64,000 nucleotides of DNA from Siphonodentalium dalli (taxonomy: Eukaryota; Mollusca; Scaphopoda; Gadilida; Siphonodentaliidae): the NCBI GenBank assembly GCA_032622095.1, contig CP136066.1, forward strand, positions 202,452,978 through 202,516,977, written 5' to 3'. A program made the position numbers and the translations under genes. The notes below the pieces were generated by a model. That model was not told the origin of the DNA, searched no databases, and saw only the letters and a list, made by a program, of their open reading frames with translations. Positions 1 through 64,000 of the stretch are shown here, one piece after another; the first letter of the stretch is position 1, and the number at the start of each line of letters is the position of its first letter.

Positions 1-584
1 ATTCAACGTTATTCGCATCTGCAGAGTTATACGGGAACGCAAACGTTATCGCTCGAAATTTATTCCCTGCGAGCACGGATGGCGCGCTCTGTTTTTACAG
101 TATATACCGAAATCATCCCAGATAATCACGAATATAGCATCAGATTTCTCCCCAGATATACCGTTATAAAGCTACTGGAATCTGCCAATCTACGGGAAAT
201 TCCAGGGAATGCCGATTGAGCTCAAACTTGCTACCTACGGGAAGTGTCATATATATGAGTGTGTCCTTTATAGACTCTAACCGATTGAGCTCAAACTTGC
301 TAAATAAGAAAATAGCCCCCAAGCCATAAATATCAACAACAACGATATTGCTACCTACGGGGAGCAACGTTATTAGCATCTGCAGAATTATGCAGAGAGA
401 AAGTGCTTTCCTATTTTTAGAACGCAACACATGTTTACGTCGCGTTGGTGATTGAGGTTCACAACGGGGTTAATTGACTGTCCGCTCTTTGCGACGATGA
501 GGTTCACGGCGGGGACTATTGACCAACACTCACAATTTCGTCTTTTGAATCAGATACCAACACCTCGACCGATCGGGACGAAAC

Positions 585-840
585 TTGGTACGTGAGTGTA
601 GTTTGACCAGGTGGTCGTCGCTGTCGTATTGGCGAGCCCGTGCGACGCCCGTACAGCGCATGCGCAGACGAGATATCGGAAACGGGTGGAGCTATCGACT
701 TGAAATTTGGTATGTGAATGTATCTTGCCCCGGATACGAATTGGATCGGGTCGCCGAGCCCGTGCGACGCCAGATTCGCGCATGCGCAGACCAGATCTCG
801 GAAACGGGTGGAGCTATCGACTTGAAATTTGGTTTTTGAG
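585..840 (+). repeat. 122-bp internal sub-repeat, about two copies
   Basis: Copies of a module containing GCGCATGCGCAGAC, GGAAACGGGTGGAGCTATCG, ACTTGAAATTTGGTATGTG and ATCGGGTCGCCGAGC. The same module recurs in 3900-4400 and in the 3' half of every unit of the two intronic Helitron arrays. Confidence 0.8.
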
Positions 841-937
841 TAGCCCGGTCCTGTACGGGGTTACATTGAAAAACTAAAATTAATGGATCGACCAAAGCCA
901 TGGGACGAATGCCGCCAGTGGCGGGCTAACCTGCTAG

Positions 938-1957
938 TCTACTATATAATTTGAGACTTCCGTATATATTTATGTGTGTGTGCATATATATATGTATGTG
1001 GGTACTTCATGGAATCCAAAACGCGTGTTCAGATTGAGCTCAAATTTCGTATATAAGTGTAAAATCCCACCGACACGGCCGTGGTCGCGTTTTGGAGAAG
1101 CTCAGAGCACCGTTTCTCCAATCCCAAATCACCGCAATCGGCACTTCGGGTTTAATAGCGTTGATATATAAAGAGCGTTCGTTTTCCGCAGTGTCTATAT
1201 AAAGAGCGTCGTTTTCGCTATCTACTTATCTGTATGACGGGAGTCTGTAGCCTGTCGCTCGAAATTTCACGACGGGAAGCGTTTGTTTTCAATTCAATGC
1301 AATGTTATCGCTCGAAATATTATGCAGAGAGATTTCACGACATTAGGACGGATACGGCAGACTCGAAATTTCACGACGGGAAGCGTTTGTTTTCAATTCA
1401 ATGCAATGTTATCGCTCGAAATATTATGCAGAGAGATTTCACGACATTAGGACGGGTACGGCAGACTCGAAATATTATGCAGAGAGATTTCCCGACGGGA
1501 AGCGTTTGTTTTCAATTCAATTCAATGTTATCGTAGAGAGATTTCACGAAACAAAGAATGCGTTGTCTGTCGTTCCTAGGAAGGGGGGATTTCTACGGGT
1601 AAATTTTTCCGCCAGAAACAAAAAAATTAATTAAAACAATTTAAAATTTAATTTCAATTCAATGCAATGTTATCGTAGAGAGATGTCGCTCGAAATTTCA
1701 CGACGGGAAGCGTTTGTTTTCAATTCAATGCAATGTTATCGCTCGAAATATTATGCAGAGAGATTTCACGACATTAGGACGGGTACGGCAGACTCGAAAT
1801 ATTATGCAGACCAGATCTCGGAAACGGGTGGAGCTATCGACTTGAAATTTGGTTTTTGAGTAGCCCGGTCCTGTATGGGGTTACCTTGAAAAACTAAAAT
1901 TAATGGATCGACCAAAGCCATGGGACCAATGCCGCCAGTGGCGGGCTAACCTGCTAG
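938..1957 (+). mobile_element. Helitron-like unit (array 1)
   Basis: Starts TCTACTATATAATTTGAGAC and ends with the CCGCCAGTGGCGG hairpin, then TAACCTGCTAG. It carries a nested tandem repeat of about 109 bp at 1255-1810. Confidence 0.75.
1255..1810 (+). repeat. Tandem repeat of about 109 bp inside a Helitron unit
   Basis: Repeated blocks with CTCGAAATTTCACGACGGG, TTTTCAATTCAATGCAATG and ATTATGCAGAGAGATTTC at about 1260, 1364, 1466 and 1685. The last copies are interrupted by an AT-rich stretch at 1600-1660. Confidence 0.8.
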
Positions 1958-3229
1958 TCTCCTATATATTTTGAGAACTACGTATATATATAAATATATA
2001 AATATATGTGTCCTCTATAGAATCGAAAACGGCTGGATCGATTTGGCTCGAACTTCCCATCTAAGGGTAAAAACCCACGGGAATGGTCGCCGCGGCGTTT
2101 TGGATAAGCTCAGAGCACCCGTTCTCAACTCCCAGTCACAAAAAAACGGTACCGCGGGGTTAATAGCGTTGATAGTTAAAGAGCGTTCGTATCCGCAGTG
2201 TCGTTGATAAAGATCTTCCATATTTGGGTTCGTTAACCGGTTAACGCTCTGTATTCCCTTCGGCTTTCGCATAGGGTTTAGTTTACGTTATCTGGAACTC
2301 GCTTCTGTGTCATTCTTACGTACTTAGGGCTTCCTAGGAACGAGGATATTTTAATTCGCATTCCCAACACCTAGCAGGGACAAATATCTCTTAGTCAGCA
2401 TCAAGGCTGCGAGTCTTGTGACGTATTAATTCAAATGCTTTCGATCAAATAATATTCTCTGTCGCACTCATATTTCGTCATCTCTACGAATCCACTGCAA
2501 TCGACCTATTTTTAGAACGCAACACATGGTACCAAAATTACGTCGCTTTGGTGATGGGGGTGCACGGCGCAGACCTACAGACGAATGCGACCAGCAATTT
2601 CAAAATTGGTCACTTGACCTCCCCATGAATATCTTCTGAGAAATTCCAGGGAATTCGTGCCCATTATCGTGCCATTGTGTGTGTCGCGGTCGCGCAATTT
2701 TAACACTTTCGAGGTAAATACACCTGTTGTGAATTACGTCACGCCGCGTGGATCCAGGCGGAAGTTAACCTGACCCTTCCTATGCCGCGTACGTTAGTGA
2801 TACCGGAGTTATAGTGTGCGCGTTATGTTTTTTGACTGACCGCAGTGCCCGATCCGCCGAATGTGAGCATGTTATCAACTGTTACGGCAGTCCGTGGCCC
2901 ACGGCAGTCAATTGCCGTGGCGAATATTGAAGCCTACGGCGATTGCCACGGCAATGCCGATTGCCGTGGTGAATGTGTGTCCTTTATAGACTCGAACCGA
3001 TTGAGATCAAACTTGCTACCTACGGGAAGTGTCATGAATGGGTTAAATTGTGACCCCGACCTGACATTGACCTTGAAAATTATCAATTCAAGGTCAAATC
3101 TGGTAAAACTGGCGGATTTCGACGAAATGTTACACCTAGGTGCAGCATACGTGTCTCGGAAGCTGTTGCAATTGCTTTTTTGAACAAAGCCATGAGACGA
3201 ACCACGCCAGTGGCGGGCTAACATGCTAG
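1958..3229 (+). mobile_element. Helitron-like unit (array 1)
   Basis: Starts TCTCCTATATATTTTGAGAA and ends with hairpin CGCCAGTGGCG, then GGCTAACATGCTAG. It contains paired AAGGTCA/TGACCTT motifs near 3055-3100 and AATTGCCGTGGC-type repeats at 2890-2970. Confidence 0.75.
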
Positions 3230-3253
3230 TCTACTATATATTTTGAGAACTAC

Positions 3254-3305
<52 letters not shown>

Positions 3306-3797
3306 GTACTACATAAAATCGAAAACGGCTGCGCGGATCGAGCTCAAATTTCGTATATAAGTGTAAAAACCCAGCTCTGACCACTCATTCTCCACTCCCA
3401 AGAGCGTATGTCGGTAATGTGATTATTACGTCTGGGTCTGGGCATGTGCGTCATTATACAGACATGAGCGTGTTGTGTGATTCTTACGTACTTGGGGCTT
3501 CCTAGGAACGCGGGTCTATTTTCCGCCCTATGTGATCTTCACCTTGAAACGGGTACCCACAAATGATATATATGTGTGTCCGATTGAGCTCAAACTTGCT
3601 ACCTACGGGATGTGTCATGGACGGGTTAAATTGTGACACCGACCTGACCTTGACCTTGAAAATGATCATTCAAGGTCAAATCGGGTCAACAAAATTATAA
3701 ACAAAAAATTTAATTAAAAAATTAATACAATTAACTCATTGAAAAAAAAAATGTCATGTTTCTGATGAACGCCGCCAGTGGCGGGCTAACATGCTAG
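3230..3797 (+). mobile_element. Helitron-like unit (array 1)
   Basis: Starts TCTACTATATATTTTGAGAA, followed by a long (TA)n tract, and ends CCGCCAGTGGCGGGCTAAC plus ATGCTAG. It is 568 bp long. Confidence 0.75.
3254..3302 (+). repeat. (TA)n microsatellite
   Basis: About 24 uninterrupted TA dinucleotides just inside the 5' end of a Helitron-like unit. Most units here carry a microsatellite at this position. Confidence 0.95.
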
Positions 3798-3819
3798 TCT
3801 CATATATATTTTGAAGACC

Positions 3820-3861
<42 letters not shown>

Positions 3862-4434
3862 CTTAATACAAATCTACGATTCTCGACCGATCGGGACGAA
3901 ACTTGGTACGTGTGTGTAGTTTGACCAGGCGGTGGTCGTTGTCGTATTGGCGAGCCCGTGCGACGCCCGTGCAGCGCATGCGCAGACGAGATATCGGAAA
4001 CGGGTGGAGCTATCGACTTGAAATTTGGTATGTGAATGTATCTTGCCCCGAGTACGAATTTTATCGGGTCGCCGAGCCCGTGCGACGCCAGCTTCGCGCA
4101 TGCGCAGACGAGATCTCGGAAACGGGTAGAGCTATCGACTTGAAATTTGCTGTGTGAATGTATCTTGCCCCGGATACAAATTTTATCGGGTCGCCGAGCC
4201 CGTGCGACGCCAGCTTCGCGCATGCGCAGACGAGATCTCGGAAACGGGTGGAGCTATCGACTTGAAATTTGCTATGTGAATGTATCTTGCCCCGGATACG
4301 AATTTTATCTGGTCGCCGAGCCCGTGCGACGCCAGCTTCGCGCATGCGCAGACCAGATATCGGAAACGGGTGGAGCTATCGACTTGGAAATTTGGTTTTT
4401 GAATAGCCCGGACAACGTCGGGCTCATCGGCTAG
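3798..4434 (+). mobile_element. Helitron-like unit (array 1) with four 122-bp sub-repeats
   Basis: Starts TCTCATATATATTTTGAAGA, followed by (CTGT)n at 3824-3861, and ends CCCGGACAACGTCGGGCTCA plus TCGGCTAG. GCGCATGCGCAG recurs at about 3974, 4095, 4217 and 4339, giving a period near 122 bp. Confidence 0.78.
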
Positions 4435-5205
4435 TCTACTATATATTTTGAGAACTACGTATATGTGTATATATGTGTGTGTATATATATATATGTGTAT
4501 GTGGGTACTTCATAGAATCGAAAACGGCTGTGCGGATCGAGCTCAAATTTCGAATATAGGTGTAAAAGCCCACGGGGATCGTCCACGTCGCATTTTGGAC
4601 AAGCTCAGAGCACCGCTTCTCCACTCCCAGTCAAAAAAATGGCACCGTGGGGGCTAACACACCAACGCTCCTTATATCTTCCATATTGGAAGATGTAACC
4701 GGTTAATGCTCTTTATAATCATCGACTTATTGATCTAAGAGGCGTAACTCTACATTTTTTATGAGTTTTCGCAATGTGATTCTTACGTCTGGGTCTCGGC
4801 GTGTGCGTCATTATAGACATGAGCGTGTTGTGTGATTCTTACGCACTCAGGGCTTCCTAGGAACGCGGATCGGGTCAGTTTTTCCGCCCTAGGTGATTTT
4901 CACATTGAAAAGGGTACCCACAAATTTTATATATGCGTCTTGTGTGATTCTTACGTACCTAGGGCTTCCTAGGAACGGGTAAAATCGTGACCCCGACCTG
5001 ACCTTGACCTTCAAAATGATCAATTCGAGGTCAAATCGGGTAAAACCGGATGGATTTCGACGGGTACTTTTGTCCGGGCAGTGTTTTTGACGGGTCAAAT
5101 CGTGACCCCACCTGACCTTCAAAATAGACAATTCAAGGTCAAATCGCGCAATTCGCCGAAAAGCAGAGGGGAAACAGCCCGGACGAAGTCGGGTCCACCT
5201 GCTAG
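4435..5205 (+). mobile_element. Helitron-like unit (array 1)
   Basis: Starts TCTACTATATATTTTGAGAA and ends GCCCGGACGAAGTCGGGTCC plus ACCTGCTAG. Inverted AAGGTCA/TGACCTT motif groups lie at about 4992-5035 and 5103-5145. Confidence 0.75.
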
Positions 5206-5522
5206 TCTCATATATATTTTTGGGACTTCTGTCTGTCTGTATGTTTGTTTATTAGCAATGGCCGGGAAAACTGCTGGACGGATTTCGACGAAATTTGATA
5301 CCTAGGGGTAATTTTGTCCGGGGAGTGTTTTGGACGGGTCAAATCGTGACCCAACCTGACATTGACCTTCAAAATGGTCAATTCAAGGTCAAATCGCGCC
5401 TTTCGACGGATTTCGATGTTAGATCCACAAAGGTTTTCAAACAGCTTTTTGAAAATTGGTATCTGAAGTCCGGATGAAAGCAGAGGGGACACAGCCCGGA
5501 CGAAGTCGGGTTACCCTGCTAG
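5206..5522 (+). mobile_element. Short terminal Helitron-like unit (array 1)
   Basis: A 317-bp unit. It starts TCTCATATATATTTTTGGGA with CTGTCTGTCTGT, has a CTGGACGGATTTCGACGAAA motif, and ends CCCGGACGAAGTCGGGTTAC plus CCTGCTAG. The host T at 5523 completes the expected A|T target. Confidence 0.78.
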
Positions 5523-7841
5523 TTGATGCCTATTTTCAGAAATGTAGAACAGTGTATGCAGCGGGGGATCCATTCCATTCACAACCAACTCATTCGGCAT
5601 TAAATGACAATTATAGCTACCGTAGGACGTAGGCTTTGTGTCCGTATATAACTTGACATGGGATGGAACTGGTCATGCTCGCCCAGCGTCAATCTCTACT
5701 CTTGGCGCACCGGACCAGCTCAGCAAAATGTCCTGCCATATAAATACGCGCTTAATAATAACCACATATATGACTAAAACTGAATACATCTTAGAAAGAT
5801 CTAAAATGAACACGGAAATTAATTAAATGTATTATGATTATATTATGCGTGATGATGCACACGTGACTGTATATATTATTTGTATATAATTATTTGTAAT
5901 TTGTCTAGAATGTCTATTATATAGATGTTAGACAATAAATATGATGATGGGAAATTATATGACGGATAGGTTGTAAGCCATTATTTCTTTCACCTTACTT
6001 ATGTTGACAAACGGAAAGGCTGTAAGGTCCGCCAGCCAGTGCTCCATTCTGACTTGTTATTGGCATTCCGGAGGGCTAGGTGTGAATTTCGTTGACCCGG
6101 GCAGATGTGTTATCTTGTCAGGCACCCACTTACCTGTATTGGTTAACCTATAAAACAATTACCATCAACAAGAACATGAAAAAAATATTGACTTTTGTTC
6201 TTATTTTCATTTTAAATAACTCACCAATAATGAGATTTAGCACATCAAAACTACTGTTATGTGAACATTTGCACAGAAATTCTATTGACTGATCCATCAC
6301 ATTTGATGAAATTGACAGTGACAGGGAAGATAATATTACATAATCCGTGGGCAGAACTATTGCAATTTATGATATGAATTCTATCAACTAGTATGAACGA
6401 CCTTTCGAGTTTAGTATAGCATAAAATTGAAAGCATTGAGAACACTATCTTGGGGTAGGGCTAAGTTTTACTTTATTTCTTAATTCTGGTCTGGTACATG
6501 ATTATAGCATTTCATGTCTGATAGTGGGGATGAATTTATGCTTATTGTGGTGCATGTTGGGCAGCTGTATCCATAAAACTGACAGTCATGGGAATTTAAA
6601 AAAGAAAATTCACTTAAAAATAATCCAAATTTGAGCCAATTTACCCCAAAAAAATCAAATATTTAAACAAAATAGACTCTACCATAAAATAAACCTCCTC
6701 AGATACATGCTAATTCCATGATATATGATAAGACTCTGAATTGGTTAACAAGACGGAACGAAAACGGGCTATTCTGACTTGACAGGTATTTTTAGATAGA
6801 AAATCAGTTTTAGGGGGGTGGGTTAAGTTTTTGAAAATATCTCGGCTTGTTGGATATCATTGCTTGTGATGTTGATATTAATAAATCAGGTATATAATGC
6901 TGAAAATTTAGATGCACCACTGAAAGCTTTATACCAAAAAATGAATATTTTATAGGAAATCTTCTGGAAAACATTTTTGAAAAAGCACTGCAATTTATGC
7001 ATTTTTTGGGCATTTTCGTGAATTTTTCACAAAAATTGTTGGATAATATAACTTTTTGCACATCATAAATGTTAAGCAAACCAGATAGAATAATTGTCTG
7101 ATATTCAAGTATATTTTATTCAACATTTGTCTTATTGCGTTGGTTTTCCTGATTATACTGAAATTTGCAGGTCAAAAACACCAAAAAGGTCAAAAAAATA
7201 TATTTTCCACCTGCTCCGCCCTGGATACCTCAGTGTTTTGGAACCCCCATGGGGCAAGGATAATTGGAGATAGCGTCCAAATTTCTACCCTTTCGTGTGA
7301 CACTACCCTCATCTGGGGCCGGTCTAATTAGCGTTACGGTGAAACTGCCGATAAAAATCAAATTGTAGTCCAATACGATACCAAAGTATAATAGAACATG
7401 GGAAATTGTAAAACAGTGACAAATATTCTGATAATCATATTCAGACTAAAATATGTTAATTTAATACTCGATTATTGATATTTGTTAACAAATCACGGTA
7501 ACAGTTTTGTTTACATAACAGTTATTTCAACATTCAAAATTACATTATTGGGAGCTATCATTAATGAATATCTATTTCTCCATGTTCTTCTTAGTGGTGA
7601 TGTTTTACAGACTTATATTCTGCGAGTGCCTCGTGTTCCTTTAAAGTCTCATGTTGTGTTGCAGGGATTATCCTTGTCTCATTTGGGAAAGCACCCAGGC
7701 CTCAGCCATTGGACAAAACAACGCAACAGGGGTCAATTCGGAGATTTTCAATCGGTCTATAACAACTACAAACCGTTTTTTAAAAATCCGATGCCATGTC
7801 TCCAGCTATGGAATTTGTTAAGTGTTTTGTTCCAACCAATT
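5523..7841. other. Unassigned AT-rich stretch
   Basis: No recognisable gene, RNA or element. The longest open frame is about 123 codons (7482-7853, plus) and has no recognisable domain. It could be intergenic or intronic sequence of an unseen gene. Confidence 0.5.
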
Positions 7842-8200
7842 AAAGATACATAATCCGAATTAACGCTCATAAATTACTATTTCTTTGACTCGAATTGAGG
7901 AACCCACCCATCAAAGCTCAGGGTGATCAGATATAGATTTTTGAAATCTGTTAGTTTCCACTGCCTGGAATATTTGGCGGTCTAGCAAATATTCGACGAG
8001 CCGACCGACATACTCTCGATACGAAATTTCGTTGAACAAACTGTTGATATATAACACGTTTTGAAAATTTTATACAAGAGTTGACAGTGGTTAGCATTAT
8101 TTTCTTGGTAATTAATCGATTCTGATAATTAAAGAGTCTTTTGAAGACATGCTGTCGTTGTTGGAATATGATGATACGGAGACCATCGAATCTGATTTTT
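7842..8200. mobile_element. Decayed TTAA-flanked MITE
   Basis: The left end TTAAAGATACATAATCCGA matches the MITE at 57779. The right part (GATACGGAGACCATCGAATC) matches the right part of that copy, but its terminal TTTAA is lost. Confidence 0.55.
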
Positions 8201-8696
8201 TTTGGTGGTCATTTTGGGAAATTTCATATTCGGAAATTGGGGAAATGGCTATTTTTGTAATTGGAAGGGGGCCTGTATTTAGCCCATGGTGATGCCATGG
8301 GTAACATCTGTATTGGAACCCCAAATTAATGTGTCTAGTTGTTTCCAAAATTCGGGGATGCAGAAACCATAATCGTCAGTCCGGAATTTTGAGGACACCA
8401 AATTCGTGAAAATTAAAATATTCTCAATTTCAATTATTATCCTCTGTAACCAATGTACGCTATAGTAAAATAACAACACCGGTTCACCCTCACAATATGA
8501 GAGATACATTCTAAAAAAAGTGGTTTAAACAAAATTTAAACAACAATATTCAACGCTGGTCATTGGATCGAGAATTTGAAGGAAATATTTGCAACAAACG
8601 CACTGCATTATCCAGCTATGAATCGAACTAGGGTATGCGCTCAGTTTACAATATGAAACCATGAATGTCTACGAGAAAATAAATAAAACATAATTC
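8201..8696. other. Unassigned stretch
   Basis: AT-rich, with one short hairpin (CCCATGGTGATGCCATGGG near 8282). No coding or RNA signal seen. Confidence 0.5.
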
Positions 8697-9702
8697 ATTG
8701 CATATTTTAGTTTTTATTTGGTGACCATTTGCAGAACAATTTTGTTGTTGTGTGAAGGACCAAAACAACATAAAACAACATAAATATTATTCAACCACGT
8801 TGACAGACATGCACACTCAATACTGATTCATCAGACATACACACTCAATACTGATTCATCAGACATACACACTCAATACTGATTCATCAGACATACACAC
8901 TCAATACTGATTCATCAGACATACACACTCAATACTGATTCATCAGACATACACACTCAATACTGATTCATCAGACATACACACTCAATACTGATTCATC
9001 AGACATACACACTCAATACTGATTCATCAGACATACACACTCAATACTGATTCATCAGACATACACACTCAATACTGATTCATCAGACATACACACTCAA
9101 TACTGATTCATCAGACATACACACTCAATACTGATTCATCAGACATACACACTCAATACTGATTCATCAGACATACACACTCAATACTGATTCATCAGAC
9201 ATACACACTCAATACTGATCCATCAGACATACACACTCAATACTGATTCATCAGACATACACACTCAATACTGATCCATCAGACATACACACTCAATACT
9301 GATTCATCAGACATACACACTCAATACTGATTCATCAGACATACACACTCAATACTGATTCATCAGACATACACACTCAATACTGATTCATCAGACATAC
9401 ACACTCAATACTGATTCATCAGACATACACACTCAATACTGATTCATCAGACATACACACTTGTTACTGATTCATCAGACATACACACTCAATACTGATT
9501 CATCAGACATACACACTCAATACTGATTCATCAGACATACACACTCAATACTGATTCATCAGACATACACACTCAATACTGATTCATCAGACATACACAC
9601 TCAATACTGATTCATCTTATCTGACATTATGTTGTTTTATGGTGACTTTTCCTCCAAAAAATAGTTATGAAAATAGCAGCCGACTAACTAAAATATGCAA
9701 TC
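8697..9702. mobile_element. Inverted-repeat element carrying a 28-bp minisatellite
   Basis: ATTGCATATTTTAGTT at the left (about 8697) is matched in inverse by AACTAAAATATGCAAT at the right (about 9686). A second inverted pair, CATAAAACAACATAA and TTATGTTGTTTTATG, immediately brackets the minisatellite. The layout suggests a fold-back whose core expanded into tandem repeats. Confidence 0.6.
8806..9617 (+). repeat. 28-bp minisatellite, about 29 copies
   Basis: The unit reads ATTCATCAGACATACACACT plus CAATACTG. The array is almost invariant; the few variants are CCATCAG in two copies and CTTGTTACTG in one. Low divergence implies recent expansion or homogenisation. Confidence 0.97.
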
Positions 9703-9750
9703 AAAAATGTTCTAGCAGATAAATAACAGAGAACAAGCACTCTCGTGGAA

Positions 9751-10010
9751 TTTTACGGTATAGCTGGGCTGTTAGACAATTCAGACCATATGTTATGGAC
9801 TACACTTTTGAAATATATACAGATCACAGACCACAGCTGAATATGTGGGAGATTAAATCAGGATCAGATCCAACGAGGAGACACGAGCGTTGTCCATAGA
9901 ACTCTCTGCTTATGATTTCAGTATCAAGCATAACAGTGGTATTGCTCATGGTGATGCAGATGAATTATCTCGACTCTCGAGCCTTGTTCCATGAGGACAA
10001 CTCGGATGAG
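9751..10010 (+). pseudogene. Ty3/gypsy retrotransposon RNase H relic
   Basis: One frame reads AVRQFRPYVM and EIYTDHRPQLN, and after a one-base frame change near 9890 the next frame reads IELSAYDFSIKHNSGIAHG then DADELSRL. This is the tether/RNase H region of a Ty3/gypsy polyprotein, ending in the DADxLSR block. The frame break, and the lack of an open polyprotein, make it a dead copy. Integrase pieces of the same orientation follow in order at 11.2 and 15.0 kb, so it is probably the 5'-most surviving part of one element later split by other insertions. Confidence 0.85.
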
Positions 10011-10142
10011 GCAACATTTGGCCGCATATCACAACAAGCTAAGTACTCAATGCTGATACTGCTCCAACTGGTGGTGCAGCATATAGCCGCTTCCCAAAGA
10101 TGAGATCAGCATATAAAAAAGATTATAACATGGACGAGCTAT

Positions 10143-10627
10143 CAGGGTTCGCGCTGCCACTTGCCAAATTTGCCAATGGCAACAATAATTCACATTTGGC
10201 AAAACATATTTTCATTTGGCAAAAGTTTTGGCAACTCACTTTTTAATTCCTAAAGAAATTTGAAAAAATATTGGCCAATGAATACCATTCATTTCAGGAA
10301 ACTCTCACAATCAAATTAGTGGTGTTTTATAAGGTCTAGGAAAAGTTATCACCTTTATTAAAATGCAGTTAATCTGATTGGTGGTGGTGCTTACATTGCT
10401 AATCATCTTGTAATGTACCCTTCTGGTGAAGCAACCCTTTTACAATTGTATTGTTCTGTGATTGGTTTCTTGTTGTGTGATGATTAAACCACAAAATAAG
10501 ACTCAATGTTGCAGAAAATTATACTATCAGGGATAGCATTTGGCAAATTCTAAAAACAATTGGCACAAAATATTTTCATTTGGCAAATTATTTGGCAAAA
10601 GTAAATTTTGGTCCAGCGAGGACCCTG
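10143..10627. mobile_element. hAT-type MITE inserted in the gypsy relic
   Basis: Begins CAGGGTTCGCGCTG and ends CAGCGAGGACCCTG; the inverse of the end is CAGGGTCCTCGCTG. The flanking 8 bp are CGAGCTAT (10135-10142) and CGGACTAT (10628-10635), six of eight identical. This fits the hAT pattern of CAGGG-type ends with an 8-bp duplication. The interior has repeated TTGGCAAA/TTTGCCAA motifs and no transposase. Confidence 0.75.
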
Positions 10628-10817
10628 CGGACTATACCATAATCCTCAGTGGATGAGATAGAAGCAATATGCTGATCACACCAGTCAAATCGTAGAAATG
10701 ATGAATCATTCAGAGAGCGCCGAAAGAACTCCATGCCCTGTTGTGTGCAGCTTTTGCACAGAAGTTTGTTGTCCACTGGAGTCGACTATCAATGGAGGGA
10801 GGAGTTCTGCACCGGCA

Positions 10818-11130
10818 CCGTTATATTATTTTTATTTGTCTTTTACGCGGTGTTCTAATAATCTGAACATATCCAGGAAAAGTCATTATGAGTGTCAAAC
10901 ATTCAAAAACATATTTATTGTGAAATATTTTTAATACTGTTTGTATTGGTTGTTGAAAATCGACTATAGTCAAAATGGTTATTCTCCTCGTTTTGGAAAC
11001 ACAAGCGCAGGCATTATTATATCTTTCAAAAATGTGATGTTCTTGATTGTTTCATACCCACACTGGTTTTTTCTCAAATCGCCCGGATTAGCCAAACACC
11101 GCGAAAATGACAACTTTAGAAAAAATAACG
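10818..11130. mobile_element. Fold-back element, second copy at 58.4-59.05 kb
   Basis: The left arm has CACCGTTATATTATTTTT, TTTTACGCGGTGTTCTAAT and GTGTCAAACATTCAAAAACA. The right arm carries the inverse of these: AAACACCGCGAAAATGACAA, then AAAATAACGGTA. The interior 10940-11045 matches the reverse complement of 58870-58985. Confidence 0.65.
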
Positions 11131-11189
11131 GTACTTTTTCGTAACGGCATCAGTTTGCCCTACCCGCATCATATCAATTCAGCAGGACC

Positions 11190-11430
11190 ACCAGCATCAT
11201 AGCATATTAGCCGGACCACTTGAACAGAGGTGATATATGCTGGTTATGGCTAATAAATTTTCCAAGTGACCTGAAGCATTTTCTCTACCAATTCACATTT
11301 ACGCTGTGTGTTCGGTCACACCATAACCGGAGACGAGTTCCAGCTAAAATACATTCTGACCAGGGCGCCGAATTCAATTCTAAGTTGCTTAAATGTACTC
11401 AATTCGAGACAAAATCAAGTGCTATTAGCA
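11190..11430 (+). pseudogene. Ty3/gypsy integrase core relic
   Basis: The reading YMLVMANKFSK followed by a stop codon and PEAFSLPIH, and in another frame RVPAKIHSDQGAEFNSKLL, match the integrase catalytic core of Ty3/gypsy elements (the HSDQGxEF block holds a catalytic Asp). Two in-frame stops (about 11225 and 11267) and a frame change show it is inactive. Confidence 0.85.
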
Positions 11431-11433
11431 ATA

Positions 11434-11665
11434 ATAACCACTTGATTTTAGAGTTATCCATCTTACACCCGCAATTTGTCAGTAATTTGTCCGTTTGAGC
11501 GCGGGGAACTGGACAAGATTAAAAAAAATCACAAACTTCAAAAATCGATATCTGATTACTCTGAGCTTTGAAGGGTGGGTTCCTCGACTCGAATCAAATA
11601 TTTTTTACCCCCCGAACCAAAGAAATAGTAATTTAGGGGTGCTTAATCGGATTGAGTACCTTTAA
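11434..11665. mobile_element. Partial TTAA-flanked MITE, same family as 29182-29514
   Basis: Ends GGATTGAGTACCTTTAA at 11665 and matches the right-hand two thirds of the complete copy in intron 3 (CACTTGATTTTAGAGTTATC, TTGTCAGTAATTTGTCCGTT). The left terminal repeat is missing. Confidence 0.75.
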
Positions 11666-11698
11666 GAAGATGTGTGAGCTGCTTGATATTCAAAAGAC

Positions 11699-11765
11699 TC
11701 AGACTACGCCATATCACACACAGACTACGCCATATCACACACAGACTACGCAACATCACACATAA
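11699..11765 (+). repeat. 21-bp tandem repeat, three copies
   Basis: The unit CAGACTACGCCATATCACAC appears three times, the last with one change (CAACATC). Confidence 0.9.
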
Positions 11766-11879
11766 TATGATGGTTTAGTTAAGAGATTGAACAGAACATT
11801 GGTTGGTATGCATATTTATACCACGATCGCCTATCTTACTATATAAATAAAGCCATCTGTTTAAATTTTACATTTAATC

Positions 11880-13208
11880 AAGACCTGTTGATTAAACTTC
11901 GCAGAGTGGATTAAACTTTCTCCATACAATTTGAACGGAAAAGTGTTTATCCATCGCATTGTAAAGATCGTGGCATAAACTTCGCAGAGTGGATTAAACT
12001 TTCAGGGATGTGGCTAGAGGGGGTGTGGGTGTGTCTCACCCCCCCCCCCCCCCAGCAGAGAGCTATATTTTCAATAGTTGGAAATTCCTAATTTCAGGTA
12101 AAAACAATTTATTGTGGGGAATTTATTGTTTTTCGACCAATATTTGCATATGTTCCTATTTTTGGTCAAAAATTTTGACAGAAATGGTCATTAGTTGGAA
12201 ATTTTTTAACCTTAGGGGGGTGACGGGTTGGAAATTTCCAACACTTGGAAAGCTTGTGTACTGGTCCCTCCCCCGTGGCCAGTAAAAAACTTCTAGTTAA
12301 TTTAAGAAAACAATATTGTCATACAATTGGTCAACATTGTCATTGGAATTGTCATCAGTTTGAAAATTTTCCAACCTAAGTGGGGGGTGTCAGGTTTGAA
12401 ATTTCCAACTCTAAGAAGACTTGAGGCTAGTCTAGATGTTAGCATTTTGCGATTTTCTTGTTCAGATTTCAAAATTTTCGCACACCGGGCCGAACCATGG
12501 TCGGCCCGGTGTGTCATTGCCCCATCCACATGGCCAACACGAAACTGCTAATTAGTTTAGCAAAACAATATTTTACTACATTTGGTCAAACTTGTAGACA
12601 TAAATGGTCATCAGTTGAAGAATTTTCCAACCTGAGGGGGAGCATGAGGTTGGAAATTTCCAACACTAGGAAAGCTTCAATTGAAGCCAGTCTAGATGCT
12701 AGGATTTGCCATTTTCATGTATAGTTTTCAAAATTTTCTCACACCGGGCCGAACAACCATGGTCGGCCCGGTGTTTCCTGGTCTGTTGTCGGTAGCGGTG
12801 TGCATTTGTCTGGAATTAGACCACTAGTTGTTTTTTTTTGGGACAATTTTCAGGTTAAATATCTTAATGTTCTCATATTGGGAACATAGAAGCATGGCTT
12901 ATGAATATATATGAAATTAGGCTTGAGCATGAGGTACAAGGGGGGTGCAAATGGAATTATGCAAAAAGTTGTGTTGGTGTGATTCCGACTCAAGGGGGGG
13001 GGGGGGGGTGCAAATGGAATTATGCAAAAAGTTGTGTTGGTGTGATTCCGACTCAAGGGGGGGAGTGCAGTTGGAATTTCCCAAGGTGGACACCCACCCC
13101 CCCCCCCCCCCAGCGGAGACCCTCTAGCCACATCCCTGTAAACTTTCTCCATACAATTTGAACGGAAAAGTGTTTATCCATCGCATTGTAAAGATCGTGG
13201 CATAAACA
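11880..13208 (+). repeat. About 89-bp duplication split by a hAT element
   Basis: The block TTCTCCATACAATTTGAACG through AAAGATCGTGGCATAAAC occurs at 11917-11981 and again at 13144-13207. TTCGCAGAGTGGATTAAACT occurs at 11899 and 11981. The 12003-13138 element landed at the TAAACTTT of the second copy. Confidence 0.85.
12003..13138. mobile_element. hAT-type non-autonomous element with perfect 8-bp TSD
   Basis: The ends are CAGGGATGTGGCTAGAGGG and its exact inverse CCCTCTAGCCACATCCCTG (19-bp terminal repeats). Both flanks carry TAAACTTT (11995-12002 and 13139-13146). The interior holds C-runs/G-runs near both ends, repeated GTTGGAAATTTCCAAC motifs, two ACACCGGGCCGA...TCGGCCCGGTGT hairpins (about 12482 and 12742) and a duplicated block of about 65 bp at 12940-13060. 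There is no transposase open frame, so it must have been mobilised in trans. Confidence 0.92.
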
Positions 13209-13352
13209 AAATATACGCATAGTGTTTCTCAATAACAAATTAATCCACTCGTGGGATTGGCGATTTACACCACTCGCTGAAGCTCGTGGTGTAAATCGCC
13301 AATCCCACTCGTGGATTAAATTTGTTATTCAGAAACACCATGCGTATATTCT
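13209..13352. repeat. Long near-perfect palindrome
   Basis: Arms of about 65 bp (TATACGCATAGTGTTTCT, ACTCGTGGGATTGGCGATTT and the inverse) around a short loop TCGCTGAAGCT. The arms differ at only a few positions. Confidence 0.88.
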
Positions 13353-13359
13353 ATATATC

Positions 13360-14930
13360 TATGGTATCAGAGAAACAATGAGATGTATTCCACGGGCTTT
13401 ACTGGCGTAAATATAAAGAGTTAAGTCATCTACTAAGTGTATCACTCGGTGATAGAATGTTCATTGAGCTGGGAAGAAGATGTGAGAGAAACTATTCTTA
13501 CGGAAACATTCGATTGTATATATCGTACATAGTATGTGCAGCTAAGTGTACGGTAATACCCCCACATGCCAGTGGAAGAAACAATAATTTCGTGATCTTC
13601 ATCCGACAGTGCTCAAGTGCTGACTCTGTTATTATTATCGCGTTGCTGGATGTTTTGTTTAGAAGGACCATGTTTATCTGTCTGCTTTATCGAACTCATT
13701 CATTCTATCAGAACTTTTCCCGCCAAGAGCTTTTCTGCATAATTTGATTATGTTCTACTACTAATTCACTCTTCGAACTCTATTCTACATCTGGATCGGC
13801 TCAGTCATTAAAGCCCGCCATTGCGTGAGTGCATGTGTTAATACCATTCTTCACAACTAATGTTAGATCCATTTGATCTTTGTGTCATGGCTTACGCCAT
13901 CAACAGATCAAAGATCCATGGCGTGCGTCAAACAACATAGGCGGCTATAATTCCTATAAAAGTAACAATTAGGACCAACGCATATGTATTTATCAACTAA
14001 ATACAAATACAAGTGTGAAACCATCCACTCACCTACGTGTCATTTATCCTTAAAATCCGACAGATAACAGAACGTAAACACTAACATGTTTTCCGACTGG
14101 ATTTTTGGATTAAATTATTACGGAATTATACACACGTTCTGGCAGGTGTCAGAGCTAATATATATTGCAATATTGTTAACATTAATGACTATGTTAGTTG
14201 ATTCTTAAAAATAAGTGTATTTAAAAAAATTAGATAGCCGTCTAAGCTGATGCGCCGCCGCGGTCAGACGTGGATGGCCATAGCCATATTACCACGTCTG
14301 GTCAGACTAAACTAATGTATGCCAGTCTACCAAGCAGATTGACTTTTGGATACATATGTCATTGGATGTGTTTTATAGACATTGGCCATGTAGACATTAA
14401 CTGTTGAAAAGTAGCATTTGATTCGTCCTGCGTGCACACAATATACATGTATACGCTGCATTTCACTTGTTCTTGTTTTCATTGATTCGCGGTATTATGG
14501 TTGGTGCATCTTCAATGGCCGTGTGTTGGCAATTCTATTTCTGCACTTCTCTGTATATACATTACGTCTGCTTCGGTGATATTGCAAACATGGGCTTGCT
14601 TATTGTGTGATTGGTTGTGTGGTCGAATGTGTGAGGGTGAACTAGTCATTTGCGTGTGAGGTGCTCACTTTGGTAGCCATATGAGTGTGACATATGTGGA
14701 CGCATGCGTATGGGCGTATCTGCCATTAGTCATTTGCGTGCGAGATATAGTCATTATACTGGTAGTCATTGTGTGTGATATATTTGTTCTCATTGGATGG
14801 CTGTGCGTTCATTTGCATGTGAGGTGGAGTAATTGTATTGTTGGTTATATATGCATGGTAATTACTTATTATAGGTTTACTGATTGTTTCTCTTTATTCT
14901 TCGCAGGTTGAAACAGTATTAAATACCAGT
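13360..14930. other. Unassigned stretch, TG-rich toward the end
   Basis: No coding signal recognised. A hairpin CAGACGTGG...CCACGTCTG lies near 14267-14300. Scattered TGTG-rich words (CATTTGCGTGTGAG) occur at 14600-14850. Confidence 0.5.
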
Positions 14931-14959
14931 TCCACAACCATGGCGTCTTGCTTTTAATC

Positions 14960-15260
14960 CCCAAACGAAACACTAAGTATACATCATACTTCTTGATGTT
15001 TGGTAGAGAGGTATAACACTTCCATTAGACATTATGTATGGGGTAGCAAAGAGAGATTTGACAGCACCATTGAATATGTGAATAAGTTGAGGAAAGATAT
15101 GGATGACAGCTATAATAGAGTTCATGTGCAGGTGAAGGAACGGCAGACATTTTGTTATGACAATCATCAAAAATGTCCAATGTACAACATTGGAGATTTA
15201 GTCATGGGGTATATACCAGTACCCAAATAAAGGTTATTCCACCAAGCTTAGTATAAAGGC
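14960..15260 (+). pseudogene. Ty3/gypsy integrase C-terminal relic
   Basis: YFLMFGRE is readable at about 14988-15012, and 15000-15230 is open with YVNKLRKDMDDSYNRVHVQ and YNIGDLVMGYIPVP, the linker before the GPY/F module of gypsy integrases. A stop and a frame change follow at about 15228. It continues, in order and orientation, the RNase H (9.8 kb) and integrase core (11.3 kb) pieces. Confidence 0.85.
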
Positions 15261-16010
15261 ATTTCTCGCTGAATTAAAATTCAAATATGAATGCGATAAA
15301 TACACATCCAGAAGCAACATGCGATATCAAGAGTTTAAAAATCGATGGCTACCCTTAGAAAATATTATTAATGACAACACCGATTGACTTGCTGATATTC
15401 CACAACAAAACCAAATTTATATGTATATACATGTATACACCCCGATTAATATAATTATATACATAGAGCCTGGAACCCGAGCTATCTCTCAAATTTACAT
15501 TAATCTTTTCCTAACTTGATCATCAAAAAGCCGGCAAGAATTTATCTGCGCCTAACTTTACTCTTTATATAACTGTATAACTGACACGCGTCATTAAATG
15601 CACAAACGTTGTGTCGCCCAATAGCCAACGGAAAAACAAACTATTTATCGCTTTACAATAACTACACCAAAAACAACTATATGATTCAAGCATGATTGTA
15701 TTAATGTCGCCAGTGAGAAAGTATAGCCCGAGTGAAATTCACTTGGGAACGTGCAAAAGTGAGTGCAAGAATATAATATGTATCAATGTATCGTTAATAT
15801 AATGCTTGTGTGTATGTATGTCTGTCTCATTTTTTTTTTTGTTATATCTACTTCACCAATAAAAAATAAAAAATAAATAAATAAATAAACTGGGTGGGAT
15901 GGGACAATACTCCATAATTAAAAAATATATCATATCGAGTATACCATGTGAAACTGGCAGGTGGTCAACAAAATAAATAATCCATTATGAGCGAATGAAG
16001 TCATTCAAGG
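15261..16010. other. Unassigned stretch after the gypsy integrase relic
   Basis: A short open segment (about 15240-15388, plus) has no recognised homology. AT-rich sequence with an AAAT-rich run near 15860-15890 follows. It may be decayed retroelement sequence. Confidence 0.4.
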
Positions 16011-16430
16011 GTGTTCTCAAAACTAAAGGAGAAATGTCAGATGGAGTTGGTAATTGTTGATCAAACAGGAAATACCAATAGTAACCCCATGGCTGCACAG
16101 GAAACTGTATCAGTTGCAGGAGAGCCAAATGAGGTTAGTCAAGTCCCATGTGAGTCCATGGGTTTTGTATCAAATGTGGGTTCACCTGCTCATAATGTTG
16201 ATCATGTTACTGATGTCAGAAATTGTTCAAGATCAACTCTCAGTTTATCAGAAAATGATCCTGCACAAAATTCCAATGATGATGGTAGCACGTCTTTGGT
16301 TCAATCACATTTTACTGATATCAGTTCTCATACTTACTTATAGTTACCACCCGTGTCTCGCCAAAGTTGATATCCATTATAATTTGCGTACTCGAACTGC
16401 GTACTTAAATCCAACTTCAATTGTGTAGCA
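16011..16430 (+). pseudogene. Probable C-terminal tail of the gypsy polyprotein
   Basis: Two overlapping open frames of about 110-124 codons. The later one ends with HYNLRTRT just before a stop at 16428, a Tyr-x-Leu-Arg pattern common at the end of Ty3/gypsy polyproteins. The upstream part is Ser/Asn-rich and not recognised. No LTR was identified. Confidence 0.4.
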
Positions 16431-17190
16431 TTACTTTGTATCTCCTTTGTCATAAGCTCCAGTAAATTATTGTTTTATGCCAATTATGACAAAGTGGATG
16501 TCAGATCTAGTAACTTAAAATGGGGTGCACAGACGCCACACTGGCTCACCGGACTGGCAGATAAAAACCGGTGTGATAAGTCAACTGACAACCTCAAGGT
16601 GTGAACCTACGGCTATTTACAAATCAACAAAGGAATACAGAATAGTAAAACGGCTGGTTGTTCAGTCGTCATATATAATTTGTCACATGATAAGAGTATA
16701 AAGTAGGTGTATGCATATCGTGAAGCAAGAGGGAGGTAGCTGTAAGACATATTAAAGAGATGGGGGTGTTTAAGGTTTTCCCAATTTGTACAGGTATACT
16801 GGTTTCCTCGTCCATCACGATCAAAAGTTGTGAGGCATGATCCAGGAGCGGTTTATAGAAATTTGGAAAAGAGATTTTGAACGTACATACCAAACTAAAG
16901 TTGAATAGCCAAAATAGATAATTTTGAACAGTTAAAAAAGGTTCCCACATTTTGGAAAGGTCAAAATGACACCGGAGAGCGTCATCAGTTGCTAGCGCTT
17001 GATTTATGGGTCCCTAAACGGTTGCCATATTATTAATTTTCGGCACTTAATATCAGTTCTCGTACTTACTTACCACCCGTGTCTCGCCAAAGTTGAGGTC
17101 CATTCTAATTTGCGTACTCGAACTGCGTACTTAAATTGTGTATCATAGCTTTGTATCTCCTTCGCCATAAGCTCCAGTAAATTATTCCGG
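16317..17190 (+). repeat. Direct repeat of about 140 bp, 735 bp apart
   Basis: ATATCAGTTCTC, ACCACCCGTGTCTCGCCAAA and ATTTGCGTACTCGAACTGCG occur at 16320-16470 and again at 17050-17190, with small indels. This suggests a tandem duplication of about 735 bp. Confidence 0.85.
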
Positions 17191-18229
17191 ACACATGCAC
17201 CTAGTTCAATTTTCAATTCAATTCAATTGTATTCATCTGTCATCATGTTGATATACATGCAGAGTACATACTTGTATATAAATATATGATAATTTCTGTG
17301 TGCATGCGTGCAGGTTCTGCATTGGATTATCATATACATATTTAGACATAATGTATCAGTGCATGGTGTAATACGTATACGTATATGTGACATAAATTAA
17401 AGTTAACACATATAGTGCGACAACCATAGTGAAATGTGGTAAGATTCGTCAATAGAAACCACAGGACAGCCTAAAGAGCGGCATATGATAGCCCTTCTAA
17501 TGAATATGGACATATTTATGGTTCGTCTTCCTTTTCTCGATTTGAAGAGTTCTCTCAACTTTAATATTAGTGTTATGACTTCAGTAAAAATATGGTGTAA
17601 TGTATTTCTGACGGAAAGAATAGAATGCATATTGGGGATTTTGAGGATAAAAGTAACCCAAAGGCACTCGGAGTGGGTAAATGTGAAAAAAAATTCTAAA
17701 AATATGTTAACACATCACCAATAAGAAGAACATTGAGAGATAAAGAATGAACTTTGTTCTTATATCCATTACTGATAGTTGTCTAATAAAAAAATTCGCA
17801 TGTTGAAACCATTCTTATACAAACAAAGCTGTGATTTGTAAACATCGTTAATCATGTAGTGAGTTCAAATATTTTAGTCTGAATCCGATTTTCAGAAATC
17901 GTTCAATGCTTTGACCTTTTCCGATGTTTACCGCCATGTTTTGGTCTGTTTGGACTAACTGAACTTTGATTAGTAATGCAACAGCAACAAAAATCCCATG
18001 GACTACTTTCTCTTGAAAACATAATTATATGGATGAATAAAGCTATATATATTTATATCTATCTAATGCGTCACATCCCTATATTTGAAATTGCATAAGT
18101 ATGCAAGTATGCAAGGTACGTGTTAATGGATTATACGTGTTGTCTCTAGTTATAATAGTAAGGTGAATTTGTTATGGAAATATATAATTGCTAACGTTTA
18201 AATTGCTTGTATAAATTGTTTGTATATAG
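17191..18229. other. Unassigned AT-rich stretch
   Basis: No gene, RNA or element recognised on either strand. Confidence 0.5.
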
Positions 18230-18376
18230 AGGATCTCACATGAGTTTCTATTTTATACGGAATTTATCAACCGAGTTCACTAAATTCGATTTGAGCCGAG
18301 GTTTACCGAGGCTCAAATAGAATTTAGAGGACGAGGTTGATAAATTACGTATAAAATAGGACGAGTGTGAGATACC
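18230..18376. repeat. Long imperfect palindrome
   Basis: Arms of about 65 bp running from GATCTCACATGAGTTTCTAT to GATTTGAGCC on the left, with their inverse on the right; the loop is GAGGTTTACCGA. Confidence 0.85.
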
Positions 18377-18770
18377 TTATATCACATGATCAAATAAACC
18401 CGAAGCAACGCGAAATATTCATCGAAAACAACAATCATAAACTACAGCGATCGCAAGTTATTTGAAGAACGCCGTGACGTCATCGCACGCGCTGATATTA
18501 AACGTGTCTATTACCGATTATTATGAAACTGCTTTTATGGCCAAATTATGTGATAAATATGTATATTATGTTTGGCTATGTTCCTCTTAAATATTGGCTT
18601 TGCAAATAAACAATCACTCCACCGCAATGTTTACATATCTATAGTTTGGACAAGCTAAATCCCATTAATAATGATAATAAGAACATTTAATTTAATCTAT
18701 TTTACATCTACTTGTTTCACAGACTTGTATGTTATTTCGCATGAATCCACTTCGAACGCTTTGGTTCCAA

Positions 18771-19010
18771 GCCTTGAAATAGTGTGTCTGTCATTTGCAG
18801 AATGAGGTCCCCAGAGGGTGAATTTAGTGATGCTACCCCGCATAGCGGGCTAGCATCACCAAATTCACCCTCTGTGGACCTCATTCTGCTGATGTGTAAG
18901 GTCCCCAGAGGGTGAATTTGGTGATGCTAGGCCGCTATGCGGGGTAGCATCACTAAATTCACCCTCTGGGGACCTCATTCTGCAAATGACAGACACCCTA
19001 TTTCAAGGCT
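18771..19010. mobile_element. Nested palindrome / fold-back element
   Basis: GCCTTGAAATAGTGTGTCTG at the left is answered by the inverse ending ATTTCAAGGC at the right. Each arm contains its own hairpin (GTGATGCTACCCCGC...GCTAGCATCAC). The total is 240 bp with a loop near 18885-18900. A decayed relative lies at 57425-57655. Confidence 0.85.
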
Positions 19011-19735
19011 TGCTTGGTTCCCTTTAAATCCTGGACTTGATTTGGACTGAAGCCCTCCAACTACAACCCACTTGGGATAAGTAGCCTAATTGGTTCTGTT
19101 TAAGACCAAGAATGCATTATGTTCGTTGTAACTTATGCAGAGATAAAGCGGTGATTGTGTACCGTATGCGCCCATCGGGCCGACCATTACGTCATATAAA
19201 TCTTACTAATGAACTGACCACGGGCACAATATTAACATGGTGCTTATACTGAACTGGCCGCGGGTACAATATTAACATGATGATTATATTGACGAAATAA
19301 CGTAGATATTCAGAAATAAAACATAAAATAAATAAATTTATATAATTTTAAAAGAGCGATTATCTTAAAGATCGTTTTCCCATCTTTTCTTATATTCAGA
19401 ACTGAAAAAAATAAAATAATAATAATATAAAGAGCGGTTTTTTAAACAGTCTTTTTTTGAAGAAGTGATAAAGGAACTATTTCTTGCTATGGTTATGTCC
19501 CTATTCTCGAAATAGAAAATAACTTAGTCCTGACGTCACGATTATCGGTCCCTTCGACGTGACATCTAATGATCAATTTGAAATTAAACCAAGTAATTGT
19601 TCACGCTTTTCATATTCCGTTGTTACGGTACTCATAATTTGTATTGGGTAGTCGATAAATTAAACATAATTTGTATCGGGTGGTCGATAAATTAAACACA
19701 TACATATCTATACGGACTAACTAAATACTCTGATA
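19011..19735. other. Unassigned stretch
   Basis: AT-rich, with a short duplicated phrase (TAATTTGTATYGGGTRGTCG at about 19636 and 19669). No genes seen. Confidence 0.5.
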
Positions 19736-19740
19736 TACTA

Positions 19741-20340
19741 ACTTGACCCTTCTTACACTAAATACTCATTGCCGAGTAGTTCCCTTTGGAAGTGTTCAGA
19801 TAATCAGTTCAATAAAGGACCATAGTTATATGTGCATGTCTGCTGTTCTGGATACATATACGAACCACATACAAGACTACGTTCATACGCTGGCAAGTTT
19901 GCACGGTATGTTTTTGCGGGCATTTCATCATAGAAAACCACATGGTGCCAGAATATTAACGGAACAGTGCACAAAACATGCATCTCTATCAAGGCGAAAT
20001 ACATGAGAAGTAGCATTTATCTAATTCCACTTGTAAGAGTGCGATTGGAATTTGCCTTCAAATACCTGTATGATTTATTCTTGCGAGATAATTTCATGAC
20101 AGTTACAGGCACATTCCTGTAACATCGCTACAGGTGGAACTACAGAGATTTTACTTCGCATGTAGTTAGCTGTGATACAGATGCACTTTATGTGCTTGAT
20201 TCGGTTCATATTATGACACCATATCGTTTTCTACGACAAAATTCCTGCAAACCACACCGTGCACACTTGCCAGTGTATGAACGTACCCTAAGTTGGATGA
20301 ACTGTTGGTCGTTTAGTCGGTTGGTGGGCGGAATTGTGAA
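19741..20340. mobile_element. Fold-back-like element with inverted arms of about 80 bp
   Basis: ACGTTCATACGCTGGCAAG through CATGGTGCCAGAATA (19879-19956) is inversely repeated at 20208-20285. The left flank phrase ACTAAATACTCATTG and CGAGTAGTTCCCTT also occurs at 56775-56805, marking a dispersed family. Confidence 0.6.
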
Positions 20341-20466
20341 ATTACTTCTCTAAATAACTAATGATTTATTGGATAACATATTAAATAGTAACAAGAATCA
20401 TTAAAAATATAAAAAATAGCATCACAAATACATATGTATGAATATAAATATGAACATATATATATC

Positions 20467-21345
20467 TGAGCGGTGTCATTACCGTTAGATGTCATCTATC
20501 CGAGCGGTGTCATGACCGTTAGATGTCATCTATCCGAGCGGTGTCATGACCGTTAGATGTCATCTATCCGAGCGGTGTCATTACCGTTAGATGTCATCTA
20601 TCCGAGCGGTGTCATTACCGTTAGATGTCATCTATCCGAGCGGTGTCATTACCGTTAGATGTCATCTATCCGAGCGGTGTCATGACCGTTAGATGTCATC
20701 TATCCGAGCGGTGTCATGGCCGTTAGATGTCATCTATCCGAGCGGTGTCATGACCGTTAGATGTCACCTATCCGAGCGGTGTCATTACCGTTAGATGTCA
20801 TCTATCCGAGCGGTGTCATTACCGTTAGATGTCATCTATCCGAGCGGTGTCATTACCGTTAGAGGTCATCTATCCGAGCGGTGTCATTACCGTTACATGG
20901 CATCTATTCGAGCGGTGTCATGACCGTTAGATGTCATCTATCCGAGCGGTGTCATGACCGTTAGAGGTCATCTATCCGAGCGGTGTCATTACCGTTAGAT
21001 GTCATCTATCCGAGCGGTGTCATTACCGTTAGATGTAATATATCCGAGCGGTGTCATTACCGTTAGATGTCATCTATCCGAGCGGTGTCATGACCGTTAG
21101 AGGTCATCTATCCGAGCGGTGTCATGACCGTTAGAGGTCATCTATCCGAGCGGTGTCATTACCGTTAGATGTCATATATCCGAGCGGTGTCATTACCGTT
21201 AGATGTCATCTATCCGAGCGGTGTCATGACCGTTAGATGTCATCTATCCGAGCGGTGTCATTACCGTTAGAGGTCATCTATCCGAGCGGTGTCATGACCG
21301 TTAGAGGTCATCTATCCGAGCGGTGTCATTACCGTTAGAGGTCAT
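20467..21345 (+). repeat. 34-bp minisatellite, about 26 copies
   Basis: The unit is GAGCGGTGTCATTACCGTTA plus GATGTCATCTATCC, and GAGCGGTG recurs every 34 bp. Two alternating variants (CATTACC and CATGACC) plus GATGTC/GAGGTC variants show internal substructure. Confidence 0.96.
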
Positions 21346-21435
21346 CTTCCTGGTAACGCTCATGCTATTATATTTACATACACCTGATATCTCTTCCGAT
21401 TTCCCCATAGCGTTACGGTAGACACGCCCTCTTAT

Positions 21436-21510
21436 TCAATGCGTTCATAAACCTATGAACGTAACGTGACGTCACTTTCAATGTCGTTCATAGGTTTATG
21501 AACACATTGG
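21436..21510. repeat. Palindrome whose arms are themselves hairpins
   Basis: GTTCATAAACCTATGAAC at 21443 and GTTCATAGGTTTATGAAC at 21486 flank a GACGTC-containing loop. Each arm can also fold on itself. Confidence 0.8.
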
Positions 21511-21739
21511 TCCAGAAAATCACCGGGGATTGTCGGACGTTACCGACTGATTGAGTATATAGTCAGCCAATACGCCAATGATTTGATAGCAAACAATATG
21601 TAATCGAGGTTCACGAATCGTGAATCACGATTGGATGGCTAGTGGCATCTAATCGCGAGCACGGGTGGCACGAGATGTTCGATTGACTATCAGAATGTTG
21701 GTTATCATATAATCCCATATCCGATAATATGTCAAATAT

Positions 21740-21885
21740 AGCGATTTATCGAAATATGAAATACAACGAAAAAGCGAAATATGAAAATACAGCGAAATAG
21801 CACGGAAAATCGAAATAGGAAAATACAGCGAAATAGCGAAATAGGGCGAAATATAGAGCGAAATATAGAAATAGGAAATTATTTT
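21740..21885 (+). repeat. Degenerate GCGAAATA tandem repeat
   Basis: Irregular repetition of CGAAATA, GCGAAATAG and GGAAAATACAGCG words; simple-sequence origin. Confidence 0.8.
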
Positions 21886-21976
21886 TATAAACGAAATAAC
21901 GGAGATATTTGAAAAAGTGTTTTTGACGAAATAACGGACAATATGTGTTTTAAAGAGCGTAAGTATATAAATATAA

Positions 21977-22106
21977 ATAATAAACGGCGGATTCAACGTG
22001 GTCATGGGTTTTGACCGCGATAAAAAATAAGCAAACTCAGTTTACTGAATTTTTCTCGCGGTCAAAATCCCATGACCACATTGAAACCGCCGTTCATTTC
22101 TTATTT
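21977..22106. repeat. Palindrome with arms of about 55 bp
   Basis: AAACGGCGGATTCAACGTGG and TCATGGGTTTTGACCGCGA on the left are matched in inverse by TCGCGGTCAAAATCCCATGA and CCACATTGAAACCGCCGTT on the right. Confidence 0.88.
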
Positions 22107-22380
22107 AACCACCGAGCATCCAAGTTCCCAAATGTGTTTTATACTGTGCATCCTCTGTGTCTTAAAGAAAAACAATACCCCAAAATCTACTCACACCAAC
22201 TTTCATACTCTATAATTATGTCTATCAACTGTCAATGAAAAGAAAAGGCAAAATCGTGCACTTTCACAACAAAGCATCCAGTCGAGCCAAATCGCGCGCG
22301 CACACAAACAAAACATCCAGTCGTGAAAATGAGACCATGTACGTCCGGCATGAAAGCAGTCACAGTATACTAATACACCC

Positions 22381-24786
22381 GTAATACCGTTTTGTCAGTG
22401 ACTGTTATTGTAATATTGGTAATACATTGCGTCATATCGTTTTGTCAGTGAACATTATTGTAATATTGATAATACGTTGCGTCATACCGTTTTGTTCAGT
22501 AACCGTTAATATATTATTGATAATACATTGCGTCATACCGTTTCGCCAGTGACCGTTAATGTATTATTGATAATACGTAGCGTCATACCCTTTTGTCAGT
22601 GACCATTATTGTAATATTGATAATACGTTGCGTCATACAGTTTTGTCAGTAACCGTTAATGTATTATTGATAATACATTGCGTCATACCGTTTCGCCAGT
22701 GACCATCATTGTAATATTGATAATACGTTGCGTCATACCGTTTTTTTCAGTAACCGTTAATATATTATTGGTAATACATTGCGTCATACCGTTTCGCCAG
22801 TGACCGTTAATGTATTATTGATAATACGTAGCGTCATACCCTTTTGTCAGTGACCATTATTGTAATATTGATAATACGTTGCGTCATATCGTTTTGTCAG
22901 TAACCGTTAATGTATTTGTAATACATTGCGTCATACCGTTTTGTCAGTAACCGTTAATGTATTATTGATAATACATTGCGTCATACCGTTTCGCCAGTGA
23001 CCATTATTGTAATATTGATAATACGTTGCGTCATACCGTTTTGTCAGTAACCGTTAATGTATTGGTAATACATTGCGTCATACCGTTTTGTCAGTGACAA
23101 TTATTGTAATATTGGTAATACGTTGCGTCATACCGTTTTGTCAGTAACCGTTAATGTATTGGTAATACATTGCGTCACACTGTTTTGACAGTAACCGTTA
23201 ATGTATTATTGGTAATACATTGCGTCATATCGTTTTGTCAGTGACCATTATAGTAATATTGATAATACGATGCGTCATACCGTTTTGTTCCGTAACCGTT
23301 AATGTATTATTGGTAATACATTGCGTCATACCGTTTCGCCAGTGACCGTTAATGTATTGTTGATAATACGTAGCGTCATACCCTTTTGTCAGTGACCATT
23401 ATTGTAATATTTATAATACGTTGCGTCATACCGTTTTGTCAGTAACCGTTAATGTATTGGTAATACATTGCGTCATACCGTTTTGTCAGTAACCGTTAAT
23501 GTATTATTGATAATACATTGCGTCATACCGTTTCGCCAGTGACCATTATTGTAATATTGATAATACGTTGCGTCATACCGTTTTGTCAGTAACCGTTAAT
23601 GTATTGGTAATACATTGCGTCATACCGTTTTGTCAGTGACAATTATTGTAATATTGGTAATACGTTGCGTCATACCGTTTTGTCAGTAACCGTTAATGTA
23701 TTGGTAATACATTGCGTCACACTGTTTTGACAGTAACCGTTAATGTATTATTGGTAATACATTGCGTCATATCGTTTTGTCAGTGACCATTATAGTAATA
23801 TTGATAATACGATGCGTCATACCGTTTTGTTCCGTAACCGTTAATGTATTATTGGTAATACATTGCGTCATACCGTTTCGCCAGTGACCGTTAATGTATT
23901 GTTGATAATACGTAGCGTCATACCCTTTTGTCAGTGACCATTATTGTAATATTTATAATACGTTGCGTCATACCGTTTTGTCAGTAACCGTTAATGTATT
24001 GGTAATACATTGCGTCATACCGTTTTGTCAGTAACCGTTAATGTATTATTGATAATACATTGCGTCATACCGTTTCGCCAGTGACCATTATTGTAATATT
24101 GATAATACGTTGCGTCATACCGTTTTGTCAGTAACCGTTAATGTATTATTGGTAATACATTGCGTCATACCGTTTTGTCTTTAACCGTTAGTGTATTGGT
24201 AATACATTGCGTCATACTGTTTTGACAGTAACCGTTAATGTATTATTGGTAATACATTGCGTCATACCGTTTCGCCAGTGACCATTATTGTAATATTGGT
24301 AATACATTGCGTCATACCGTTTTGTCAGTGACCATTATTGTAATATTGGTAATACATTGCGTCATACCGTTTTGTCAGTAACCATTAATGTATTATTGGT
24401 AATACGTTGCGTCATATCGTTTTGTAAGTGACCGTTATTCCAATATTGGTAATACGTTGTGTCAATCCGTTTTGTCAGTAACTGTTATTGTAATATTGGT
24501 AATACGTTGTGTCAATCCGTTTTGTCAGTAACTGTTGTTGTAATATTGGTAATACGTTGCGTCATACCGTTTTGTCAGTGACCATTATTTTAACATTGGT
24601 AATAACCATTATTGTAATATTGGTAATACGTTGCGTTAAACAGTTTTGTCAGTGAACATTATTGTAATATTGGTAATACGTCGTGTCAATCAGTTTTGTC
24701 AGTGACTGTTATTGTAATATTGGTAATACGTTGCGTCATACCGTTTCGTCAGTGACCGTTATTGTAATATTGGTAATATGTTGCGT
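22381..24786 (+). repeat. Satellite of about 44-50 bp units with a 540-bp higher-order repeat
   Basis: The basic unit contains GCGTCATACCGTTTTGTCAG, AACCGTTAATGTATTATTG or ACCATTATTGTAATATTG, and ATAATACRTT. Shorter units lack the ATTATT segment. Distinct variants recur exactly 540 bp apart: the ACACTGTTTTGACAG variant at about 23177 and 23717, and the TTTTGTTCCG variant at about 23285 and 23825. This is a higher-order repeat in the middle of the array. The array stops about 75 bp beyond the sulfatase stop codon. Confidence 0.95.
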
Positions 24787-24859
24787 CAACAATTCGTAAC
24801 AATTGTCTGTCGTTCATTGTGCGATGGGTGTCTAATCAAAGCATTCATTTTCGGCACGT

Positions 24860-25194
24860 TCAAGTTTTCTCAACACAGTTGCAGAATGGGAAGGTTCCAC
24901 AGCACGGCTGTAGGCGTGGGTTCCATGCTAGTTTCGGCATTGTGTACTGGTTTGGAACCTCTTTAATAGTGCGGCGATGCTGAACCGTTTCCTCTTCCAT
25001 GAAAGCCACCACCTTCTGTAGCTCCCTGTTGTTTGAGTGGTCTTTGGGGTGTAATTCACTGGGATCCTCAGTGATATCAAACAGAAGTGGTGGGTCCTGT
25101 CTCCTGGCTAGGTAACAAGTACACTGGAACAAACACTGCTGCATGTTCTGCCAGTAATACGGGGTTTTATAAACAAGTTTCCATACCGTTGTTC
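24860..25194 (-). CDS. STS-like: Sulfatase exon 5 (last) with C-terminal tail
   Basis: 335 bp, residues 462-572 and TGA. It reads [20 protein letters not shown], then [19 protein letters not shown] (the LFD(I/L)xxDPxE block of sulfatases), [20 protein letters not shown] and the Cys-rich end [14 protein letters not shown]. The acceptor is GTTCCTGTGG read in inverse (CCACAG|GA). No AATAAA is visible in the 75 bp before the satellite, so the poly(A) site must lie inside or beyond it, or an additional 3' exon exists. Confidence 0.93.
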
Positions 25195-28100
25195 CTGTGG
25201 TAAAAAAAAAAGAAAATGAAAAAAGAAAACTAACGATTAAAGCCTCACAATGCGTTCATAATAAGAATATAGACAATAACTGACTGTTCTGAGTAGAGTA
25301 GCCTCTATTTTTTGTAGATAAACTCTGCACTTTCGAGCCCTCGAGAAAACCATGGCCTATATATATGCTGTGAAACAAACTTTGGTATACAGATGGCATG
25401 GTGTGCGATTTTTTTCTCTTCGAAGACAAAACTGAATGTTGTGACAATCGTGATCACTGTATGCACACGCGGCCGAACTTACACCATGATTCATCCCATT
25501 ACCTTATTCTGATTACGAAAATATTGTAATCATCTCCCGGGAAAGGTTTTTACTGAATTTCTGGTAGATTCATCGAATTGTTAAAATCGCCTTCAAAAAC
25601 AAAACAACCGATTTTAGAGGACCGTACTAATCCATAATACAAAATCTCGAATCGAATCATTGCATCAGTGGTATCGAGAGTGAAGATATAGATATCACTT
25701 GACTGAGTGGCCGTACCGGTATCAATTTGCTCACTTGGTAACGACGATAAGTGATCGTATATAATGTAAATATTATCCATAAATGGTTCAGATTCACATT
25801 TAACCAATTAAGTGCGCATTTGTTGTGTCCATCTGTGCTATAAAATAATGAAACAGTATCTTAAGCAATAATGAAGCCAATAAGCAATCACATTCACGCA
25901 GCCGAAGTTCGACATATATAATATATATGAAATTTTGCTACATCAGTTACACCAGTAGTGCAATGCTTCGGTGGTCTATATAGTATAGCTCAGCCTGTAA
26001 CACTGTTTGTGTTTGTGGTCTTTCGTTGGTATCAAAAGGTATCTTCGCGAAAAAGTTAAGGTGTCCGTTGAGAATGCAACTGGTGCCAATGATTCGATAC
26101 AATTCGAATCAGGACAGCCGATTACGAATGGAATAGTATCAGACGAATGATTCCGAATCGCATCGAATCGATTAATATAATGCCCAATTTAGCTCATGTT
26201 TCATCATTTCTCAGCCAAAATGATACAATTTGATGTAAATTAGTCTAATATAATTATTGATATGTCAAAGTTATGTGCAACGAATTTTCGAAAACTATCA
26301 TAGTAGTGTGAAATTTCTATGTATTGTGTTCCATTTTAACTGGTACCAAGGATTCACCCATGTATGTTTCTTGAGAGGGACTTCAAGTGATTCAACCATG
26401 TATGTTTCTTGAAGGGGAGGTCAAGGATTCACCCATGTATGTTTCTTGAGGGGGAGTTCAAGGATTCACCCATGTATGTTTCTTGAGGGGGAGTTCAAGG
26501 ATTCACCCATGTATGTTTCTTGAGAGGGAGTTCAAGGATTCACCCATGTATGTTTCTTGAGGGGGAGTTCAAGGATTCACCCATGTATGTTTTTTGAGAG
26601 GGCGTTCAAGAATTCACCCATGTCTGTTTCTTGAGGGGGAGTTCAAGGATTCACCCATGTATGTTTCTTGAGAGGGAGTTCAAGGATTCACCCATGTATG
26701 TTTCTTGAGGGGGAGTTCAAGGATTCACCCATGTATGTTTATTGAGGGGGTACCAAGGATTCACCCATGTATGTTTCTTGAGGGGGAGTTCAAGGATTCA
26801 CCCATATATGTTTCTTGAGGGGGAGTTCAAGGATTCACCCATGTATGTTTCTTGAGGGGGGAGTTCAAGTGATTCACCCATGTATGTTTCTTGAGGGGGA
26901 GTTCAAGTGATTCACCCATGTATGTTTCTTGAGGGGGAGTTCAAGTGATTCACCCATGTATGTTTCTTGAGGGGGAGTCCAAGGATTCACCCATGTATGT
27001 TTCTTGAAGGGGAGTTCAAGGATTCACCCATGTATGTTTCTTGAGGGGGAGTTCAAGGATTCACCCATGTATGTTTCTTGAGGGGGAGTTCAAGTGATTC
27101 ACCCATGTATGTTTCTTGAGGGGGAGTTCAAGTGATTCACCCATGTATGTTTCTTGAGGGGGAGTTCAAGTGATTCACACATGTATGTTTCTTGAGGGGG
27201 AGTTCAAGGATTCACCCATGTATGTTTCTTGAGGGGGAGTTCAAGTGATTCACCCATGTATGTTTCTTGAGGGGGAGTTCAAGTGATTCACCTATGTATG
27301 TTTCTTGAGGGGGAGTTCAAGTGATTCACCCATGTATGTTTCTTGAGGGGGAGTCCAAGGATTCACCCATGTATGTTTCTTGAGGGGGGAGTTCAAGGAT
27401 TCACCCATGTATGTTTCTTGAGGGGGAGTTCAAGGATTCACCCATGTATGTTTCTTGAGGGGGGGTTCAAGTGATTCACCCATGTATGTTTCTTGAGGGG
27501 GAGTTCAATGATTCACCCATGTATGTTTCTTGAGGGGGAGTTCAAGGATTCACCCATGTATGTTTCTTGATGGGGAGTTCAAGGATTCACCCATGTATGT
27601 TTCTTGAGGGGGAGTTCAAGGATTCACCCATGTATGTTTCTTGAGGGGGAGTCCAAGGATTCACCCATGTATGTTTCTTGAGGGGGAGTTCAAGGATTCA
27701 CCCATGTATGTTTCTTGAGGGGCAGTGCAAGGATTCACCCATGTATGTTTCTTGAGGGGGAGTTCAAGGATTCACCCGTGTATGTTTCTTGAGGGGGAGT
27801 TCAAGGATTCACCCATGTATGTTTCTTGAGGGGGAGTTCAAGTGATCAATTCGAATGGGGATTCCCATGCAAATCTCCACAGCAAAGTTCTATCTGAAGC
27901 ATTTGTCTGAGAACTAAAGCAGCTATTATTAAACATACATATATGTGACTCGCCATATCAAATCCAGTCGTAAGTCGGGAGTTTTTTACCATGTGCCAAT
28001 GAATTCTCTTATATATGCGAGTCGACCATAGGTCGCCTCGCATATATAAGAGAATTCATTGGCCTAACAATTTTTTATCATTTTTTTTAAATAAATGTTT

Positions 28101-31100
28101 CTTACAATTTTTAGGACATAAAAAAACATCCATTACCCTGCAGGGAGCCCCACACATATATAGAAGCATATAGAAGAGTGTCGTCTGATCATGTTAGTCT
28201 GGGGATCTGTATGGGTGAAATTATAAAACAAGAAAAAATTGTAAAAAATTGTTAGGCCAATGCATTCTCTTATATATGCGAGGCGACCTATGGTCGACTC
28301 GCATATATAAGAGAATGCATTGGCACAGGGTAAAAAAAATCCCGACTTACGACTGGATTTGATATGGTGGGTCACATATAGCAATTAACTGGCGACTAGA
28401 AAAACTTGTGAAAAATCAATATACAATTCGAAAAGAAATACACCAACAAATCGCAAGCCGACCTGCCAGATAAATATGTATTGTTTTCAATACCGCACAA
28501 AGTCATACCATTAATATTTGCAACTCTGTAACTTTTGCTGCGGAGATTTGCATGGAATGCTCATTCAAAATTGGTCATTTGACATCCTCCTTAATCCAGG
28601 ATCTAAGGGGTTGAGGTGACACTAAGTGCGAAAATATTATGGATATATTGCTGAATTGACTTTTCTTGAGTGGTGCATCAGTTTACACACGTTTTCAAAT
28701 CTTCGGCTGCTATTTGCGTACAACAAACTACAGCTTTGTATAGATTTAGGTTAAAATATCGATAGTCCAACTTAATAAGAATATTTCCAAAACTTAAATT
28801 GAAATCGTTTTGTGGTTTTACGCTTTTAGTGTGTGGAAATGTACACAATCCAATAATGAACTACCTTCCACATACCTTGGTCTGGCCTGTATCTCGCTGC
28901 ATGTATCTCATCACCACAATAATGAACCATAAACGTGTGTCTTGTTGTGTTCTCTCGCCCTGTTAGATGTGGGATCATATCTTTTCCGTCAATATATCGG
29001 TCACGTGGTACAGATGCACCAATGATGTTGGCTACAGTCGGAAGCACGTCCATGAATATCGACGGCTCAGCTGTAACCGTGTTTGGTGGAATCTTCCCAG
29101 GCCACTTGATTATCGTCGGAACCCGAATGCCACCGTCAACTGCACCATGTGTTTTGCCCCCTGGAAATTTGTCGTGTTAGTTTAAAGGTACTCAATCCGA
29201 TTAAGCGCCCCTAAATTACTATTTATTTGGCTTCGGGGGTAAAAAATATTTTATTCGAGTCGATGAACCCACCCTTCAAAGTTCAGAGTAATCAGATATC
29301 GATTTTTGAGTTTTGTGATTTTTTTTGAAATCTTGTCCAGTTCCACTCACTCAAACGGACAAATTACTGACAAATTGCGGGTGTAAGATGGATAACTCTA
29401 AAATCAAGTGGTTACTATTAACAATAGGTTCCTCAACTCGAATCAAATATGTTTTACCCCCGAAGCCAAAGAAATAGTAATTTAGGGGTGCTTAATCGGA
29501 TTGAGTATCTTTAAGGGGGAGAGATTGAATATACTTAAGTGACATTGAATTTTTTTATAAAACTAGGTTTGAAACAGTCCCTATAACCAGGGCACACATA
29601 TGAAGGCTGATTAAGATCTAAGCCCCATTTTTTTTCAACGAAAATAATGTGTTTGTATTTTTAGCTTTACTCGTTTGCATGTATTGTGTATGTTCGTATG
29701 TTATTTAATATTGCATGTATCTCTAGTCCAATGTATTACACATATCAGTACGATGTTGCATCTGAACATATCTGTTTTGTAATGTTTCTTTGAACCCCCA
29801 ATGTTTGTTCCATGCGTAAATAGTGTAAATAGTTGTCTCATGTCCTATGTAAAAAATGGCTGAGAATAAAGCATTTATTCATTCATTCAAAGGACGCACG
29901 GTTTGCTGAAATCCAGCCACAAATGGCAAGAGATTTACAAGAAAGAATATCTCGGGATCTATCAGGCTAAACATCTTGAGCAATTACTAAGAGACGTCAA
30001 AGACAATGGATTTGAATACATCTGATAGGTTGAAAATATTGGTATCTTTTTTGTCCCTTCAGTACCAAGAAAACTGCTAGAATAAAAAATAATTTCACAC
30101 AACACTCCAATCACCAACTAGCTTATTGTCTTGGCCCTATGAGAAAGGGTTAACTATTTTAACCTGAATTCAGATTGACTCCAGCTACATATTAGCACTA
30201 ACCCGGCTATCATGTTGATTATCTTCCGATAGCAAAGTGGGTTCAGAGGGAAGAATCCATAAACCTCGTGTTTCTCATATAAACTCAAAAGTACCACTAC
30301 TCGTGAATGCGAATATTCGAATTGTTTTCCTCCGGAAATATCTTGAGTGTCGTTCTCCTAGATTCACGGTGGGGAATCACGTGGTTTCGAGTTGATGAGT
30401 ATCACGCATTCAAAATGGTCGAGGCGATATAAAACGCGACCAATAGCGAGGAAAAAAGGTAATAAACTAAGATATGATATATTACATAGTATTTTGACTG
30501 CTCCCAGAAGATGCTATACTATTTTTTTACAAACAAGCTGATACCTCATTTATGTCCAAATTCACATTTGTTTGCTCTAACATTCTGACCAAAGTTGTCA
30601 GTCGAGGGATTTTCCAAGATGCATGGACTAAGAGACGTCCATGTATTCTACGCACCTCCGACAGGCAACTTTCGTCAGAATGTTATAGAAAACCACTAAG
30701 TATTTCTGAACAAATAAGGTATCAACTTGTTTCAAATACAAACCGGCATATGCTCGTAACAGTCAAACTGCTATGTTTTGTGTGAGTTCCTCGTAAATTA
30801 TGATTCTGTGCGTTTCCATCCTCGAAACCACGTGATTCCCCATCGTGAGATTGATGTTTTTTCAAACGCGAGAGTAATTTGATTTTGATTCTTTTGGACA
30901 TGTACAGGCACATATTACTACAATGGACGCCTGTCGAGTTAACCCTTTCATGGCGGGATCTGCGCTGGTGCAGCATTAAGAATTCTGCGGCAGTGCATTA
31001 TCTTGTATATGCTAGTCTCGCATATAAGATAATGTACTGCATGGCTTCAAGGTCAAGGTAAATAATGTTATCTAGAGTCCAATGGGAGACTCTCATATAT

Positions 31101-34100
31101 AAGAGAATGCATTGGCACTGGTTTTTAACAAAAATTCAGGAAGCTCCAATCATGGGAGGGTTAACCAACGTGGCGAGGAAGATCTAAACAAACAATTGAT
31201 TTAATTAAACATACCCATATATATTCCATTCCAGCCGCCATCACGCTCTCCATTGGCACCCATTTCCTCCAAATGACCTCCATTGTCAGACGAGAAATAC
31301 GAAAATGTGCTGTTTCCGAATCCACGATCGTCGAGTGCGTGTTGCACTTTCCCAACAGCCCAATCTAACTCCATGACGCCGTCACCATAGCGACCATGCT
31401 GCGATTTTCCTTTAAACATGTCACTAATACCCAAGTAAGTGTGGACCTGGTGCCAGGCAATGAAAAGTAAGAATGGCACCTTGTCTGCTGCCCTGTCATC
31501 TAAGAACTCGACAGCTTCGTTCACAAATCGTTGTGTGAGAGTTTCCAGAACTATAGGTTGCTCTACGACTTCATTGTTTCTTATGAGTAGATCGTTCAGC
31601 AAAACAATGTTTGATAGCACCACCACGATTGTTGTAATCGGGACAGCGAGAAAAACTATCCCAGCTATCATCACGTAAGCATTGATCGCACCATGCTTCC
31701 ATGACATGCACAGAGAGAAGCATATTATAACAACAACGCTCATTAATCGATACTGCCACAACGGAAATGCGGCGTCCACCAAGGTGTCTCCCTCAAACCC
31801 AAAGTCTTTTAAATTTGTCCATGGAATTCCGTAGTAATGATCGAACCCCTGATTCAATGGACTGTGTATATTATCTCCGAATGTATGTTTGTGCCATCCA
31901 AGATGCCATTTTCCTGAAAATCAAGATAATGCAAATTATGCAATACACATGCACATATGCAAATATAGAGGACTAGCAGGGTTACCCGGCGTTGCACAGG
32001 TTAATGCGATGTGAAACCCTCTGTGTGTTGTGGATATTTGTTGGGAATAGAAAATGCTCTTGCTTAAAGTGTTATACGTTTTCTCATAAATTGTATATTC
32101 AAATAGCATCACAAAACATGATTATTACAGTCATGGAATATAATTAGTGGCTCACCTTGTCAATTGTCATTCTGTTTATCGCGATTAATCCGTTCCACCA
32201 ATAATGAAGTATTTATGTATTTACAACTGCGTATACATTAGATGATACATGGACATCATGAACACATTAGTTCGATAAAAGATGATAATTGGGTTTTACA
32301 TATTCAAGTTGAGATGTATCAATCACTCTAGTGGGTTGGACTAAGATCTCGAGGACACCTGGCTATCATAACTCCATGAAGATACAGATGTTTCAAAGAA
32401 ATTTCCAGGTGCTACTCTGTTCATGGTGCTATATATTGGCTAAATATTCTCAGTTTAAACGAAATGTTGCTGCGCCTATATATCAACTATATGTGCCAGG
32501 CACAGAGCGAGATTTTGAGTTGTTTATGTCAGTCGATGAGTCTGTTCTAAAACCCTTGTCAGATGTCAGTATTGGGAGGATTCTGAAAAGTCTTGTGCTA
32601 CTAACTGCATTTTCTTGTATATCAGAAGAAACTATATTTGACTGCACACTGTGACCACTATTTATGAACAGGCCTTCCATATCTCTTGACAAATTGTAAC
32701 TTTTTTGTGGAAACTGTATTGAATGGAACAGACTCAATTTTGTTATAATATATATGCAATCCTCTGACGGTTCGATGTCTCTCAGTTTACACGAATATAT
32801 GTATATCTCTTCAATAGAATGATAAATATACATTTAATGCTTCTTCTACGTATCTCTTTTTGCTAGCTCATTGTGTGAATGCCCTGATTGCCATATAAAT
32901 ATGACAGGTAAGAAGATATAATCAAGTGACTTAAGTGGGTCACCATATGTCGGGATTGTGAAATGTGAACGCCCAAAACTACTTAAAATGGTATGGAGAT
33001 GGCCTGGGTGACTGTATATAACTTATACGTGGATATCGGCGAATAGCAATCTCATCAATGATAGTGCATATCCGCTCGCCATCCGTGACGCAAACGACAC
33101 CAAATGTGATTTAATTCATGGTATATTATTAAAGAAAAACGTGTATGAATTTGGTTGGAATTGGGGCCAAATATATTTGTATCAGCTTTTGCCTCTTTTG
33201 ACATATTTAAACCACGCCCATTAGACTCATGGATGCATGATATACTGGCGATGATTATATATAATTTTGGTCGTAATCAGCAACTAAATAAATTCTGAGA
33301 ATAATTATGACCCAACATCTCTCACCCAAACGACAGCAATTTGGCATCTTTAAATCACACGATGATATTCCTCATATCATAGAGAAGAATAATATATCAA
33401 TTTGGTGGAAATCTGGGCTAAAATAGTTTATTAAATCAATTGTTGATGCAACGCTGACTCGAACAACGCCATATTGCGAAGGTGATTATGTATTCGTTTG
33501 GTGGAAATCGGCGACAAAACTATTTCACCATATTTTTTTTATTTTGCCGACCTCCCTCTTTTCTTCCACTGACACCAACAGCGTCATTTTAGAAAAAATT
33601 TAACCCGCACCATTATCTTCCTTGTAAAAAGTTTCCTCTCTTAGAACGCCTTGGTGCCATGTCGATTGTACCGCGTGAAGTTATATATAGAACGCACACA
33701 GACACACAGAAAGACAGACAGACAGACAGACAGCACGATTTGATTTCTTGTATCATTTGAGAAGAATGTGTCTGAATTTGATGGTAATTGGTACTAAAAA
33801 TATTTTGTATCAGTTTTTGGTGACCCTCCCGTCCCTATTTCGGACTCAAGCTGCACACACTAAGACTCATTAGAGATTAGAGATGAATATATATGAAATT
33901 GGTGAAAATTGGTGAGTATACAAATTCGTATCAAATTTAAGGTCCCCATATTTCTCACCCATAGGGCACCTATTTGGTGTATCTAAACCACACGATAAGA
34001 TTCCTCGTATCACGGAGAAGAATATGTATCAATCTGGTGGAAATCGGCACTAAACATATACATATATTTTTTTGTGTCCCTCTCATCTCTATACACCACT

Positions 34101-35072
34101 GACTCTCGAATGGCTCCACTTGTGACATCCTTAAACCACACGATTACACTCCTGATATCATGGAGATGATTGTTTATAAGTTTGGTGATAATCGGCGACT
34201 AAACAATTTTTTTTATCAAATTTGGTGCCAATCCCTCCCCTCCCCATCTCTCACCCAAACAGCACCACTATAGCGTCTTTAAATCACACGATTAGATTCC
34301 TCGTATCACGGATAAGAACGTGTATCAATTTGGTGGAAATTGGCGCTAAAAAAATTGTGCATCAATTTTGGTGCCCCTGTCCCTTTCAATGCAACCCTGA
34401 CTCGAATGAGGCCACATTTGACAGATATAAGCCACACCATTAGACTCCTCATACCATGGGGATGACTTTGTATAAGAGTGGTGGCAATCGGCGACTAAAC
34501 CAATTATTATCAAATTTAGTGCCCACCCCTCCCAATCTCTCACCCAAAAGACAACAATTTGGCGTTGTTAAATCGCACAATTAGATTCCTTGTATCATGA
34601 AGAAGAATATATATCAATTTGGTGGAAATCGGCGTTAAAATTAGTTTTATCAATTTTGGTGCCCCTCTCCCCTTCCGTGCATCCCTGACTCGAACGACGC
34701 CACTTTTGACATATTTAAACCACACCGTTGGATTCTTCATATCATGTGGATGATTATATGTAAGTTTCATGGCAATCGGCGACAGAAAAAAATCTGCCCC
34801 TCCCCCTTCCGGGCACCCCTGACGCGAACGGCGCGACTTTTGCCATATTTAAACCACACCAGTAGATTCCTCATATTATGGGGATGATTATATATAAGTT
34901 TGGTGGCAATCAGCGACAATTTTTTTTCTGCCCCTCCCCCTTTTCTGCCCCTGACAACAACGGCGCCACTTTAGAAAATTCTAACCCCGACCATTATCTT
35001 TCTCGTAAAAAGCTACTCCTAGTAGACCCCTTTGGCATCATCTAGATGGTCCCCTGTGAATTTCTATAGAAC

Positions 35073-35107
<35 letters not shown>

Positions 35108-35337
35108 TTCGCAAATATAGATATAGATAACCAATTGTGAGACAGAATTATACCTTTGCGTCGTAACTAGCTACGCAATTAAGACCCTGGGTAAATTCGA
35201 GGATCAAGTAGCAATGAAAATGAATTGAAAAGAATTATTCAAACCATTTCGCCAACATGGGGATACATATGCCAATCTGTTTTGTTTCAATCTTACACAT
35301 TATCTATTATATATTTTGAAAGATCTGTGTATGTGTT

Positions 35338-35368
<31 letters not shown>

Positions 35369-36095
35369 TTGAAATCGATGGACTCGAAAACGACTAAGCC
35401 AATTTCGATGAAATTTGGTATTTGGATGTGTTTTCGGCCGGAGACGAACATAGGCATATTTATTTGTCCGTGCGAGGTCAACTTTTCACGTGCGGAGGTC
35501 AAATCTGTTTTTACGCCGTTTTTGCGCTAATATATTTCAGTTCGGTGCTCACAAATCGATTCGATATAGCGCGAATAATAAATTGCCAGTCATATAATTT
35601 GCACGGTTAGAATCTGTGGCGTGTCCTCTTTCCAACGATATATAATATGTATGTATCCGTTTTAGTTATCTGCCTCAATTATTAGGTACAAGTGGTCCGA
35701 TGCTTTTATCGGGATAAAATCAATGCGTAATTTCTATGACGTCGTCAGAGGTCATAAAGTTAGATTACGTTAACTCTCACCCTGCCGATGCATTTGACTG
35801 TGTCGCGTTAACTCATCACCGGCCGAGGTATCCGCAAATGACATTGGGCTATATATCTCGCAAACGGGTGTAGCTATCGACTTGAAATTTGGTATGTGAA
35901 TGTATCTTGCCCCGGATACGAATTTTATCGGGTCGCCGAGCACGTGCGACACCAGCTTCGCGCATGCGCAGACCAGATCTAGGAAACGGGTGGAGCTATC
36001 GACTTGAAATTTGGTTTTTGAATAGCCCGGACGAAGTCGGGTCACCTTCTAGTCTATTATATATTTTGAAAGATCTGTGTGTGTATGTGTTTGTT

Positions 36096-36139
<44 letters not shown>

Positions 36140-39100
36140 AAATCGATGGACTCGAAAACGACTAAGCCAATTTCGATGAAATTTGGTATTTGGATGTGTT
36201 TTCGGCCGGAGACGAACATAGGCATATTTATTTGTCCGTGCGAGGTCAACTTTTCACGTGCGGAGGTCAAATCTATTTTTACGCCGTTTTTGCGCTAATA
36301 TATTTCAGTTCGGTGCTCACAAATCGATTCGATATAGCGCGAATAATAAATTGCCAGTCATATAATTTGCACGGTTAGAATCTGTGTGGCTTCCTCTTTC
36401 CAACGATATATAATATGTATGTATCCGTTTTAGTTATCTGCCTCAATTATTAGGTACAAGTGGTACGATGCTTTTATCAGGATAAAATCAATGCGTAATT
36501 TCTATGACGTCGTCAGAGGTCATAAAGTTAGATTACGTTAACTCTCACCCTGCCGATGCATTTGACTGTGTCGCGTTAACTCATCACCGGCCGAGGTATC
36601 CGCAAATGACATTGGGCTATATATCTCGGAAACGGGTGTAGCTATCGACTTGAAATTTGGTATGTGAATGTATCTTGCCCCGGATACGAATTTTATCGGG
36701 TCGCCGAGCACGTGCGACGCCAGCTTCGCGCATGCGCAGACGAGATCTCGGAAACGGCTTGAGATATTGACTTTAAATTTGGTATGTGAATGTATCTTGC
36801 CCCGGATACGAATTTTATCGGGTCGCCGAGCACGTGCGACACCAGCTTCGCGCATGCGCAGACCAGATCTAGGAAACGGGTGGAGCAATCGACTTGAAAT
36901 TTGGTTTTTTAATAGCCCGGACGAAGTCGGGTCACCTTCTAGTCTATTATATATTTTGAAAGATCTGTGTGTTTGTTTGTGTGTGTGTGTGTGTGTTTGA
37001 AATCGATGGACTCAAAAACGACTAAGCCAATTTCGATGAAATTTGGTATTTGGATGTGTTTTCGGCCGGAGACGAACATAGGCATATTTATTTGTCCGTG
37101 CGAGGTCAACTTTTCACGTGCGGAGGTCAAATCTGTTTTTACGCCGTTTTTGCGCTAATATATTTCAGTTCGGTGCTCACAAATCGATTCGATATAGCGC
37201 GAATAATAAATTGCCAGTCATATAATTTGCACGGTTAGAATCTGTGGCGTGTCCTCTTTCCAACGATATATAATATGTATGTATCCGTTTTAGTTATCTG
37301 CCTCAATTATTAGGGAGAAGTGGTGCGATCTTTTATCAGGATAAAATCAATGCGTAACTTCTATGACGTCGTCAGAGGTCATACAGTTAGATCGCGTTAA
37401 CTCTCACCCTGCCGATGCATTTGACTGTGTCGCGTTAACTCATCACCGGCCGAGGTATCCGCAAATGACATTGGGCTATATATCTCGGAAACGGGTGTAG
37501 CTATCGACTTGAAATTTGGTATGTGAATGTATCTTGCCCCGGATACGAATTTTATCGGGTCGCCGAGCACGTGCGACACCAGCTTCGCGCATACGCAGAC
37601 CAGATCTAGGAAACGGGTGGAGCAATCGACTTGAAATTTGGTTTTTGAATAGCCCGGACGAAGTCGGGTCACCTTCTAGTCTATTATATATTTTGAAAGA
37701 TCTGTGTGTTTGTTTGTGTGTGTGTGTGTGTGTGTTTGAAATCGATGGACTCAAAAACGACTAAGCCAATTTCGATGAAATTTGCTATTTGGATGTGTTT
37801 TCGGCCGGAGACGAACATAGGCATATTTATTTGTCCGTGCGAGGTCAACTTTTCACGTGCGGAGGTCAAATCTGTTTTTACGCCGTTTTTGCGCTAATAT
37901 ATTTCAGTTCGGTGCTCACAAATCGATTCGATATAGCGCGAATAATAAATTGCCAGTCATATAATTTGCACGGTTAGAATCTGTGGCGTGTCCTCTTTCC
38001 AACGATATATAATATGTATGTATCCGTTTTAGTTATCTGCCTCAATTATTAGGTACAAGTGGTCCGATGCTTTTATCGGGATAAAATCAATGCGTAATTT
38101 CTATGACGTCGTCAGAGGTCATAAAGTTAGATTACGTTAACTCTCACCCTGCCGATGCATTTGACTGTGTCGCGTTAACTCATCACCGGCCGAGGTATCC
38201 GCAAATGACATTGGGCTATATATCTCGGAAACGGGTGTAGCTATCGACTTGAAATTTGGTATGTGAATGTATCTTGCCCCGGATACGAATTTTATCGGGT
38301 CGCCGAGCACGTGCGACACCAGCTTCGCGCATGCGCAGACCAGATCTTGGAAACGGGTGGAGCTATCGACTTGAAATTTGGTTTTTGAATAGCCCGGACG
38401 AAGTCGGGTCACCTTCTAGTCTATTATATATTTTGAAAGATCTGTGTGTAAGTTTGTAAGTGTGTTTGAAATCGATGGACTCCAAAACGACTAAGCCAAT
38501 TTCGATGAAATTTGGTATTTGGATGTGTTTTCGGCCGGAGACGAACATAGGCATATTTATTTGTCCGTGCGAGGTCAACTTTTCACGTGCGGAGGTCAAA
38601 TCTATTTTTACGCCGTTTTTGCGCTAATATATTTCAGTTCGGTGCTCACAAATCGATTCGATATAGCGACTGTGTCGCGTTAACTCATCACCGGCCGAGG
38701 TGTCCGCAAATGACATTGGGCTATATATCTCGGAAACGGGTGTAGCTATCGACTTGAAATTTGGTATGTGAATGTATCTTGCCCCGGATACGAATTTTAT
38801 CGGGTCGCCGAGCACGTGCGACGCCAGCTTCGCGCATGCGCAGACGAGATCTCGGAAACGGGTTGAGATATTGACTTTAAATTTGGTATGTGAATGTATC
38901 TTGCCCCGGATACGAATTTTATCGGGTCGCCGAGCACGTGCGACACCAGCTTCGCGCATGCGCAGACCAGATCTAGGAAACGGGTGGAGCAATCGACTTG
39001 AAATTTGGTTTTTGAATAGCCCGGACGAAGTCGGGTCACCTTCTAGTCTATTATATATTTTGAAAGATCTGTGTGTTTGTTTGTGTGTGTGTGTGTGTGT

Positions 39101-42100
39101 TTGAAATCGATGGACTCAAAAACGACTAAGCCAATTTCGATGAAATTTGGTATTTGGATGTGTTTTCGGCCGGAGACGAACATAGGCATATTTATTTGTC
39201 CGTGCGAGGTCAACTTTTCACGTGCGGAGGTCAAATCTGTTTTTACGCCGTTTTTGCGCTAATATATTTCAGTTCGGTGCTCACAAATCGATTCGATATA
39301 GCGCGAATAATAAATTGCCAGTCATATAATTTGCACGGTTAGAATCTGTGGCGTGTCCTCTTTCCAACGATATATAATATGTATGTATCCGTTTTAGTTA
39401 TCTGCCTCAATTATTAGGGAGAAGTGGTGCGATCTTTTATCAGGATAAAATCAATGCGTAACTTCTATGACGTCGTCAGAGGTCATACAGTTAGATCGCG
39501 TTAACTCTCACCCTGCCGATGCATTTGACTGTGTCGCGTTAACTCATCACCGGCCGAGGTATCCGCAAATGACATTGGGCTATATATCTCGGAAACGGGT
39601 GTAGCTATCGACTTGAAATTTGGTATGTGAATGTATCTTGCCCCGGATACGAATTTTATCGGGTCGCCGAGCACGTGCGACACCAGCTTCGCGCATACGC
39701 AGACCAGATCTAGGAAACGGGTGGAGCAATCGACTTGAAATTTGGTTTTTGAATAGCCCGGACGAAGTCGGGTCACCTTCTAGTCTATTATATATTTTGA
39801 AAGATCTGTGTGTTTGTTTGTGTGTGTGTGTGTGTGTTTGAAATCGATGGACTCAAAAACGACTAAGCCAATTTCGATGAAATTTGGTATTTGGATGTGT
39901 TTTCGGCCGGAGACGAACATAGGCATATTTATTTGTCCGTGCGAGGTCAACTTTTCACGTGCGGAGGTCAAATCTGTTTTTACGCCGTTTTTGCGCTAAT
40001 ATATTTCAGTTCGGTGCTCACAAATCGATTCGATATAGCGCGAATAATAAATTGCCAGTCATATAATTTGCACGGTTAGAATCTGTGGCGTGTCCTCTTT
40101 CCAACGATATATAATATGTATGTATCCGTTTTAGTTATCTGCCTCAATTATTAGGTACAAGTGGTCCGATGCTTTTATCGGGATAAAATCAATGCGTAAT
40201 TTCTATGACGTCGTCAGAGGTCATAAAGTTAGATTACGTTAACTCTCACCCTGCCGATGCATTTGACTGTGTCGCGTTAACTCATCACCGGCCGAGGTAT
40301 CCGCAAATGACATTGGGCTATATATCTCGGAAACGGGTGTAGCTATCGACTTGAAATTTGGTATGTGAATGTATCTTGCCCCGGATACGAATTTTATCGG
40401 GTCGCCGAGCACGTGCGACACCAGCTTCGCGCATGCGCAGACCAGATCTAGGAAACGGGTGGAGCTATCGACTTGAAATTTGGTTTTTGAATAGCCCGGA
40501 CGAAGTCGGGTCACCTTCTAGTCTATTATATATTTTGAAAGATCTGTGTGTAAGTTTGTAAGTGTGTTTGAAATCGATGGACTCCAAAACGACTAAGCCA
40601 ATTTCGATGAAATTTGGTATTTGGATGTGTTTTCGGCCGGAGACGAACATAGGCATATTTATTTGTCCGTGCGAGGTCAACTTTTCACGTGCGGAGGTCA
40701 AATCTATTTTTACGCCGTTTTTGCGCTAATATATTTCAGTTCGGTGCTCACAAATCGATTCGATATAGCGACTGTGTCGCGTTAACTCATCACCGGCCGA
40801 GGTATCCGCAAATGACATTGGGCTATATATCTCGGAAACGGGTGTAGCTATCGACTTGAAATTTGGTATGTGAATGTATCTTGCCCCGGATACGAATTTT
40901 ATCGGGTCGCCGAGCACGTGCGACGCCAGCTTCGCGCATGCGCAGACGAGATCTCGGAAACGGGTTGAGATATTGACTTTAAATTTGGTATGTGAATGTA
41001 TCTTGCCCCGGATACGAATTTTATCGGGTCGCCGAGCACGTGCGACACCAGCTTCGCGCATGCGCAGACCAGATCTAGGAAACGGGTGGAGCAATCGACT
41101 TGAAATTTGGTTTTTGAATAGCCCGGACGAAGTCGGGTCACCTTCTAGTCTATTATATATTTTGAAAGATCTGTGTGTAAGTTTGTAAGTGTGTTTGAAA
41201 TCGATGGACTCGAAAACGACTAAGCCAATTTCAATGAAATTTGGTATTTGGATGTGTTTTCGGCCGGAGACGAACATAGGCATATTTATTTGTCCGTGCG
41301 AGGTCAACTTTTCACGTGCGGAGGTCAAATCTGTTTTTACGCCGTTTTGCGCTAATATATTTCAGTTCGGTGCTCACAAATCGATACGATATAGCGCGAA
41401 TAATAAATTGCCAGTCATATAATTTGCACGGTTAGAATCTGTGTGGCTTCATCTTTCCAACGATATATAATATGTATGTATCCGTTTTAGTTATCTGCCT
41501 CAATTATTAGGTACAAGTGGTACGATGCTTTTATCAGGATAAAATCAATGCGTAAATTCTATGACGTCGTCAGAGGTCATAAAGTTAGATTACGTTAACT
41601 CTCACCCTGCCGATGCATTTGACTGTGTCGCGTTAACTCATCACGGCCGAGGTATCCGCAAATGACATTGGGCTATATATCTCGGAAACGGGTTGAGATA
41701 TTGACTTTAAATTTGGTATGTGAATGTATCTTGCCCCGGATACGAATTTTATCGGGTCGCCGAGCACGTGCGACACCAGCTTCGCGCATGCGCAGACCAG
41801 ATCTAGGAAACGGGTGGAGCAATCGACTTGAAATTTGGTTTTTTAATAGCCCGGACGAAGTCGGGTCACCTTCTAGTCTATTATATATTTTGAAAGATCT
41901 GTGTGTAAGTTTGTAAGTGTGTTTGAAATCGATGGACTCGAAAACAACTAAGCCAATTTCAATGAAATTTGGTATTTGGATGTGTTTTCGGCCGGAGACG
42001 AACATAGGCATATTTATTTGTCCGTGCGAGGTCAACTTTTCACGTGCGGAGGTCAAATCTATTTTTACGCCGTTTTGCGCCAATATATTTCAGTTCGGTG

Positions 42101-45100
42101 CTCACAAATCGATTCGATATAGCGCGAATAATAAATTGCCAGTCATATAATTTGCACGGTTAGAATCTGTGTGGCTTCATCTTTCCAACGATATATAATA
42201 TGTATGTATCCGTTTTAGTTATCTGCCTCAATTATTAGGGACAAGTGGACGTACGATCTTTTATCAGGATAAAATCAATGCCTAACTTCTATGACGTCGT
42301 CAGAGGTCATAAAATTAGATTACGTTAACTCTCACCCTGCCGATGCATTTGACTGTGTCGCGTTAACTCATCACCGGCCGAGGTATCCGCAAATGACATT
42401 GGGCTATATATCTCGGAAACGGGTGTAGCTATCGACTTGAAATTTGGTATGTGAATGTATCCTGCCCCGGATACGAATTTTATCGGGTCGCCGAGCACGT
42501 GCGACACCAGCTTCGCGCATGCGCAGACCAGATCTAGGAAACGGGTGGAGCAATCGACTTGAAATTTGGTTTTTGAATAGCCCGGACGAAGTCGGGTCAC
42601 CTTCTAGTATATATATATCTATGGAAGCGTATTGGTGCTATTTAAAAAAAAAATTGGCCCAGTAAGTGCTAATTAGCACATACGTATCAGCTAATTAGCT
42701 GATAATAACAGCTAATTAGCACATAGTAAGTGCTAATTAGCACATACATGTACATATCAGCTAATTAGCTGATAATAACAGCTAATTAGCTGATACTATT
42801 AGCTAATTTGCGCATACGTATCAACTAATTAGCACATGCATATCAGCTAATTAGCACATACGTATCAGCTAATTAGCTGATAACGACAGCTAATTAGCTG
42901 ATAACAACAGCTAATTAGCTGATAACAACAGCTAATTAGCACATAGTAAGTGCTAATTAGCACATACTCATCAGTTTCATGATGACGTCTTTTGAAAAGA
43001 AATCCACGAGGTTCAAGTTGACCCGGAAGTAGTTCCAGTTTTGAGTCACGTGTCGAAATTTCTGATGAAACAGACATGACGATTGGATAACTTGTCAGGC
43101 CTATATAACAGTATTAAATTATCAGCTAATTAGCTGATAGTATCAGCTAATTAGCTGATAGTATCAGATAATTAGCAGATATGTATGTGCTAATCAGCAC
43201 TTACTATGTGCTAATTAGCTGTTATTATCAGCTAATTAGCTGATACGTATGTGCTAATTAGCTGATATTATCAGCTAATTAGCTGATGTGTATGTGCTAA
43301 TTATCACTTACTATGTGCTAATTAGCTGTTATTATCAGCTAATTAGCTGATACGTATGTGCTAATTAGCACTTACTGGGCCATTTTTTTTTCTTTCAAAA
43401 TGGCACCAATACGCTTCCATATATATCATATTCCCCAGCTAGCACATTGATGTTATTACTGAACAGGTCATTGTCGGCACATTTAAGTGTGTTGTGGTAA
43501 CCATGCAGCTTTACGAAAAGTCATATTTAGGTTCCCAGATTGACCTTTGCTATGTTTTCAGCACACATTTGATACCAAAATATTCCGTCCGATCACATGG
43601 CGCGTGGATAGTCATCTTAAAAACTGTCATTCCTAGCTGCCTCACATTTAAATTGTTTCTTTTTTTTATCAGCGACGTAACGTTAAGAAAGATGACAATT
43701 ATAAAGCATAAACCTACAACAGTCAAGCTGGGTATCCAACATGTGGAAAAAATGGCCTATTATATAGTTTGTAATAGATAAAGAGAAACAGTATTTAATT
43801 TCTGGCAGACCAGAACACTGAATTTTCGAACACTTAATTTCGAACACTTAATTCGAACACTTAATTGTCGAACGCTGACTATTCGAACACTTAATTTTCT
43901 TTCGAATCGCCAGATCACAATATATAAAATATATTCCATATTATATACCATTTGAAAGAGGAAGCTCCAAAACATTTTATTATCAACTTATCCGGTCGAA
44001 TATACTGTGGAAATGTTGTTTTTGTCGAGGTACCGATGTGTCTTCTGTGCTTAATTTTGAATCGGACTGTACTGCAAACTCTATTCTCAATGGAAGAGGA
44101 ATAACTATATCTCTCAGTTTTAATTATGATGCCTTCTGGGTAAATAACGGGGGAAGTCTTGGGATGAATCTGAGAATCTCTATCACTTGGTGGACACTCT
44201 TAAGATACAGCTGTTCTGTACCCTGGTGGTATATATATATATATATATATATGTGACCCGCCATATCAAATCCAGTCGTAAGTCGGGATTTTGTTTCCCC
44301 TGTGCCAATGCATTCTCTTATATATGCGAGTCGACCATAGGTCGCCTCGCATATATAAGAGAATGCATTGGCCTAACAATTTTTTATCATTTTTTTTAAA
44401 TAAATGTTTCTTACAATATTTAGGACATAAAAAAAAAAAAAACATATGTTACCCTGCAGGGAGCCCCACACATATATAGAAGCATATAGAAGAGTGTCGT
44501 CTGCTCATGTTTGTCTGGGGCTCTGTATGGGTGAAATTATAAAATTGTTAAAGAATACAAGAAAAAATTATAAAAATTGTTGTAAAAAATTGTTAGGCCA
44601 ATGCATTCTCTTATATATGCGAGGCGACCGGATGATGACATTTATTCCGGACATATCCAATCCTTCAGTTAGCCACCGTCTCCAGGGACATTGTGGTCGG
44701 TCGACCTCAAGTTTTATTTAATATGATTTGCGACGGCCATATCAGTGTATCATTTCTAGATGAAGACAATCCAACTCTACCACCCATCTGACACTTGAAT
44801 TATTCTAAACCACACAACTATCGGCATTGCCGCGCCGTATATATCAGTACCAGATTCCTAGATTATATCCACGGTCCCCACACTACTTTCCCCACCCATC
44901 GGAAACATGAATTATCAAAATAATGCTCTTCATTGTTCGGTCCACAAAATTTTAGGAGACAACAATACGATTAGGTGCCATTAACTTAGCAGGTATAATT
45001 CCATGCGCATTAAGATTCGTCGACTAAGATTGTTACAAGAAACACCAGGGAGGTACAGCTTCACATATGTAGCCTCTGATGTCTACATATATAGAGTACA

Positions 45101-48100
45101 TACAGTTTGCATTGGTTTGTGGCACCGTGGTACGGTATATATCATCTCATTCAAAACCAGCAAAATAATCTTTTAATTCTTATTTTTTTTTAAAACACAG
45201 ATTCACCAATATTAGCATTGCACTGTATCAACCCAATATATTGTGCTGTAATGCCGTTGAAGGTTGTTTGTGAGTTTGTGAGTAGCTTCATATCTGCCCT
45301 TACACAAGTTCAACGAATTCCGTTACTAGTTCCCAGACCAACCCCAGTTTCTAGTTCCCAGTTATCATAATATGATAACAATCGTTACTGAATCGCCCAC
45401 ATGTATGTATGCATAATCACAGCAGCTACGGTGCCATCCTTTCGGGATTCTTCTTGTGCCGCGACTAGTCCATCTAGAAATCACAAACCAGGTCACATAT
45501 GCTCGCCCAGTTGTTCAAAATTGGGCGTAAGTCGTGCATGGGGTCAACATAATGAAAAAGGTCAGTTTTCGTTGCTAAATCGCCTGCGTAGGCATAACCA
45601 TAGCAGCCACGAGGCTATTGTTCTGGATTCGTTTTGTGCCGCTACTAGTTCATCTCAAAATTAAAAAAACTAGGTCACAATTAACCTGTCCAGCTGTTCA
45701 AAAATTGGGTGTAAGTCGTGCGTGGAGGAAATTAACAATTTCTCGTTGCCAAATTCCAATATGTATGCATAATCACAGCAGCAACGGGGCTATCCTTGTG
45801 TATTCTTGTACTGCCACCATTCCATCTAGAAATCACAAACTGGGTCACATACGCCCATCCAGCTGTTCAAAAAATCGCCTTTGTTCTGACAACACTATTG
45901 TTTGTAAAAAAGCAGACAAATAATGTGCACTGGTGATTATGGAAGCGACCGACTATGCCAACAAATCGGAAGATACACTCTTGGACGATCGTTTTTACAA
46001 GACACTTCCTACAAATGAAGAGAAGTTTGTCACAAAGTTCTCTAAATGCCTAACTGATAAAGAAGCCGAATATCTCACAAAATTTGAGATGAAATGCAGC
46101 TCTTACGGATTACCCAAAATTCACAAAAGTCCCACAATCCAACAGGCAATTAAACAACAGAATTCCGCGTATATCCGAGTGCCCAGGTGTGGATAATATG
46201 GTCACTGATGTTAGTCGGGAACATTTCTTTTGCGTGTATATATACAGTTGGTGTTCGACATAAATCATCCAGAATATCGCAAAATTTCACTGAGTGAACA
46301 TTTGGATGAATGTGGAATGAATCAATATTCGATCTTCCCATTCCAAAACTGTTCTCAGCAAACAGAATACGCCGAACCCGGAAGGAAGATTTCTACGTTT
46401 ATCACTTCCGATGCAAGCTAAATGCGCCCAGGAAATGACGTTGTGTAAAGCTGGGTTGTCTCCCTTGACACTATGATGTCTCATGTTATTCTTGGACCAT
46501 ATATATAACTATATATATATATACATTTGCCAATGTCTGTTCCATAACAATTTACAGGGACCATCTCGATAACAATAGAGAGGTCTATTATTTGTACTTT
46601 TTTTTACAAGAAAGATAATGGATAAGATAGTGCGGGTTAGAATTTTCTAAAGTGACGCTGTTGTTGTCAGGGGCACAAAAGGGGAGAAGGGCAGAAAATT
46701 GTCGCCGATTTCCACCAAGGAATCTAACGGTGTGGTTTACAGACGTCAATAGTGGCGCCATTTGAGTCAGGGTTGCATGGAAGGGGAGAGGTGCACAATA
46801 ATTAATAAACCTGTTTAGCGCCGATTTCCCCAAAGTTGATACACATTCTTCTCTATGAAACGAGGGATATAATCGTGTGCTTTCAAGATGGCAACAGTGG
46901 CGCTATTTGAGTCAGGGGTGCAGTGCAGGGAGAGGGGCACCAAAATCACACTTCCGCAAAAAGCCAATTTGGCATTTTTGGCGGCTATGTTTTTCGGTGG
47001 TTACCATGGCAACCATGGGCTTTCCCTAGCTTGGCATGATATCCAAATCCACAAGATATCACCTCAGGATGTTGTATACCAAGTTTGTTGCTTTTACCTT
47101 AAAATGCACGATTCACCCTTTTTTTGACACGGAGCCGCCCTACTATAAGAGAATGCATTGGCACAGGGTAAAAAAATATATTTGGTTATATTTCATGCCA
47201 ACAATAGTCAATAACATTGACTCTGTATATAAATAATCGGGGACTCAAAAAGTAAATGGGGATTGAAGTTAGTTGAGAAATAAATCATACCTATGTATGC
47301 TGTTTTATATCCGACTGACTTGGCCAGTTCTGCAAACGTTGTCTCGTTGCTGGGTAGTCCTGCTTCTGAAGCCAGGAACAATATTGCCCGGACGTTGTTT
47401 TTAGCCAACGGAGCCATACCTGCGTGTGGTTAAAGAAAGACGGTGTTCGAAGTAATTAAAGGATATTACTTGGTTGGTTTGATATTAGGTCCGATATCAG
47501 CCCAAGATAACCTTCGGTCTCAGGCTGATATGAGGTTACATAGGGCTGATATGAGGTTACCGAGGGCTGATATGAGGTTACCGAGGGCTGATGTGAGGTT
47601 ACCGAGGGCTGATATCAGGCCTATAATATCAAACTAGCCAAATAATATCTTATTTATTAATTAGAATGCCTCTTAGTAATTGACAACTCTTTCATATGAG
47701 TGACGTCACCAAATCTATATCTACACATTATTTAGCAATGAAGTAGAGTTACGGCATGTCATAAAACCATATTACTCGTATTTGTGATGCCGTGAAATGA
47801 TATTACTAGTTTTAAGGTCATCTATTATATATTTTGAAAGATCTGTGTGTGTGTGTGTGTGTGTGTTTGTGTGTGTGTTTGAAATCGATGGACTCAAAAA
47901 CGGCTAAGCCAATATCGATGAAATTTGGTATTTGGATGTGTTTTCGGCCGGAGACGAACATAGGCATATTTATTTGTCCGTGGGAGGTCAACTTTTCACG
48001 TGCGGAGGTCAAATCTATTTTTACGCCGTTTTTGCGCTAATATATTTCAGTTCGGTGCTCACAAATCGATTCGATATAGCGCGAATAATAAATTGCCAGT

Positions 48101-51100
48101 CATATAATTTGCACGGTTAGAATCTGTGTGGCTTCATCTTTCCAACGATATATAATATGTATGTATCCGTTTTAGTTATCTGCCTCAATTATTAGGTACA
48201 AGTGGTACAATGCTTTTATCGGGATAAAATCAATGCGTAATTTCTATGACGTCGTCAGAGGTCATAAAGTTAGATTACGTTAACTCTCACCCTGCCGATG
48301 CATTTGACTGTGTCGCGTTAACTCATCACCGGCCGAGGTATCCGCAAATGACATTGGGCTATATATCTCGGAAACGGGTGTAGCTATCGACTTGAAATTT
48401 GGTATGTGAATGTATCTTGCCCCGGATACGAATTTTATCGGGTCGCCGAGCACGCGCGACACCAGCTTCGCGCATGCGCAGACCAGATCTAGGAAACGGG
48501 TGGAGCAATCGACTTGAAATTTGGTTTTTGAATAGCCCGGACGAAGTCGGGTCACCTTCTAGTCTATTATATATTTTGAAAGATCTGTGTGTTTGTTTGT
48601 GTGTGTGTGTGTGTGTTTGAAATCGATGGACTCAAAAACGACTAAGCCAATTTCGATGAAATTTGGTATTTGGATGTGTTTTCGGCCGGAGACGAACATA
48701 GGCATATTTATTTGTCCGTGCGAGGTCAACTTTTCACGTGCGGAGGTCAAATCTATTTTTACGCCGTTTTTGCGCTAATATATTTCAGTTCGGTGCTCAC
48801 AAATCGATTCGATATAGCGCGAATAATAAATTGCCAGTCATATAATTTGCACGGTTAGAATCTGTGTGGCTTCATCTTTCCAACGATATATAATATGTAT
48901 GTATCCGTTTTAGTTATCTGCCTCAATTATTAGGTACAAGTGGTCCGATGCTTTTATCGGGATAAAATCAATGCGTAATTTCTATGACGTCGTCAGAGGT
49001 CATAAAGTTAGATTACGTTAACTCTCACCCTGCCGATGCATTTGACTGTGTCGCGTTAACTCATCACCGGCCGAGGTATCCGCAAATGACATTGGGCTAT
49101 ATATCTCGGAAACGGGTGTAGCTATCGACTTGAAATTTGGTATGTGAATGTATCTTGCCCCGGATACGAATTTTATCGGGTCGCCGAGCACGTGCGACAC
49201 CAGCTTCGCGCATGCGCAGACCAGATCTAGGAAACGGGTGGAGCAATCGACTTGAAATTTGGTTTTTTAATAGCCCGGACGAAGTCGGGTCACCTTCTAG
49301 TCTATTATATATTTTGAAAGATCTGTGTGTTTGTTTGTGTGTGTGTGTGTGTGTTTGAAATCGATGGACTCAAAAACGACTAAGCCAATTTCGATGAAAT
49401 TTGGTATTTGGATGTGTTTTCGGCCGGAGACGAACATAGGCATATTTATTTGTCCGTGCGAGGTCAACTTTTCACGTGCGGAGGTCAAATCTGTTTTTAC
49501 GCCGTTTTTGCGCTAATATATTTCAGTTCGGTGCTCACAAATCGATTCGATATAGCGCGAATAATAAATTGCCAGTCATATAATTTGCACGGTTAGAATC
49601 TGTGGCGTGTCCTCTTTCCAACGATATATAATATGTATGTATCCGTTTTAGTTATCTGCCTCAATTATTAGGTACAAGTGGTCCGATGCTTTTATCGGGA
49701 TAAAATCAATGCGTAATTTCTATGACGTCGTCAGAGGTCATAAAGTTAGATTACGTTAACTCTCACCCTGCCGATGCATTTGACTGTGTCGCGTTAACTC
49801 ATCACCGGCCGAGGTATCCGCAAATGACATTGGGCTATATATCTCGGAAACGGGTGTAGCTATCGACTTGAAATTTGGTATGTGAATGTATCTTGCCCCG
49901 GATACGAATTTTATCGGGTCGCCGAGCACGTGCGACACCAGCTTCGCGCATGCGCAGACCAGATCTAGGAAACGGGTGGAGCTATCGACTTGAAATTTGG
50001 TTTTTGAATAGCCCGGACGAAGTCGGGTCACCTTCTAGTATTGATATATTCACATAGTTCGATAACAGGCCGTTCTGGACAAAATATGTCATATCTAATT
50101 AATACATACAACATCTATCAGGTTGACACTGAACTCAGCTTGACACTCAATATATATCATTGGAAGTTCTGTCAATATCCTATCTAAAGTATGGTTAGAA
50201 GATATATTTCCAATTAATTTCCCATTTACATGCAAGGAAGTTATTTCCAGCAAAAATGATTTATACTGCTCATATATGAGTTTATCCCTATTCGTATCAG
50301 AAAATTTCAATGTATGGTCCATTATTTTGTTAGTAATTTCCTATAACGCGACATGGTCTATCGGACATTTATTAACTATAGCTCATGAGGATAGCATTCA
50401 AAATAGCGGTGACAGCACTGTATACCCTTACAGTCAGAAGCATGACAAAACCAGGCGGGTGTCACTGCTGGCAAAATCCCAACTTTCGTTTTTCCCTATT
50501 TTATATACCATTCTTAAATATATGGTAAGCTTTGGTGGTGGGTGTTGCTGTTAAAATAGTTACACCCGTTAAACCGACATGAACCGCCATAAACAGACAG
50601 AATAGTATATTATAGACAAATGTTGTTCTTATACCCATAAACAGACAGAATAGTATATAATAGACAAATGTTGTTCGTATACACATCATATAACACCGGG
50701 GAGACCCCACTAAGTTAACTTTGTATATAAATTCCACCAAGATTTTTACAACACACCGGTATTGCGCTAGTTAACCCTTTACCCAACAAACCGGCCAAAT
50801 AAAGCTTCAACAGCCTAAAATATCTTCGGTCTGTCTCAATAGAACCATACAAATATAGATATCATTGGAACCGGCTCCTTGGCCACATTGTGATAGTTAC
50901 AGTTATGCCCTGTGCCAATGCATTCTCTTATATATGCGAGTCGACCAGAGGTCGCCTCGCATATATAAGAGAATGCATTGGCCTAAAAAATTTTTTTTAC
51001 CATTTTTTCTTACATTCTTTAACAATTTTATAATTTTTAATGTGTTAAGCCAATGCATTCTCTTATATGCGAGGCGACCTATGGTCGACTCGCATATATA

Positions 51101-51692
51101 AGAGAATGCATTGGCACAGGGCCGTTCTGTTGGGTAAAGGGTTAATCATCATCGCTTCTCAATATTTCGGTGCTGAATTGGTCACCGTGAATCACTCTCC
51201 TAAAAATCGCGACGGCGGTGAGTGTTTTGCTTGTCATTCACTATGTACGTGCTGTATATAAACAAACGCTCGACTCAGACAATGTGTGTTCTGTGAATAA
51301 TATCGCATTCATAATATCATACTATACTATTAGTATATTCTTGAAAAAAAAATCATAATTTGGTAACTGTTATTTACAAATTATAACATAACGAAGGCCA
51401 CTCGTGCCTTTAAGTTAATACCTGATCTGATTGGATAACGTCCGGTTAGCAGAGCGGCCCTACTGGGCGTGCAGAAACTTGCTCCAGAAAAATGCTGTGT
51501 CAGCTTCGCTCCGTCTGCTGCCATCTTATCGAGGTGTGGGGTCTTCAGGGTTTTGTTGCCAAAACAAGCAAGGTCACCAATCCCCAAGTCGTCTGCCAGA
51601 AATATGACGACATTCGGGCGACGGATGCTCCTCGATGTCTCACAGACTGCGCATAACACCAACGCAGTGAAGAGCACTCGAAGTGACTCCAT
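24860..51692 (-). CDS. STS-like: Steryl-sulfatase / arylsulfatase (STS-ARSD/E/F/H type), five exons
   Basis: Minus-strand gene joined from 51692-51422, 47419-47291, 31913-31215, 29160-28876 and 25194-24860, giving 572 residues (the human STS family is about 580). Sulfatases hydrolyse sulfate esters using a formylglycine made from Cys; the STS branch is anchored in the ER/endomembrane lumen and acts on steroid or aryl sulfates. Visible are a signal peptide (1-22), metal-binding Asp34/Asp35 in LADDLG, the modification motif CTPSR at 74-78, Lys135 and His137 in GKWHLG, a two-helix membrane hairpin at about 190-240, His291, Asp343/Asn344 in SSDNGG, Lys369 in GGK, and a Cys-rich tail [11 protein letters not shown]-glycosylation sequons occur at 46, 115, 334 and 437. 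The start is the ATG directly before the signal peptide. The membrane hairpin separates it from soluble ARSA/ARSB; the exact substrate cannot be told. Confidence 0.94.
26345..27845 (+). repeat. 37-bp minisatellite, about 40 copies, in intron 4
   Basis: The unit is GGATTCACCCATGTATGTTT plus CTTGAGGGGGAGTTCAA, with a common 38-bp variant (GTGATTCACCC). On the transcribed minus strand it gives CCCCCTCAAGAAAC-rich RNA. Confidence 0.96.
27945..28375. mobile_element. Fold-back element with GTGACYCRCC ends and two 69-bp palindromes
   Basis: Ends GTGACTCGCCATATCAAATC and the inverse GATTTGATATGGTGGGTCAC. Inside are palindromes at 27995-28063 and 28256-28324 (arms CCAATGMATTCTCTTATATA, centre GTCGACCATAGGTCG). 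The palindromes are inverses of each other, so the 431-bp element is a palindrome of palindromes. Confidence 0.85.
28376..28875. other. Unassigned intronic sequence
   Basis: AT-rich intron 4 sequence; nothing recognised. Confidence 0.5.
28876..29160 (-). CDS. STS-like: Sulfatase exon 4
   Basis: 285 bp, residues 367-461 plus one base. It reads [20 protein letters not shown] (active-site Lys369; the GGxRVP block of sulfatases), then the [20 protein letters not shown] and [13 protein letters not shown] blocks typical of the C-terminal part of the catalytic domain, NTT sequon at 437, and [16 protein letters not shown]. The acceptor is AATTTCCAG|GG and the donor CAAG|GTATGT. Confidence 0.94.
29182..29514. 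mobile_element. Complete MITE with terminal inverted repeats of about 95 bp and TTAA ends
   Basis: The left end TTAAAGGTACTCAATCCGAT and right end ATCGGATTGAGTATCTTTAA are inverted, and similarity extends inward about 95 bp (CCCCTAAATTACTATTT, CGAAGCCAAAGAAATAG, CCCCGAA). Length 333 bp. Relatives: 11434-11665, and in the outer ends only, 7842 and 57779. Confidence 0.88.
29515..29890 (+). mobile_element. Possible LINE 3' end with ATTC repeats
   Basis: The stretch ends GAGAATAAAGCATTTATTCA then TTCATTC, resembling the AATAAA plus short-repeat tails of CR1/L2-type LINEs. No coding part is attached. Confidence 0.35.
30363..30860. repeat. Inverted repeat pair in intron 3
   Basis: GGGGAATCACGTGGTTTCGA (about 30373) is matched by TCGAAACCACGTGATTCCCC (about 30822). 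The interval is unassigned. Confidence 0.75.
30943..31160. mobile_element. piggyBac-type MITE in intron 3
   Basis: TTAA (30939-30942), then CCCTTTCATGG; right end CCATGATTGG-like inverse CATGGGAGGG, then TTAA (31161-31164). TTAA target duplication with CCCT ends is diagnostic of piggyBac-type elements. The interior holds a GCAGTGCATTATCTTGTATA palindrome and a remnant of the GAGAATGCATTGGCAC palindrome. Confidence 0.65.
31215..31913 (-). CDS. STS-like: Sulfatase exon 3: GKWHLG, membrane hairpin, active-site His and Asp
   Basis: 699 bp, residues 134-366 plus one base. In order: [12 protein letters not shown] (Lys135, His137), [19 protein letters not shown], two hydrophobic helices (about 190-203 and 213-240) forming the STS-type membrane hairpin, AWHQVHTYL (His291), [21 protein letters not shown] sequon at 334, [18 protein letters not shown] (Asp343, Asn344) and GGWNGIYMG. 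The acceptor is GATTTTCAG|GA and the donor ATGG|GTATGT. The Asn at 344 is a permissible variation at the metal site, where other members have Gln or Asn. Confidence 0.95.
33711..33733 (+). repeat. (CAGA)n microsatellite
   Basis: GACAGACAGACAGACAGACA run between the two halves of the minus-strand Helitron. Confidence 0.9.
35073..35107 (+). repeat. (ACAG)n microsatellite
   Basis: Eight to nine ACAG tetranucleotides at the 5' end of the minus-strand Helitron. Confidence 0.93.
35303..42607 (+). mobile_element. Array 2: ten near-identical Helitron units head to tail
   Basis: Units: 35303-36052, 36053-36942, 36943-37679, 37680-38419, 38420-39046, 39047-39783, 39784-40521, 40522-41148, 41149-41876, 41877-42607. 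Each starts TCTATTATATATTTTGAAAG plus ATCTGTGTG and a GT-rich tract, and ends GCCCGGACGAAGTCGGGTCA plus CCTTCTAG. There are no intervening bases. The array is preceded by host A (35302) and followed by host T (42608). The typical unit is 727-750 bp; the 890-bp unit has an extra 122-bp sub-repeat, and the two 627-bp units share one internal deletion of about 233 bp plus an extra sub-repeat. Units 3-5 and 6-8 form a duplicated block of about 2.1 kb. Many short open frames repeat here; none is a real gene. Confidence 0.9.
35329..35371 (+). repeat. (GT)n microsatellite in Helitron unit 1
   Basis: GT-rich run just inside the 5' end. Homologous tracts of differing length occur in every other unit (for example 36083-36137), or as GTAAGTTTGTAAGTG in units 5, 8, 9 and 10. 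Confidence 0.92.
42621..43420. mobile_element. 800-bp fold-back palindrome built of TAATTAGC repeats
   Basis: Ends ATGGAAGCGTATTGGTGC and the inverse GCACCAATACGCTTCCAT (with one changed base). Both arms of about 340 bp consist of CAGCTAATTAGCTGATA and GTGCTAATTAGCACA words, each itself palindromic. The centre (about 42965-43095) is unique sequence with GACCCGGAAGTAGTTCC. It starts 13 bp after Helitron array 2, in a TATATA run. Confidence 0.92.
43421..43810. other. Unassigned intronic sequence
   Basis: No coding or element signature recognised in this part of intron 2. Confidence 0.5.
43811..44190. mobile_element. Dispersed repeat with TTCGAACACTTAA sub-repeats; relative at 63.25 kb
   Basis: Four to five copies of TTCGAACACTTAATT at 43815-43900, then CAGATCACAATATATAAAAT, ATACCATTTGAAAGAGGAAG and TCAATGGAAGAGGAATAACT. 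These align with 63250-63520 (CAGATCACATATATAACATA, ACCATTGGAAATAGGAAGCT, TCAATGGAGGCGGAATAACT). Confidence 0.75.
44231..44630. mobile_element. Truncated copy of the GTGACCCGCC fold-back
   Basis: Starts GTGACCCGCCATATCAAATC at 44253 after a (TA)n run. It contains the 69-bp palindrome at 44304-44372, then the first half only of the second palindrome (44595-44629), and ends abruptly at GCGAGGCGACC. Confidence 0.85.
44631..45400. other. Unassigned intronic sequence
   Basis: No recognised features. Confidence 0.5.
45408..45880 (+). repeat. Tandem repeat of about 180 bp, three copies
   Basis: GCATAATCACAGCAGCTACG, AATCACAAACYRGGTCACAT, CAGYTGTTCAAAAATTGGG and GTAAGTCGTGC recur beginning near 45410, 45590 and 45765, with about 20 percent divergence. 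Confidence 0.85.
45886..46200 (+). pseudogene. Penelope-like reverse transcriptase relic
   Basis: One frame reads [10 protein letters not shown], a stop, [27 protein letters not shown], then YGLPKIHKS before losing similarity. ADKGGAxVVM...DY and YGLPKIHK are characteristic of the reverse transcriptase N-terminal part of Penelope-like elements. The in-frame stop and the abrupt end (stop at about 46194) mark a fragment. It lies in sulfatase intron 2, opposite to the direction of host transcription. Confidence 0.7.
46201..46615. other. Unassigned intronic sequence
   Basis: May be further decayed retroelement sequence; no motif recognised. Confidence 0.4.
46616..46975 (+). mobile_element. Fragment related to the 31973-35127 Helitron, opposite strand
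   Basis: Modules GTCGCCGATTTCCACCAA, GGAATCTAACGGTGTGGTTT and GGCGCCATTTGAGTCAGGG followed by another copy (AGCGCCGATTTCCCCAAAGT, GTGGCGCTATTTGAGTCAGG). These are the reverse complement of modules at 34.5-34.9 kb. Helitron termini are absent. Confidence 0.7.
47138..47176. repeat. Half-palindrome remnant
   Basis: CTATAAGAGAATGCATTGGC plus ACAGGGTAAAAA is the right edge of the fold-back seen complete at 28324; the rest is missing. Confidence 0.7.
47291..47419 (-). CDS. STS-like: Sulfatase exon 2
   Basis: 129 bp, residues 91-133 plus one base. It reads [20 protein letters not shown] then [14 protein letters not shown] and VGYKTAYIG, the segment between the signature and the GKWHLG motif. The acceptor is CACACGCAG|GT and the donor ATAG|GTATGA. 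NET sequon at 115. Confidence 0.93.
   Translation of the reverse strand, partial: VWLRWLKTTSGQYCSWLQKQDYPATRQRLQNWPSQSDIKQHT
47462..47649. mobile_element. Small inverted-repeat element with a 21-bp tandem core
   Basis: GATATTACTTGGTTGGTTTG and the inverse CAAACTAGCCAAATAATATC bound about five copies of GGGCTGATATGAGGTTACCG (plus A) at 47523-47620. It lies 43 bp upstream of the exon 2 acceptor on the transcribed strand. Confidence 0.8.
47821..50038 (+). mobile_element. Array 3: three Helitron units head to tail
   Basis: Units 47821-48562, 48563-49300 and 49301-50038, same family as array 2 (5' TCTATTATATATTTTGAAAG, 3' GACGAAGTCGGGTCACCTTC plus TAG). Host A at 47820 and T at 50039. It lies in intron 1, opposite to gene transcription. 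Confidence 0.9.
50039..50770. other. Unassigned intronic sequence with a 49-bp duplication
   Basis: CATAAACAGACAGAATAGTA through AATGTTGTTC occurs twice in tandem at 50590-50690. Nothing else recognised. Confidence 0.6.
50775..51141. mobile_element. piggyBac-type MITE with two palindromes, in intron 1
   Basis: TTAA (50771-50774) then CCCTTTACCCAACA, and TGTTGGGTAAAGGG then TTAA (51142-51145). Inside are palindromes 50914-50982 and 51049-51115, nearly identical to those of the GTGACYCRCC fold-backs. It is 367 bp and has no coding. Confidence 0.82.
51422..51692 (-). CDS. STS-like: Sulfatase exon 1: signal peptide and catalytic Cys
   Basis: Encodes residues 1-90 plus one base of codon 91. It starts [20 protein letters not shown] (secretory signal), then [15 protein letters not shown] (metal ligands Asp34, Asp35), NKT sequon at 46, and [16 protein letters not shown], the sulfatase signature whose Cys74 becomes formylglycine. 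The donor reads TCAG|GTATTA. An in-frame GTG sits one codon upstream, but the ATG is the natural start. Confidence 0.95.
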
Positions 51693-51718
51693 CACGATCT
51701 ACAAACAGTCGAATACCT

Positions 51719-52182
51719 GGATCGTGCCATGAATCTCTACTTCTACTTCTCTACTATACCTGGGAACTTTTTAATGTTCTGACCCGTTATGACAGGGAAC
51801 TTTATAGCATTGAACAAACACGGCAGGGCATATATTTCTTTGTGAATATTTGTTCCCCAATAATCTACGTAATATGATAGGGTGGTCCCACCTTGATATT
51901 GCATGCTTTTCTGTGTCTTTTGTGAGTCGATAATGCAATAAATATTGAATTAATTACAAAAGGAGAAATTCCATGATTGTAAGCGACGCAAAACAAATTC
52001 TGTCACAAAGTCACTTAATTCGTGCAATTTGGAGTTGGGACCTTCACCTACAATGAATTACATTATTAAGGAACAGATAATAACTAAGAAATATTTTCTC
52101 CGCGTTATTTTTTCGACTTTATAATGTTCACTGTCAAAAAGTTCCCAGGTTAGCCAGAGTAGAGATTCATGGCATGATCTAT
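51719..52182. repeat. Inverted duplication directly upstream of the sulfatase start
   Basis: GATCGTGCCATGAATCTCTA and CCTGGGAACTTTTTAATGTT (51721-51860) recur in inverse at 52063-52182 (TAGAGATTCATGGCATGATC, AAAAAGTTCCCAGG). The first arm starts 27 bp upstream of the initiation codon, so it lies in the 5' UTR or promoter. Confidence 0.8.
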
Positions 52183-53399
52183 CGAATAAAATGTTTGCGT
52201 CCACTATGAGACAGCAGCTGCAGCAGAGTCCCTTAGCCCACAATAACAGAAGAATCGTTCACTTCCGGATTAAAGCACCAAACTTCGCACATATATTGTT
52301 CACCATATCATAATCCCGCTGGTTCCAGTTTTCGGTTAAGTGGAACCCGTTAAATTCAAGATGGCGCCCAACATGGCCGCCGTATTTCAGACGGGTCACT
52401 AAGTCAGTTTGATGCAAATTATAGTGAGACAATCTTGTCATATCTATACAAATGTATACATTTTTGTGAAGATAAGATAAAATACCACCATTATAGGGTA
52501 AAATTGGAACTCATCGTCGAAGATGGCCGCCAAAATGGCAGCTGGAAGTGGAAAATTAGATTGTTTTCTCTAATATCTTTAAGATCAGTTTATGTTTGGT
52601 ATTGTGACTTTATGTTGTATTGCTCATGTTAACTGACCAATAGAGTAATGAAATATGCCATTCATTTTATCACAACCCCTTCTTATCCCTCAAAAATTCG
52701 ATTTTACAGAAAGCGGTATAAAAGTTTTACCAAAAATTACCATTGGGATTTCTAGTCATATTTCATCAAGAAATGGGCAGAACTGTACAATTTTAGTGAA
52801 TCATTCATTTGTTATGCATGTTCCATCTCACTAGTACCAAAATTGTCACTTTGGCTCAAAATGGCTTCAAAAAGGGCGGCCAAACGTGGAAAATGGTAAA
52901 TATTGCCCCATGCTGCGTGCCATGCAACCACATACAAGTTGTGGTTGATGACACAATTTGACTATTACGTGTTATATAGATTGAATACTAACATTTCTGA
53001 TGCACCCAACAAGTTGATTTTTCACATATATCCCAAACATTATTCTCTGCCTTTCCGAAAAGGTAGCAAATTGCGACCTACTTGGTTATTAAACATGTTA
53101 CTTAATCAAATGAAAACTATAGGTTCTATTCTGGTTGTCCCAGTACCTTATGAGGCATGACAAATTCATTTTAAAGGATGCAGTATGGAATTTTGCCAAA
53201 AAAAACTTATTTTGAGATTCTGGCCATGTTTCTGAACGGAAATAGGCATGCAGAACTTCGAAACTGAGCTGAGCGGGACCAATTTATGTGACTACTCTCA
53301 CAAATTAGCGTTAAAATTGATCAACATTGATCAACTTAATACACGATGTTTGTAAAAATGGTTGTCAGTGAGTGACTTTTTGGTCACATGTGATGTGAA

Positions 53400-55810
53400 T
53401 AGGTATGCATGAAATATAATCATGAATGGTGACTAGTTATATAAGGAGTGTCTATATGGTCATGGTGTGGGGTTCATAGTGAGATGCAGGTAAACAGGGA
53501 GTGCCAATGCATGAGGTCAATAGGTATACGTGGAGTGGCTGTAGAGTCACCGAAGTGGTGTATGGGTATAACAAGAGTAGATACATGTCATCTGTGTGTT
53601 GGTTATGTATATATATATATATACATACTGAGTGTGATTATCACTAAATCCAGCATTCCGATTGGTCGGCGACCACGTGACTAGTTGCAATTATTTCTCG
53701 ATAAACCTGCAAGAGGGTCATAATGACAACCATAATTACATCGACGCGTCATTGATTTTGGAGAAGAAGAACGCGTAATGTTTTGGTCGCATTTGCACTC
53801 GCGCAGGATTGACTTAATAAATCATCAGGTTTCAATATAAAGAGCCTCGTATTGAAATTGTTCGTGCTAACTTTTGCCAATATAAAATTGATTAAAAACA
53901 CGGGTTTTACACAAGTAATGACCACTTACCTCACGGTTACATCTCCATAAAAACAGTCCACATGACAGTTAATCCTTAAATAGTTTGCATTTGTAGATGC
54001 AGGTTAATTTTCCGCTTGTGCAAACTTGTCAGTGAACACTGAAATTATTTTTGTTTCCGAATCCAATAAAATTGAACAGTAAATCGGCGTGAAATGTATC
54101 CGCTTTTATGTTCCAGAATAATGTAGCACATCTCATTGTATGCTGTTATTGTTCGAACATTGTTGCCAATTGTATTTTGTAAATAAAACAGAAAATAAAA
54201 TGAATTTTGATGAAAGTGTTGTCTGCAGGTGAGAGAATTTGACCGGCTTTCAAAAACACGTCACGTGACAAATGGGAAATTCCGACCAGTCACGTGACAA
54301 ATGGTACAAAAATAAATTCTCAGCTGGTTTCTGATCGGTGGCTATGTGATATTTTGGGCTGGTTTTGTCACGATACACTTTTCGATTTAAATACATTTAC
54401 AAAAGTGGCTTTTTCGCTAAATGTATATAGATATAAGGATTAACTGTCATGTGAACTGTTTTTATTTAGATGTAACCGTGAAGTAAGTGGTCATAACTTG
54501 TATGTAAAACCCTTCAGGTTTTACACACGCTATGACCACTTACCTCACGGTTACATCTCCATAAAAACAGTCCGCATGACAGTTAATCCTTATGGAGTTA
54601 CTTTATGATCATGTGTGAAATGTACAGGTGTATATTGGTTGGCTTTATTGTCATGGATGGGTGTATATGTATACATGTGTTGGTTGTTTGAAAATGGGTG
54701 GGGTGTATGGACAAATAAGAAGTGATTGTATGCTTATGGGTATAATAATTATAGGTGTACATGGAACGGCTGTACGGTCATGATTGCTGAAGTGTATATG
54801 CATACATGTATAGATGGATGGTCATTGGCGAGCGTGTTGGAATATATTAAGTGTCATTGTGATCATATGTGTATATGGTATGTATGTGCATTGTCATTAG
54901 GGGGTATATATGTTTACATGGAGTAACTGTGTGATCATGGATCGGATGTATGAGTATACAGCGAATGGCTGAATACTCATGCGTGAGGTGTATATGCAAG
55001 TCTGGAGTATACACATGGCCGTGTGGTATTGGTGTATCCATTCAATGCTGATGTGAATATGTGTACATGGAATGACTCTATGGCCATGTGTGGGGTGTAT
55101 ATGTATATCTTGAGTGGCTATATGCCATGTATGTGACAAACAGGTATGAGGGAGATACCATGGCCGATGGTGAGTTGGTGTACGGGGTACTGGTATGTCT
55201 TGAAGGATTGTATGGCAATTAGTGAGGTGTATATGGAGTGACTCTATGGTCATGGGTAGGTGTATATGTATAGCTTCAGTTGATATATGGTCATGGGTAT
55301 ACAGGAAGTGACCGTATGGCCAATGGTGATGTGATGTGCTGGGTATTGGTATGTCCTGAAAGCTACATGGCCACTGGTGAGGTGTATATGTATACCTGGA
55401 GTGACTCTATTGTTATGGGTGTGGTGTATATGTATAGCTTGAGTGACTACATGTCCATGGGTGTGGCAAATATATATATATATATATATATACATGGAGT
55501 AATTGTCTGGTCAATGGTGAGGCGAATATGCATACATGAAATGACTATGATCATGAATGTGGTGTAGATCTATATATAGAGTGATTATAGGGTTGTGGGT
55601 GAGGCGTTCGGGTATACCTGCATGGCTATATAGTCAAGTGCGTGGTGTACGGGTTAGCCTAAGTATGAATGTATGGTCATGGGTGAAGTGTATGTGTAAA
55701 AAACGAGTGGCTACATGGTCATTTGTGTGGTGTTTATGTATATATGGAGCGAGTGGATGGTTATGGGTGGGTTGTACATGTGTAAATTTGGGTGGGTATC
55801 GCTTTACACA
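53400..55810 (+). repeat. Degenerate minisatellite of about 40 bp (fold-back core)
   Basis: Loose repetition of TATGGTCATGGGTGRGGTGT, ATATGTATACATGGAGTGAC and related words at 53400-53640 and 54600-55810, split by 53640-54595. Open frames on both strands here arise from the repeat only. Confidence 0.85.
53903..54591. mobile_element. Palindromic insertion inside the minisatellite
   Basis: An arm of about 80 bp (GGGTTTTACACAAGTAATGA, CCACTTACCTCACGGTTACA, ACAGTTAATCCTTA) occurs at 53903-53980, in inverse at 54435-54512, and directly again at 54516-54591. The last two form a 157-bp near-perfect palindrome. The interval contains two GTCACGTGACAAATGG words. Confidence 0.8.
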
Positions 55811-56638
55811 ATAACTCAGGGATATGTTAATCGATATAGAGGTAATGTCAGAGAGTTTATATTCGATATCTATGACAGAATAGTAATTTTTCATCAACCA
55901 CAACTGGTATGCGGTTGCATGACTCGCTGGGGCAATATTTACATTTTTTCCATATTTTGACTGCCACTTTGGCCGCCATTTTGGCAGCCATTTTGAGCCA
56001 AAGTGACAATTTGGGTACAATTGAGTTGGAATATTCATAAGGAATGGAATGTGTCACATAGATTGCACAGTTCTTCCAATTTCTTGACAAAATATGACTA
56101 GCATTCCAATGGTGATTTTTGGTGAATTTTTATACCGCTTTCTGTAAAATCGAATTTTTAAGGGATCGGAGGTGGCAGGGAGCCCATGCATGGAATACAT
56201 CATTGCTCCAACGGTCAGTTAACATAACCAATTCAAAATAAAGTTACAGTTCTCAAACAGTTCCAAAAAGCAGGAACTGATTTTAAAGATATTAGTGATA
56301 AACGTCAAATTTTGTAATTATGGCGTCCATTATGGCGGCCATTTTGGATTATCATAGACGAATTGAATGGGGATACAAAGGCGGACATCCATGGTATTGC
56401 TTCGACAATCTCTAGTGTCTATATACCCTTTAATATAGCCATTATATCTGATACAAAATAGATCCCTAAATATCCAATTTTCTAAATGTTATGGTCAATT
56501 TGAAGGCCAAGGGGTCACCAAAATCCTTGTACCAGCTAACTGGTTGATGTGAACCATATACCCAACCAACCCTGAAAGTTTCATGCTTTAATCCAAAAGT
56601 GAACGATTTTTTTAAAGCTACTCCACTACTGTGCCAAG

Positions 56639-56880
56639 TTAACCCTTTATATACTAAATACCCTTATGGAGCCCCAGACAGAGACAGAGATACAATGATG
56701 ACTGTCGTCTGTTTGAGTCTGTGTGAGAGGCTTCACACGGGATTGTTATATAAATTAACCCTTTCTATACTAAATACTCATTGACGAGTAGTTCCCTTAC
56801 GAAATGTTCATATAATAAGTTCACAAAAACGACCATTGGTCATTTGTTGAACTTGTTATCTGAACAATTCCCACTGATGA
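56639..56880. repeat. Dispersed repeat with TTAACCCTTT starts
   Basis: TTAACCCTTTATATACTAAA (about 56639) and TTAACCCTTTCTATACTAAA (about 56756) start two related segments. CTCATTGACGAGTAGTTCCC is shared with 19765. The ends resemble piggyBac-type termini, but no closing end was found. Confidence 0.55.
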
Positions 56881-57090
56881 ATATATGAATCCTTCTGTAC
56901 TTGTATTATCCTTTTGTCTGTCTGCATTATATTACCTGAACATCCCTCCAAATTATTAATAAACTATTCCAGTGTATACTTTTATAACTGAATTGGAGAA
57001 TCCATCTGGTATTGAGAGGGTAAATTATCATGTATAATGAGACTTGTGTTAACAGTTAGTAGTACTGAATCGGTCACGATCGACAGCTAA

Positions 57091-57417
57091 TTATATGGTA
57101 CGGACCACTAGCTCTTCAAATGCGAATGGTATACAGTCTTTGGCACCAGTGGAGATGTTATGGGCACACAACATTAAATTTAACTCCCATTTTGACGTCT
57201 TCTCTGGACAGGGAGTTGGCTGGAGGGCCTCCGTTGGTTTGTACAAACTGGAATGTCCAACAGACCCAGACCCAAATTCCCAAGTTCGGGGAAATCCTAG
57301 CACACCCCGCTCGTTGGGTGGAATGTTCCAACTGGTGCTTTGAACTTTCATACTGTTGGCAATATCCAATCTGACACCCCCGGTGGGTGGAAGGAAGTGA
57401 TCTAAGTTATGGTCCAT
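57091..57417 (-). other. Unrecognised open frame, 108 codons
   Basis: Open on the minus strand from 57417 to 57091, with comparable openness on the plus strand (57095-57374). No domain recognised and no splice context evident; it could be a decayed transposon piece or a chance frame. Confidence 0.25.
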
Positions 57418-57424
57418 TTATCGC

Positions 57425-57655
57425 AGAATGAGGCAGAATGTGCATTACCAAATTTACCCTCTTGGGACCTCATTCTGCTTAGGCATCATCTTCTGATAAG
57501 TATATATATTATCAAATTAACATTGTTTTAGTTAATTTTCCCCTTCTGGGAAGTTTCTACATCCCTAATTTGCAGAAGATAATATGCCGTTAGGGATATC
57601 GTCTAAATCATCCTCTGGGGAGCCTCATACTGCAAATGAGACACACTATTTTCAG
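57425..57655. mobile_element. Decayed copy of the 18.8-kb palindromic family
   Basis: CAGAATGAGG, AATTTACCCTCTTGGGACCT, CATTCTGC and CTGCAAATGAGACACACTAT correspond to words of 18771-19010, but pairing between the arms is largely lost. Confidence 0.65.
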
Positions 57656-57778
57656 GCCAGTATTGTCTGCATGAAACAGCATTCATAATATTTTAATCAT
57701 GGCTGCTCTGGTGTTTGTTAAACGACAGAAATATCCATTGTGATTATGGTCGGTTTGCAACAACCACAAGTGTAATTA

Positions 57779-58333
57779 TTTAAAGATACATAATCCGATT
57801 TAAAGCCCTTAAATTACTATTTCGTCAGCTTCGGGGGTAAAAATAATATTTTATTCGAGTCCAGAAACCCACCCTGCCCCTGATAGGTTACAACCAGAAT
57901 AATTATTGAATTGATATTTTCATTTATTCGTCTGATATTATATGTATATATATGTAAACATGTTTTCTTTCAACCATTGATGTATGGTATAAGAAATAAA
58001 TCTATCTATAACAGCATGTCGGTTACATGTGGACATGTGTTTGTTTACATTTGTGATGTCATGTGTTGTGGAATTCCAATAAAACTTTTGGCATCACCAT
58101 ATATGGAAGTTGAAAACCACACTCGCTCGTCGTACAAACCCCCAAGAAAAAACCTTATTATACAACTTTTTCAGCAAATATGATATCGTGATTGGTATCG
58201 TTGTGAGTATTTATTTGGATAACTAAATAGGCTTTTGGTGAATTACGTTGTTGTTGTTGTTGTTGTTGTTGTCGTTGTTGTTGTTGTAACTGAATGATAC
58301 GCGGACCATCGAATCGGATCTTGTATCTTTAAA
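57779..58333. mobile_element. TTAA-ended MITE
   Basis: The left end TTAAAGATACATAATCCGAT and right end ATCGGATCTTGTATCTTTAA are inverted; similarity even extends outward (AATTATT and AATAATT). A (GTT)n tract lies inside at 58244-58287. Confidence 0.75.
58244..58287 (+). repeat. (GTT)n microsatellite
   Basis: About 14 GTT triplets with one GTC interruption. Confidence 0.95.
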
Positions 58334-58394
58334 TAATTTATATAATGGTTGTTCCTCGTTTGTTCAGATTGGCGCCGTGAAAATACAATGTTAT

Positions 58395-59055
58395 AAAAAA
58401 AATAATATAACGGTACATTTTCTTAACCCTTTACCCAACAAACCGGCCAAAAACGGCCAAATAAAGCTGCAACAGCCTAAATTATCTTGGGTCTGTCTCA
58501 ATAAAACCATACAAATATGGATATCATTGGAACCGGCTCATTGACCACATTGTGATGGTTACAGTTATGCCCTGTGCCAATGCATTCTCTTATATATGCG
58601 AGTCGACCATAGGTCGCCTCGCATATATAAGAGAATGCATTGGCCTAAAAAAAATCTTTTTTTAACACTTTTTACCATTTTTTCTTACATTCTTTAACAA
58701 TTTTATAATTATTAATGGGTTAAGCCAATGCATTCTCTTATATATGCGAGGCGACCTATGGTCGACTCGCATATATAAGAGAATGCATTGGCACAGGGCC
58801 GTTATGTTGGGTAAAGGGTGTGTTAAAGTTGTATTTTTCGCGGTGTTTGGATAATCCGAGCGTGTGTTTGACACATTCAAGAACATATATAATGATGTCT
58901 GCGCTGGTGTTTCTAAAACGATGAATAACCATCTTGATTATAGTCGATGTTCAACAACTAATACAACCAGTATTAAAATTATTTCGCAATAAATATGTTT
59001 TTGAATGTTTGATACGCATAAATATTGTGTCACAATAATCGCTTGTACAAAATTG
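58395..59055. mobile_element. Second copy of the 10818-11130 fold-back, interrupted
   Basis: ATAATATAACGGTACATTTT to the left and TAAAGTTGTATTTTTCGCGG plus TGTTTGGATAATCCGAG to the right of the 58427-58818 insertion are contiguous in the inverse of the 10.8-kb copy. Similarity continues through GTCTGCGCTGGTGTTTCTAA to about 59030. Confidence 0.7.
58427..58818. mobile_element. piggyBac-type MITE with two palindromes
   Basis: TTAA (58423) then CCCTTTACCCAACAAACCGG; the right end TGTTGGGTAAAGGG is followed by TGTG and then TTAA (58823). Palindromes lie at 58576-58644 and 58724-58792. Same family as 50775-51141. Confidence 0.82.
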
Positions 59056-59059
59056 CACA

Positions 59060-60050
59060 AATAAATTCGTGGCAGATTTTGAGAAATCCATTTTGAAATA
59101 CCAGGACATTTTGGCAAAACGTGCGTCTGACCCTTAAATAAGTTAACTGTACTCACTCAAATAGTTGTTAAATTCCTATCGTCAATGTGTATCGATCAGG
59201 TGGGACGAAATCGGCCCATATATCGACCCGGATAGAATGAAATATCGTCGGCGTACAAAGTCAACAACGGGTATATATAGAGATGTGTTTAAACGGAGCG
59301 TTCGTACGTGCCATGTTTTGAACCCAAGCTACCATTTTACAACATAACCTATTATCAGAGGATGTGGACTACGATTATGGACGAGTTCGTATGTGTCCTA
59401 TTCTTGAACCCAATACAATTAGTGGGGTGAATTTGAATCCTGGATGGGGGTGGGGTGCAATGATCGACCGATATCTCCTGAACTACAACCTACACTCTTA
59501 AAACTCAAGTGTTATATATAGCACTTTCCAAGATTGTGTCCAGTGACAGCACATTGAGTGTACGAACAGCGCCCATACCAGTTTAGCACTCTATATATAG
59601 GTGTTGGAAATGAATTGTAACACTTCCATTTCGCACTCCGCGTGTATACTAATGCATATATATCTTTAATTGTCCTCCATATGTGAAGAGTTATTGAATA
59701 CAGAAATATACACACAGAAACATGGACACAAATATGTCAACATATATACAAGTACAAGTTTATACAAAACAAAGTTACATCACAAGGAATGGAATAACAT
59801 ACAGTCGCTACTCATTCGTGTATTATGCATTTAGGCACACGTACACAAGTCCACCCATACCAACATATGCACCCTCTCTCTCAGTTTCTCCCTTCTCATT
59901 CGATCTCTCTCTCTCTATCTCTATCTCGGTGATATCTATCCCTCTTTCTTTTGCTCTCTCTCTCTCTCTCTCTCGCACTCACTCTCGAGTCTCTGTCGCA
60001 CACGCAACCACACTCTTTAACATATAAACATATTTAAAAGTATTTCAATA
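59060..60050. other. Unassigned stretch with a (CT)n tract
   Basis: No genes recognised. Pyrimidine-rich CT repeats lie at about 59876-59990, close to the 3' end of the minus-strand LINE relic, where they read as GA repeats. Confidence 0.5.
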
Positions 60051-60125
60051 TGCCTTGTCGATTACAGTCACTTGGAAGCTATATTTATTATATAATGCTC
60101 ATGTTTAATAAGATGTAATTGTCAA

Positions 60126-61610
60126 TCAATTTCTTAACAAGGCCAAGCAATACCATAGCTTGAGACTTGATTTGGCGAAAAAGTATACGGCAAATGGTAA
60201 TGAACAATTTCCCATTAAAGAAGATGGTATATTCCCCAGAAATATGGATAACCGCTTTGCCCCTGTCAACTCGTCCAAATACATCAAAGCATCTATTACG
60301 AAAGTGTTAATGATATCGTACCAAATATTATTCCTTGTATTCGATATGGAAGTGCAGTTTATTATGGTATGTTCTATAATGCATTGATATTGCGTATTAC
60401 ATAGTAGACAAAGCCCGTTATCTTTATATGCGGTGTGAGTGAGAAGTCTAGCAATCATAAGAAATGTAAAATTTTCATCTGGATAAAGCCTGCATGTTTG
60501 CCACAGTAACGAGGAATTGAGTTTGGATTGTGTAAGTCCATATTGTGCCAGATCACTATTTGATTCAATACTCTTTCTCCACTCAAGTGCATTTATAGTG
60601 TTAATCTCAGTTTTTACGATATTCTTCCAGTATGATTTGGTGGGAAACGTGCTTTCGAGCGTATAGCGTTCTAGGTACTCATATAAGTTATACTTCTTTA
60701 GAACTGTAGAAATATCTGCCATAAAGGATTGTGGGTGAGAAATTCCAAGAATATGACTATGAAGCCGCACGAGGAACACGGATTTAGCGGTCTTATTTGT
60801 ATTTAGTCAACATAATGTTGCTAGTAAGCTTAATTTCCTTTTATCAATATATGATTCAAGCCCACCGCACCCCAGAAGCCCCTGTACGATGCAAGTTCTG
60901 GTTTGTTGTGGGAATCCTTGAATATGATTTAGGCAAAATATATGTGCTCTCTCCGTGTATGCATGAGAAACATTAGATGTAGTCCAGAGCAGTTCACTAC
61001 AGTACAGAGCCTTAGGGAGGACGATGGGCTTGTAGATACTGAAACAACTGTATGGGGTGATACCGCCTGCGTATTATAATCCTGCATTGGTCAGCGATAG
61101 ATATGTGCCTTTGAGTTTTGTGCAAATTTGTTTTGCAAGTTTTGAGTTAAAGCTGAATTTCTCAATAGGGATTCCCAAGTGTGTTCCAGATTCGACTTCA
61201 TGTATTACACTGTTGCCAAATTGCCACGACCTCTGTGATTTAATGAATTCACGTTGCGTTTCGTTAAAAACAATGATGAATGTCTTGGACGAGTTATAAA
61301 GGTATCTCCATTTAAAGCTATATTCTAGACAAATATTATACAAAGTACGTAGGCCTGACTCTGAAAGTGATAGAAGTACCATATCATCCGCCTTTACTGG
61401 CGAAGTGCACTTTATATCATGCATGTGGAGGCCACATAAAGAATTTTCCAACATCATATAAAATAGAGGTGAGAGGATATAGCCTTGTCTAGCTCCTTGA
61501 AAGATGCCAAACCAGTCTGAGAAAGTATTTCTATACCGTTCGCAACATTCGATACCCGTCAGGGGTGCTTTGAAAGTGTGCCATATAATACCATTTCAAT
61601 TTCGTTTATT
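60126..61610 (-). pseudogene. Non-LTR retrotransposon (LINE) relic, 5' truncated
   Basis: Minus strand. The RT part reads FGIFQGARQGYILSPLLF (about 61515-61460) and ADDMVLLSLSESG, the catalytic Asp pair of the palm, then after a stop (61076-61074) LPKALYCSELLW and HIQGFPQQTRTCIVQGLLG, a second in-frame stop at 60809-60807, and an open 217-codon tail with CLLCNTQYQCIIEHTIINC, a CCHC-like C-terminal zinc knuckle. The order and motifs fit the CR1/L2/jockey group. All three segments are in one frame, so decay is by point stops. Similarity is lost upstream of about 61610, as expected from 5' truncation. Confidence 0.88.
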
Positions 61611-62650
61611 GTCCTTTACATTATTATGTAAATAAAATTGATTTTTGGTTTGTGACAAGCTATGTTAATTACAAATAAAAGAAATGAAAAAGATAATTTG
61701 TAAGTCGTATATTTCACCTTTTATAGACATTGTTCGTTCTGCAGCCCACTGGGGGTTGTGGACGGAGACGGCCGAGTCGGCCGCCGGTTCGTTAATTAGG
61801 ACATATTATGTACTTGTTTGGTGTGTGAAACTGGTAAGTTAATATTCGGGCGCTGTGCCAACTGGCGAAATGTAACATTCTACTAACATCGCCGAACATT
61901 TCACGGCAATCGACGATACCACTCCATAGAAAACATCGTCTGAACTGCGCTGAATTGTAAATATTTACATCTCGATTCGGGACGCAACTATCGTCGATAA
62001 ACTAACACAAATTATTTCGCCGTCGAGGGTCATTGCATGTAATTAATATATAAGAATCACGGTGTGTGTTGTCAATTTGGATTAACTTTGAGCAAGTTTA
62101 TTCTCAATTTCTATTTGAGCACCCTATCGGTGTGTTTCACATCACTTTAACGGAATTCTGAGTTGGTCATTCGCGAAACCGATTAATTGTTTATTCCTTA
62201 AATGTTTTGGCGCAACACCTTTAAAATGTCACTGTTGAATTTGTCCAACACCCCGCATGTGTCGAGCACTAAACTACTGGAATACTTAACAGCAACGAAT
62301 GTTTTTTTTCTTTTCCACATATCCTACATGAGTCATGACTCTTGATAATGGTGGAATCACCATAAAGCACGAAGCCGCCATCGCACGCCGCCGCCGCCAG
62401 CCAAATTATCTCTAACGCAGCCACATGAAAGAAAACATCTCCGCCGCCGGAATTGTAAAATGGCTGAGCCATGTGCATGGGCTTATATGGCAAGCACAAC
62501 TGTACTGTGAATTGCAAAGAACTAAAACACATAGCCTAATATATAGTGGCATACTCGCATGGACACGGCATGGTTGTTATAATATCAGAACACCCGGACC
62601 TCTCAATGTGGAATAGACTATTCCAATGCAAGCTTTCATATGGCTGAATG
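61611..62650. other. Unassigned stretch
   Basis: No coding signal recognised. A CG-richer patch (CGCACGCCGCCGCCGCCAGC) is at about 62383-62402. Confidence 0.5.
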
Positions 62651-62657
62651 GGGTAGG

Positions 62658-62952
62658 GTTCTCTATTCCGAAGGTTCATTATTCCGAAGGTTCATTATTC
62701 CGAAGGTTCTCTATTCCGAAGGTTCATTATTCCGAAGGTTCATTATTCCGAAGGTTCGCTATTCCGAAGGTTCATTATTCCGAAGGTTCATTATTTCGAA
62801 GGTTCATTATTCCGAAGGTTCGCTATTCCGAAGGTTCATTATTCCGAAGGTTCATTATTCCGAAGGTTCATTATTCCGAAGGTTCGCTATTCCGAAGGTT
62901 CATTATTCCGAAGGTTCATTATTCCGAAAGTTCATTATTCCGAAGGTTTTCT
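62658..62952 (+). repeat. 16-bp tandem repeat, about 18 copies
   Basis: The unit is TTCATTATTCCGAAGG, with TTCTCTATTCCGAAGG and TTCGCTATTCCGAAGG variants. It translates without stops in two frames with a 16-residue period, which is a repeat artefact and not a gene. Confidence 0.95.
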
Positions 62953-63954
62953 ATTCTGAGCGTATTTAACCAGAAATGAATGAAAATTGCACCCCACCAC
63001 AAAAAACACACGAGGAATGAAAAATACTATTACGCTAGTATTCACATATAGTACATATATACACCCACTTCTAATTCCCAAATTGTTCCAGATGTCCGTT
63101 ATTAATAGCAAGAAGACAGTATCAGTTTATCGTTTATTATGGAAAGTTGAAAACACGATGACTGAAATAAACTACATGTAAGAGTTATAGTTTTTCAGAA
63201 CTGGCTATCTGTATTTGAAAGAAACATCAACATTAAAGGCCCACTTAATTTTCGAACACCCAGATCACATATATAACATATATGCCAGCATATATACCAT
63301 TGGAAATAGGAAGCTCTCTAACACTGTATTATCAGTTTTTGTTGAGTTAACGACGTTTTTTTGTGCTTAAGGTTCATCTGGTTTTGTTGCGCAAAGTGTA
63401 TTATTTTCAATGGAGGCGGAATAACTCTATATTTTAAAGATAGTGTTATTCCCCTTCAATTGAAAATACATTAGGTTGGATTATGTTGCATTCTAGGAGC
63501 CATAACGGGGGGATCTTTTTATGATTTAAGCTGTTTTCAATTTCTCAATAGACATCTTCTTATACAGACGTTTCAAATGGTGATGATCTATAGTGTTTTA
63601 ATCATATTTTATGGCACAGCTTGTTATTAAAACCTGATATCAAGGCACTATAATAAAAAAAATAGTCGGTGAATAGCTGGCGTATTCTTGCCTCTAAAGT
63701 TATTGAGATATAACGTCATACGTGATGACATTAAATCGTATGGAAACATAGCAATTGTGTGGGCTGCCTGACGTGCATATGTTTTGGGAAATAACGTAAT
63801 AACATTTAATCTCAAGGAAACCCGCGAAGAAAAAAGTTGATCACATTTATTGTTTGAATGTTTTAAGTTATTTCCTTCATAAAAAGAGTCTTCGTGATAA
63901 AGAACCCTCTCAACACTTTAGAATATAGAATTAACCTTTAAAATAACAAAAATC

Positions 63955-64000
63955 TTCGGAATAGCGAACCTTCGGAATAGAGAACCTTCGGAATAGCGAA
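63955..64000 (-). repeat. Inverse copies of the 16-bp repeat
   Basis: CTTCGGAATAGCGAAC, CTTCGGAATAGAGAAC and CTTCGGAATAGCGAA: about three units on the opposite strand, cut by the window end. Confidence 0.93.

Follow-up and report, generated by a model that had tools for sequence, protein, structure and literature searches.

Whether tandemly joined Helitrons arise as multimers or by serial insertion was a matter of published debate as early as 2008 (Du et al., 2008, PMC2267711, discussing Pritham and Feschotte). In the sections of that paper considered here, which concern a pair of Helitrons at maize r1, two unlike elements meet at a spacer-free CTAG^TC junction (the caret marks the joint), and insertion at the fresh A^T that the host A forms with the resident's 5' T is put forward as one alternative, the order of events being left open. 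The same two alternatives, insertion at the 5' end twice or rolling-circle replication, are given for a triple Helitron of Metarhizium acridum, a single case that is not resolved in the available part of that report (Chellapan et al., 2016, PMC5148889). As far as these two sources go, the basic insertion model is already in print, for the maize pair since 2008 and for the fungal triple since 2016. Helraiser and Helibat1 share with the elements described below the TC...CTAG ends, the A^T target and head-to-tail circles, and their A/T-rich target preference is strongest on the 3' side, as at the host sites here; in contrast to the arrays here, 701 retranspositions showed no clustering around donor sites, and a resident 5' end as target is not described in the portions of these papers considered (Grabundzija et al., 2016, 2018; PMC4778049, PMC5876387). 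Plant centromeric Helitron arrays are tandem as well, and the title of their description credits rolling-circle amplification (Xiong et al., 2016, as cited in the relevant parts of PMC5876387 and PMC5148889). The passages considered in PMC13286980, PMC10048060, PMC3789558 and PMC2374699 do not settle the question of insertion versus multimer.

The material analysed here differs from the maize r1 case, as presented in the sections cited, in scale: that case is one pair, whereas here there are many joins, counts of edge use and orientation, and a mark of insertion order in one family (W). For genome-scale edge and orientation counts, or for such an order mark, we found no precedent in the literature searched, as far as its accessible text goes and with subscription papers mostly outside it. 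The window, that is, the whole stretch of DNA from which the analysis set out, comprises 64,000 nt (C6:202452978-202516977) of a 2.2 Gb genome and contains the following features, given in window coordinates.

1..5522, plus strand: array A3, heterogeneous Helitron units with joins at 938, 1958, 3230, 3798, 4435 and 5206.
31973..35127, minus strand: Helitron-like element, 5' end at 35127 and CTAG end at 31973, flanked by host A and T.
35303..42607, plus strand: array A1, ten U-type Helitron units between host A at 35302 and host T at 42608 (motif scan, sequence reading and pairwise comparison).
35303, 36053, 36943, 37680, 38420, 39047, 39784, 40522, 41149 and 41877, plus strand: starts of the A1 units.
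36943..41148, plus strand: three-unit block of A1 (36943-39046) and its tandem duplicate (39047-41148).
35303..35318, plus strand: U-type 5' terminus TCTATTATATATTTTG, an A/T stretch whose first G stands at +16; every U unit start carries it.
42568..42607, plus strand: U-type 3' terminus, a GC-rich palindrome followed by CACCTTCTAG, present at every U unit end (read from sequence).
47821..50038, plus strand: array A2, three U units starting at 47821, 48563 and 49301, between host A at 47820 and host T at 50039.

Parts of a sulfatase gene lie near the arrays on the minus strand.

The preliminary description of this window had claimed that its arrays lie between a host A and a host T with no spacer between units. 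The second point is borne out by all 17 joins inside the three arrays (nine in A1, two in A2 and six in A3), each of which reads CTAG^TC with no spacer base (motif scan and sequence reading). The first holds for both edges of A1 and A2 and for the 3' edge of A3 (5522, followed by host T at 5523), the 5' edge of A3 lying beyond the left end of the window; the minus-strand feature at 31973-35127, which had been counted among the arrays, is indeed flanked by A and T, but it looks like a single element, because the motif scan gave no internal join. Within A1 the two copies of the three-unit block are nearly the same (the third and sixth units are identical, the fourth and seventh differ by two mismatches and one gap, and the fifth and eighth by one mismatch), and the duplication begins and ends no more than about 30 bp from unit borders. 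Moreover, the third unit of A2 is identical to the seventh unit of A1 (39784-40521), while the units beside each of them differ.

The units are non-autonomous Helitrons. Those parsed in the window begin with TC and end with CTAG (the canonical 3' end being CTRR), a short GC-rich palindrome CCCGGACGAAGTCGGG that is a canonical Helitron trait precedes the CTAG end (recognized by eye), and the flanks of A1, of A2 and of the sampled runs agree with the canonical mode of entry, between A and T with no target duplication. In 39 stretches sampled from the genome, parsing gave 57 runs of U units, and the base 3' of the run is T in all 57. Thirteen runs are preceded by CTAG and are therefore not true array starts; the base before the other 44 is A in 41 (among them three pieces of array L050, which adjoin a sequence ending in CTTCTA, and another three runs that follow TCTA), T in two and G in one. 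Helentrons, or elements of DINE-1 type, insert between T and T, a pattern at odds with the A found before 41 of the 44 runs that lack a preceding CTAG. Nor do the arrays behave as classical satellites, since their units often differ and their edges are A and T. A few arrays, e.g. L046, do come close to a classical satellite.

We consider it probable that the resident 5' terminus is a preferred landing site and that the arrays arise by serial insertion there in the same orientation, together with concatemers and the movement and duplication of blocks. The CTAG 3' end of an incoming copy would be joined to the 5' TC of the resident in the same orientation, and arrays would gain units, spacer-free, at resident 5' edges. 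What the transposase would recognize is the 5' terminus of the resident rather than any A^T, internal G^TC junctions would be usable as well as the outer A^TC edge, and growth need not be limited to that edge; rolling-circle concatemers and multi-unit block movement or duplication would then enlarge some arrays. The observations behind this reading are the exact use of the edge, the strong bias in orientation, the frequent unlikeness of neighbours and, in the W family, a 4-bp scar that places the newcomer 5' of the resident where it is found. No empty or partly filled allele came to light, and single steps were therefore not directly observed.

The best evidence for serial insertion comes from the W family, whose 5' end starts with TCTATACTATATATTTTGAG. 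Genome-wide, 2,110 joins lie 4 bp inside the W 5' end, at TCTA^TACT, and inverted joins at this +4 position number zero (a search in which only newcomers with a 5' end beginning TCTAT are visible). U units entering W do so at +4 in 291 cases and at the edge in 234. A newcomer entering W at +4 leaves the first TCTA of W stranded on its own far side, and TCTA joined directly to a U start was found 0.45-1.1 kb upstream in 37 of the 98 listed joins of U to W at +4, as against 5 of the 86 listed joins of U to the W edge, which serve as control (Fisher p 1.3e-7). On the wrong side at equal distance the mark was found for none of the +4 joins and none of the edge joins; this coordinate test covers C1, C2 and C3 below 189 Mb. 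In agreement, among W sites with at least two copies of TCTA, a W join lacking TCTA lies 0.7-2.7 kb downstream in 25 of 44 and upstream in 4 of 44, and in 18 of 20 cases on the part of C1 below 161 Mb, no upstream join of CTAG to U is listed for the U unit that precedes a W +4 join. In five W +4 joins that were fetched, the stranded tetramer is exact in three (L061, L062 and L063), carries one mismatch in L064 and is not adjacent in L065; the newcomer's start in L063 and L064 is interpreted as TCTTCTAT. Where the scar is present, the newcomer lies 5' of the resident.

Not every join and mark can be paired. With exact matching the mark is not found at 61 of the 98 listed joins of U to W at +4, for which the exact matching itself, altered ends, multiple newcomers or a different origin may be responsible. 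Of the 87 listed sites with TCTA before U, 45 have no W join of either kind after them, and part of these 45 sit in array L050, whose neighbour simply ends CTTCTA. Genome-wide there are 203 junctions of TCTA with U where the joins of U to W at +4 lead one to expect 291, so that the two do not balance; the terms covered for a wider balance include 982 W sites carrying at least two TCTA copies and 2,110 joins lacking TCTA. A simple tally, in which TCTA copies equal joins plus one, failed.

An alternative to stepwise growth is the rolling-circle concatemer, in which replication repeatedly overruns the 3' end and the resulting multimer enters a single A^T; as a general account of the arrays we regard it as unlikely. 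Circles closed head to tail at CTAG^TC have been described and are active (Grabundzija et al., 2016, PMC4778049), and tandem arrays have been taken as support for rolling-circle transposition (Grabundzija et al., 2018, PMC5876387), each in the parts of these papers considered here. At C1:138021206 five units with 0-1 differences stand between A and T, and C1:93420888-93426826 consists mostly of two recurring unit types, the same pair occurring also alone at a separate site 12 bp away, both as a concatemer would leave them. Neighbouring units, however, commonly differ: 25 of the 39 neighbour pairs of the first sample do so by 1-3%. Units of different families are, in addition, joined with no gap, and the TCTA scar of W needs insertion into a resident. 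Concatemers stand as a minor route, the gapless joins of unlike families opposing them as a general explanation.

The median difference between neighbouring units is 1.75% (39 pairs), as against 2.4% between units of different arrays (3,899 pairs), neighbours thus being typically nearly as different as units from separate arrays, in a sample that is no unbiased survey, since most arrays were picked by similarity to the first unit of A1 and five for length. Pairs less than 0.5% apart make up 12.8% of neighbours, 14.1% of other pairs in the same array and 5.9% of pairs between arrays; near-identical pairs being commoner within arrays, neighbours are not wholly independent and growth is partly copying within the array. 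Blocks are copied too, one three-unit block being found at three places on C4 with different flanks, and a duplicated block, like that of A1, occurring in C4:121582523. Concatemers and block copying are real routes as well, and arrays thus owe their growth both to insertions at resident 5' ends and to the amplification of blocks.

A further alternative, that put forward in the preliminary description, is that newcomers target the bare, fresh A^T created at a resident 5' junction, arrays lengthening at their outer 5' edge alone and carrying their youngest unit at that end; we hold this to be improbable. The A and T edges and the lack of spacers agree with it. Across the genome, CTAG^T...TTTTGAAAGATCTGTG has 1,440 exact matches and its backwards-read control 0, which excludes chance as the source of the joins. 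The spacing of an edge join is found in about 1,426 of the 1,440 matches (subfamily U), and the 14 exceptions comprise two joins at an interior A^T, one offset of 5 nt, six offsets of 2 nt and five sequence variants. The 100 matches listed include 98 edge joins, a single sequence variant among them, and these 98, on C1, fall into 55 clusters, 35 of which hold a single join. Within the U 5' end TCTATTATATATTTTG the search could cover other A^T sites at 4, 7 and 9 bp from the edge, a fourth at 11 bp being invisible to it; two joins fall on the 7-bp site, whereas the sites at 4 and 9 bp have none. Among ends that fit TCTNNTATATATTTT, exact inverted (head-to-head) joins occur at two places genome-wide, neither of U type, a count that loss or mis-assembly of long perfect palindromes may have lowered. 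Inverted pairs separated by 12 bp do occur in the assembly, which indicates that palindromic structures are not all lost. Generic insertion at A^T in either orientation does not predict this pattern of edge and orientation.

Could a sequence preference at the target account for the choice of edge? At host sites the 3' side is A/T-rich and drops at +15, like the Helitron 5' end. A position-by-position target matrix built from 19 host flanks failed to tell the used edge apart from the unused interior sites. A looser box rule (A or T at +7 to +11, first G or C at +12 to +18) describes 15 of the 19 host targets, as against 10.8% of 8,705 random A^T sites, the 19 being what remains of 27 3' flanks chosen from 48 (without those at or beside Helitron ends) once eight pure TA-repeat flanks were removed. 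Eight additional flanks come from other families or from loci sampled later, and are what is left of 11 rows after removal of three joins to Helitron 5' ends (one of the three passed); six of the eight contain the box, and in five the box ends within range. On the 5' side, an A in 29 of 29 selected host flanks is no evidence, as the 29 were chosen from 58 and three not ending in A were omitted. As a full explanation the box rule fails: it suits the U edges and the W +4 site, yet the W edge does not conform to it and still carries 234 joins with U upstream, and consequently the edge is favoured for some further reason.

The age of units was approached through the distance to the nearest unit outside the array, a crude measure applied to a small sample. 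Over 39 neighbour steps from 5' to 3' there is no overall gradient, 17 steps leading to an older unit, 18 to a younger one and four being ties (permutation p 0.50 without A1 and 0.08 with A1). A1 alone shows the gradient expected of growth at the outer edge, with its most divergent units at the 3' end; A2 runs the opposite way, its 5'-most unit having six private changes and its 3'-most none. Insertion at any resident 5' end, be it A^TC or G^TC, accounts for this pattern better than does growth restricted to the outer edge. Of the model in the preliminary description, the notion that new copies land at resident 5' ends is supported, in that the W scar, where present, places the newcomer 5' and unlike neighbours and families are joined; the choice of site is not explained by a fresh A^T, given only two joins at interior A^T sites and the near absence of inverted ones. 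The predicted age gradient, whose lack had been named as a refutation, is absent from the sample (17 older and 18 younger steps), and some arrays are concatemers of identical units or contain duplicated blocks.

That secondary unequal exchange, or integration of circles by homology, made most of the tandem units is very doubtful: the duplicated blocks in A1 and in C4:121582523 and the excess of near-identical pairs within arrays speak for it, whereas the W scar and the spacer-free joining of unlike families speak against it.

Finally, returning to the resident 5' terminus as preferred landing site, we tentatively suggest, as a possibility with slightly less than even chances, that the Helitron 5' terminus is itself the preferred acceptor, recognized by the transposase and joined to new copies in one fixed orientation, whether it presents A^TC or G^TC, that arrays would be partly readable records of insertion order, and that each W +4 insertion would leave a TCTA mark. 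The thousands of joins and the built-in order mark found here make the question of multimer versus serial insertion testable. If the resident 5' end is indeed an acceptor, this would explain arrays of unlike units, and it would constitute a self-targeting route that gathers Helitrons into arrays and may limit scattered insertions.

About 11 bp beyond the 3' edge of A1, the array of ten U-type Helitron units, begins an element that looks MITE-like, with GCTAATTAGC-type repeats lying between its inverted ends. The window also carries long minisatellites, pieces of one gene and a weak protein-domain match.
42619-43421: the MITE-like element, its inverted ends reading CTATGGAAGCG... and ...CGCTTCCATA
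8804-9616, 20463-21347, 22380-24789, 26347-27842: long minisatellites, periods 28, 34, 50 and 37 bp
24860-25255, 28826-29176, 31201-31920, minus strand: sulfatase gene pieces (PF14707, PF16347, PF00884)
61074-61595, minus strand: reverse transcriptase, a weak match below the PF00078 cut-off

Of the 12 close pairs of neighbouring Helitron ends that we found, six have a spacer of exactly 12 bp, and in five of these six it is TATATATATATA. Direct, convergent and divergent pairs all occur among the six. They lie on the contigs as follows.
C1:93420888; C2:191357312; C3:286089464; C4:277456147; C4:277464181; C6:142361509: Helitron ends spaced by 12 bp

In three sampled stretches (L052, L053 and L057), the 5' ends of W, the second Helitron family, carry several copies of its initial TCTA: two, four, or roughly four to five, the last set being partly degenerate. 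The extra copies may have been left by earlier insertions or may have arisen through microsatellite slippage.

Finally, some units end in CTTCTAT or CTTCTA instead of CTTCTAG, with the next unit following immediately.
C1:161329000-161338999 (L050); C4:277422278, 277431077, 277460513: units with such altered 3' ends
With a terminator worn in this way, two units could travel as one.
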